Part shown: piece by piece, positions 1-64,000 of the stretch
Position numbering within the stretch: the first letter of the stretch is position 1
Layout of the letters: each line of letters opens with the position of its first letter
NCBI GenBank assembly: GCA_029964075.1
Contig: CM057142.1
Location: 37,388,392-37,452,391 of the forward strand
Length of the DNA: 64,000 nucleotides
Source: Patiria pectinifera
Taxonomy: Eukaryota > Echinodermata > Asteroidea > Valvatida > Asterinidae
Direction: 5' to 3'
The notes under the pieces: generated by a model
Databases searched by the model: none
What the model was told of the DNA's origin: nothing
Seen by the model: the letters and a program-made list of their open reading frames with translations, nothing else
Translations under genes and position numbers: made by a program

Positions 1-312
1 CTAGGAATGAACAATGCATGCATGTGACGTATTTCCACCAGTGACTCTGCTCCACGAGCAGGGTCTGTGGTAGCTGACAAGGGTGAGCCCGAGAATGATG
101 TCAGAGCTAATCCAACAGCACAGGGCTAACCTGAGATGATATGGGTAAGCACGCATTACCTGTAACACACCCATTACTTGTAACTAAATAATCAAGATTG
201 TAAAAAACTTTCATCAATGATGTTGCATTCACATATGTTTGTAGCCCCAAACGGCTTAGTTATAGCGCCCTCGCTCGCTCAGGAATAAGCCCTTTTGCGG
301 ATGAAGCCTTAC

Positions 313-447
313 ATGCAGTAGACACCTCGTCTGCTCTCTTCTCGAATCCACTGTACTCCACGACACTGCTTGATGATGACCAACAGATCAAGTCTCTTCC
401 CAAGCAGCTCTGATGGATCCAATGTCATGCTGTCGTCTCCCAAGACT
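313..447 (-). CDS. KIF28: KIF28-like exon 17 (last in window)
   Basis: 1 nt plus 44 codons plus 2 nt: [18 protein letters not shown] then [15 protein letters not shown]. The chosen donor GTAAGG at 307-312 is strong and lies just before an in-frame TAA at 309-311; reading through would end the protein at GVYCM, which would be short for the family. The remaining exons would lie left of the window. Confidence 0.75.
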
Positions 448-3400
448 CTAAAAATCAATGGACATACATAAAGAGTCAGTCGCAGGTTACCACAGGTTAT
501 TCACAAATCATCTACTCTTAAGCCAAGTCACAGTCTATTTTCCCATCCCCTGTTGTGTGATTTGACTTGTGATTTGACTTGTGATTGACTCAATTACAAT
601 GCGTCATCATTCATAAATACCTAAGAGAGTTTACCCATTCCCATTGGTCGAGGGCCCGTTACGTGGCCGGTCTTAAACAGATAATAAAGACCGGCTGGGT
701 GGTCTTAAACACTTTTCCAGTGTCACATGAAATTAGGACTCATAAGAAATCCAGTGCCTTTTACTGATTTATTGGCTGAACATTCACAATCCTCACGTAG
801 GCATGCGCAATATTACCAGTGAGTCAGTATTTCATAGTCCTAAATTTACAACACACAGCCACAGCTGCATTCTGCGAAACATCGCGAAGTACACGCGCGC
901 AAATCTCCATAAAAGGAGTTGTTTATGACTTACTCGCGAGCTGGACACTCCATTATATACCTAGAGGGGTGTTTCGAAAAACATGAAGTGAAATTGTTGA
1001 ACAAAATCATTGAAATTATTAATTTTTGACTTGTTTTGACTTTGGACCAAAAAGTTTAGATTTTTTTGACCGAAAAGGTATTTGGAGTCTGGATGCTGAT
1101 AATTACCCTTGCCTTCGGCTATTAAAGGTAATAATCAGCATCCAGACTCAAACCGGTCTTAAACATAGTGTTTGACACCACCCAAGCACAAATATATTCC
1201 CTTAGCATTAACATCTGTCTTTGCATTGACAGATCATAAAATAACAACCATACATCTGCGAGATCTTTGTTTTTCATTAGAAACAAACGTTAATTGCAAA
1301 GACTAGCCTCTTTTATGGACATGAAAGTTCACTGTTTGCGGTCGCCATACGATGCACAAACTTCAAATGCAATACGCGAAACAAAACTTCTCACATGTCC
1401 TGCCATGTAAACATGATGATTGCTATCCTCATTTATTGCCATCCTTGGATACGATATGAATAATGTTGCCAAAAATCAATTAACTAAAAGGCAAACGTTG
1501 CACAAATCCACAAAGGTCAAACCATATATACACCATATATCAGCAGTTTACACAATTAAGTTTTAAACAATTTCTGTGCAACTGTTTTTTCCTATTATAG
1601 AGGGATCTTTATAAATGGATGTTGACAAAGGACTACGGAAGCTTGAATTGCCTTCCGCGATACCGCGTTACCGTGATAATTTATCACAGAAATCCTGAAT
1701 TCAAAGATAATTCCTTCCGTGATACCGCGTTACTGCGATAATTTATCACAGAAATCCGGAATTCAAAGATACGTATTCCTTGATACCGCGTTACCGAGAT
1801 AATTTATCACCGAAATCCTGAATTCAGAGAAAAATTATAAATAATCACGGTAACGCGGTATCGAGGAATACGTATCTCTGAATTCCTGATTTCTGTGATA
1901 AATTATCGCAGTAACGCCGTATCGCGGAAGGAATTCTCTTTGAATTCAGGATTTCTGTGATAAATTATCACGGTAACGCTGTATCGCGGAAGGAATTATC
2001 TTTGAATTCCGGATTTCTGTGATAAATTATCACGGTAACGCGGTATCGCGGAAGGCAATTCAAGCTTCCATAAAGGACACTTACTACACACAAGAGTAAA
2101 GACACCTTTATGGGCTAGACTATAACAAGAATGCTGTGGTTTGCTGAAACAAAGTATGGTCTGTTCAAACAAAGACTTACTTTCCTTTCTTATCGCACGG
2201 CAGTATTTTGACGGACATGGATCCTTCTTCTTTACCCTGGTCATTCTGGACTTCAAACTCATCATTTATTCCCATCAGGTAAGCAAGACTCATCAACCAA
2301 ACATGGCAGCTGGAAAAAAAAATTACAAGTTTCACATTATCGGAAAACAACATGATTCTATGGTTGCACACATGACATATATATAGACCTCATGCGTTGA
2401 GGCAGAGGCCAAGTTCGGGCAAGGACCATTAGTCGACTAGTGGTTGATTTGTGACGTACCTTACGCCTGCGCACTGATAGCAACGTGCGAATGTCTCTAG
2501 TCAAACGCTGGTCAAAATGTCATCGCAAAACTTCTGGATCCTGGCTCTCTGCTTGCGTTATGAATGCGCGCGGCTATTGGTTACCAGCGAAGCAACCAAC
2601 CCCAGTAGGCTGGTTCCAAATAGTCGACTAGCGTAGTCAACCACCGTTGACTAGACAGAGTTCAGGCAAACGTTAGTTAACCATTGGTCAACAATAGTCC
2701 TTGCGCGAACTTGGCCAGAGTTAGAGGGCAGTGGCTTGTATTGCGTGGATAGGCATGAGTAAACTATTTGTGCATTCATTGTTACTAAATTAAAACAAAC
2801 AAAGAACACCCTGTGTTCATGGTACATGTGTTTATAAAAGCAAAAGTGTTGCTACACATATTGCATTTGTTTTACTACAAGCTCTATTAACATAAGAGAC
2901 CTGTACCAATTCACAAAGTTTACAGGCATGGGTCAGTGCATGTAAGTTTTAAAAAGCATAGAGTTCTGAGTTGATGATTATCGGAGAATTGATATAAATT
3001 GTGTTGCTATATCGTGTGCTTGGATACTGTAATTTCATTTGTCGAGAGCGGCTACATGTCCAGTCTGTAAAAATGCTTAAGCCATTGCTATGATGTCACA
3101 CGATTCTTAAAAGTGTGGATTTGGAACTACGAATCTGTTACACTGGTCACAAAGTGTGGATTTGGAATGACGAATTTTTAGTAAAGTGTGGATCCACACT
3201 TTGAACATGTCGGACAATTGTTCTCCATAATGAGCATTAATAGGACTGTCTGCGTGAAAAGTTTCTTTCCGAAAAATACCAATGCATCTTCACTGTCAGA
3301 TTCTCCATCGTCACTGTAAAAACTACTTTGAGTCAGAAAGAAATAGTCGTCTGAACTATCCATGCTGGCGGAAGGAGCCTACACACAAAATGACTTGGTT

Positions 3401-6400
3401 GTACGGGTGTGGCGATACACATGCTAAACATTACACAATGCTTGATTACGTATAACAGCCTCGAAAAAACTCCCTTGTAAATACCCTAATGGCCAGGACT
3501 CGACACGAGATATGCAAGTCTTTTCATCTCCACTCACTGGACTGTTAATGACAATACTTCTTTTGACCCAATGGTTTAAGTCAAAGAATACACTCGCAAG
3601 TGTGGATTCTTAATTTATGAATTCACTTGGCGCTTTGCGCCTCGTGAATTCTTAAATTACAAATCCACACTTTCTCGTGTATTCTCCTTAACATAGAACC
3701 TGCACATGCACTTGCAAGAACTGCAATGTGCAATTGCTCAGTCTCATGCATGGTAGGAAAGCCTGCAGTTATCAAGGGTTACACCGCACTGATTGAAAAC
3801 CATTTATCATTTTGACTTATTGCCACAATATATCAAAACAATAGTTGACTGCTGTGATGTGGGATATGTGCTAACAGTTGCAAGCGCTTAGGAGATTTCT
3901 ATTGTTACATTACTGATTTAAGCAACTTTTTCCTCGGGGGTTAAGCGTGCTTTTGCTGTGCTTACTGCTTACTGTCTCCGTGAAATACACCAAGGCTCTG
4001 TTAGCCGAAAAGATACATGCATAGCAACAGATTTTCTACTCACGTTCCGAGCAACACATCTTCAACGGGGTCCCAGAATGGGTCCGCAGCCTGCATGCAA
4101 AAAAGAGAGATATTATTATCTGTGAGTGAGCTTGTAATACATTGTTATTTAATACATTGTTTTTTGATATTTGTTTTAGTCATTTAGGCATTTATCATTT
4201 GTTTTGATTGTTATTTATTTTATTTACTCTGTATTTTTCCTTCTTGCTTTGATTAATTTGTTATTTTTTTGTATTAGTGACTAGAGCACCTTTGGTGGAT
4301 TTGCTGCGCTTGATAAACATCCTTTATTATTTATATTATTATTATTATTTATTTATTGTTAATATTATTTTACCATAAGTTGAAGCTATATACATGTACT
4401 CTGCACCAATTAGAGTGATTAAAGTATCTCAAAAGTTAAGTGCTTTCTATGCTGAATTAGACCAATACTAGTTGAGTGGGTGTTGACACTGCTGGCACTA
4501 ATGAGGGAATAAATATGTGCTTCGCTGGTTTTAAACAAGTTCGTTTAAAACAGGCTACGGGCCTGGACGGGCATAATGGCCCAAGCCGAAGGCGAGGGAC
4601 ATAATCTGCAACCAGGCCCACAGCAAGTTTTAGGCATGTGCCGGCCGGAAATTGATGTGCAAACGACATGGGAATTGTTAATGAAAGCTTATCTATGACA
4701 AATGTACCTTAGAGCTAATATTCCTCACTGAATGATGTGTGTCAGACGACTGTCAATAAAAATGTGGCATTACTTTAAAAATACGTAATGCTAAAAGGGC
4801 AGGGTTATTTTGACCATCTCTCAGCCGGGGGAGGGGGGGGGGCGGCCCTTTAGGGTTAAACCATGCAACTCATGTAGTTAAAATAACATTACGGATGTTT
4901 TTCTTCAACGTAAACAGTTTCAAATACACAAATCAGGATAATATTAGATGGACAACCGAATACTCCAATATCTGGTACATTAATCGGCACAGCCCTACCC
5001 CACAGTACCTGTTGCACGGTCAAATCTCCATCTGAGTCCAGAAACTTCTGGTACAGGTCCTTGATAAGAAAGCGTCGATTGACAAACGTGTCCGCTGACC
5101 AGATCCACACTTGGTTTGTTTCGGTGTCCGTCACTCTGACTGCAACCTCTTTTGTCATGTCTCGGCCCCGAGCGTCGTGGGACGTTAAATTCTTTATCAA
5201 AGGTTCAAATCTTATCCCCTGAATTAAACAATTATAATAAAATAAATTATAAACAATGTGCATGTATACACCATTTATAATGTAATAGAAAACTGATATT
5301 TCTTTGAAAAACTTGAGCACAGCGCAGCTGTTTAGAACTTACTACTTTCGATGTTGCATCAACATTTTTAGCATTTTTTTTCTAAGGTCAGTATGCTTTT
5401 ACTTTTCCTTACTGCTAAAAGGTACATAGGATCACTTGCTCTTTGTCAATTTTCTTTTAATTTGAAGCAACAAAATTGCTCAAAAGTACAGTGCATAACA
5501 AACCAACCTGTTCAACTTTCAGCTCGGTGGATACTTCTCATTTTCAGAAAACATATTAGTGCACACTTGTTCGGGCCTTGTAACTGGATTCCATTGTTAA
5601 CGCATGTAAAAAAAGTGTGCTCAAACAATCTTCGATGACTGTTTTCTTTTGATTGAAAATATTTCTGGACAAACAACTTCACAGAGTATTTGGTACCTCA
5701 AGGCCAACGTGCAAATCCTTGTCGAAGGCCCATCTTTATAGCAACAACAGACATTGTAAACCTTTACTTCAATCTTACCCTATTCATTTCTTGACTGATT
5801 TCATTGACCTCTGCGACTGATGGAAGAAGACTAGTGAAGTCGTGATACACCAGCCTCATCAGGGCATCGTGGGCGGAGTTGTCACCTGTCATGGTCAATC
5901 CCAGCATGCCTCTGTCTCCAAAACCTTGGCTCTCCGCCAACTCAGCCTGGAAGTAGTGGTAGTTGTACTTGCCCTTGCTGTCTTCAGCTGCTGAGCGTTG
6001 GTTGGTGAAGCCGATGTAAAGAAAAAGGCTGTTTGTACCGAAAATGACTCGATCCTAAAAAAAACCAGAAGAGCAAACTGACAGCTCATCAAGTGTTATG
6101 GTGTGGAGTGCTGTGGCCTCGTGGTCTGGGGCATTGAACTTGTGATCTGCGGGTAATTCTGAAGGTTGTGAGTTTGATTCAAGCCTGGGGTTGTGGTGCG
6201 TGTGCTCTTATAGGCAAGGCACTTTGTCACTCATTGCTTCTCGATCCCCACCCAGGAGTATATGGGTACCTAGTAAGGGCATAGATGGTTATATTGTGAT
6301 TGATTCTAGCTGCCTTGCGCTGAAATGGCTGCATCGAGCTGTATATACCCCAGGGAGCTGAGACTGTATTTGGCATGTTTCATTGGCCCAATGATCAGGG

Positions 6401-9400
6401 GTAATAATAATGCAAAGCGCTTTGATCTTAGTTAAAAGCGCTTTACATTATTATGATTATGGCAGGATTGGAGGCTTTGTTTCTGTATTCTGTCAAATAT
6501 TTGACCTTTTGTTCAATTATTTAACCCTAACCCCCTGGGATGTGTGAAAAAATCATTTGAAAATTGGAAAATTGAGGACTGTTAGTGTCAATATGTTAAC
6601 AAAGTAGTTGAACAGCAGCCAAAAGGTTTTGTGGCTCATTTCGGTCAAAATTAACTGAGACGGTTTAAGAAAACTGGTACAAAGATACCAGTAACACTTG
6701 TTTCTGAACAAACACTGCTTAGTGGGAAAATTAGTTTCAATGGATTTTGGTTCACAATGAGTAAAAATTGTATTTTTCAAACTTATTCAGAATTGAAAGT
6801 CCGAAAACAAATTTATAAACTCTATAATATGAGAAAAGAACTCACCTGGTGATGTAACTTGGTTGCCTTGGTGATCAGCTTTCCGTTGACCAAAATCCTA
6901 CTGTCTCCAACAGCAGTCAATGTCATCTTATGCTTGGAGTTGGATACATAGGCATGCTCCGGGTGAATCCTTTGAAAATGATGAAATCATTTTGTTTTTT
7001 TTTCTCAAGGAGATGTATGACATGTCACCACAAAATGAGCTTCAACTCAGACTCTAAGAAATGAGATGTTTATATTTCCGTAATCAGTAGAATAAGAGCA
7101 TTCCAATGGTATGTAACATTTGGAAGTACTGGACAAACAGAACTGAAGTGGAGCAATTGTGTAGTAAATCTAGAAACTTTACATCTTTTCCCCCAAAGAT
7201 TGTTGTAAAGCTTCTGTCACACTGTCACGATAAAGCCTTCGGATCACGATAAGACAGTGCTGAGACGCAAGACTCGACGACAATTGTGAAACTCGGAACG
7301 ACACTGAACTTTATCGGAACGACTTCTTGAGTGTCGTTTCGGCATCCTACAGGTCGTGCATGGTCAGCAATGGAGCCACGATTAGTTTTAATTGTTGAAA
7401 CATATCGTGATGGTCGGCAAAAAAATACAAAACGGATTAGATTTTGTACTCTGTCTGTACTCAAACGGTTGTGTCATAACGAAGTCGTAACAACATCGCA
7501 GTGGTCGTACATGGTCGGCCAATTTTTTTTAGCCGACTATGAAATGACCATTAGGACGTGAAATTCCAAAGATGATGTCACTCCGTCATTTCGGAGTTGT
7601 TTCGGCATCGGTTCTCGGTCTTCTGTGTCGGTAATCAATTGGTTATGTCGGTACTCTGTCGGTTAAGTCGTAAAGAGATCGAGACTTAGTCGTGAAAAAA
7701 AAATTGAACGGATCCAAGTGGTAGCGAAGTCGTTATATTCGGTTCGAGGTCGTTTCGGAGTCATAGTATTCGGGATGACAATGCAGCACATTTTGCTCAC
7801 GGTCTACAGACTGGAGCTCAGAAGACGAAATTTGAATTTGGCGCCACATTTCTTACATTTTTGGCACGATTTTCGAGATATTTTTAAATCTCATGGTCTT
7901 GGCGGGGTCTTGGTCTTGGATGTGTGACAGGGGCTTTAATAACCAAAATGGATTAAAAAACCAGATTTTATAGATGTTTGAGTCCAAGTCCTCAGTGTTG
8001 AGTCTGAGTCCGAGTCCTGAGTCATGTGCATTGAGTCCAAGTCTGAGTCATGAAAAAAATTCAAGAAAAAGAGACCAAAAACCCCTCATCAGTACATGCT
8101 TTGAATTCGATTTCTTGAAGAGGCACTTTGTTTTCTTGGGACTTAAGTACACAGAGAGTGTCACATAGTAACCACAAGGCACGAATCAATTTGCAACGGA
8201 TGTTCAACTACAGAAGAAGATGCATGGCACGATATATAATTTGAGTGACCAGGTCAATGAGCAAAACAAGGGAACTATGTTCCATAATGTATGACAAACC
8301 AGGGCATTAAGTTGGCCAATAGCCTGGATACGTGTACAGATTCCCAGCTCGATTACTTTTGCCACAGTCTTGGTAAAAAAAATCCAAAATCAAAAGTCCA
8401 AGTATGGACATTGTTAAGATTTTATCAATTAGGATTAACCATCGATCTCGGTGAACACAGCATTCACTGATGAAGGGGTACTTGTAGACAGCTTATATCT
8501 TGTCACTATCCAGGTTCATTCCTATGAACAACTTACCCCAGTCCCGCTAAATCGATTCTGTGTTTGTCGTTCCCATCAACGAGTCCTTTCCCGACAACTG
8601 TTGTTCCTTCCAACAGGACGTGTTTAATGATTCCAGACAGATGAGGGTCTTCATTCACGTTCTGGATGTACGGATGGTGTTCATAATCACTGCTCTCCTG
8701 GGAGAAGAACCAAGATAAGACAGAGATGAAGATATCCAGGAGAAGGAAAATATGAAAAGGCAACAATGGGAAATGTCGTGCCGATGCAGGGTCAGTCAAA
8801 AAGAAAGTGACTGGGATTAATGATCCCTCCCCAATGATATACCAAATGAAGCATGTATTATTTACGAGCATGTTCTTCCACCCATCTGAAAAAAAAGGAT
8901 CACTAACATTGATCCTTGCTATCAGAAGTTATGCATGTTTTACTTAAAGAAACCACTTTTACAGCTGTTTTGAAGCCATTCAGCTAAGTGAGAACCACAG
9001 ATTACACACAGGCATTCAAATTCAAATGAGATTGAATTTGACAATTCAGACGAAAGAGCAAACCAATTTCAAGTGCGGATCCAGGGGGAGCCAACAGGGG
9101 CCATCCCCCCCCCCAAAAAAACCCCAATTTTTTTTATTTTCAAAGTTACGTTGCAATTAAGGCAGGCACTGCGTACACCACCATCTTTTCCTCTTAAAGA
9201 ATTGGTCAAAGTGGTCAGAAATGGCCTCAGATCTAGAATCCAAAATTTGTTCGGGACCCTTAAGCGGGCCCCGAGCCCCACGCTGCAATTTTTTGGACCC
9301 ACTTTTTGGGGAACCAACAATTTTTTTCGCCCACCCCCCAAAAAAAATTGTGTTCAGGATCCCCCCTTGACCAATTTTCAGTTGGTTGAAAGCGTCAGAA

Positions 9401-12400
9401 ATAGAAAAAAAAAAGAAGTTAGAATATTTGCTGGGAGAAAAAAAACCCACCCAAATATTCAAGAGCATGGGTAGAGCAACGTTAACATATGCACACATCA
9501 CATGCCTACTTTTCGTTTCTGTGTACATAAATGGGTAGGTGTAACTCCAGGAACCTTCAGTAAGCATTGCTGAATGCAGTCGGCAAAAATGTGTGGTGTG
9601 ACAGCCAAAAATAACATAACTCCCTATTATAAGAAACAAAGAACGAAAGACAGAAAACAATCCTACCTGTCGATCCAACCGTTGAGATTTCTCCCATTCT
9701 TCCCTGTGGAAAGTATGCAGAAACAAAAATGACTTGTCAACATTCCAATCCAGATACAAAGTTTGTAATATATTTGCCACTAAAGTGAAGCTAATAACTC
9801 CAATAACATTCTAGTTCTACCAGGTGATCATTTTTTAAAGATCAGTCACTTTAACCCTTACTACCCAGCCTAATTTACTAGGAACCATACCCATTCTGGC
9901 AAATGGTACACACAGACTGTTGGACTTAGTTTCTGGAGGTATGCCAAACCCAGTGTAAAAGACCATCAGTTTAGGGGTACTGTACCTATCCCAACAGATT
10001 TAAACAAAACCTGCTGTTGAACTTTGAAGGGTTGGGTTCGGTTAGAAAATTTGAAAATTGTATATATTTGCAACAATTTACGACATCAAGAACTTAATCA
10101 GGGGAGTTTTAGCTGCAACAAATAATATAAGTTGAAATGCTGCTCCGCCCCCTCTGCTAAAAGCCACAAGCAAAACAAAACCCATCTGGAGCATCTGCTA
10201 CGAGCCATTTTGATGACGTCATCAAGCTACGGTTCTACAATCAATGACTTCTGTGCCACACTCTTAAATGTGCATAGTGCATGCACTGCACACATTTCAG
10301 TTTACTTTTCACTCGTGAATTTAAACAATTTAGATGTATTGTCTGTCCAGCGCATTTGGTTTCGAAGATTCAACAAAGGATGTGAGAGGCACTGATTTTA
10401 CAAAGATGCTCTCCCTGGCAGAATGAATGAAATGTTGGCAAGCTTGAGAATTCAACAAACATACCCGGTACATCCATGCAATTGTGTAAATATGTAGAAA
10501 GCGAATAAAGGTCAAGCAGATTTGACTTTGGTGGCGCCACAAGAGCTGTTGCATGACATACATGTAAAGCAAACAGGATATTTCTGTTTGCTGCCCTCAT
10601 TGACGGAATTTTTCACTGCGAATTCTCGCACTAGACTTGCATCACTAAATGTCACTTTAATTCATAAATGCTGAAAACAGATGCCCTTTTCTTACATAAG
10701 ATTTGAAAGTTTGCATGGCGGCAGTGTAAACTAGTGAGGGTTTGCAGTAACATCACGTAGCTACTGAATCTCTGCTGAGAAGATGTGTGGTTCTGAAAAG
10801 AACCGGTTGGTTGTGAACTATAATGAACATCACGGAATCTATAGATTTTTTTGTAATAGCGATCATTTTAAGCCGCCGGTTTGGTATAGCGGCACTACAC
10901 TGTATTATACGCTGTCCATACTTACCTAGCCTCCAGGAGTCTATGCTCCCAGGTTTGGTCCATCTCCTGCATCTGTCTCTCATTCTCCTTGTAAAGACTT
11001 TCAACATCTGAAAAAAAATTCATCATATCTGTTTCATAAGGGAATAAAATATGTGATTTCAAACAAGTATGTTTAAAACCGGCTCTGGGCCTGGACGGGG
11101 ATAATGGGCCGAGCCGAATACAAATCTTTTCGGTCCAAAAATCAAAACAAGTCAAAAACTAGACGTGGTTAACCATTTTGTTCAACAATTTTACTTCATG
11201 TTTTACGAAACACCACTCTGACTATAATATGGAATGCCCCTCCACAATTGCGTGCGCGTTGCGCATTCCACCTCCATGGCCGCGTGTACTGCGCGATGTC
11301 GCCCAAAACGCAGCTGGGCTTGTGTAGTGTGAATATCGGACTATGAAATAATGATTCACTGGTAAGTATTGCGCATGCATACGTGGGGAATTTGAACGTT
11401 CAACCAATGAAACGTTAAAGGGCACAGGATTTCATGGGAGTCCAAATTTCATGTGACACTGGAAAAGTGTTTAAGACCAGCTAGCCATGCCTTTATCATC
11501 CGTTTAAGACCGGCCACGTGACGGGCTCTCGACCAATAGGAATGCCTAAACTGTCTAGGTATTTTCTTAGGTATTTATGAATCTTGAATAAAGGTGAACA
11601 AGTTTCCCATTTTGATTAATTAGGTCAATTTTTTGTAATTAGATGCTTTGTCAAATACACCAAATATTTGAATAGTCGATCGAATCCAAGTCACGTATGT
11701 TTGTGCCTTCCACTTAGTTTGTCTCATTGTGCCCAGGTATCCCACTCTACGCCATCAGCCTTTGTCCCTTAATAAGGCTTAAATACGGCATGACATAATC
11801 AGTCTTTTCTTACTCTAACTTTTGTTTCAATAGGTCTATTGATGCTCCGTATTCAAATGATGTAGTAGTCCTTTCGCAAGCAGTGATTTTCGTTGATTAA
11901 AATATTTTTTTTGTTTTCCTTAAAAGTCTGAGTTTTTAGGAATAAGGGAGACCTATGGAAGTGAAGCCAGCAATGTCAATGTTCCCATCCGGGTGATAAA
12001 TAGGGAGCTACATTTTTTTTAATTCACAATTATTGATTTGCTCTTTATCAGTATGATTCAAGTTCAATTTTCATGGCAAAAAGAAAGCAACGAATATTCC
12101 TTTAAAAAAAAATGTAGCCCAGTTGATTATATGGTGAGTTTTATTGGAATCTTCTTTTGAGTTTATCTTTTCGGGGTATAACTTTGGGAGAATTCACATA
12201 ATGGAAATTTTGGACATTTAATGCCACAGTAGCGCCAGAATATGTTGGTAAAATGTCGCCAACATGCGAAGACTAGTGGATGTCTCACACTGCGCATGTG
12301 CAGCAAGTAACCCCCAAGTGACTACACCAGCAATAGGCTATGAACATACCTGAAGTTTGACTAATCGAATACCAGATTATTAAAAAATGCACAGCGATAA

Positions 12401-15400
12401 AAAATATAGATAGAGTGAACTTTTAGACTTGGCTTTACCGGCATCGGAGGAGCCAACATTTCTACCAGATTTCATCATATTCAGGAGCTTAGCATTCTCC
12501 TCTCGTAGTTCTCGGATGAGCCTTTCCGTAGGGCTCTCGTTCACCACTGCCTTGTTCTTGATCTTCTTGGCTCGGTCAGCATAGCGGAGGGTAGACAGTG
12601 TTTCCTCAAAGTTAATGCCTGCTGGACTCAGAGCTGCAATCTTGAAGGAGAAAGAGGACAGTATTATAAAAATGAGCTGGTGAAGCTTTCGTTTCTTATT
12701 GCTTGAATAAATCAAAGTGACTTCAGTGGGTTTTGAACCTGTGATATCTGGGAATGCTAAAGTGGCTCCAAATGTTGATTTAAAACAAGCCTGCATGGTC
12801 CTTCTCAGTATAACATTCCTCTGTAAAATACATATGCTTGCTCAACCCTAACTCTCTAGGGGCAATAGACCTTTATCATGCTGCCACCATTTCAGTCATG
12901 TTCCCTGTATCCAATAACAGTACTGAATGATAATGCTTTTTGTGCAAAAAGGGACGTTTAGGTTTTTTAAAACTTTCCGCATGTATGCCAAGTCTCGTGA
13001 AATCGATCAGAAGTTTATAGCGCAGTTGCGCAATAAATGTGTTGCATAAATCCTATGCATGGTGTAAGTTACGCACTGTTACGTGAAAACGGCTGCAGGG
13101 TACGTTCAGTCATTCCCATGACCACCATCAACACTACACAAGTACTTACCATGATGGTTTTGCTGTTCCCTCCAAGAGCATTCTGCAACAGTTTAGTCAG
13201 CACAGAATCCCTGTATGGTACTCTCACGTTTTTCCCCATTGACTGATCTGCTAGGGCACTGTACAGGAACAAGAATTCAAAACAAAACCAAAAACCATAT
13301 TGTGTGACTGAAGGATAAGGGCACATTTTGAAAGCAATTCTTATTCATCTTACAGAAGATTAAACAATTCATGGATGATTATTCCGGGGGTGGAGGGGGA
13401 CATGTTGGGATGGGAGATGCTAATTGTGGTGTCCTGCCAATTATCTATGCCAGATTTTTATCAAATTATAAAAATCCACTACAAAAAAATGTCTGACCGT
13501 GTTATAGCTGATGACAGATTCTTCTGGCGATGGTCAGAACACACTGACTGAAACATACATGTAGAGTTAAAAAGACTGGCACATCTAAGTACCACTTCTC
13601 CTAATAAGAGACAGTCACTATATGAAGAGTTTTTTCCCAAAATGCGCTAAACGCCATTTTGTTACCCTTTGGAATACTGCCCTCTCCTGGCTGCCTTAAG
13701 TCAGTTTCGACAGCTGTTATATAAATAAACACAATTTAAGAAGACAATAAAGCTAAAAAATATGTTTAGAAAGAGCTTTTGTATTGTTTTTATTCTTTAA
13801 AGTTTCATAACTGTGCAACTGTTTCACTGTTTTTTCAAATGGATATATTGCGTTTTGGAAATAAACTTGTTATTTGTGTATCTGCGAAGCTTCTCCTTAG
13901 CTGGATTTGCCACCGCGCAAAGCTTCAAACTTCAGAGATGAACTTCCGTACACTGAATACCAGATATTTTGGTTGGACATGTACATGTGAGTGCACATAC
14001 CTGATAACATTGCCCAGCATAGACAGACTTTGGTTGATTGCTGAGCCTTCTTTGAGTCGGTCCCCCGTAGCACCCGTTGCTTTCGCTCTCTCACTGCCGG
14101 CTAGATCAACCAGGTTGATCTCACTACTCATAGTGGTGTTCTCTCCATTCTCGTTATTATACACCTGCAAGACAAGATTCCGTGTATTAGGAGCAGTGAT
14201 GCCTCATTAGGTCGAGAAGGTAGAGTTGAGTTAAGTCGAGTCACAGTGCGTAGTCGAGTCCAGTCAAGTCAATTGGAGCCAAGAATATATCGTCACCGTT
14301 TTGACGAAGTGGTGCATCTGTGTACACAGATGCAAAACCGAGTGTTGAGAAAATTGCGTTTGAAGTTGATGGATTTTTCAATTTGCATTTTTGTGTACAT
14401 TTCTCCCCCAGAATTGAAAAATATATAACTGAGGCAATAGTCCAGGAGTTAAATAGCCAAAAACAATTCTCTCTCTCTATATTAGAAGATATAAAAGATA
14501 TCCGTCACTTCGTCAAAACGGAAAATCTACTTCCTCACAAAAATGAGGCATGTGTTTGTACACAGCGCGTGAGCAGATATAAAATTGATACATTTTAGAA
14601 CGCAGACGCGTCACTTCGTCAAAACGCAAATCGTGGAGGCTTCATATTTCTAAATATAGCACACGTGTAAAATCAACTAAGTGTAAAAAACTAAGTGTGT
14701 AGCACCTTCAACACTTTGTGCAATTAGAGTAATTAACGAACGATGGAATGTTGTGTCTCGAAAGTTGGTAATCATGTAGAGGACATCATAAAATGTTAGA
14801 ATATTCAAAAATCTCAGATTTCAGAAAATCTCGGTTCTGGACGGATGTGTCACTTTGTCAAAACGGTGACGATATTTGAACATTATACAACAAATAAAGA
14901 CAAGAGAGAAAGTCGGTTAACTAACAGTTATACAAGAAATGAAACTTCGGTCTCGTAGCTAGGCTATCTGGTTTGGCTTCGGGTCTAGATTTCTTTTCGC
15001 TGATCGCTGACAACATCAAAAAACTGTTTGTGATTATTTAACAGTTTGCATGTATCTATTTAATTTTGAAGAGGAGGGTATAAATTTAGCCGGCGTTCGC
15101 ATCTAAGAGCTTAAAAAGAAACCGCCAAAAGCCAATGATGAAACCTCAATTTGGAAAAAGTGTCCGGTTCCACTATACCGTACTGTATTCGCAAAGTGAC
15201 GTGAACATAAATTGCAAATATTTTTGGCAAAGTTTCACTTTTAATTTTGGGACTCGAGTTAATAAACAATCAAAAGCGCTAAATATTGGCAATTCCCCAG
15301 CGACTGTGTCCCTACGAGGTTTCTCAATGTACATGTATCACATTGAACTGCGCTCGAAGTCAGAAATAACTCATTTGTCTTTCCTGCATTTGTTTGTTTC

Positions 15401-18400
15401 CAATTATAACACCACTCAAAATACAAAGAAGAAAGTTCAATACCCAACCTGTTAAGTTTCAGCTCAGTGGATATAATACACTTTCTGAGTAAACAGTGAA
15501 AACCATGCACAACCTTTTGATCACGAAACATGATTTTGTCTATATAACTCTTTATTTCCAAAAAAATCAGTCAATTGACTGATCACTGGAAATCACCTAC
15601 ATTTCTTGATTTCTTCTAAATGCCAGCAATCCAGACGGATAATTTCACGAGTTAAGTACCAGTTCAATCTTTAATCCAAGTAAGCTTTTTGATAATGTTC
15701 GGTAGGAAACTTTTGGGATAAATGCAAATTTTCTTATGTGCCTTTAAGAACAGCAGTTTCACTTTCATGTTCTAGACCTACCTGTTTAAATTTTAACGTG
15801 ATAACCATGTGGGATCTGCTACTGGTTGCATTCATGTTGGTGGAGGCCGTCGTTCTGTTGAGCGTTCCTTGATCCGTCAGATGCTCAATTTGCTTGTAAT
15901 CCCTGACAGGTACAGTCTAAATGTGTAAAACAAAACACACAAATTCCAATATGAAAAAAAGGATTTGAAAAAAGCCAGTTTCTTTTCCAATGATGGTCGG
16001 CCGACCATCGTTGGAAATTGATACAAAAATTCCACCTCTTGAAAATGACAGCACAGCAGGTGCCATGATATCACGGGATGCTTGAGACTTTTAATTCACT
16101 TCCAGTCCAGTGAGGTACGAGTCGTGATTGATAAGTTCGTGGACACGTTCGTGGCCACGAAGGTAGAAGGAGACGAGCTTTACAGTTTTGACTGATATGG
16201 TGTGCAGTTCAACTTGTTGAATGATTACACAGAAAGTTTGTCTGGAAAAATTGGATCGAACGGAAAAAACGAACCAACAAACTCAAAAATGGCAACATTG
16301 TCCCTTGAAAAGTTGTGCCTGAGTCCATTTCTAATCTGGGCCAAACAGCTTTGGGACCCAACGAGCTGACACCTTGGACACTTGGACACGATGATTGATT
16401 TTTTCCATTTTCTCCATTTTCAAGGTTAAATTCTCAGGAACTGGTGACTGTCAAGGTTTAATTACCTGTTAACAGAAAAGATAATAACTTCAAATATTCT
16501 GTGTAATCATTCAAAAAGTTGAACTAGACACAATATCAGTCAAAACTGTGTAGCTCATCTCCTTCTACCTTAGGCCATGAACTAATCAACCACCACTCGT
16601 ATTTCATAATAACTTGGTAGTTAAAAAAAGAGAAGTATTCATCAGACTGTAATTCAAAAAAAGTTCGGACAGTACATCTTGTCTTACCTTGAGTCCCTCC
16701 ACATAGAAGCCTGACTGTGGGTTCTGTCTTACTTTCAGGGCATGGAAGGCACCTTTGGTTGGCTTCACTAATAAGTCTCGAACCTTTACCAAAAAATAAA
16801 TAAATAAATAAAGAAATACAAAAACTAAACAGACATGATAATGTATGTTATCAGTCATCCAGTAGTAGTTGATGATTTTTCTTAATTGAATCAAATACTG
16901 GAACTTACTTAATTTTGCAACTGTGCGACGTTGCGTCCGAAACCATCGGACTTCGTCAGGCAACTGGTGACCCGGTGGACTGGTCACGTGAGGAAGAGCA
17001 GTGGCACAAAAGAGGCATCAAGGAAGCCATCTGGGAAAGGGTCGAACAACCAACACTCAACAAAAGAGGGGGGCTACGCTTCAACCTATCACATGCACGG
17101 GACCGGGCCATTCAAGGGATTCCTAGCCGTCTGTCACGTGACCAGTCCACCGGGTCACCAGTTGCCTGACGAAGTCCGATGGTTTCGGACGCAACGTCGC
17201 ACAGTTGCAAAATTAAGTAAGTTCCAGTATTTGATTCAATTAAGAAAAATCATAAACAGACATGAGTTTGATTACAGAAACAAAAATAAATGCACCCACT
17301 GCAATATAAGATTTACACTGACCCTGTCAAGGTGGCCAAGTGGTTAAGACAACTGCACTATAATTAAGCATAGGGTCAAAGGTTCAAGTCCACCCCGAAG
17401 AAACAAGTGAATTTTTTTACTTGCATGCTCTTCGACACACAGTGTTGAAGGTAATATGCAACATTTGCTTTTGCTGTAATTTTCAGAAATGGATGGATTT
17501 GATTAGTGTTTTATAGCAAATATTGTTACACGGACCTGTTCAAAGTTTTGTTTTCATAGATGCTGGAAAAACCAAGAAAAAATGCTGTTCTTGTTGTCAG
17601 GTTTCCTGACCCTACTTTAGACGAAACGGAGCAATTTATAGACATCGGGGAATTGCCAAGTCAGGGAATCAGACTAGCTGGCTTGCACCCGTTCACTGAT
17701 GTAACTGAGTGCAAACAAAATGTGGACTAACTAAATTTGGTAAATTGGGGGCAGTATTTGAAAAATAGTCAGTTTTTCTCAATGATGGTCGGTCGACCAT
17801 CGTCAGAAATCGATACAAAAATTCTACTTTTCTTGAAAATGACAGCACACCAGGTGCCATGTTTTCACAGGATGCTTGAGAATTTTATTCACTTACAAAG
17901 TTACAGTCAAGTGAGGTATGATAATAATTTGGCAGTTTTGTTTTTTGATGTTTGCCAACCCTTTAACAAAATTACTTCTAGTAAGGGCAAAACCTAAATA
18001 TTATTGTGAACAATGACAACGCATCATTAATAAACAAAACAGTAAAAAATGGAGACATACCTGCTCATTGTAAATCTCCAGCATACTGAATGACACCTGT
18101 AGTTGTTTAGTGGTGTCTGTATTACTGTTGATTGCTTTGAACAGTTCATTACATGTGATGGGTACGATACCCTTGTTTGCTCCATAGCCAATCATCGAGT
18201 AGCTTTTGCCGGAACCGGTCTGACCGTATGCAAATAAGGCAGCATTGTAACCCTGCCAAGCGTTGTCCAGCACTCCTCTTCCAAGATCGTTGAAAACAAC
18301 CGTCTGTAATGGCAGGAGCATGGGCATTTGGATAATTAACATTTGCTTCATGGATATATAGCTAGCCAGGCTTTGTGTGACCACAGTTTGAAGACAGGAG

Positions 18401-21400
18401 ATAGGAGAAATGGAAGCATAGAATTGTGACTAACACAGCAACTAAAGGCTGGTTCATACTCGGCGCAAACGCGAACGTAAATTTGTGACGTAAGGGCAAG
18501 TTTTCACGCTGCGAATTCGCAAAAGCTGAACATATTTCAACTCCGGCGTATTTCACAGTGAATGCTTTGTGACGGCAAAGTCGCATCGCAATCACTTGAA
18601 GTGTGAACCGGCCTTGATACAGGAAACGTTTCTGGCTTAGTGTTAAACCCTTCCTTCCAGGTGTGTAACTTTTCATTTTAGCTGCGAGTTAAACTCAATT
18701 CGGTGTTATTTTAAAACCATGCGGACTCTATTTTCGCAAACAACTTACACCACATTAGGGCTGTCCCGAATATACCGAATATTCGATCATCAACCAAATA
18801 TTCAAATAGCTTTTTGCCGGTTTGAATATTTGAAAACAACAAAACTAGGCACATACCATAGAGCTATATTAAATTACTAGAGCGCTAACTTCGTATACAA
18901 AGTAATGCCTGCTGGGCGCATCCATGTTTGTGCACAAACCTATGGAGACCTAGACATTTTGTACGGCTTTTGTACGGCTATTTGCGTATCTGCGTTTGTA
19001 TTCCATACCAGTGCATTAACGAAGCCAATACGCCCAAAGCCGAAACACAAGATCAGCAAATGAGCGTGTCATTTTGCTCTTCGCAAACAGCGCAACGCGT
19101 GCGCGTATTCCTTGCAGATGCTTTTTGCCGTCACGTTTTTTTTAACCGTCAATGACGCGCTTAAGTTTTTTGCGTATGTTCTACTTGCGCCTTGCATGTA
19201 GAGTACACTTTCAAAATTTAATCCATCTAATTTCTTTATGTTCTACAAACACGCACATGAATTCAAAATGTCTGCGCCCAGGACGGCTTCAAAGCGTCTC
19301 CGCGTGCAGAATGACGAGTTAGTGCTCTAGTAATTTAATAATAGCTCTATGGCACATACACACATGACAGTGATGTTATTTTTATCGTAAAGTTCCGGCG
19401 CTTTACTGTCGGGTTTCACTTTTTTGTCGATGGTGGTTCATTGTTCACATCCTTTTGGCAGGTTAAAGCCCGTTACAGTTATAAAATAAAACACTCCAGC
19501 GCTCCATATCGATCGTCACACGCATATATTTTAACTGGCGCACTCTTCATGCACATTTTTACCAGCGCAGTATGCAGTTAGTTGCAGCTGGCAGTTTTGA
19601 ATATCCGAATATTTGGTCCAATGTAGTTTCGAGTAATGAATAATAAATTTTCGAAAGTGGACAGCCCTACACCAAATCAAGTACAACCTGTGTTTTAAGC
19701 AATTGTAAAACAGTTTCTGGATGCCCCTAAAGGCTCAGCATGACCAACCAATGTGTTGAAGTACCGTAATGTTGGAGAAAATAAACAATGGGATGGATTC
19801 CATTCATCCCAAGGCCATTGTAGGGTTCATTGGATTGAAATGATGTCTGAACATACACGTGATGTACCGGTACCGTACCTAATTGACCTGCATGTACATG
19901 TAATATAACAACCGAGACAGTTTACAATGTACCTGATCTGCATAACCGTCGTTGGTTGGAGTATTCAATCCTTCTTCGTTTTCTTGAAAGCCATCATGTG
20001 ACCAGTAAGAGTAGTCGTACGCAAAGGTATGCACCTTGCCATTGTCTGGGTTGGTTAGACTGGTTACATTGCCTTCCATTGAAACCACACATTTTGAATT
20101 GGCAGCTAATTCTCTCTGTAAAAACAAAACATACAAATTATCATTCTGCAGAGTTATAATAATAATAATAACAACAATAATTACCCTGGATTGGACATTT
20201 GGGAGACATCCCCATAGACTTGTGCACACAATTTTTCAAACTTAAGTGTGCTCTAACCCAATATTCCCTTGTCCTTTTTCCACAAATTTCGGTACGTTTA
20301 CTCACGAGTAACAAATATAATCTAATTGCGATAGCAAAATTTTGCCTCTAAGAGGAATATCAGTCCCATTCATTGTGCACATAAATGCACAGTCGGGACC
20401 AAGGCTTTATGTTTGTTATAACCAGAATTTTGTATTAACAGAGTTTGTACTAACGAGAGTCGACTGTACAGAGGAAAATTAGTGAACTTCTTATATGGAA
20501 ATCTTTCCCCGATGTCTCCCATCGTGCGAAGAAATTACGATAGTGCGTCTCTGTAATGGTACCATTACACATATAATTGGCTTCTTGTATAGCGCTAATG
20601 TCCATCACGAAGTGACGCTCCTGGTGCTCTATTATTACCCTGGTTTTAGCACGGCTGCCATTACGGCGCTCCAGCATTGAAGGAATTCCTTCCTACCAGG
20701 TACCCATTTACTACACCTGGGTGGAAAGAGGCAATCATACAAAATGTAGTCAAGTGCCTTGCACAAGCACCATGTTCCCCGTCAGGATTCGAACCCATGT
20801 ACCACGGCACACGAGTCAAAAAAATTGTAACCATTGGACCATAGCACCCAGTAGACTAGAACATAACATCAAAGGAAACTCTACTACAGACATCGCTAAC
20901 AAGTAACAGGTGGAAAAAAAGTTGTGCATTATTTCTTGGCAAAAAAACAAAACTTCAAAAGTGAACCAAGTCATTTTTCTTTTATTTAATTAAAAGAAAA
21001 GCCTTTAGTAAAACCACTTAACCTTGGATAAAGATAACTACCGTAAGTACAGTTAAATTTATTCACACTTTCATTGGGCATATACAATGTATCAATAAAA
21101 TATTACATTCTCCCGATCAAAGCTAATTTACCATTCCCTCTTAGATATTCTAGGTCATATATTTTTAAATGCAAACATCAGTTTTATCCTAATATTAAAT
21201 ATAAGTAAAGCACTGTTTTTATAACACCTTAAAAAAAAGGGCAAAAAGATTATAATCTGGAGTGACCATTTCCCTATATGTCCACATTGGTAGCTAAAAT
21301 GCAAACTAATACTAATAAAAATGGTCGGAATTACTATTTCGACAAAATTTGCAACTCTTACTTAAACATAACAACGTTCAAAAACAAATTGGTTGGCTTT

Positions 21401-23977
21401 AAAACACTCTTGGCAAGAAGGTATTATGTACATATGTATAACACATTAGGACACATCACAATAGACAAGGTATAATATTAGATCTGTATAGGTTTTGTGG
21501 ATATTTTGTGACTGATTCAATCAGTTATAACGAGAACTGATTCTAAACTCAGAATCAGAATCGTGACTCCAAATTTATTTTTAATCATCAACTTTCTCTA
21601 GCACTCTAGTTCCCTGATAGTTGTGATTAATTTCCACTGCTCTACACTTTATTTACTTAAATACGTGATAAACAAACAGTAACCATGGAGGCAGTGAACA
21701 CGTTCAGTATCCAATTCACTGAACGACAACTAGGTGACTATAAATACTTTGGATCTCCATGGCAACACCAACTTAGACAACCTTCCCACTAGTCATAGGT
21801 GTGTTTGAAAACTAATATTGAACTTAAAGGGAATATACAACATTTGCAAACATCGAAAAATAAAACTACCAAGTTTTTACGAAATACCTTACTAGGATGT
21901 TGGTAAATGACAGTCTCAAGCATCTTGTAAAATTATGGCATCTGGTGTGAAGTCATTTTCAAGAAAAGGGTATTTTAAAAATCAGTCTCAACGGTGGTCA
22001 GACCGAAGTTGGAAAACCTAACTATTTTTCAACTACTGCTCCAAATTTACCATTTTTTGGGTGTTTTTTTTTTTTTTTTTCAAGCTTGAATTGTACAGAC
22101 AAGGTGGGTACTATTTTGCTTTTTTGTGTTCTCATTATACATTGGTGTCCTCCATAATTTGCCTTGGTGTCCTTCATCATTTGCCTTGGTGCAATTTCCC
22201 CATTCCTTGGTGCTCCTTGGTACAAAAATTTGAGGAGGTGCGGCAATATTTGATCTATTATACTAATCCCTCAAATAGTTCATTTCTGAAAATTACAGCA
22301 AAATCCAATGATGTACATTCCCTTTAAATCTGCACTATGGAACTGCAATACAGTCAGTGTGACAGTTACGGATCATCGACAGTTCTGGATCGCAAAAATT
22401 AATTCAACTGTAACCACATTTTTTCCACCAATTTGAATGTCTATCATTTTGCAAATGTCGGGGAAACGAAATTTTGGAAATTGCTCAAATAGTACCCACA
22501 ATCCAGTTTGGTGAAATGTGGCCTGTGAAAGGAAGCCCGTAAATTTAGGCAAAATTCTTGTTTCCTGTGGAATGTAGCCAAAATTCATCGTTTTTTTCTT
22601 CACTATATTAGGTTTTCTTGTTAGGAAATAATCTCAGGTATCACTGAGTAATAATGATTTTGGCATTTGAATTAAATTTATTGCTGTATTCGCCAAAAGA
22701 TTTTTATCCCCGAGTGCAACAGTTGGGGATCAGCCATGCACACGGTGCAGTTTTGTATGCAGATTACATGATGAAGGCGTGACACACAACGCGCGCTGAG
22801 TGTGCTGTGATTGAATTAAATTTGTACATGTACCAGGTAGTGCAGCGAGCTTTTTAAAATTAAAAAAACACGAAAAGTACATTAATGTGAACATCCTGTT
22901 AATTTCAAGTGTCTCTGTTTCTAGTGATGTTGCATGTCATTTGCATACAACTGGATCATGTTATGTTTGACCATTGAGATAATTTAAACCACAGGTTAAA
23001 AGGATTGCACCTAAATGGGATTAAAGTCTGATTATTAATCTCCTTGCATAATGTACATTATCATAGCACTTGGAGGAACATGCAAATCATGGGTCAGACA
23101 ATCTTTTGTGCAAACATTATTAAAATGCAATCTACAGACTGAAGTCTGAAGTCTTTCACCACTATGTATGCGAAGCTGTACATAATGATATGAAAAACTG
23201 CATACATGTACACGTATGCATCCATACTTCCGTATGTTGTGGGGACTACACACAGAGTTGTCCCATGGTACTATGCAGGCGCGGATCCAGAGGTGGGGTT
23301 TTGGGGGTCGGAAAACCCCTCCCCCCCCCACCTCCAGCTCTGACTAAAATATTTAGTCAGAGGCTTTTGCAGAGGCCAAGTGTCCGGAGGAAAAAGAAAC
23401 TGTCAACATTTCAGCATTGATTTGCTGATGAAAAAATAACCTGCAAAAAGTCCTTGATCCACCCCTCCTAATTTGCCTATAACAATAAAAAAAAATTCCC
23501 CATATCGCGGTGACGACCCGCCCAATAAGGACTCACTCAGAATTCTAGAATTCCTCTAAATCAGTTGTAACGCGCTGGCTGAACATTTCAACAGTGCATG
23601 ATACTTTTACTAAACATTTACCAAATTATACAGAGTGCCATCGTTAATAATAAAATCAATATTATTTTTTTACTAATTTCAAGAATACCATTTTTTTTTT
23701 TAGCAGTGCATCCTTTATTGAGTATAAACATATTAACACTGCAACACAACTTTATAATTAAAAGATTCAAGAGATATCATGCTCCTTATTCAAAATTTGA
23801 AATGAGCTGCTCTGTTTTAAAGGCTATTTTTGAATGCCATGTAATCGGAAGCAGAACTATTTTTTTTTTGGCCTAATGGGGCCAAACCATACTGCCATGC
23901 CAGAAAAAGTGTAATGCCATATTTACCTGATTAAATGGCCGCACCCTCACTGCAACTTTTACACTGTCATCGGGCAT
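313..23977 (-). CDS. KIF28: Kinesin-3 family motor, KIF28/KLP-6-like (17 exons seen, 3' end off window)
   Basis: Seventeen exons on the minus strand splice in frame into 794 codons plus 2 nt: 23927-23977, 19933-20115, 18061-18303, 16688-16783, 15782-15916, 14001-14164, 13150-13258, 12439-12640, 10926-11007, 9667-9703, 8537-8697, 6846-6969, 5779-6054, 5009-5218, 4044-4090, 2181-2309, 313-447. Every boundary has AG/GT and matching phase. The product is a plus-end microtubule motor: VRVRPFN near residue 10-16, P-loop GQTGSGKS at about 105-112, switch [11 protein letters not shown] at about 218-227, switch II DLAGSE at about 256-261, short neck coiled coil, then an FHA domain at about 450-545 and a kinesin-3 tail (DPFWDP). 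KIF28/KLP-6 proteins are kinesin-3 motors; C. elegans KLP-6 acts in ciliated neurons. Assignment to KIF28 rather than KIF1/KIF13 rests on the remembered FHA and tail style and needs a tree. The C-terminal part, perhaps 150-250 residues, lies beyond position 1. Confidence 0.88.
585..1085 (+). repeat. Dispersed repeat, copy 1
   Basis: A roughly 500-bp unit, with landmarks such as CACTTTTCCAGTGTCACATG, GACCGG and GTGTTTCGAAAAACATGAAG, recurs inverted at 11108-11590. Within a KIF28 intron. No coding potential or clear termini seen. Confidence 0.65.
1085..1149. repeat. Short perfect-stem hairpin
   Basis: GAGTCTGGATGCTGA at the left pairs with TCAGCATCCAGACTC at the right, loop near TTGCCTTCGGCTA. 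A member of the small hairpin class listed in the findings. Confidence 0.8.
1637..2069. repeat. 433-bp palindrome built of about 60-bp units
   Basis: GGAAGCTTGAATTGCCTTCC at the left end is answered by its reverse complement at the right end. Between them, three forward and four inverted copies of a unit of about 60 bp (CTTCCG[CT]GATACCGCGTTAC, GATAATTTATCAC, AGAAATCC-GAATTC) form a cruciform-prone block. It ends 111 bp from KIF28 exon 16. Confidence 0.9.
2181..2309 (-). CDS. KIF28: KIF28-like exon 16
   Basis: 1 nt plus 42 codons plus 2 nt. [18 protein letters not shown] and [11 protein letters not shown] match the kinesin-3 segment after DPFWDP (LQSLAY-x(n)-G-x-L-x-V-x-I-x-PCD). Confidence 0.88.
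2407..2716. mobile_element. MITE with GGCCAAGTTCG termini
   Basis: Left GGCCAAGTTCGGGCAAGGAC and right GTCCTTGCGCGAACTTGGCC form a TIR of about 20 bp with one mismatch. Flanking AGA/AGA may be a 3-bp duplication, which would suit PIF/Harbinger. A relative lies at 31880-32178. Confidence 0.75.
3586..3684. repeat. Imperfect hairpin with CTTTGCGCC loop
   Basis: GAATACAC...AGTGTGGATT and AATCCACACTTTCTCGTGTATTC pair around TGAATTCACTTGGCGC/TTTGCGCCTCGTGAATTC. Further single AAGTGTGGATT motifs sit at 3110-3200. Confidence 0.75.
4044..4090 (-). CDS. KIF28: KIF28-like exon 15 (DPFWDP)
   Basis: 15 codons plus 2 nt. [15 protein letters not shown] matches the highly conserved DPFW[DE]P motif that follows the FHA region in KIF1/KIF13/KIF28. 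Too short for standard ORF detection; found by motif and phase. Confidence 0.88.
5009..5218 (-). CDS. KIF28: KIF28-like exon 14
   Basis: 70 codons, phase 0 at both ends, [11 protein letters not shown] to GDLTVQQ. The frame stays open past the donor to 4889, but the donor is preferred because the next exon restores DPFWDP in phase. Confidence 0.82.
5779..6054 (-). CDS. KIF28: KIF28-like exon 13 (FHA end and linker)
   Basis: 92 codons, phase 0 at both ends. [16 protein letters not shown] closes the FHA fold (kinesin-3 DRV-x-FG-x-x-H/S-FR-like strand), followed by an acidic, glutamine-rich linker region. Confidence 0.88.
6104..6440 (+). mobile_element. tRNA-derived SINE, copy 1
   Basis: Box A-like TGGCCTCGTGGTCTGG at about 6114-6129 and box B-like GAGTTTGATTCAA at about 6169 give a Pol III split promoter. 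The body has GCAAGGCAC, CACCCAGGAG and GGGTACC, shared with copies at 20690-20850 and 39380-39535. It ends near AAAGCGCTTT repeats. In a KIF28 intron. Confidence 0.7.
6846..6969 (-). CDS. KIF28: KIF28-like exon 12 (FHA domain)
   Basis: 1 nt plus 41 codons. [10 protein letters not shown] and [18 protein letters not shown] are FHA beta strands; ILVNG is the hallmark late strand of kinesin-3 FHA domains. Confidence 0.85.
7207..7937. mobile_element. Non-autonomous TIR element (about 730 bp)
   Basis: Left AAAGCTTCTGTCACAC and right GTGTGACAGGGGCTTT are inverted repeats with 2 mismatches. The interior is rich in TCGT/ACGA words and carries no recognisable gene. Confidence 0.6.
8537..8697 (-). CDS. 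KIF28: KIF28-like exon 11 (FHA domain start)
   Basis: 53 codons plus 2 nt. Contains [10 protein letters not shown] and GTTVVGKG, matching the kinesin-3 pattern N-x-NEDP-x(n)-VG at the start of the FHA domain. The FHA Arg usual after VG is replaced here by Lys. Confidence 0.85.
9667..9703 (-). CDS. KIF28: KIF28-like exon 10 (37-nt microexon)
   Basis: A 37-nt microexon encoding the split Arg and [12 protein letters not shown]. It is supported by a good acceptor (TTTCCACAG), a GTAGG donor and phase continuity between exons 9 and 11, and continues the coiled coil. Confidence 0.78.
10926..11007 (-). CDS. KIF28: KIF28-like exon 9 (coiled coil)
   Basis: 2 nt plus 26 codons plus 2 nt. [20 protein letters not shown] is strongly helical and heptad-like, as expected for the neck coil before the FHA domain. 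Phases fit exons 8 and 10. Confidence 0.85.
11108..11590 (-). repeat. Dispersed repeat, copy 2 (inverted to copy 1)
   Basis: Diverged inverted copy of 585-1085, for instance CATGTGACACTGGAAAAGTG at about 11451-11470 and GTTTTACGAAACACC. Its left neighbour (11030-11107) also resembles 4505-4600 (GGGCCTGGACGGG, AATATGTG...GTTTAAAAC), so a third fragment of the family may lie at 4500-4665. Confidence 0.6.
12439..12640 (-). CDS. KIF28: KIF28-like exon 8 (end of motor core)
   Basis: 67 codons plus 1 nt. Encodes [20 protein letters not shown], the last conserved kinesin motif, then [13 protein letters not shown] (neck linker) and a charged coiled-coil stretch. The GT donor sits inside a longer open frame. 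Confidence 0.9.
13150..13258 (-). CDS. KIF28: KIF28-like exon 7
   Basis: 1 nt plus 36 codons. Encodes [22 protein letters not shown], the kinesin YRdSkLT / LLq-slGGNskT microtubule-binding loop. Ends in phase 0. Confidence 0.92.
14001..14164 (-). CDS. KIF28: KIF28-like exon 6 (switch II)
   Basis: 54 codons plus 2 nt. Contains [12 protein letters not shown] (switch II) and [12 protein letters not shown], the relay and microtubule-binding helices. The last two bases AG join the first base T of exon 7 to make Ser in the conserved VISAL segment. Confidence 0.92.
14287..14875. mobile_element. MITE with CGTCACCGTTTTGAC termini
   Basis: ATATCGTCACCGTTTTGAC at the left is matched inverted at the right end. 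Two more GTCACTTCGTCAAAACG copies lie inside (about 14507 and 14612), suggesting subterminal transposase-binding repeats. Confidence 0.8.
15782..15916 (-). CDS. KIF28: KIF28-like exon 5 (switch I)
   Basis: 45 codons, phase 0 at both ends, from [13 protein letters not shown] to VITLKFKQ. Carries [10 protein letters not shown], the switch I motif that senses the gamma-phosphate of ATP. Confidence 0.9.
15947..16117 (+). repeat. Dispersed repeat, copy split by MITE
   Basis: Shares ATGATGGTCGG, CGACCATCGT, GAAAATGACAGCACA and AGGTGCCATG with 17744-17940 in direct orientation. It resumes at 16600-16620 after the MITE. Confidence 0.75.
16118..16599. mobile_element. Tc1/mariner-like MITE, TA duplication
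   Basis: CGAGTCGTGATTGAT at the left and ATCAACCACCACTCG at the right, flanked by TA at 16116-16117 and 16600-16601. Long inverted arms include AAGGTAGAAGGAGA and CAGTCAAAACTG. A related repeat at 17744-17940 shows the uninterrupted target with a single TA. Confidence 0.82.
16688..16783 (-). CDS. KIF28: KIF28-like exon 4
   Basis: 32 codons ([11 protein letters not shown] to FYVEGLK), phase 0 at both ends. Matches the VRDLL-x(n)-GFYVEGL segment between IYNE and the switch I region of kinesin-3 motors. Confidence 0.88.
16872..17253. mobile_element. Fold-back element with about 120-bp arms and a captured coding tail
   Basis: 16872-16992 is repeated inverted, almost without change, at 17133-17253. 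The 140-bp centre, plus strand, translates to [18 protein letters not shown] and then [12 protein letters not shown], resembling the C-terminal tail of the GIY-YIG-containing reverse-transcriptase-like proteins common in aquatic invertebrate genomes (family recalled from memory). In a KIF28 intron. Confidence 0.75.
17322..17400 (+). other. tRNA-Ser-like sequence (SINE head or pseudo-tRNA)
   Basis: GGTGGCCAAGTGGTTAAG resembles the D-arm/box A of a tRNA-Ser, and GGTTCAAGTCC is a perfect box B 45 bp on. The acceptor ends do not pair cleanly, so a functional tRNA is not called. Confidence 0.45.
17744..17940 (+). repeat. Dispersed repeat, uninterrupted copy
   Basis: Direct relative of 15947-16117 plus 16600-16620, reading GAGGTATGATAATAATTTGGCAG across the point where the other copy carries a MITE. 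Confidence 0.75.
18061..18303 (-). CDS. KIF28: KIF28-like exon 3 (P-loop)
   Basis: 81 codons, phase 0 at both ends. Contains [18 protein letters not shown], the nucleotide-binding P-loop of kinesins, and ends with the conserved SMLEIYNEQ helix. Confidence 0.92.
18445..18615. mobile_element. Small TIR element (AAGGCTGGTTCATAC)
   Basis: AAGGCTGGTTCATAC and GTGTGAACCGGCCTT are inverted with 2 mismatches; 171 bp, non-coding. Confidence 0.65.
18756..19669. mobile_element. hAT-like non-autonomous element, 8-bp target duplication
   Basis: Ends TAGGGCTGTC and GACAGCCCTA, with GAATATTCG words inside both ends. Flanks CACCACAT (18748-18755) and CACCAAAT (19670-19677) agree at 7 of 8 bases. Carries the nested MITE 18856-19352. 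Confidence 0.8.
18856..19352. mobile_element. MITE nested in the hAT-like element
   Basis: CCATAGAGCTATATTAAATT and its near-complement AATTTAATAATAGCTCTATGG bound 497 bp; CACATA on both sides (18850-18855, 19353-19358) is a 6-bp duplication. Arms continue with ACTAGAGCGCTAACT. Confidence 0.82.
19933..20115 (-). CDS. KIF28: KIF28-like exon 2
   Basis: 61 codons, [16 protein letters not shown] through NDGYADQ, phase 0 at both ends. It covers beta-1b to the start of the ATPase core, including the FAYDYSYWS strand (kinesin F-x-F-D-x-x-F region). Confidence 0.88.
20690..20850 (-). mobile_element. tRNA-derived SINE, copy 2
   Basis: On the minus strand, box B GGGTTCGAATCC (complement at about 20784-20796), box A near 20832-20850, and the family body (GGTACCCATTTAC, CACCTGGGTGG, AGTGCCTTGC). 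Confidence 0.68.
22066..22250 (-). repeat. Retroposed fragment, copy 1
   Basis: On the minus strand, a segment with CACCAAGG words ends in A-rich sequence. It matches 26885-27060 over about 180 bp. No complete ORF. Confidence 0.65.
23927..23977 (-). CDS. KIF28: KIF28-like exon 1 (start codon)
   Basis: Seventeen codons, from [10 protein letters not shown] to the kinesin signature RVRPFN plus Q, ending at a GT donor. The ATG at 23975-23977 is chosen because it is the first in-frame Met before the conserved beta-1 strand and has A at -3. Phase 0 at its end matches exon 2. Confidence 0.85.
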
Positions 23978-24740
23978 TTTGAAGTTCTCATGTAGACTAC
24001 GGTAGGGGCAGTAATCGGAAAAACACGCAGCACAGTGCCCGTTGTGGACGGTACATTGGAAGGTTCTGTGGTCGGGGTGGGCAGACCTACTTCGTGAATT
24101 TTAGTTAGCCTTTTTTGAAGTACATTTTGCACAACTTAAATCCGATTACGTGTCTAAGCCAGCTCAGCAGCTTAGTGCACATACCATAGAGCAAGGAACA
24201 GATGCATGCGCATGCCACAGTTACATCCGGTATTTACACAATAATCATTAACGAACATTGTCATGTGCGATCGAAGCGGACCATGGCTTGATGAGCTTGC
24301 ACGTCGCGCGTGTTGTTGCGTGGAGATAAACAGCTGTAGTTAGTCTTATTACAAGACGGATATTTCAGGTTAGTCGGTGACGCTACGAAACATGCCGATT
24401 ATTGAACTAAACCTGAAAAGACTGAGACAAATTTCCCAGAGGCATTGAAATCTAGGCTGTCAGTATTCGACCACTGTATGCTAAATGTTTGTTTTCTTTT
24501 ACAATCCTTTCCTCAGGCCCTCAATATCGGTACTAATGTGAAATTTAACCATTACCGACTTGAAATGAGGTCAGAGAGGCACAAAATACCGGTTCGACTT
24601 CCGGGTTCAACTTCCACACACGTGTCAATCATCGGAGGTAGCGCTTCGCCGCTGCTTGATATCCCAACATAAAACATCAGCTGATAATTTGATCATAAAG
24701 CACGACTGTAGTTGTCTATTCTAACTGTACTGTGAGCACA
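23978..24740. promoter_or_regulatory. Divergent (shared) promoter interval of KIF28-like and RBKS
   Basis: 763 bp separate the two start codons, which point away from each other. It is free of any recognised repeat apart from poor matches, and is richer in CpG (around 24230-24320) than the flanking introns. No clear TATA box is seen next to either start. Role inferred from layout only; transcription starts are not visible. Confidence 0.55.
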
Positions 24741-36907
<12,167 letters not shown>

Positions 36908-37123
36908 ACTATGTTCACGTTGCTGTTTGCCAGTCGTTGCACCAGCTTGGTCAGAGAGAATGAATCATGCCCCATAAATTGTGATCGATGACATATACAT
37001 GTATATCCGTACATTACCAGGAAAGGTATTCTTTGAAACATTAGCTTCAATGAGACATTGAAGCACAGTTTGATTTGGTGATTATATGCTTCTAACTGAA
37101 CTTGGTACTACTCACGTAGCCCC

Positions 37124-37484
37124 TTTTATATAACCGACATACAGATCCTTGTCATTTGATTGGTGGAACTCACATCACGTGGCATTCGTTATTGCTCCCA
37201 TTCATGCCGCGGCTCAAAAAGTACTATCCGCCCATGGGAAATGGGAAATACTATTCAACAGTTAGGATCATGACGCGGTATTTGTGTGCAAATACATGCT
37301 GGTGTGCGCGTTCAGCGTTGCGCGTAGCGCGTATTGTTCCAAAGAGCCAGCGCTACAGCGTTGGGTTCAAACATTTTCGTGAAAGGGTGGTTTGGAAGAG
37401 AGAAATACATTTTCCTCCAGTTTTGTATTGAAAAAAAGTTCAAATATATCAAATGACAAGGATCTATATGTCAGTTATATAAAA
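37124..37484. mobile_element. MITE with 35-bp TIR downstream of RBKS
   Basis: TTTTATATAACCGACATACA...CCTTGTCATTTGAT and its complement ending at 37484; 361 bp. Interior has GCGCGTTCAGCGTTGCGCG. Abuts the next hairpin exactly. Confidence 0.75.
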
Positions 37485-37647
37485 CAAATATTGAGTGGCT
37501 TTAAATTGTGAAATGGGAGGAATATTATCGCTCGGTAAAATCTGGACTTTTCCATTTCACTCGGCTTCGCCTCGTGAAATGGAAAAGTCCAGATTTTACC
37601 TTGCGATAATATTCCTCCCATTCCACTCTGAGCCACTCAATATTTGT
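37484..37647. repeat. Long near-perfect hairpin
   Basis: ACAAATATTGAGTGGCT ... AGCCACTCAATATTTGT; stem about 75 bp around TCACTCGGCTTCGCCTCGTGA. Confidence 0.85.
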
Positions 37648-37999
37648 GTACTAATCCACTTTTTGGATTATCCTTGATGTCACTTAAAGTACACTTTAAA
37701 GGCTCAATGACGTACATTTTACTAAAATCTGTTTTGTGCAAATACATGTAGTCATTCCTGTGAACTGTATGAAAATAATTTTGATTTAACCATTTTAACT
37801 GATCAATGTCCATATGCTGTTTCGTGACAACTCACCACACTGTTGCTTTTAACGTGCACACATTCCACAGTAAAGCAATTTTCTGTGTAAACTATGAATC
37901 CACAATATAGCTCATTAGAACGTTGCTGCATAAAGTGTTCTCATTGATTAAACACACCTGTAGTTAATCGACAAAGAAACACTGGAAGAGAATTGACCA

Positions 38000-39379
38000 C
38001 TAGCATTAACCCCCAACTGCATTCTGGCAACTTTTGGCGTAGCTGTAACACTGGAGCTTCTGCTTAAAAAAAGTTTACCAATTTGCCCATAAATATGTGA
38101 AACTTCCCATCAGCATGAAACCAAGCAGCCTTGAAACACTCTTAAAACGTGGCAGAAGAGAAAAAAAAAACCCAGAATCATTAGAAAACAACTTGGAGAA
38201 TTAAGATTGGCATCGAGAAAATTGGCTCCTGATGAGCCACGTGAATTTCGATTCAGATCTTGGATTAAGATTTTTCTTTTACTGTTAGAAATGTATTCTA
38301 CTTGATTTGAGCATTTTAAAATGTTTGCTTACTTTATATGAAAATAAATATATAATGTGCTAATTGATGTGAGTGATATCAAGTTGAATTGAATGGACTT
38401 TAATGGCAGTTTGTCAAATTGCCATTTAAATTATGTGTAAATGTATTGTAAAAAAAAAAAAAAGTATAATGCAGTGACAATGCTGAAATCAAGTTTTGCA
38501 AGCGAATTTTCTTAAAGCCTCTAAAAATTTTTTTTTTTTCGCGACCCGAGCTATGACTTTTTAGCTGGCTTTCTTTTTTTGCAAAACATAAAAAAAAAAA
38601 AAAAATTTCGGCTATGCGCCGTGAAAACTGAATCTTTCGCATATGGGTCGTGTACACTTAGGAAGAGTTGCTCTATGCATGTGCCGAGTTTCAAATTTTT
38701 TCGTCACTCGATGGCCGAGATCTTGGGGGGGGGGGGCGGAATCCGCCCCCCCCCTCCCCGGCTGAGAGATGGTCAAAATAACCCGGCCCCTTTAGGGTTA
38801 AAACTACAAGTCCCCATTAATATCATAGAACAGAACTTATAAATTAAAGTAAATAATGCAGTCAAAAAAACTGTTTCTTTTAAAAATGATTGGGTGCCAA
38901 TATAAAAATGTCATTAATTAAATGAGTGTGGTTCTGTGGGATGGAAATAATTTTTAACAGCATCGTGTGATTCGGGAGTCAAGAAACCACGCCTTGTACA
39001 TAAGAAGGAGCACGCACACAGACCTTATTTTATAGTACAAGTTGTCTTAACTCATGGGTACGAGTTGTCCAAGGCATGAGTTGACTTGAAAGTCTTTCAA
39101 GCAGGTTGGCTTAACAAATTAAGTAGCATCAGTTTTGAATTGAAACGTGTTCAAATCGTACTTATCGTACAAGTTTTAGTTTTCCAAGGATGCCCATACA
39201 GCAAAAGGCAGTTTTTTCAATGAGCTATGCTTAAATACCAAACAATAAATGAATTGCTAAAACTGCCAAATAAACAATGAAATGATAAAATTCATTAAAT
39301 TAAAGGGAAATCTGAACATCAAACAGTAAATACAAAATGACCGATTGTGATAATAATGTTATCGTCATTGAACAATGCC
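38000..39379. other. Downstream of RBKS, no gene recognised
   Basis: A/T-rich sequence. 38725-38800 has a poly-G/poly-C tract next to GCTGAGAGATGGTCAAAATA, whose complement occurs with a similar G-run at 4812-4860, so both are ends of one G-run MITE family. Confidence 0.5.
38343..38348 (+). terminator. Candidate RBKS polyadenylation signal
   Basis: AATAAA about 1.4 kb after the RBKS stop. The interval contains two fold-back elements (37124-37484 and 37484-37647), so a closer non-canonical signal is also possible. Confidence 0.25.
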
Positions 39380-39535
39380 AGTACCCATTTAACACCTGGG
39401 TTGAGAGGAGTAATTGAGGTAAAGTGCCTTACTCAAGGGCACAACACGCATGGCCACGGTGAGGCTCGAACCCACAACTTCTTGATCACGAATCATGTGC
39501 TCCACCGCTAGACCACACGTGCCCCACGTTGCTAT
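39380..39535 (-). mobile_element. tRNA-derived SINE, copy 3
   Basis: On the minus strand GTGTGGTCTAGCGGTGGAGC (box A region) and GGGTTCGAGCC (box B), then the shared body with AGTGCCTT and CACCTGGGT. Downstream of RBKS. Confidence 0.72.
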
Positions 39536-39659
39536 GCTTCAAACGAAAATAATGCATACAAAATACAAACGATCCGCCGAGTACCTTTAAAGGCAGTAGG
39601 GACATTGGTAATTTACTGGAAACCTTGTTCAAAGTGAAAAGGGACTTGTACAATTAAAT

Positions 39660-39987
39660 GGGGCTGTATCATAAGTACGACGCCTCATAGGTCCGACGCC
39701 TCATAAGTCGGATCGGACTTATGAGGCGTCGGACTTATGAGGCTAAATTCCGCCTCATAGGTCCGACGCCTCATAAGTCCGACGCCTCATAAGTCCGACA
39801 ATGGACAAACGCTGTTTCGCACTTTCGGACTTATGAGGCGTCGGAGCTATGAGGCGTCGGACTCATGCGGCGTCGAGCCTATGAGGCGCAATAAATAAAT
39901 GTTATGCCTCATAAGACCGACGCCTCATAAGTCCGAAATTTCGGACTGCGTCGGACCTATGAGGCGTCGGACTTATGAGCGTACCCC
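39660..39987. mobile_element. hAT-like insertion built of 15-bp inverted repeats
   Basis: The interior is almost wholly the word GACGCCTCATA[AG]GTCC and its complement, in both orientations. Flanks AATTAAAT (39652-39659) and AATTAAAT (39988-39995) are a perfect 8-bp duplication; ends GGGGCTGTA and GCGTACCCC. Confidence 0.75.
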
Positions 39988-40192
39988 AATTAAATACCCT
40001 GTGAAATTATTCCGCCTGACGGTATTGTTCGAGGAAATAACTGCCATAACCTCTTAGTGTCTCTCTAAAACCACATAAGCCTAATATCTGTCCGCCCTCC
40101 CTCTGTCACTTCCGGTTATCTTCCTCCCTCTCTTCGCAGGGCCGTGATCACGGGCGCTTTTGCCGGGGACGTCCCATTGGTCCGACGCCCCA

Positions 40193-40242
40193 TAGGATTA
40201 GGGTTAGGGTTAGGGTCAGTACTCGGGTTAGTAGGGTTAGGG
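40193..40242 (+). repeat. Interstitial TTAGGG tracts
   Basis: Three perfect and a few imperfect TTAGGG units in two short runs. Too few for a telomere. The surrounding 40140-40400 again holds GTCCGACGCCCCATA and GGGACGTCGACCCAATC words related to the preceding element. Confidence 0.75.
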
Positions 40243-40756
40243 CCCTCTTTAAAAAAAACCCCATTTTTTTCCTGCGGCCAAAAATTTTGGGCCAATTCTT
40301 TTGAAAAAAAAATCTACTTTAACAAATTTGTAAAAAACAAAATTGCTGAGGGCCCCCCCCCCAACCAAATCCTGAGTGCGCCAATGATGGGACGTCGACC
40401 CAATCGGACTTCGGACTATCGAGACGTAACCAATTTTGCTGACATCTCTATAACCATAAGCATCCTGTTTTACCTACTATAAAATCTTTGCAAACTTGCT
40501 TGCGAATATACTGAAATGTTGGCGCCTTTCAAGAGTAGGCCTACTATATGAGAATAGCCAGACAGGAAGGACCAGCACTGAATGTTTTTATCTTTGGAGA
40601 AAGAGTTGACCAGGTCCATTATTCAAGTACCTCGGAAGCTGGCTCTCTCCGGATGGACACTGCGAGAAGGATATCAAGTCAGTGTTGGCCAAGGGTGCTT
40701 TTGTGAAGCACACTGCTCCCTTCTAATGATGTGCATCGGGTCGGGTTGACCAAGTA

Positions 40757-41628
40757 TGAAGCCCGGGAAGGGACAGGGTGGAATTTTTTTTTTGGAGTTT
40801 GCTAATTCGTTCGCACGAATTACTAATTCGTTCGCACGAATTACTAATTCGTGGGAACGAATTACTAATTCGTTCGCACGAATTAGCAATTCGTGCGAAC
40901 GATTACTAATTCGTGCGAACGAATTACTAATTCGTGGGAACGAATTAACAAACTCCAGTAATTCGTTCGGACGAATTACTAATTCGTTCGCACGAATTAC
41001 TAATTCGTGGGAACGAATTACTAATTCGTTCGCACGAATTAGCAATTCGTGCGAACGAATTACTAATTCGTGCGAACGAATTACTAATTCGTGCGAACGA
41101 ATTAACAAACTCCAGTAATTCGTTCGGACGAATTACTAATTCGTGGGAACGAATTAGTATTCGTGGGAACGAATTAGTATTCGTTCGCACGAATTACTAG
41201 GCTTAATTCGTTCCCACGAATTACTAATTCGTGCGCACAAATTACTAATTCGTTCCCACGAATTGCTAAATCGTTCGCACGAATGAGTAATTCGTGCGAA
41301 CGAATTAGGAATTCGTGCGAACGAATTAGTAATTCGTGCGAACGAAATAGCAATTCGTGCAAACGAATTAGGAATTCGTGGGAACGAAATAGGAATTCGT
41401 GGGAACGAATTAGTAATTCGTGCGAACGAAATAGCAATTTGTACGAACGAATTAGGAATTCGTGGGAACGAAATAGGAATTCGTGGGAACGAAATAGGAA
41501 TTCGTGGGAACGAAATAGTAATTCGTGCGAACGAATTAGCAATTCGTGCGAACGAATTAGTAATTCGTGCGAACGAATTAGCAAACTCCAAAAAAAAATT
41601 CCACCCTGTCCCTTCCCGGGCTTCATAA
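40757..41628. mobile_element. TIR-bounded array of AATTCGTNCGNACGAATT palindromes
   Basis: ATGAAGCCCGGGAAGGGACA...GGAGTTTGC at the left is inverted at the right end. Between them about 35 copies of a 21-bp unit, an 18-bp AATTCG[TG]...CGAATT palindrome joined by ACT/AGT/AGC. GGAGTTTG motifs also occur internally. Open frames on both strands are by-products of the period being a multiple of three. Confidence 0.85.
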
Positions 41629-41638
41629 ACCAAGCCAA

Positions 41639-41775
41639 ATTTACCGACCCGAAACATTAGATATAAACCGAATCCGAACCGAAACCGATCTAAACTCCCT
41701 CAAACCGACCCGACCCGACGCAACAAAAAATAAGGTAAAACCGACCCGAACCGACCCGACCCGAAAAAACCGCGA
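41639..41775. repeat. ACCGACCCGA low-complexity tract
   Basis: Degenerate (AACCGACCCG)n-like repeats; its complement GGGTCGGGTTGACC appears once on the far side of the preceding element at about 40738. Confidence 0.6.
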
Positions 41776-41938
41776 ATACCTGGCTTGGACAAAATAATCA
41801 CTTCTTTGTGCCTGCCCTTACCCAGGTGGCATGAATTCTTTTGCATGGTGGCATGAATTCTTTTGAATTCAAAGGCATCGTCACTACGCTACGGAAGCGT
41901 ATTTAGGACATGACCGAAAATATTTTTGAGGCCCACTA

Positions 41939-42180
41939 CTTCGCCCGGGCGGATTACTATTTCGCCCGGGCGGATTGCTATTTCGCCCGGGCGGATTGCT
42001 ATTTCGCCCGGGCGGATTGCTATTTCGCCCGGGCGGATCGCTATTTCGCCCGGGCGGATTAGCATTTCGCCCGGGCGGATTACTATTCCGCCCGGGCGGA
42101 TTACTAATTCGCCCGGGCAGACTACTAATTCGCCAGGGCAGATTACTAATTCTCCCGGCCGGGCAGACTACTAATTCACC
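41939..42180. repeat. 21-bp array of CGCCCGGGCG palindromes
   Basis: About 11 units of TTCGCCCGGGCGGATTACTA with the spacer varying as GCTA/ACTA/AGCA and the core decaying toward the right end. Non-coding despite open frames. Confidence 0.9.
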
Positions 42181-42249
42181 CAATCCGCCTAGCATGTCAT
42201 AACTACGAATAAACGACCTGATATCGGCCGCTACTGCCAGTAGTACCTC

Positions 42250-42590
42250 AGCCTCACCTTAATTGGCCTTGATCTTTCTAACTCCAAGGTGGCCGTTGAG
42301 CAGCCCTCCATGCAGCTCTAACAAGACTTCGATCCGATGGTCTACTGGCAGCACCAACCGCCATCTTACCACCTTCCCATCATCGGACTCCCATCTCCGA
42401 TAGAGATGTCCATATCTCACAACCATCTGGGCCCTTAAAGACCAAAGTGTCTTACTACCTGCTTGGGTGTGTGGGACACCGCCTGCCCAGCTGGGCGACT
42501 GTCACAACTCTATTTGGCTCTGATGAGCCAACCCATACAATTGTCGGCCAACTGAGCTTCCCTCAAGACTTCATTGTCAATGTCGGCTGA
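42250..42590 (-). pseudogene. Integrase N-terminal zinc-binding region, truncated
   Basis: Minus strand, with frame changes: LREAQLADNCMGWLIRAK, then GHLYRRWESDDG and VLLELHGGLLNGHL, typical of the H2C2 zinc-binding domain start of Ty3/gypsy integrases. The catalytic DDE core is absent; sequence is replaced by the 21-bp array and its flank. Confidence 0.65.
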
Positions 42591-42719
42591 GCCTCTTTGC
42601 CCCTAGCCAGTGTCTCCTCTGGTTTGACCTGGCTCCAATAATTCTCATTGACCTAATTTTTCTCAGCAGTTGCCTCACTTAGGCCACAATACATACATGG
42701 CTGTCGAGACAGCCCATCA

Positions 42720-43070
42720 GCATAACCGTGTTTCTTCCCCGGCTTATGCTGAATCTCTACGTCGTACTCAGAAATAATCTGAATCCATCTTGCCACCTAA
42801 CCTTCGGGGTTCATACAGTTGAGCATCACCGAAGTGCGGCATCGTCTGTTCTCAACGTCACTTTTCAGCCATACAAATACTGCCGAACGTGCTTAAGGTA
42901 TACGACAACTGCCAACAACTCTCATCGTGTCACGCAATAATTGCGTTCAGTTTACGGCTAGCGTAAGCTAGGACTTTTTGATCTCCATCTTGTACTTGGG
43001 ACAAGACCCCACATATACCGTCTCCACTGGAATCTGTGTCGAGGAGAAAATCGCCCTCCGGAATTGAATT
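42720..43070 (-). pseudogene. Gypsy RNase H fragment
   Basis: Minus strand: FLLDTDSSGDGICGVLSQ and VLAYASRKLN (RNase H core with the first catalytic Asp), later VTLRTDDAALRWL and IQHKPGKKHGYADGLSR. At least two in-frame stops. Confidence 0.75.
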
Positions 43071-43241
43071 GGACATTATTGGGCAGACTGGAGCTTAGCC
43101 TTAAGCTTATCAAATGCCACCTGGCATGCCTCGCTCAAAACAAAATCCCTGGCCTTCTCGGTAAGGGCGTAAAGCGGACTCGCAGTTTCTGCGAAACCGT
43201 TCATGTACTTCCTGTAATAGGATGTGAGGCCAAAGAAACTT

Positions 43242-44160
43242 CTAACATCCCTTACACATCGAGGGACTGCAGGCTAATCGGCAACGGCTTGGACCTTCTT
43301 GGGGTCTGTTGCCACCCCCATCCGCTGAGACAATGTGCCCAAATAACTCACGTTGAAATAAATTGCACTTGCTGGGCTTCAGCTTCAGCCCAGCATCCCT
43401 CAACCTACCCAACACTATGCGGAGACGCTCTTGGGTCTCCTCAACCGTTCGACCAAACACAATGATGTCGTCTAGGTAAATCAAAAAGATTTCCCACTGC
43501 AGGCCCCTCATGACCTGCTCCATGAGGCGCTCAAATGTTGCTGGAGCGTTGCATAACCCAAAGGGCATGCACTTCCAGCGGTAGAGACCATTCCTCACCA
43601 CAAAGGATGACTTCTGGCTGTCGTCTTCATCGAGAGCTACCTGCCAGTACCCTGACGCTAAATCTAAGGTACAGAACCTTTTCGCCCCATGCAACGCATC
43701 AAATGTCTCACCAATATGTGGCACAGGGTAAACGTCCTTGATGGTGACAGCGTTAAGCTTCCGGTAGTCCACACAGAAGCGTTTCGTCCCATCCTGCCTA
43801 CCAGGACAACGTTCGCAGCCCAGGGGCTGTTAAAAGGCTCTATGATGCCTGTCCCCTGGAGGTCAACAACTTGCCTCAGAATCTCCTCCTTGTAACTATA
43901 TGGGTGACGCCATGGCCGCTCCTTAACCGGCCTTGCATCTCCGGTATTGATGTGGTGTCGAACCACATCAGTCCGGCCAATATCGAATTCACCCCTCAAA
44001 AAGACATCTTGAAAATCTCTCAAACATCCTTGGACCAACCCATGTTTTTCTACGTCAACATTGGCTTTACACCGATCAAATAAATCGACCAAGTGCTCGG
44101 GTAACTCAGGCTCTGCGGCACAAGTAGCCACTTTGCCTACCTGAATTGCACTCGCCTCTT
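43242..44160 (-). pseudogene. Gypsy reverse transcriptase (frameshifted)
   Basis: Two overlapping minus-strand frames. The upstream one carries the pre-RT region with GIIEPFNSPWAANVVLV; the frame changes near 43795. The downstream one begins DYRKLNAVTIKD and contains TLDLASGYWQV, MPFGLCNAPATFERLM and the catalytic YLDD (43467-43478). Family assignment to Ty3/gypsy is firm. Confidence 0.88.
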
Positions 44161-44318
44161 CCACGGAGATAACTCCTGCGGTTGTCCCCTTTCTAGCTGT
44201 CCTGGTCTCACGACCAGGATTAAAAACTCTTAGCGGGACGTACTCAGTCCCTGCTTCCACCAATGATCACCTTAGCGCTAAGCTTTTCGTGGCTAACTCA
44301 GCTCCTCCCTCTAGAGGT

Positions 44319-44600
44319 TCAACAATTGCCGGTCCAGCCAGGTAATGACATTTTCTTAGCCATCACTCCGGGCACGCCAGCCTTGTGACCAGACGGTATC
44401 TCTGTGGTCTCTGCAACTAACACTCTACCGATGAATGGTTCACCTCCACCATCGGTACATTGCATGTTCTCACCATTGAGCATCCACCTTTTGCTTAGGA
44501 AGTCCAAGTTCCCACCCGTAGTCAATAAAAAAAATCTACACCTAAGATGCCAGCGCATCTTATCTCTGCAAACACTGCCTTCACCGGGGAAATAGTACCA
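44319..44600 (-). pseudogene. Gypsy protease-like remnant
   Basis: Minus-strand words such as ILGVDF and, further on, RVLVAETTEIPSGHKA fit the second half of a retropepsin and the linker to RT. The catalytic D-[ST]-G is not seen and the frame is interrupted. Confidence 0.5.
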
Positions 44601-44754
44601 TTCACAGCTTGACGTCCGCGAACCATTTTCCCCACCAAGCTTTGGGTGCTTTACTGTGGAGGACCCTTCGGAGTCTCCAGCCTGCACGCGGGTCCTCCGT
44701 TTGGCTGGTCTCCGTTTCCCTGCTGGAACTTTGTTTCCTTTGGGTGGCGTCTTG

Positions 44755-44805
44755 CAACCTCTTGCAAAATGGCCTGTCCCACCTCAATTGAAACACTCCT
44801 CCGGC
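44755..44805 (-). pseudogene. Gag zinc knuckle with stop codon
   Basis: A CCHC-type knuckle in which the second position reads TGA; the remaining GHFARGC is intact. Shows nucleocapsid function is lost. Confidence 0.6.
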
Positions 44806-45301
44806 CCTTGCCGACGATGTCGCAATTGAACTATTAGTAATTCTCAGCCTGCAAGCTGGAATCGAACCTCCTTTGCAACAACTGTACCATTTCCGGATAA
44901 CTCTACTCATGCGGACCCTTTTCCCAGTACTCTGAGAGCATTTCCCGGAAGGCTTGCAGCGAAGCATGTGGCGGGTTCCTCATCATCCTAGTGATTAGCC
45001 TTCTTACAAGACTTCAAATGTCTGTGGTACTTTCTCCACAAGACCTTACTACTATACATAATAATCAGGAATGATGTTTGGACGGTGCCACTTCCGCCCC
45101 AACTGCTCCTTCAACGCACTCTCATTACATACCCTTGGCTCCTTTTTCAATGGCCAAGAGCCTACCGACGGGACAACTTCAACCTTTCCCAATCGGTCAA
45201 CACTATCGCCTACTCAGGTAGCAAAACTCATAAGTTCTGGCCTCAACTTCATCTTTATCAAAACCTCCTGTCACTCTGCAAAGGGATTCTGCCGTGCCGA
45301 A

Positions 45302-45736
45302 TCACTTCGACCTGGGTATATTACTCAGACCATCTTCCTCAAACGCACTAGGCATCTTAGCCACCGGCGTTTTAACCTCAGTCTGCCGACACGTCCAATG
45401 CAGGTTTCCTAGAGGGTGTACTCTCATTAATGTGCACCTCTTTTCTGCCCTCATGGACATCGCCACACTCGGCATCATCGCCTTTGCCCTGAAAGACTCA
45501 TTGCCAGTTTCGCCTGAGACTCGAAACTCAATTTCCGGGTCAACCCGAAACCGACATTTATCTAGCTCAGCCGCTTTTGCAGACTTTTCTAGAAGCAGCA
45601 ACTGATGCTCCATCCGCAGGCGACTCAATTCCTCTTCGAGTGCCTGTACTTTACTCTCACCTGGTGAGGCAACCGCACCACGCTGTCTGCTTATGGCAAC
45701 GATATCCGACAAACAGACCCTTTTTAACAACACCAA
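45302..45736 (-). pseudogene. Gag-like N-terminal region
   Basis: 144-codon open frame with a short coiled coil (VQALEEELSRLRMEHQLLLL) right after the putative primer-binding site. No capsid motif can be named; called gag-like by position. Confidence 0.5.
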
Positions 45737-45796
45737 ACAATTTCGTAAGCCCTCCCAAAGCTTCCAACTTATTAGCGAATTTACTCAATCAATTCC

Positions 45797-45815
45797 AATC
45801 CCACTTCTGGCACCA
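45797..45815 (-). promoter_or_regulatory. Probable primer-binding site
   Basis: Minus strand TGGTGCCAGAAGTGGGATT, immediately inside the presumed LTR end (LTR plus-orientation start TGTGGTGG at about 45819). Looks like the complement of a tRNA 3' end starting TGG; the tRNA species is not certain (Leu-like). Confidence 0.6.
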
Positions 45816-46183
45816 TTTTGTGGTGGATTGCTCCCGAACCCACATTCTTCCTCGGACCGGAGATATGATTTATTGAATCATCAATTGTCTTCTCAGAATC
45901 TCAGAATCTCAGAAAGTTGACTGGATATCGCCGCTAGGCATCATCATCCAGTTTGACTTCACGCCAGTGCCGTGCAAGCGTGAATGTCTTATGAATGATG
46001 GATAATTAAATGACCTGATGAAGCTTCTTGGATTTGGGGAACCCTTTTATTATTAATTAAACCTGCTGTATGGCTTACTACCCGATGTGCAAGGCTGACT
46101 ACCTCGCTGTTTGGCTTATAACTACAAGGCTTACAAACTACAACAGCCGTTAAGTTTATTATAGCAGTTCTGAGGTAACAATT

Positions 46184-46315
46184 TAATTTTTAAATTTAAT
46201 TTAATTTATTTAATTTAATGTATTTGTATTAGCATTTTTATCTGTTGACTTGATCCAATTCAATCTTTGATTGCCACATTAAGTCTAATGAAAATAAACC
46301 ATTTATCTATCTATC
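46184..46315 (+). mobile_element. 5'-truncated LINE 3' end with (ATCT)n tail
   Basis: Ends AATAAACC then ATTTATCTATCTATC, the tetranucleotide tail of CR1/L2-type or related LINEs. TAACAATT on both sides (46176-46183, 46316-46323) is an 8-bp target duplication. Confidence 0.7.
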
Positions 46316-46419
46316 TAACAATTACAGCTACAGACGCTCAATGTGGCTTACTTAGCTGCTGGGGTCGCTAGTCAGCCACATAGGGAACGCAGCCGTATGA
46401 AATCAAGGTCAGTACACGT

Positions 46420-46620
46420 CAGTGGCGTAGCCACGGGGAGGCGTGGGAGGGGGCGACAGCCCTACCTCCCCCATGAAAAATTTTCCCCCCCCCCCCCGTC
46501 GCCCCACTCACTGAGATTTTGAGTTTCTAAAAAAATTATCATTGATCTACATGACGCCCCCCATTAAATGTTCCAGCCCCCCCAGCGCCCCCCACTGAAA
46601 AATTCCTGGCTACGCCACTG
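46420..46620. mobile_element. hAT-like MITE with perfect 8-bp duplication
   Basis: CAGTGGCGTAGCCACGGGG and CCTGGCTACGCCACTG form the TIR; G-rich left and C-rich right subterminal tracts. GTACACGT is present on both sides (46412-46419, 46621-46628). Confidence 0.9.
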
Positions 46621-46947
46621 GTACACGTTCACCGCTATTCACCGTAAAGGTGTACACCACAGAAGTAAACACCGACACCTCTTCCAATACTTGGCACACA
46701 ATCCCGAGTCATTCAACCGCATAATAACTCGCAAAATGAGCACAAAACCGCGCACGCAAATTGTTCTCCATTCTTAAACGTACATAACGTCTTAAGATTG
46801 AACACTGCGTGTCATCAGCACGCTAGTCAAGAACGAATGCATGGTGCCTGGGTGGGGTTTAGCATTTATACCAAGCGCGCCTAGAATCCAGCATTGTATT
46901 GGTTACGTAAGAACATTATGCTAACTTACTATTCGCAGTACAATTCT

Positions 46948-47048
46948 GTAAAGGATAATGCCCGAGGTACGCGCCATTCATGGGTAAGAATGGCCCGAGG
47001 ACGAAGTCTTACCCACGAATGTCGCGTACCTCGGGCATTATCCTTTAC
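46948..47048. repeat. Near-perfect hairpin just upstream of the MCT-like exon
   Basis: GTAAAGGATAATGCCCGAGG pairs with its complement; stem about 45 bp with CCCGAGGACGAAGTCT in the loop region. 78 bp before the ATG at 47126, so it would lie in the promoter or 5' UTR. Confidence 0.85.
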
Positions 47049-47125
47049 ATATAGTCCTAGTCAGCTTAAAGCTGTTATGAGTTGTTCACGACATACCGCG
47101 CCATTTACGTGCTCCACTGTTCACC

Positions 47126-47324
47126 ATGGGCAAGGCTCAAGTCGGTGGTTCGAGCCGCCAGGGCTGGTGTGCGGTTTTCTGCTTGTTCGTGAGCTGGTTG
47201 CTTTGGGCAGGAATACTCAAAAGTCTTGGTGTGATGCTGCCTACATTGCAGGAACAGTTAACGGCCCAGACCTGGCTGATCGGCTGGATGATATCGATCA
47301 TTAATGGCGTTATTAATGTCTCAG
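47126..47324 (+). CDS. First exon of an SLC16/MCT-like membrane transporter (partial)
   Basis: 66 codons plus 1 nt from an ATG in ideal Kozak context (CACCATGG) to a CAG/GTAATT donor. It encodes a short cytosolic N-terminus, then a hydrophobic segment beginning GWCAVFCLFVSWLLWAG, then ILKSLGVMLPTLQEQL and TWLIGWMISIINGV. This is the layout of transmembrane helix 1 and the start of helix 2 in monocarboxylate-transporter-like MFS proteins (G-W-x-V...S-x-GV-x-x-x-L-x-E...W-x-x-S-I). No following exon is recognised before 64000, so the first intron exceeds 16 kb or the gene is broken. The Polinton at 49720-62492 would then lie in this intron. Family assignment is by pattern from one exon only. 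Confidence 0.6.
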
Positions 47325-47607
47325 GTAATTATATTGAATTCGTGTTTATTGCATATTCAATAAGTTTGCCCAGTTTTTAAATACATTTCCCGATTTCAGT
47401 TGTTTGAAAATCTACATGTATTTAATTCGCAACTTGGCCAGTCAGGTCAAAATGTTTACGCATGTTTACGTTTTATTACCTTATCAAATGATTTCACATC
47501 AATAGACGAGCATTCAGAGGAGATGTCTGAGTACTCTGAACAGCATATTTGGAATTTGATCACGCTAATGTAGGTGTTTGCCTAGCAACAACATCCTCCT
47601 TAGTAAC

Positions 47608-49674
47608 CACTGCCGCTGGAACAAACTTTTGCCAGGGGGTGCTGGTATTTTTAAATGACGGAAAAAAATAATACGAAAGCGGAGCGCAAAGCCCTTACGT
47701 CGTGGCTCAATTTGGAATATAGATGCTCTGTGGTGCAATCTGAGGCGATTCCTGGCCACTTTCATTTGACTCTTTTCGCACAAGTTTTTTTGAGATGTTA
47801 AAGAATTTTGTTTCGAATAAACTGTTGCTCTTAAAGTGGACAACCCTGTATTTTTATCTCCATTTTTTGGTTCCATTTAATTCTGGAAAAAGAACTTTAT
47901 CATTATGCATGACATCGCAGGTAAATATTATTGTTACAAGGCTGCTTTCTTACATTTAGTAAATTCCGGCGTGTATGTTTTGTTTTATTTTCCGAGCCCT
48001 TACGGCGTGGGGCCACCGGGCCAGGGGCCCGCTTTAACGCCCCTGAAAATGTTGGATTCTGGATGCACTGTGATGAAATATACTGAAGTATACTGAAACG
48101 TATAAAACCCGAAAGGATTTTTTTGGGTTCAAGTTCATACAAATGGTTCAACTGGAAGCGGATGAATTTCTATTCATAAAAATATTCACATATTCTAACT
48201 CGCCAAACGATGTAGATCTCAATATATTTCCAGTGTTATGTTTGTCCCACTCCTATTGGGTTGGGGATGAGTGTGAACCTTGTTATTTGTTAATGCTGAG
48301 TACAGAAAATGCTAGCAACGTCAATGAAACTTTTAAATCAAAAGAAAAACCTTCAGGAAAAAGGTATGAACTTGTGCCCCTGTAGTGAGCGCGGAGTAGC
48401 GCCGTGGGGCTTCAGAGTCTCGTTGGGGGCGAGTTGACATACACACACACACACACAGCGGAGATTAAGTTTCACCGGAGAATCACTGATTATTTATTCA
48501 TTCATTAATGTTCATTCGTCTTCATTGGTTGCTCTGAGTCGAAGGGAAGGAGGTAGCCAGTCGCTGCACCAGGCTAAGCACGGCAAACAGTAGCCTTCAT
48601 CATGATTTCCAGCGGTATTCAGGGGAATTATCTCTGTATTGTCCCCAACTCGGAGGCCATTCCTCTCATCTCTCCCCGTGACTGACCCAGATTTCTTTCC
48701 TTCTCGTTTGACACTAGTTCCGGAGCACTGCCCCGCGAAGCCTGTTTACCGCAGTCTGGGTTACCTCTCCCTTCTCTTAGAATAAACAGCTTTTGTATCA
48801 CTCTAAAGAACCTCAGTAATATTCAAAGAGTATACTTAACTACCAAATTATGTAAGATACAGTCTTTTATAAGCACCAACCAATAATTAATGAGGCCCTA
48901 TATTATCTTACACGACACCGAATGCCAGTCTTTGCAGACGTATCCCTGCGCTGCATGGATACACGTTCTATTTTTAGAATATTGCGCACACACCTGGGCA
49001 GGCCAGCTTTTGGCAATTTAACGGTGAGTAGGCGAGCGCCCTCTGTTGGCCAAATTTGTGAATGATCAACAACAAATCACTATCATAAGTCATTTCTCCA
49101 CACCCCTATTGAAAGATCAAATGAAAAAAATCCTGGCAAGCATAACCAACTTTGCCACCATTGTCATGGCCGAGGTTATTGCTCTCGGGTCAAAGCTTCC
49201 ATCGTGGCGGAAAAATCATAGACATATCATGATTTTAGATACATATACCTTGAGAGAAATATCGATTCTGCACTGCCTGAAGATTTAGAAAGATTCACGA
49301 AGGAATTTACTAAATGTAAGAAAGCAGCCTTGCAACAATAATATTTACATGCGATGTCATGCATAATGATACAATTATTTTTTCCACAATGAAATGGAAC
49401 CAAAAATGGAGATAAAAATACAAGGTTCTCCACTACAGTTTAATGTTTTAAGAGCAACGGTATATTCTAAACAAAATAATGAAATAAATTGTCTTTATAA
49501 TCTCAAAAAACTTTTGCTAAAAAGGTCAAATGAAAGTGGCAAGGAATCGCCCCCAGATTGCACCACAGAGCATCTATATTCCAAATTAAGCCTCGACGTA
49601 AGGGCTTTGCGCTCAGGAATTTGTCCGTCCTTTATTCCAGCACCCCCTGGCAAAAGTTTGTTCCAGCGGCAGTG
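47608..49674. mobile_element. TIR element family A, copy split by a solo LTR
   Basis: CACTGCCGCTGGAAC (47608) and GTTCCAGCGGCAGTG (ending 49674) bound inverted arms of about 370 bp. Without the 722-bp LTR the element is about 1.35 kb. Non-coding; superfamily not determined because no target duplication is evident. Confidence 0.7.
48381..49102. mobile_element. Solo LTR, 4-bp duplication
   Basis: TGTAGTGAGCGCGG...TTCTCCACA, TG...CA termini, flanked by CCCC on each side. The uninterrupted relative at 34066-35757 reads GCCCCTATTGAA across the site, confirming an insertion and its boundaries. Contains a short (AC)n run. Confidence 0.75.
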
Positions 49675-49731
49675 CTTGAAGTTTGTCACAAGTTTAATCA
49701 TGCGGGGTCTGAACTGATTAGTAGTAGGTGC

Positions 49732-49937
49732 GGCGTAAATCACACCCCGTTTTGTGTGGTGGAGGTGGAGGGAATTGTGGAGGGAGTGAATTGTGCATGC
49801 GTAATGACGTCATAGGATGACGTCACAGGATGTGGGCGTGACTGGATGACGTCACGAGTTGATGCTGCGCATGCGCAATTCACTCCCTCCACAATTCCCT
49901 CCACCTCCACCACACAAAACGGGGTGTGATTTACGCC
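49732..49937. repeat. Terminal palindrome, left tip
   Basis: GGCGTAAATCACACCCCGTT... and its complement flank a centre with three TGACGTCA palindromes. Each element end could thus fold on itself independently of the long arms. Confidence 0.85.
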
Positions 49938-52699
49938 ACACATTTTTTCTGTTTCTTTTTATTGTTTATGTTTTGGATGTGTATATGGCGCGCGTTAGCA
50001 CTGCGCATGCGCGGACAAGTGCGGGCAAGTCCGGGCAAGTCTGGACAAGTCTGGACATGTCTCAACGATGACATCATTGTTTTTACAATTTTTTTTACTA
50101 TTTTACAATAGCTAAAGCAGTGATTGGACGGATGGTTGTTTAGCAACCGCGCGCCTTATTTGATTGGTTGTAGGAGGGGTGGATCAAAACAAAACTACAC
50201 CATTTCAAACCGTATTCATCATTTCGTCGTAAAGCGTTGAAGAGAGCACACTTTATTTTAGAAAGTCTACTGCTATTGCTAGTGTTTCCACTGTATTCGT
50301 GCTGCAATAATGGTTGGTCACCCGGACTTGACGATGACGAATTTTATTTTTAACCAGAAATCAACACAACAAATACTTTCTTACACAAGGTTCAAACAGC
50401 CCCACTTTCATCAACCAAATACTGTATAAATTAGCATGATAACAAGAGTGGATACAAAATATTTATTTATTACAACTTTATTTCGTACCTCAAACATATG
50501 TCCATCAACTGATTAAAAGATAATTAAACTGTTGTTACAATAACTCCTGCACTGACAATCACTCTCGGGAGATTGCTATCAAATTAAAATCAACTGTATT
50601 TAATGATTTTCAGTATTAAACTGGATTGATCCTTTTTACACTTTGCTATTCGTGTCCGATATAAGGGGAAAATGAACAAATATTTCCCACAATTAAAATC
50701 GATTACAACAATTAATCAGACCTGTCAAAAATACTCGTCTCTAATGTTTCTCGGCAATACATGTTACCGGAATTTAAACTCAATAAACCCAGTATTTCGT
50801 AGTTAAAACACTAAGTGCAAATATTCTCCATGCATCACACAGCATCTAACCTTGCTGAGCCATGTTGGATGATCTACAGACTCATCAATCATGACTCAAC
50901 TTTCACTTGGATTGTGCTTCTTATTTAGTTATCATCATCATTCGTCCCCTTAATAACTTTGAATATGGATCGAGTTAAGCGATTGATAAAACAAATATTA
51001 AAACTTGTGTGAATGAAAAAAATGATCACTATCAGACAAGTCATGATATATGATAAATATAATATCATGTTCAATACGTGTAAGTAGCAAGGCTTACAGA
51101 ATATTGCGATATATATAGACACAGTGTTTTTGTTTTAATCAGTTTCCAAGAAAGCATAACTTTCAACTCTGACACAGCTCCCTTGAAATCTTTGTAGATT
51201 CTTCATAACTTGTAACAGCTTAAAAAAATCAATGTCAACTTCTCTTCAATATCGATTTCTAACAAAACCTGGTGTTAACCCAACAAAATATGACTTGTTC
51301 TGAAGTAACAATGAGACAATCCAGTGACACAAGATGCAATTAGACAACTCAATTGGTTATTTTCACAGTAAGTGTGGAACTTTAACAGTAAATGTTTCAG
51401 AAAACAAATTTGGAATCATCAATATTAAATATGTGATATAAGTATTATATTATATAACTTATGAAGTGAAGCCACAGGTAAACATGATATGCGCAGTTAT
51501 CGCACCAAAAGGACTGGCTTCAATTTTGGTGTACTGTCCAAAGGAGTTTAATACATTTAATGCCGACTTTAATTAATCAGGTGGCCTCTGTCCAATAAAA
51601 AAAATAAAAAAAATAAAAATGTGTACACTTCAAACTTGCAGTTCGATTTCTCATAAAAAGTTGGGTAACACAAAGATATGTACAAGTTATAAACATCATA
51701 AACCATTTTCAGTAAATCTTGAGTTTTCTTTCTGATTCCATGCCAAACTCTCATCGTGCCACGGATGAATATTCTAATATATTCCATACTGAGTTAAATA
51801 GTTACCAGAGTTGTAAAAAGTCAGCGGCGACATGACCCGGTGATTAGACACACATGTACACATTTATTCAGCTGAAAGTATTTATGTGAGGCTGTTCTCT
51901 AACAATACTCATTCAAACAGCCGCAGTCTCGTTTCACTGTGCTTAAATTTGTATCCTTGTGGAGACACGCACACAATAGGGAACAAAACATTGTAAAGGT
52001 CTCCACAAGGCAATTTCTATAGATGAATAGGTCTCCACAAGGTTTTCACGAAATATATATATATATGGATTTGACTCAAAAACAAAGAATTTCCAAGGTG
52101 GGTTGATCCGTCGCAAATGGAAGAGTTTTAGAAAAGGGATATTAAGTCCGAATTTCAGCCAAGGAAATTAATTCTGGTTAAAAAAAGAGCATTTTAAAAA
52201 CTTTTTCACTTTCAAAATTGAAAACTTTACTACACGAGAACAAAGAAATGTCTCCACACGTGTACACATTTGAGAGACAGTGTTTCTGAATGTTGTTGAA
52301 TTTAATCCCTTTATATTTCCTCCTAATAGATTTGATGTTAAACGCTTAATTGTACGTTTTTCAAGACAGTGTATGAAATCAAGTCTTAAATCTACAATCT
52401 TTGTAATTTATTTGAAGAAAACTTTAGTTATATCTTTCGATTCACATTTCTGGCAAGCAACAAAGCCAATATTAAGCTGTCCTCGATTCTATTACATTCC
52501 ATTTACACTGAGCATGTATTAGGCTTAACTCTCAAATAATATTGATAATAAAGAGTCACAATGTCGATTTTCGTTGGATATCCATTACTATCGAATCTGT
52601 GAGGCGGGTACAACATATTTGACCCAAATACAAAGGAGAGAAAAGAATGCGTTACGATCCGCTTTCCATGAATTATAAGAGGTCCACTTTTCTTTGTTT

Positions 52700-53038
52700 A
52701 GAAAGAGAGGACTTGGAGCCCGACTCGATCTAGATGATTCGTGACTTGACCCAGGGATTAATCCAAGTGACTCGTATCTGTTACTTTGACTCCAACTAGA
52801 TGACGTTTGACTCGGGAACTTACTCGTGATTTGGAGCCTGACTCGATCCAGGTGGTTCATGAATTTGTCCAGGGATCGATTCAAGTGACTCGTATCTGTG
52901 GCTCTGACTCTGCTAGATAACGTGTGACTCGGGAACGTACTCGTGACTGGGAGACTGACTCGCTACAGGTGATTCGTGAATTAGCCCAGGGATCGATTCA
53001 AGTGACTTGCATCCGTGACTCTGACTCCAACTAGATAA
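52700..53038. repeat. 118-bp tandem repeat at inner end of left arm
   Basis: About 2.8 units, each with GACTC/GAGTC words, CAAGTGACT and ACTAGAT; matched inverted at 59193-59520. GAGTC-rich stretches also occur at 7978-8050 and 14215-14280 outside the element. Confidence 0.8.
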
Positions 53039-55885
53039 TGTCAAATTTTGCAATTAGAAAATATATGAAATTAAAAAAAAAAATAAAAAAAAATTGTTTG
53101 ACGTCATCATTACATATGTATGTCAACATTTTCGGATTTTCGGACACTTTGGATTTTGCATACTATTATCAATATCTACATTGTACATGTACCTACCCAC
53201 CAAGTTTCATAACAATCGGACCTTCCCTTATTGTTTTTCAAAAAACAAATCACATTTTTGATGATGTCACGATTGATGACATCACACATTTTTCGAAATT
53301 TTGTGCATTTATTTATGACTTACCAAACCCAATACAAAAGAATTTTGAATGTAGCATGTTCGTTCATCTATACCGGTATGGTGATAATCTTCAAAACTTC
53401 AAAAAATCCATATCATATGACATGTATGATGATGTCATCATGATGTCACCTCAAATTTCATTTATAACACTTCCCTGACTATGTTTTTTTCCAACCCAAT
53501 GGGCCTTGTACATTGCACAATGTAGTTCTCTAGATACATGTCCGTGTGTATGTACCGGTAGGCCATTGAAAAATGCACCCTTAAGATGACTTACATGTAC
53601 ATGACTTACAATGTATGACGTCATCGTGACGTGACTTTTTTTGTGTGTCCATGCACGACTTTACTATGGGGGTCCTAGTGTACATGTATGCCAAGTTTCA
53701 TCAAGATTGAAATATGTTTATTGTCCAAAGTGGCAAAGAAAATGAAACATGTACTGGTACATACAAAGTACATAGAATTTGGGATAGAAGATCAAGGAGG
53801 AAGAAGAACAAAAACATCTGAACAAAAACAAAGGATTTTCTGCAAAGTCTGCAAAAAAAAAAAAAAAAGGCCAACAAGAATTTGAACCCTATACACATGT
53901 ACCATGATGTTCCTTGTGCATGTTCAGAATAAACATACATGTACTTGTTAATACTGAAAACACCTTAACCATGTTAAATAACACAAAGAAGAACGGACAT
54001 TGGTTGCGGGACATTTACCAATGATATGACCACTCTATCTTCATACAAACTCTCTATTAAAGTGTGAAGCTTGAACATGCTTCTTGCTAGCTACATCTGG
54101 CCATGCATTCACACCTCTCTTTGGATTTAAAAATGTGATTCTGAAATTCCAGAAAAATGCTGGATCAAGTGAAAACTTTGATAATGGCGCAAACTTAATT
54201 GTTATCACTTTTCTCAATCTTTCACATTATGTATCATGCAAAATGCCATGTCATGCAAAATGCCACTCATTTCAACTATCAAGTGCATTGTGTACATGTC
54301 CAAGTACACGTACAATGAACACATCAACAAAGGATCCTGTATGTGCATGACCAAACACAGCCTTGCATGCCTCATGCCCCTACATATAATGCTGCTTTGA
54401 ACACTTTCAAGAACATGTACTGGTATACTATGTACATGTAGGCCTGTAATAAAATATTTGATTTTGCTGTTTAGTCACCAGTATTTTTTTTTTCCGGCAA
54501 GGTACTTTACACCAACACTGAATTACTGGTGTGAGTGTGCTACATGGGGTGATAAAGGGAGGTTAAGTTTTCTCTTCTTCAATGACTGTCAGTGCTAAAA
54601 TGTATTTATTATGTCAATCATTGATCATTTATCAAGTCAATCATGCCAATCATTGCTAAACATTTACAAAATTAAATGCAAGGTCACATCCTTCATTCAA
54701 ATCTTATGTTTTAAACCAAATTTAAACGAACAAATTGTCATAGCTCAGTATATTTCTCTCCTTTATCAGTAGCATGCATGTCTGGCATTATCCAACTAAC
54801 AAAATGTGACAGAATTATTAAAATTCTTCCGTAACATTAGATGCTGTAGATGTAGATGCATCTCTTATTTCATCTCTTTTGCTAAAATGACAATGACTTT
54901 GAATGTCCTTTGAATTTAAATAGAAAATATGTTGACTTTCATAATCTATTCAAGAATACACCCAGGAACAGGCATTTACATGTACATTTTTGTGTAAATC
55001 ATTGAATATGACAGAATGTCGACATTTGTTCATTATTGTCTTCTATGGATATGATGGAAGGCCCTTGAAGTCATTTGAATAATTCTGTCGTTACATTCAG
55101 GTTGCATGACAAGTTCAGCAGGCACAGCCTAACAGAACACATTATGCACTGATATTGATCCAGCGTGCATACATTATAATAACTCACTCAAACGACTCAT
55201 GTTTAATAATAGAAAGTCTTGTAGAATCGCCGCTAGGGGAAAATAATGAAAGATGGCACAACATGAATCTTAGGACAACGGAAAAGGGAAGCAAGCTTGG
55301 GAAATCCATAAAAGAAATTGAACAAATAAATGCTAGAAGTTCCAGTCATCTGCAATACAAAAAACAATACTCAAATATTCAGAACCAAAAAAACCCAGCC
55401 GGGATACAGAGGGACGCAAAATGAAGGCTGTGTTTGATGGGTGGTTTAGACGCTGTCTTCTTGCTGATGATGCCTTGGATGAAATACATACCGGTAGTAT
55501 CAGCCAATTGCTTGATACATGTAGATGTACGGGATCCGTACAAGGCTCAACAACTACAATGTATCATTGCATACAGGACACACAGACAATTTGAAGTGTA
55601 GACAACACATATTGGCCTCTCACAAATAAACACAAAGATAAAGAACACATTATCCAGAAACTAACAAAATTAACAGAACCAACACTAGACAGGCGGAGGA
55701 AAGATGCTTTGATGCATACAAGTTTATAAAATAATACTGAAAAATAAAATAAAGTTGGTGAAGGGATTATTACCTGAAAACAAAATATTTGTTATACAGT
55801 ATTTTTGGTTGAAATGAATGGTCGTTAGAAGAAAAAAAATGGTGTTTAAAAAGAGTTTCAACTTTTGCAGAACATTGAACGAAAG
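53039..55885. other. Polinton interior without recognisable genes
   Basis: About 2.8 kb, A/T-rich with many ATGTACATGT-like words and poly-A runs. The longest frames (for example 53038-53478 plus) lack family resemblance. Seen as decayed or foreign filler between the left arm and the LTR-like insertion. Confidence 0.6.
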
Positions 55886-55889
55886 ATAT

Positions 55890-56993
55890 TGTAACGCGGC
55901 GGCCGGGCAAGGTGGGGTAGAGGGCGCTATTAAAGACTTTCTGCCGTCACCTTGCTAGATGTAATGATGCCAAGTCACAATAAATTTATATTTCCCGGAT
56001 CCGTTTGGTTGAAATGTACAACCAGGCAGTCTTACTTCATTTGGATATGACTAACAAAAGGACGAAGACACTTCTTCTATAATTCGACAATAATTTATTC
56101 TTAAAAACTCCAACAATATTATTTGCAGTCAATCAACGTTAATACGTCAGCTCGCTGACTCAGTTTTCTCCGGCTATGACTCCGTTTACTCCGGCTATGA
56201 CTCAGTTTACTCCGGCTACCGCAGACTCAGTTTACTCCGGCGATTCCCAATTAATTACCCGCCAACTCCTAGCTGGAATGACTCCGCTAGCACCAAGCTG
56301 GAAAAATACTCCAATAACTCCGCCAGCTCCCCGCTTGAAAATACTCCAATAACTCCGCCAGCTCCCCGCTGGAAAATACTACATTAACTCCGCCAGCTCC
56401 CCGCTGGAAAATACTTCAATAACTCCGCCAGCTCCCCGCTGGAAAATACTCCAATAACTCCGCCAGCTCCCCGCTGGAAAATACTCCAATAACTCCGCCA
56501 GCTCCCCGCTGGAAAATACTACATTAACTCCGCCAGCTCCCCGCTGGAAAATACTCCAATAACTCCGCCAGCTCCCCGCTGGAAAATACTACATTAACTC
56601 CGCCAGTTCCCCGCTGGAAAATACTTTAGTCTACGCTGACATCGCAGTGACGCTAACACTGGTACGTAGAACCCTCTTCCTGTCCCGTCTTATCAATCGC
56701 CCCAAACCCGCTTTCAATAAAGTCCCGGAGTAAATTGAGTCGGTGAGTTGCCGCCGACCAGATCGTCCCTAAAACCTGAACGAATCACATCAAGCACTAT
56801 CGGCAACTGATTCGTTCGTGCGGCGTTTGAACTTTTATACCGCCCACAACTGCATCACAAAAATGATTTCATTGGTCAACGCGACCTTGCACACAAAACT
56901 CGCGCGCGTAATCAAAACAATAGAAATGCGTTCTAGTACGAAGGTTTCGCCGTAAGGGCGTACCCCAAATATGGTAAGTGCCTGGCCTAATCA
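55890..56993. mobile_element. Probable solo LTR carrying a 35-bp tandem repeat
   Basis: TGTAACGCGG ... CTAATCA with ATAT on each side (55886-55889, 56994-56997). Composition (G/C-rich) differs sharply from the surroundings. No copy elsewhere in the window to confirm the ends. Confidence 0.4.
56300..56640. repeat. 35-bp tandem repeat, about 10 units
   Basis: Unit AATAACTCCGCCAGCTCCCC-GCTGGAAAATACTCC, nearly perfect, alternating CCAATAACT and ACATTAACT variants. Not a CRISPR: no spacers and a eukaryotic context. Confidence 0.9.
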
Positions 56994-57396
56994 ATATTTA
57001 TGAGTTATATACTGAGCGGCAGAACAAAGATGGCGGCTTCCGATCGGACATCGTGAGTACGGCTGGCTGGAATGAATTCTGGTAGTTTTATCTCAAGTGT
57101 GTGATCGATTGTTATCTCTATTTAACGATAATAATCACATGAATTCGCAACTTGCAGGCACCTCACGTCACAATATGTTTCTTTCCATCCTTCATTTGAA
57201 ATGACAGTTACAACAAAAAACTACACAGGTCTATTAAAACTCCTTAAAAACTACACAAAAAATATTTGCAGTTCATAAGAAAATTAAATGTAGATTCCTG
57301 TGAAATTCTTCATTCAACAAAGTGAACATGCCAAGTGCACACTGAATAACAACCGTGCTGTATGATCGATTGTAACGTTGTGCGAGTGAGACAGAC

Positions 57397-57748
57397 AAGT
57401 CTGGACTTGTCTACGTCTTGTCTGGACTTGTCTGAAAGTGTCCGCGTGAGCACGCGCGCGCGTGCACGCGCGACACTACCGCGCGCTGGCCCGCACTTGT
57501 CCGCGCATGCGCAGTGCTAACGCGCGCCATATACACATCCAAAACATAAACAATAAAAAGAAACAAAAAAAAATGTGTGGCGTAAATCATGCCCCGTTTT
57601 GTGTGGTGGAGGTGGAGGGAATTGTGGAGGGAGTGGTGGAGGGAGTGAATTGCGCATGCGCAGCATCAACTCGTGACGTCATCCTATGACGTCATCCAGT
57701 CACGCCCACATCCTGTGACGTCATCCTATGACGTCATCCTCCATGACG
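57397..57748 (-). repeat. Internal third copy of the Polinton tip
   Basis: Same order and orientation as the right terminus (GACTTGTCT repeats, CGCATGCGCAGTGCTAACGC, GTGTGGCGTAAATCA, GGAGGTGGAGGGAATTGTGG) but with five or six TGACGTCA sites and without the outer half of the palindrome. It directly adjoins the ATPase fragment. Confidence 0.8.
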
Positions 57749-57843
57749 TCACTCCGCCACAGACACGCCCCGTTTTATGATCCTCGTCGGGGTTACCGAT
57801 ATGATCCTCGATGAGGATCATGATCCTCCACGAGAAAACGGGG

Positions 57844-58308
57844 TCAAATACGCAGCGATCCATCGCGGGGATTTTTAAACAGCACCATGTAGTGAGTATT
57901 CAGACTGATGGTTCTCATTTCTTTCCCTTTGTAAAATAAATTTTGCAGAATCAACACCACCGACAAATTCCTATGGTGACTTCCTTTCGTGAAAAGTTCT
58001 GTCACTCGTTTGTTGTTGCCGCTTTCACTCATGAGATCATCTATCACGATTAGAGTTTTCTTGGATCGATCCAAGTGGGTGTAAACATCTTCGGGGATTC
58101 CTTCATTGAATTGGATATGGGGAAGTGCACTTGCTAAGTACGTATACGCATCTTAATACTCGCCGTAACACCACAAAATAGAATCAGGCTGGGGGTCGAT
58201 GATGTTTTCACCAGTAGGCAACAACAGACGTTTGACAAACTGTGTCTTGCCACATCCAGTAGGCCCAGCTATGACACAGGTGAATGGGTGTTTCATTTGA
58301 ACCGACAT
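57844..58308 (-). pseudogene. Polinton packaging ATPase (FtsK/HerA type), truncated with one stop
   Basis: From an ATG at 58308: FTCVIAGPTGCGKTQFVKRL holds the Walker A motif at about residues 16-22; an in-frame TAA follows at codon 52 (58153-58155). Downstream in the same frame LIVIDDLM is Walker B, then TKGSHHRNLSVVLILQNLFY and LFKNPRD, the sensor region typical of Polinton and adintovirus ATPases, which package DNA into capsids. The C-terminal third is missing where the frame meets the tip-like sequence at about 57843. Confidence 0.82.
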
Positions 58309-58437
58309 GGTGTTAAATGGTGAGGGATCGATGAAAAAGTCATAATTATACGTAAAATAGCCTCCCTAAAAAGAATACAAGCAGGGTTCTGTTTTTTCTT
58401 CTTTCTTTTTTTCTTTTTTTTTTTCTTCTTCTTGAAA

Positions 58438-58830
58438 TTACACGTCAAGGTGGATCGTGGACACACCGTCTGCCGCTACCTTTCTTTTGGGATAGAAATA
58501 GGTAAAGGCCGACTTCTCCTGGACGTAGGTGTACATGGCCGCATGATGCATACGGAATCCACGATTAACCCCTCCTGCAGCGCACTGGGATTCCAGGACT
58601 TGCAGATACAGCTCCTTCGTGATGTCGTTCGATTTGTGGTTGAATCCCTTGCAGCTGAACTTACAGCTGGGGCCAAAACAGAAGTAGGTTTTACTTGAGA
58701 GGGCAACTATTCCATCTCCTCCCCATTCGAGAAGGTGGTCAGAGTTGGTCACCTTGCTGCAGCTGTAAAGGGAAGGCCAAACGTAGCATCCCTCTGCAAA
58801 AACATTTGGTTGAGAGGCTCTGCAAAACAT
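58438..58830 (-). pseudogene. Protein-primed DNA polymerase B, C-terminal fragment
   Basis: 130-codon open frame with its own stop at 58438-58440. LLEWGGDGIVAL, TYFCFG, KFSCKGFN, NRGFRM, MYTYVQEK and YFYPKRKVAADG recall the end of Polinton-type family B polymerases, where the palm is followed by a K-x-x-x-KG strand. The catalytic DTD motif and everything N-terminal are missing; about the first 35 codons have no clear match. It lies 130 bp upstream of the ATPase on the same strand. Assignment from memory of the family. Confidence 0.6.
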
Positions 58831-58839
58831 GTGCTCGCT

Positions 58840-59192
58840 GCCTGAAACAGATCAGACATGTTAGAAGCCTTCAATTGGGCTGTTGTTCGTTAACAAAAGA
58901 AGATAAGAGACACATATCTGAAGATTGGAAAAGTGAAGTTGATTTTGATGACCATAAGTCCAATATATATCTGTGCTTGATATTGAGATATGTTATGTTA
59001 TGCGCATGTTCAAGTAACCTACAAGATGAGCGAGCACGAGTATAATGATGTCCTTTTGAAGTAATCTGCCTCGAGTCAATCTTAAAGTCACAACTTGTTG
59101 TGAGAAACTTACAAAATGCAGTATTCTGCTGACTCCAGTCAATTTTTTGTGTGAACGAGTCACAAGTCACGAGTGAGGTCCCGAGTCACACG
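58840..59192. other. Junction between polymerase fragment and right arm
   Basis: No gene recognised; non-repetitive until GAGTC-rich sequence begins at about 59155. Confidence 0.5.
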
Positions 59193-62100
59193 TTATCTAG
59201 TTGGAGTCAGAGTCACGGATGCAAGTCACTTGAATCGATCCTGGGCTAATTCACGAATCACCTGTAGCGAGTCAGTCTCCCAGTCACGAGTACGTTCCCG
59301 AGTCACACGTTATCTAGCAGAGTCAGAGCCACAGATACGAGTCACTTGAATCGATCCCTGGACAAATTCATGAACCACCTGGATCGAGTCAGGCTCCAAA
59401 TCACGAGTAAGTTCCCGAGTCAAACGTCATCTAGTTGGAGTCAAAGTAACAGATACGAGTCACTTGGATTAATCCTGGGTCAAGTCACGAATCATCTAGA
59501 TCGAGTCGGGCTCCAAGTCCTCTCTTTCTAAACAAAGAAAAGTGGACCTCTTATAATTCATGGAAAGCGGATCGTAACGCATTCTTTTCTCTCCTTTGTA
59601 TTTGGGTCAAATATGTTGTACCCGCCTCACAGATTCGATAGTAATGGATATCCAACGAAAATCGACATTGTGACTCTTTATTATCAATATTATTTGAGAG
59701 TTAAGCCTAATACATGCTCAGTGTAAATGGAATGTAATAGAATCGAGGACAGCTTAATATTGGCTTTGTTGCTTGCCAGAAATGTGAATCGAAAGATATA
59801 ACTAAAGTTTTCTTCAAATAAATTACAAAGATTGTAGATTTAAGACTTGATTTCATACACTGTCTTGAAAACGTACAATTAAGCGTTTAACATCAAATCT
59901 ATTAGGAGGAAATATAAAGGGATTAAATTCAACAACATTCAGAAACACTGTCTCTCAAATGTGTACACGTGTAAAGTCATTTCTTTGTTCTCGTGTACTA
60001 AAGTTTTCGAGTTTGAAAGTGAAAAGTTTTTAAAATGCTCTTTTTTTTAACCAGAATTAATTTCCTTGGCTGAAATTCGGACTTAATATCCCTTTTCTAA
60101 AACTCTTCCATTTGCGACGGATCAACCCACCTTGGAAATTCTTTGTTTTTGAGTCAAATCCATATATATATATATTTCGTGAAAACCTTGTGGAGACCTA
60201 TTCATCTATAGAAATTGCCTTGTGGAGACCTTTACAATGTTTTGTTCCCTATTGTGTGCGTGTCTCCACAAGGATACAAATTTAAGCACAGTGAAACGAG
60301 ACTGCGGCTGTTTGAATGAGTATTGTTAGAGAACAGCCTCACATAAATACTTTCAGCTGAATAAATGTGTACATGTGTGTCTAATCACCGGGTCATGTCG
60401 CCGCTGACTTTTTACAACTCTGGTAACTATTTAACTCAGTATGGAATATATTAGAATATTCATCCGTGGCACGATGAGAGTTTGGCATGGAATCAGAAAG
60501 AAAACTCAAGATTTACTGAAAATGGTTTATGATGTTTATAACTTGTACATATCTTTGTGTTACCCAACTTTTTATGAGAAATCGAACTGCAAGTTTGAAG
60601 TGTACACATTTTTTTTTTATTTTTTTTTTTTATTCGACAGAGGCCACCTGATTAATTAAAGTCGGCATTAAATGTATTAAACTCCTTTGGACAGTACACC
60701 AAAATTGAAGCCAGTCCTTTTGGTGCGATAACTGCGCATATCATGTTTACCTGTGGCTTCACTTCATAAGTTATATAATATAATACTTATATCAGATATT
60801 TAATATTGATGATTCCAAATTTGTTTTCTGAAACATTTACTGTTAAAGTTCCACACTTACTGTGAAAATAACCAATTGAGTTGTCTAATTGCATCTTGTG
60901 TCACTGGATTGTCTCATTTTTACTTCAGAACAAGTCATATTTTGTTGGGTTAACACCAGGTTTTGTTAGAAATCGATATTGAAGAGAAGTTGACATTGAT
61001 TTTTTTAAGCTGTTACAAGTTATGAAGAATCTACAAAGATTTCAAGGGAGCTGTGTCAGAGTTGAAAGTTATGCTTTCTTGGAAACTGATTAAAACAAAA
61101 ACACTGTGTCTATATATATCGCAATATTCTGTAAGCCTTGCTACTTACACGTATTGAACATGATATTATATTTATCATATATCATGACTTGTCTGATAGT
61201 GATCATTTTTTTTTCATTCACACAAGTTTTAATATTTGTTTTATCAATCGCTTAACTCGATCCATATTCAAAGTTATTAAGGGGACGAATGATGATGATA
61301 ACTAAAATAATAAGAAGCACAATCCAAGTGAAAGTTGAGTCATGATTGATGAGTCTGTAGATCATCCAACATGGCTCAGCAAGGTTAGATGCTGTGTGAT
61401 GCATGGAGAATATTTGCACTTAGTGTTTTAACTACGAAATACTGGGTTTATTGAGTTTAAATTCCGGTAACATGTATTGCCGAGAAACATTAGAGACGAG
61501 TATTTTTGACAGGTCTGATTAATTGTTGTAATCGATTTTAATTGTGGGAAATATTTGTTCATTTTCCCCTTATATCGGACACGAATAGCAAAGTGTAAAA
61601 AGGATCAATCCAGTTTAATACTGAAAATCATTAAATACAGTTGATTTTAATTTGATAGCAATCTCCCGAGCGTGATTGTCAGTGCAGGAGTTATTGTAAC
61701 AACAGTTTAATTATCTTTTAATCAGTTGATGGACATATGTTTGAGGTACGAAATAAAGTTGTAATAAATAAATATTTTGTATCCACTCTTGTTATCATGC
61801 TAATTTATACAGTATTTGGTTGATGAAAGTGGGGCTGTTTGAACCTTGTGTAAGAAAGTATTTGTTGTGTTGATTTCTGGTTAAAAATAAAATTCGTCAT
61901 CGTCAAGTCCGGGTGACCAACCATTATTGCAGCACGAATACAGTGGAAACACTAGCAATAGCAGTAGACTTTCTAAAATAAAGTGTGCTCTCTTCAACGC
62001 TTTACGACGAAATGATGAATACGGTTTGAAATGGTGTAGTTTTGTTTTGATCCACCCCTCCTACAACCAATCAAATAAGGCGCGCGGTTGCTAAACAACC

Positions 62101-62492
62101 ATCCGTCCAATCACTGCTTTAGCTATTAAAAACAATGATGTCATCGTTGAGACATGTCCAGACTTGTCCAGACTTGCCCGGACTTGCCCGCACTTGTCCG
62201 CGCATGCGCAGTGCTAACGCACGCCATATACACATCCAAAACATAAACAATAAAAAGAAACAGAAAAAATGTGTGGCGTAAATCACACCCCGTTTTGTGT
62301 GGTGGAGGTGGAGGGAATTGTGGAGGGAGTGAATTGCGCATGCGCAGCATCAACTCGTGACGTCATCCAGTCACGCCCACATTCTGTGACGTCATCCTAT
62401 GACGTCATTACGCATGCGCAATTCACTCCCTCCACAATTCCCTCCACCTCCACCACACAAAACGGGGTGTGATTTACGCCGCACCTACTACT
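59193..62492 (-). repeat. Polinton right terminal inverted arm (3300 bp)
   Basis: Inverted copy of the left arm, diverging at its inner edge immediately after TTATCTAG. High similarity, by eye, between arms implies recent insertion or continued gene conversion. Confidence 0.92.
62275..62480. repeat. Terminal palindrome, right tip
   Basis: Same structure as 49732-49937, with TGACGTCA sites between inverted GGCGTAAATCACACCCCG blocks. Confidence 0.85.
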
Positions 62493-62639
62493 CTGATTGC
62501 TTGATGTATCATGCTTTACCTAAGTTACAATTTTAGAGGTGGGAGGAAAAGCCCAGAAGAATATTCTGGAGAAAACCCACGGAATCAGGATTACTTGACT
62601 AATCCTAACGAAAATTCCTTTTTCCTTAATCCTACACCA

Positions 62640-63850
62640 AAAACAAAAATCCATGAAATAGTTTAACTCTGTCATAACCAATATGAGTGATCCCCTAGTG
62701 ATCCCCATTTTGAAAAAATCTCTCTATCTAAAGGGTTTTTCCCAGATAAATTGAAAATTTTCAAAGTCACTCCTACATTTAAAAAAGAAGACCCTGCTGA
62801 GCTTTGAAATCATATACCAATTTAAGTACTCTCCTGTTTTTCCTACATTCTTGAAAAAGTTTCGTACAAAAGGAGACAGTAAAATGATAATCAATATGGT
62901 TTTCGATCTAGTTTCTCCACTTCAATGGGACTTATTGACGTAGAAGATAAATAGCCAAAACCTTTGATAAGAATGCCTTTTCAATTGGTATTTTCTTAGA
63001 TTTATCAAAAGCTTTTGATACCATAAACCATGGTATCTGCGGGGTTGCCCATGACTGGTTTGCAGGTTATTTGAATAATCGTCAACAGTGTGCAAGTTTT
63101 AACTATTGCCTGTCTGATTTAAAAATCTCAGTTAAAAATTTCATGCGGAGTACCCCCAGGGCTCTCAGCTAGGACCTTTGCTCTTTTTAATCTACATTAA
63201 TGATATTTCAACGACATCTAAATTGTTGTCCTTTATATTATATGCTGATGACATTAGTTTATTCTATGGTAACAAAGATCTTATTTCCCTCTTTAATAAT
63301 GTCAACAATGGACTGATCAGTAGGTAATTGGTTAAAAGCTAACCGTTTATCTCTTAACCTAACTAAATGTAATTATATGATCTTCAGTAACAGGGACAAA
63401 CAGAATAATTCATCAAACTTAAATATTTTATTGGATAACACAACTGTCAAGAAGGTAGATCAGTTCAGATGTTTAGGTATTATCAATGATGACAGATTGA
63501 TATGGACATATCACATCGATGAGATTGTAAATAAAGTATCTAAGAGTATTGGAGTTATCAACATATTATGTTGTTTCCGTTTAGGTATTAAATAAAGAAG
63601 TATTAATGAACTATATGGAGATATAGTTCATTAATACTTCTTTATTTTTCTTACTGTAACATTGTTTGTGAAAATACATTCCGTACGAATTTAGATAAAC
63701 TAATAAAATTGCAGAAAAAAAGTTGTTCGCATTATTACCAATTCACCATATAGGGCCCACAGTCAACCACTCTTACATGAGCTAAAATATAACAAACCTA
63801 AATAAAAAAGCATAACAAACCTAAATAAATACCAACAAGCACTATTTGTG
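62640..63850 (+). pseudogene. Decayed non-LTR (LINE) reverse transcriptase
   Basis: Plus-strand fragments in changing frames: NQYGFR, IFLDLSKAFDTINH (motif A), GVPQGS-x-LGP-LLFLIYIND (motif B region), FILYADDISLF (catalytic YADD), WLKANRLSLN, then 63377-63595 open with KVDQFRCLGI and, later, KVVRIIT. This order is that of jockey/CR1/Rex-type LINE RTs. Many stops; an insertion-like hairpin at 63590-63647 interrupts it. It begins about 150 bp right of the Polinton's target duplication. Confidence 0.82.
63590..63647. repeat. Perfect hairpin within the LINE
   Basis: AAATAAAGAAGTATTAATGA pairs with its exact complement around ACTATATGGAGATATAGT. Confidence 0.85.
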
Positions 63851-64000
63851 TACATGTTTATGAATAGTTTACTGCCCATTTTCTATTCAAACATGTTTGT
63901 ACTTGTATAGCTAAAACACTCTCGTGGGGGGGGGGGGGTCCACCAACTTACATTTCCACATGTCGCAACAAAGAACATCTGCCTTTCAATACAACATTAA

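What the first reader, a model, noticed from the sequence alone, without database searches (positions are those of the whole stretch)
49720..62492. Polinton/Maverick with 3.3-kb inverted arms and an intact 6-bp target duplication
Seen: AGT...ACT ends, CTGATT on both sides, 3319- and 3300-bp arms in near-perfect inversion, ATPase and polymerase remnants inside. Known: Polintons have AG(T) termini, 6-bp duplications and TIRs usually well under 1.5 kb. Inference: the arms have expanded into the coding region or this is a non-autonomous lineage amplified through its ends. Arms make up about half of the element.
Basis: partly seen in the sequence, partly recalled or inferred. Interest (0 to 1): 0.88.

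Follow-up and report, generated by a model that had tools for sequence, protein, structure and literature searches.

The report
Polinton whose ends copy each other
A virus-like jumping element in an animal genome (probably an echinoderm) has very long mirror-image arms; comparison with ten relatives in the same genome suggests that one end was copied over the other, deleting the polymerase gene, after which the crippled family still spread.

Summary
In detail: 12,773 bp, AGTAGT...ACTACT ends, CTGATT on both sides, 3.3-kb arms. An assembly accident is very unlikely: ten other copies read from the same genome all have 2.4-3.3-kb arms (one right arm 4.5 kb), and 10 of 11 have perfect, different 6-bp target duplications. 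Two PolB-bearing Polintons of this genome have 484-bp and 0.4-0.7-kb repeats, with PC4 and p175 genes seen once, inside the right end. In the window's family that right end, with both genes and in three copies the last codons of the protease, stands inverted at the left end too; of PolB only 70-97 codons remain (9 of 11). So one end was apparently copied onto the other and PolB was lost. About half of the arm indels are mirrored. The window copy is a gutted derivative: capsid, protease and integrase genes gone, ATPase broken, arm grown by 557 bp that are single-copy in four relatives. Ends of 10 of 11 copies fold into hairpins (mostly 65-80 pairs) whose strands co-vary; five ends of three PolB-bearing elements do not. 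Spread without PolB implies help in trans or another way to replicate; neither is shown.

The parts
49714..49719 (.). 6-bp target site duplication, left (CTGATT)
   Evidence: equals 62493-62498
62493..62498 (.). 6-bp target site duplication, right (CTGATT)
49720..53037 (+). left inverted arm
59174..62492 (-). right inverted arm
49728..49941 (.). terminal palindrome/hairpin, left (73 paired positions)
62271..62484 (.). terminal palindrome/hairpin, right
50283..50348 (+). remnant of the start of the PC4+WW arm gene (19-22 codons), left arm
61886..61951 (-). same remnant, right arm
51071..53037 (+). part of the left arm that is single-copy interior spacer in the C20 element
52481..53037 (+). 557-bp arm extension seen only in the window copy; C14b, C8 and C21 have ~2.65-2.68 kb of other DNA here
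52710..53038 (.). 117-bp tandem array at the inner end of the left arm
59163..59519 (.). 117-bp tandem array at the inner end of the right arm
53038..59173 (.). core between the arms
55890..57172 (.). core segment not found in C14b or C8
57486..57737 (-). internal partial copy of this family's end (end positions 85-310, 88%); also in C14b, C21 and C8
57740..57855 (-). 116 bp 98% identical to part of the inverted repeat of a PolB-bearing locus (C21:28.15 Mb), abutting the ATPase break
57855..58365 (-). ATPase remnant (codons 1-170; one in-frame stop at 58153-58155)
58441..58731 (-). PolB remnant: last 97 codons

Best explanation
The window holds a gutted member of a Polinton family that lost PolB when one end of the linear element was copied, inverted, over the other. 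SHOWN: in two PolB-bearing elements of this genome PC4 and p175 genes are seen once, just inside the right terminal repeat; in the family's gene-bearing copies that right end stands at both ends, in C5, C16 and C6 breaking off inside the protease gene, and PolB survives only as a C-terminal tail. SHOWN: about half of the arm indels are mirrored in both arms, inner boundaries differ between lineages, and the window copy's arm is 557 bp longer than in its three nearest relatives. SHOWN: copies inserted at different sites with 6-bp duplications. INFERRED: copying happened on the linear replicating form by strand switching or annealing at the repeats (end healing); copies lacking PolB used PolB supplied by other Polintons, and copies lacking integrase used integrase in trans.
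For: Long arms in 11 of 11 copies read: ten fetched copies plus the window. 10 of 11 with a perfect 6-bp duplication. PolB tail of about 70-97 codons in 9 of 11; C7a and C9 have no PolB match. Long PolB frames (up to 1,611 aa) elsewhere in the genome. PC4 and p175 once in the stretches read, inside repeats of 484 bp and of 0.4-0.7 kb (in pieces), in 2 of 2 PolB-bearing elements with PC4 whose ends were read. Protease 3' fragment (about 34 codons) in the left arm of C5, C16 and C6, complete protease on the right. Arm indels of 15 columns or more in seven copies: of 12 patterns (a terminal gap made by my cut of C6 not counted) 6 are mirrored, 1 mixed, 5 one-sided; C6's ~640-bp arm deletion is mirrored too. 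Mean left-right distance 0.65% against 1.39% when arms are re-paired at random; 0.0001 of 20,000 re-pairings, which can include the true one, were as low (C14b, C21, C8 and the window left out there). Segment 2761-3318 of the window arm is single-copy in C14b, C21, C8 and C20. Published parallel: poxvirus repeat expansion by copying one end to the other with deletion at the receiving end (PMC10230479, abstract).
Against: Over the outer 600 bp the two arms of one copy are closest to each other in only 4 of 11 copies, with two ties at the precision printed. The two PolB-bearing controls are distant relatives (PC4 40-73%, p175 34-35% identical), not the direct ancestor, and were read only at their ends. 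A third PolB-bearing element, without capsid matches, has 2.49-kb arms. C20's arm stops before the protease, so the order of events is not settled. Trans-supply of PolB is unproven, and none of the eleven copies carries a full PolB.
Confidence: 0.78

Rival explanations
1. Two copies of a shorter element inserted near each other in opposite orientation and were then mobilised together as a composite (the arms are two elements, the core is trapped DNA).
For: The core contains DNA without recognised Polinton genes, and C7a and C9 have transposase or recombinase genes of other families between their arms.
Against: No second AGTAGT end is seen at the inner arm edges printed for the window, C14b, C20, C5, C16, C6, C8 and C21; the inner edge lies in a tandem array here and inside the protease gene in C5, C16 and C6; PolB tail and ATPase lie side by side next to one arm.
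Confidence: 0.07
2. Post-insertion inverted duplication or host gene conversion in the chromosome made the arms, one locus at a time.
For: Arms 97-99.8% identical within copies; gene conversion between inverted repeats is common (recalled).
Against: Arm boundaries are shared to the base by copies at different loci (C14b, C21 and C8; C5, C16 and C6), so they existed before insertion; the target duplications sit directly outside both arms.
Confidence: 0.05
3. The family replaced protein-primed replication by self-primed replication from its terminal hairpins (parvovirus-like), so PolB is not needed at all.
For: Terminal hairpins, mostly 65-80 pairs, in 10 of 11 copies and none in five ends of three PolB-bearing elements; ten of 73 stem pairs with changes on both sides; C16's left end looks like a hairpin that folded back and copied about 40 bp further.
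Against: About 8 unpaired bases (AGTAGTAG) lie outside the hairpin, so the 3' end would not prime without trimming; C7c lacks the hairpin; no nicking endonuclease was recognised in the frames scanned; the number of further pair types was not above shuffles (13 against a mean of 15.2); palindromes can also be kept alike by repair.
Confidence: 0.12

Closest known systems
Polinton/Maverick elements (polintoviruses)
   Same: AGT...ACT ends, 6-bp target duplications, PolB remnant, ATPase; relatives carry integrase (with chromodomain in two), protease and major capsid protein
   Different: Repeats of 3.3 kb against 46-1,447 bp (mean 402) in intact vertebrate Mavericks (PMC8097293, passages); PolB lost; genes in two copies in the arms of relatives; terminal hairpins. 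Loss of the capsid, protease and ATPase set is on record for nine Polintons (PMC4028283, passages)
Poxvirus inverted terminal repeat expansion
   Same: One genome end copied to the other with deletion at the receiving end, giving long repeats with genes in two copies (PMC10230479, abstract)
   Different: Covalently closed, cytoplasmic, unrelated replication (recalled); here an integrated element that lost its polymerase
Adenovirus genomes with one end duplicated at the other
   Same: Protein-primed linear DNA with repeat repair and enlarged repeats (recalled; one search, listed no paper on it)
   Different: Laboratory variants (recalled); not a multi-copy genomic family
Bidnaviruses
   Same: The reverse trade: parvovirus-derived, gained Polinton PolB; their ends do not form parvovirus hairpins (PMC4061559, passages)
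   Different: Here PolB is lost and hairpin ends are present
Polinton-like viruses and PgVV
   Same: Linear elements described as having long terminal inverted repeats (PMC4642659, passages)
   Different: Repeat lengths are in figures that I did not see; not this family
Foldback and Galileo elements
   Same: Very long inverted repeats
   Different: Polinton ends, 6-bp duplications and genes here; different enzymes there (Galileo from the listing; Foldback recalled)

Membership tests
Polinton/Maverick | AGT...ACT termini and 6-bp target duplication | tested here: met
   10 of 11 copies
Polinton/Maverick | Protein-primed PolB gene | tested here: not met
   only a C-terminal tail: 97 codons in the window, about 70-97 in 9 of 11 copies, no match in C7a and C9; a remnant, so descent is supported but not autonomy
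Polinton/Maverick | Retroviral-type integrase | tested here: not met
   not found in the window copy; rve by Pfam in C16, C20 and C7c, with chromodomain in C20 and C7c; tblastn matches in C5 and C6
Polinton/Maverick | Packaging ATPase | tested here: met
   present but broken in the window: codons 1-170 with one stop; 224-233 codons matched in C16, C5, C6, C7c and C20
Polinton/Maverick | Capsid and protease genes | tested here: not met
   not found in the window copy; matches, several of them in broken pieces, in five relatives; one MCP has public homologues named capsid protein, one protease matches Peptidase_C5
Polinton/Maverick | Short terminal repeats (46-1,447 bp in intact vertebrate elements) | tested here: not met
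   3.3 kb here; range; same-genome PolB-bearing elements: 484 bp, 0.4-0.7 kb in pieces and 2.49 kb
Parvovirus-like hairpin replicon | Terminal hairpin with a paired 3' end | tested here: inconclusive
   hairpin present and co-varying but 8 unpaired terminal bases
Parvovirus-like hairpin replicon | Rolling-circle-type nicking endonuclease | tested here: inconclusive
   no such Pfam match in 144 stop-free pieces of core and one arm of the window element or in the 20 frames of relatives scanned; not every frame of every copy was scanned

The most novel reading that the evidence does not exclude
A split Polinton system: in one genome, PolB-less copies that carry capsid genes and duplicated arm genes, and a PolB-only element with 2.5-kb arms and no capsid matches, both made by copying one end over the other and complementing each other; the PolB-less branch has gained co-varying terminal hairpins and may be shifting from protein-primed to hairpin-primed replication, the reverse of bidnavirus origin.
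Probability: 0.15. Interest if true: 0.9.

Novelty: new variant of a known kind. Interest (0 to 1): 0.72.

Why it matters
Polintons are regarded as close to the ancestors of many eukaryotic DNA viruses (stated in an abstract seen), yet how their ends are kept alike and how defective forms arise is hard to observe. Here one genome holds a graded series: short-repeat elements with PolB, PolB-less elements with gene-bearing arms whose boundary falls inside a gene, and gutted elements whose arms keep growing. That makes end-copying, arm homogenisation and polymerase loss testable by comparison alone, and gives an animal-genome counterpart to poxvirus repeat expansion.

Tried and rejected
Rejected: assembly artefact of one arm (11 of 11 copies have long arms); chance target duplication (10 of 11 match); arms as two free elements (no inner AGTAGT end in the edges printed); a recognisable gene in the window's arms (48 stop-free arm pieces gave two weak, implausible Pfam matches). 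Not usable: seven scans of viral contigs for PolB, ATPase, capsid protein and the end sequence gave no relatives; phage records gave none; a PDB search with the PolB tail gave one meaningless match. Selection tests on genes of relatives were uninformative: differences are few and pooled pN/pS ran from 0.30 to 1.52, so purifying selection after PolB loss is NOT shown. Two further PolB loci gave no usable canonical repeats: at C17 no repeat beyond about 30 bp was found between the stretches read; at C21:28.15 Mb there is an inverted repeat of about 0.78 kb (91.6%) without AGTAGT or a duplication at its edges, and this family's capsid block lies there in opposite orientation to PolB, a chimera. 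The arm-DNA and capsid-protein genome searches did not complete, and answered searches score only the best candidates, so copy number is a lower bound.
Full report
OBSERVATION. It runs from 49720 to 62492, has AGTAGTAGG and CCTACTACT at its ends and CTGATT directly outside both. The arms are 49720-53037 and 59174-62492, 98.5% by BLAST over 3,329 columns; a pairwise alignment shows 25 apparent substitutions in 3,293 aligned bases, 9 of them from one compensating indel pair, and 7 gap events. Both arms stop at 117-bp tandem arrays. Each end is a near-perfect palindrome of 214 bp that folds with z = -24.6 against shuffles.

CONTENT. Of 96 stop-free core pieces only ATPase pieces gave Polinton-related Pfam matches at E <= 0.01 (Adeno_IVa2 7e-07, Pox_A32 weak). 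The PolB tail was recognised by protein search: 37 proteins at E <= 0.001, one of them a Patiria miniata protein that UniRef names DNA-directed DNA polymerase, at 67%; tblastn of these 37 back to the window places all 37 at 58441-58776. 48 stop-free pieces of an arm gave two weak, implausible matches. With this family's own proteins as queries (tblastn, E <= 1e-5) the window element shows only the ATPase and the start of PC4, so I find no integrase, protease or capsid gene in it.

THE GENOME. The window lies in an assembly of 613.5 Mb. One end used as query matched 81 places, many in facing pairs 11.6-15.4 kb apart. I read ten other elements, as two halves each, and two to four stretches of each of five PolB-bearing loci, besides short loci that searches returned. 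All ten have inverted arms: 2.4 kb in C6, 2.67 in C20, 2.75 in C14b, C21 and C8, 3.2 in C5 and C16, about 2.9-3.0 in C7c, 3.2-3.3 in C7a, and 3.3 left / 4.5 right in C9. Nine of the ten, and the window, have a perfect 6-bp duplication, each different (C16 lacks the AGTAGT of its left end). An assembly error is therefore very unlikely.

HOW THE ARMS AROSE. Five relatives (C16, C5, C6, C20, C7c) match capsid protein, protease, integrase, ATPase and two further frames, several of them in broken pieces, but of PolB only the last 70-97 codons or so. Both arms of these five also match a PC4+WW protein and a 175-residue protein; PC4 lacks codons 15-82 in C20 and C6 and is broken in C7c and in the left arm of C5. 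In C9 only the right arm keeps PC4 and the whole p175. Long PolB frames of up to 1,611 residues exist elsewhere in the genome. Two PolB-bearing elements with PC4 nearby were read at their ends: C1:16.56 Mb has repeats of 484 bp (99.2%) and duplication AATGAC; C7:13.59 Mb has repeats in pieces spanning about 0.4-0.7 kb and duplication CACGCT; in both, PC4 and p175 were seen once, just inside the right end, and the genome-wide PC4 search lists one PC4 gene in each. They are distant relatives (PC4 40-73%, p175 34-35%). In C5, C16 and C6 the left arm ends inside a copy of the protease gene (about the last 34 codons) whose complete copy is on the right; in C7a and C9 both arms hold only protease pieces (codons 112-176, and 65-93 on the right). 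The simplest reading is that the right end was copied over the left end and PolB, which stood there, was lost. An apparently opposite case exists: C7:18513172-18526165 has a 1,611-residue PolB frame, arms of about 2.49 kb (98.4%), duplication GACCTC, and no match to this family's capsid, protease, integrase or ATPase proteins in the stretches read inside it; the 1.97 kb not read lies inside the PolB frame. Its arm is not detectably related to the other PolB-bearing elements' ends beyond short matches, so the copying there is inferred from the arms alone.

HOW THE WINDOW COPY AROSE. C14b, C21 and C8 are its nearest relatives, lying in the other orientation. All four have lost most of PC4 (19-22 codons remain in each arm) and all of p175, break the ATPase at codon 170, and carry the internal end-like block. 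The break at 57855 joins 116 bp that are 98% identical to part of the inverted repeat at a PolB-bearing locus, followed by a partial copy of this family's own end. Part of the arm (51071-53037) is single-copy interior spacer in C20. In C14b, C21 and C8 the arm ends at the same base, equal to 52480 in the window; beyond it they have about 2.65-2.68 kb of other DNA and then the core, which in the window begins at 53038. The window's extra 557 bp are single-copy in C14b, C21, C8 and C20, so in the window copy they were duplicated and the other DNA lost. The junction shows at most a few bases of shared sequence.

CONCERTED ARMS. Seven elements (14 arms) were compared; the window, C14b, C21 and C8 have different inner arms and were left out. 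Of 12 gap patterns of 15 columns or more, 6 are present in both arms of every copy that has them, 1 is mixed (a 1.2-kb deletion in both arms of C7a but only the left arm of C9) and 5 are one-sided (C16, C7a, C7c); a thirteenth, terminal, gap comes from my cut of C6, whose ~640-bp deletion is mirrored by direct comparison. The mean left-right distance is 0.65% against 1.39% when right arms are re-paired at random; 0.0001 of 20,000 re-pairings were as low. In the tree of these arms the two arms of a copy are sisters in 5 of 7 copies, with support from 0.37 to 0.996. Against this: over the outer 600 bp only 4 of 11 copies have arms closer to each other than to some other copy, with two ties at the precision printed, as expected if copies spread recently from few sources.

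TERMINAL HAIRPINS. Both ends of 10 of 11 elements fold into long hairpins, 65-80 pairs in the longest count except 36 at the left end of C14b; C7c has none. Five ends of three PolB-bearing elements have at most 14 pairs, and 20 random pieces of the window at most 28. In 19 ends (18 distinct), 99.5% of stem cells are paired, ten of 73 pairs changed on both sides, and none of 500 shuffles reached the covariation score, though the count of further pair types (13) was not above shuffles (mean 15.2). These sequences are related and the structure came from one of them, so the shuffle overstates it; sliding the partners by 1-3 columns gives 0-1 such pairs. Most double changes come from two lineages (C7a/C9, and C5/C8/C14b). 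C16's left end looks like a hairpin that folded back and copied some 40 bp further. The eight bases outside the hairpin argue against simple self-priming.

MECHANISM. Shown: the end standing at both sides, the gene-internal boundary, part of the changes mirrored, the extra arm growth, separate insertions. Inferred: copying on a linear replicating form, by annealing at the repeats or strand switching; PolB and, for this copy, integrase supplied in trans by other Polintons. Published parallel seen: poxvirus repeats grow by duplication to the opposed end with deletion there (PMC10230479, abstract). Adenovirus end repair is recalled; the listing showed no paper on it.

NOVELTY. Intact vertebrate Mavericks have repeats of 46-1,447 bp (PMC8097293, passages). 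Polinton-like viruses and PgVV are described as having long repeats, without lengths in the passages seen (PMC4642659). Nine Polintons without capsid, protease and ATPase genes are on record (PMC4028283, passages). Searches for Polintons with long or gene-bearing repeats, hairpin ends or defective forms listed no paper whose title or abstract opening describes this; one search returned zero papers for six set phrases. The library lacks most subscription journals, and Repbase was not searched, so prior description is possible. I rate it a new variant of a known kind.

Noticed in passing
window 43242-44266 (-): Reading frames with the look of a Ty3/gypsy reverse transcriptase (recalled motifs), unrelated to the Polinton
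   Followed up: no
window 40803-41581 and 41935-42162: Tandem arrays of 21-bp units
   Followed up: no
window 39669-39979: Blocks of a 16-bp repeat in alternating orientation
   Followed up: no
window 12380-18429 (-): Reading frames that look like exons of a kinesin motor gene (recalled motifs)
   Followed up: no
window 10764-10809 (-): Histone 3' stem-loop, Rfam RF00032, just above threshold
   Followed up: no
G000 C21:28154677-28170504 (L046, L039, L034, L042): PolB-bearing locus whose capsid, protease, integrase and ATPase block is mostly 96-100% identical to the window's family, in opposite orientation to PolB: module exchange between Polintons
   Followed up: partly
L023-L026 (C7a, C9): Same kind of arms, but the core holds a DDE_Tnp_4 transposase (and in C9 a YqaJ recombinase) instead of the Polinton gene block
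   Followed up: partly
L009, about positions 480-560 (C16 left end): End lacks AGTAGT; the inner flank of the hairpin appears mirrored outside it for about 40 bp, like a fold-back extension
   Followed up: partly
G000 C9:3475314-3477659: Two inverted diverged PC4+WW genes about 1.2 kb apart, perhaps another end-duplicated lineage
   Followed up: no
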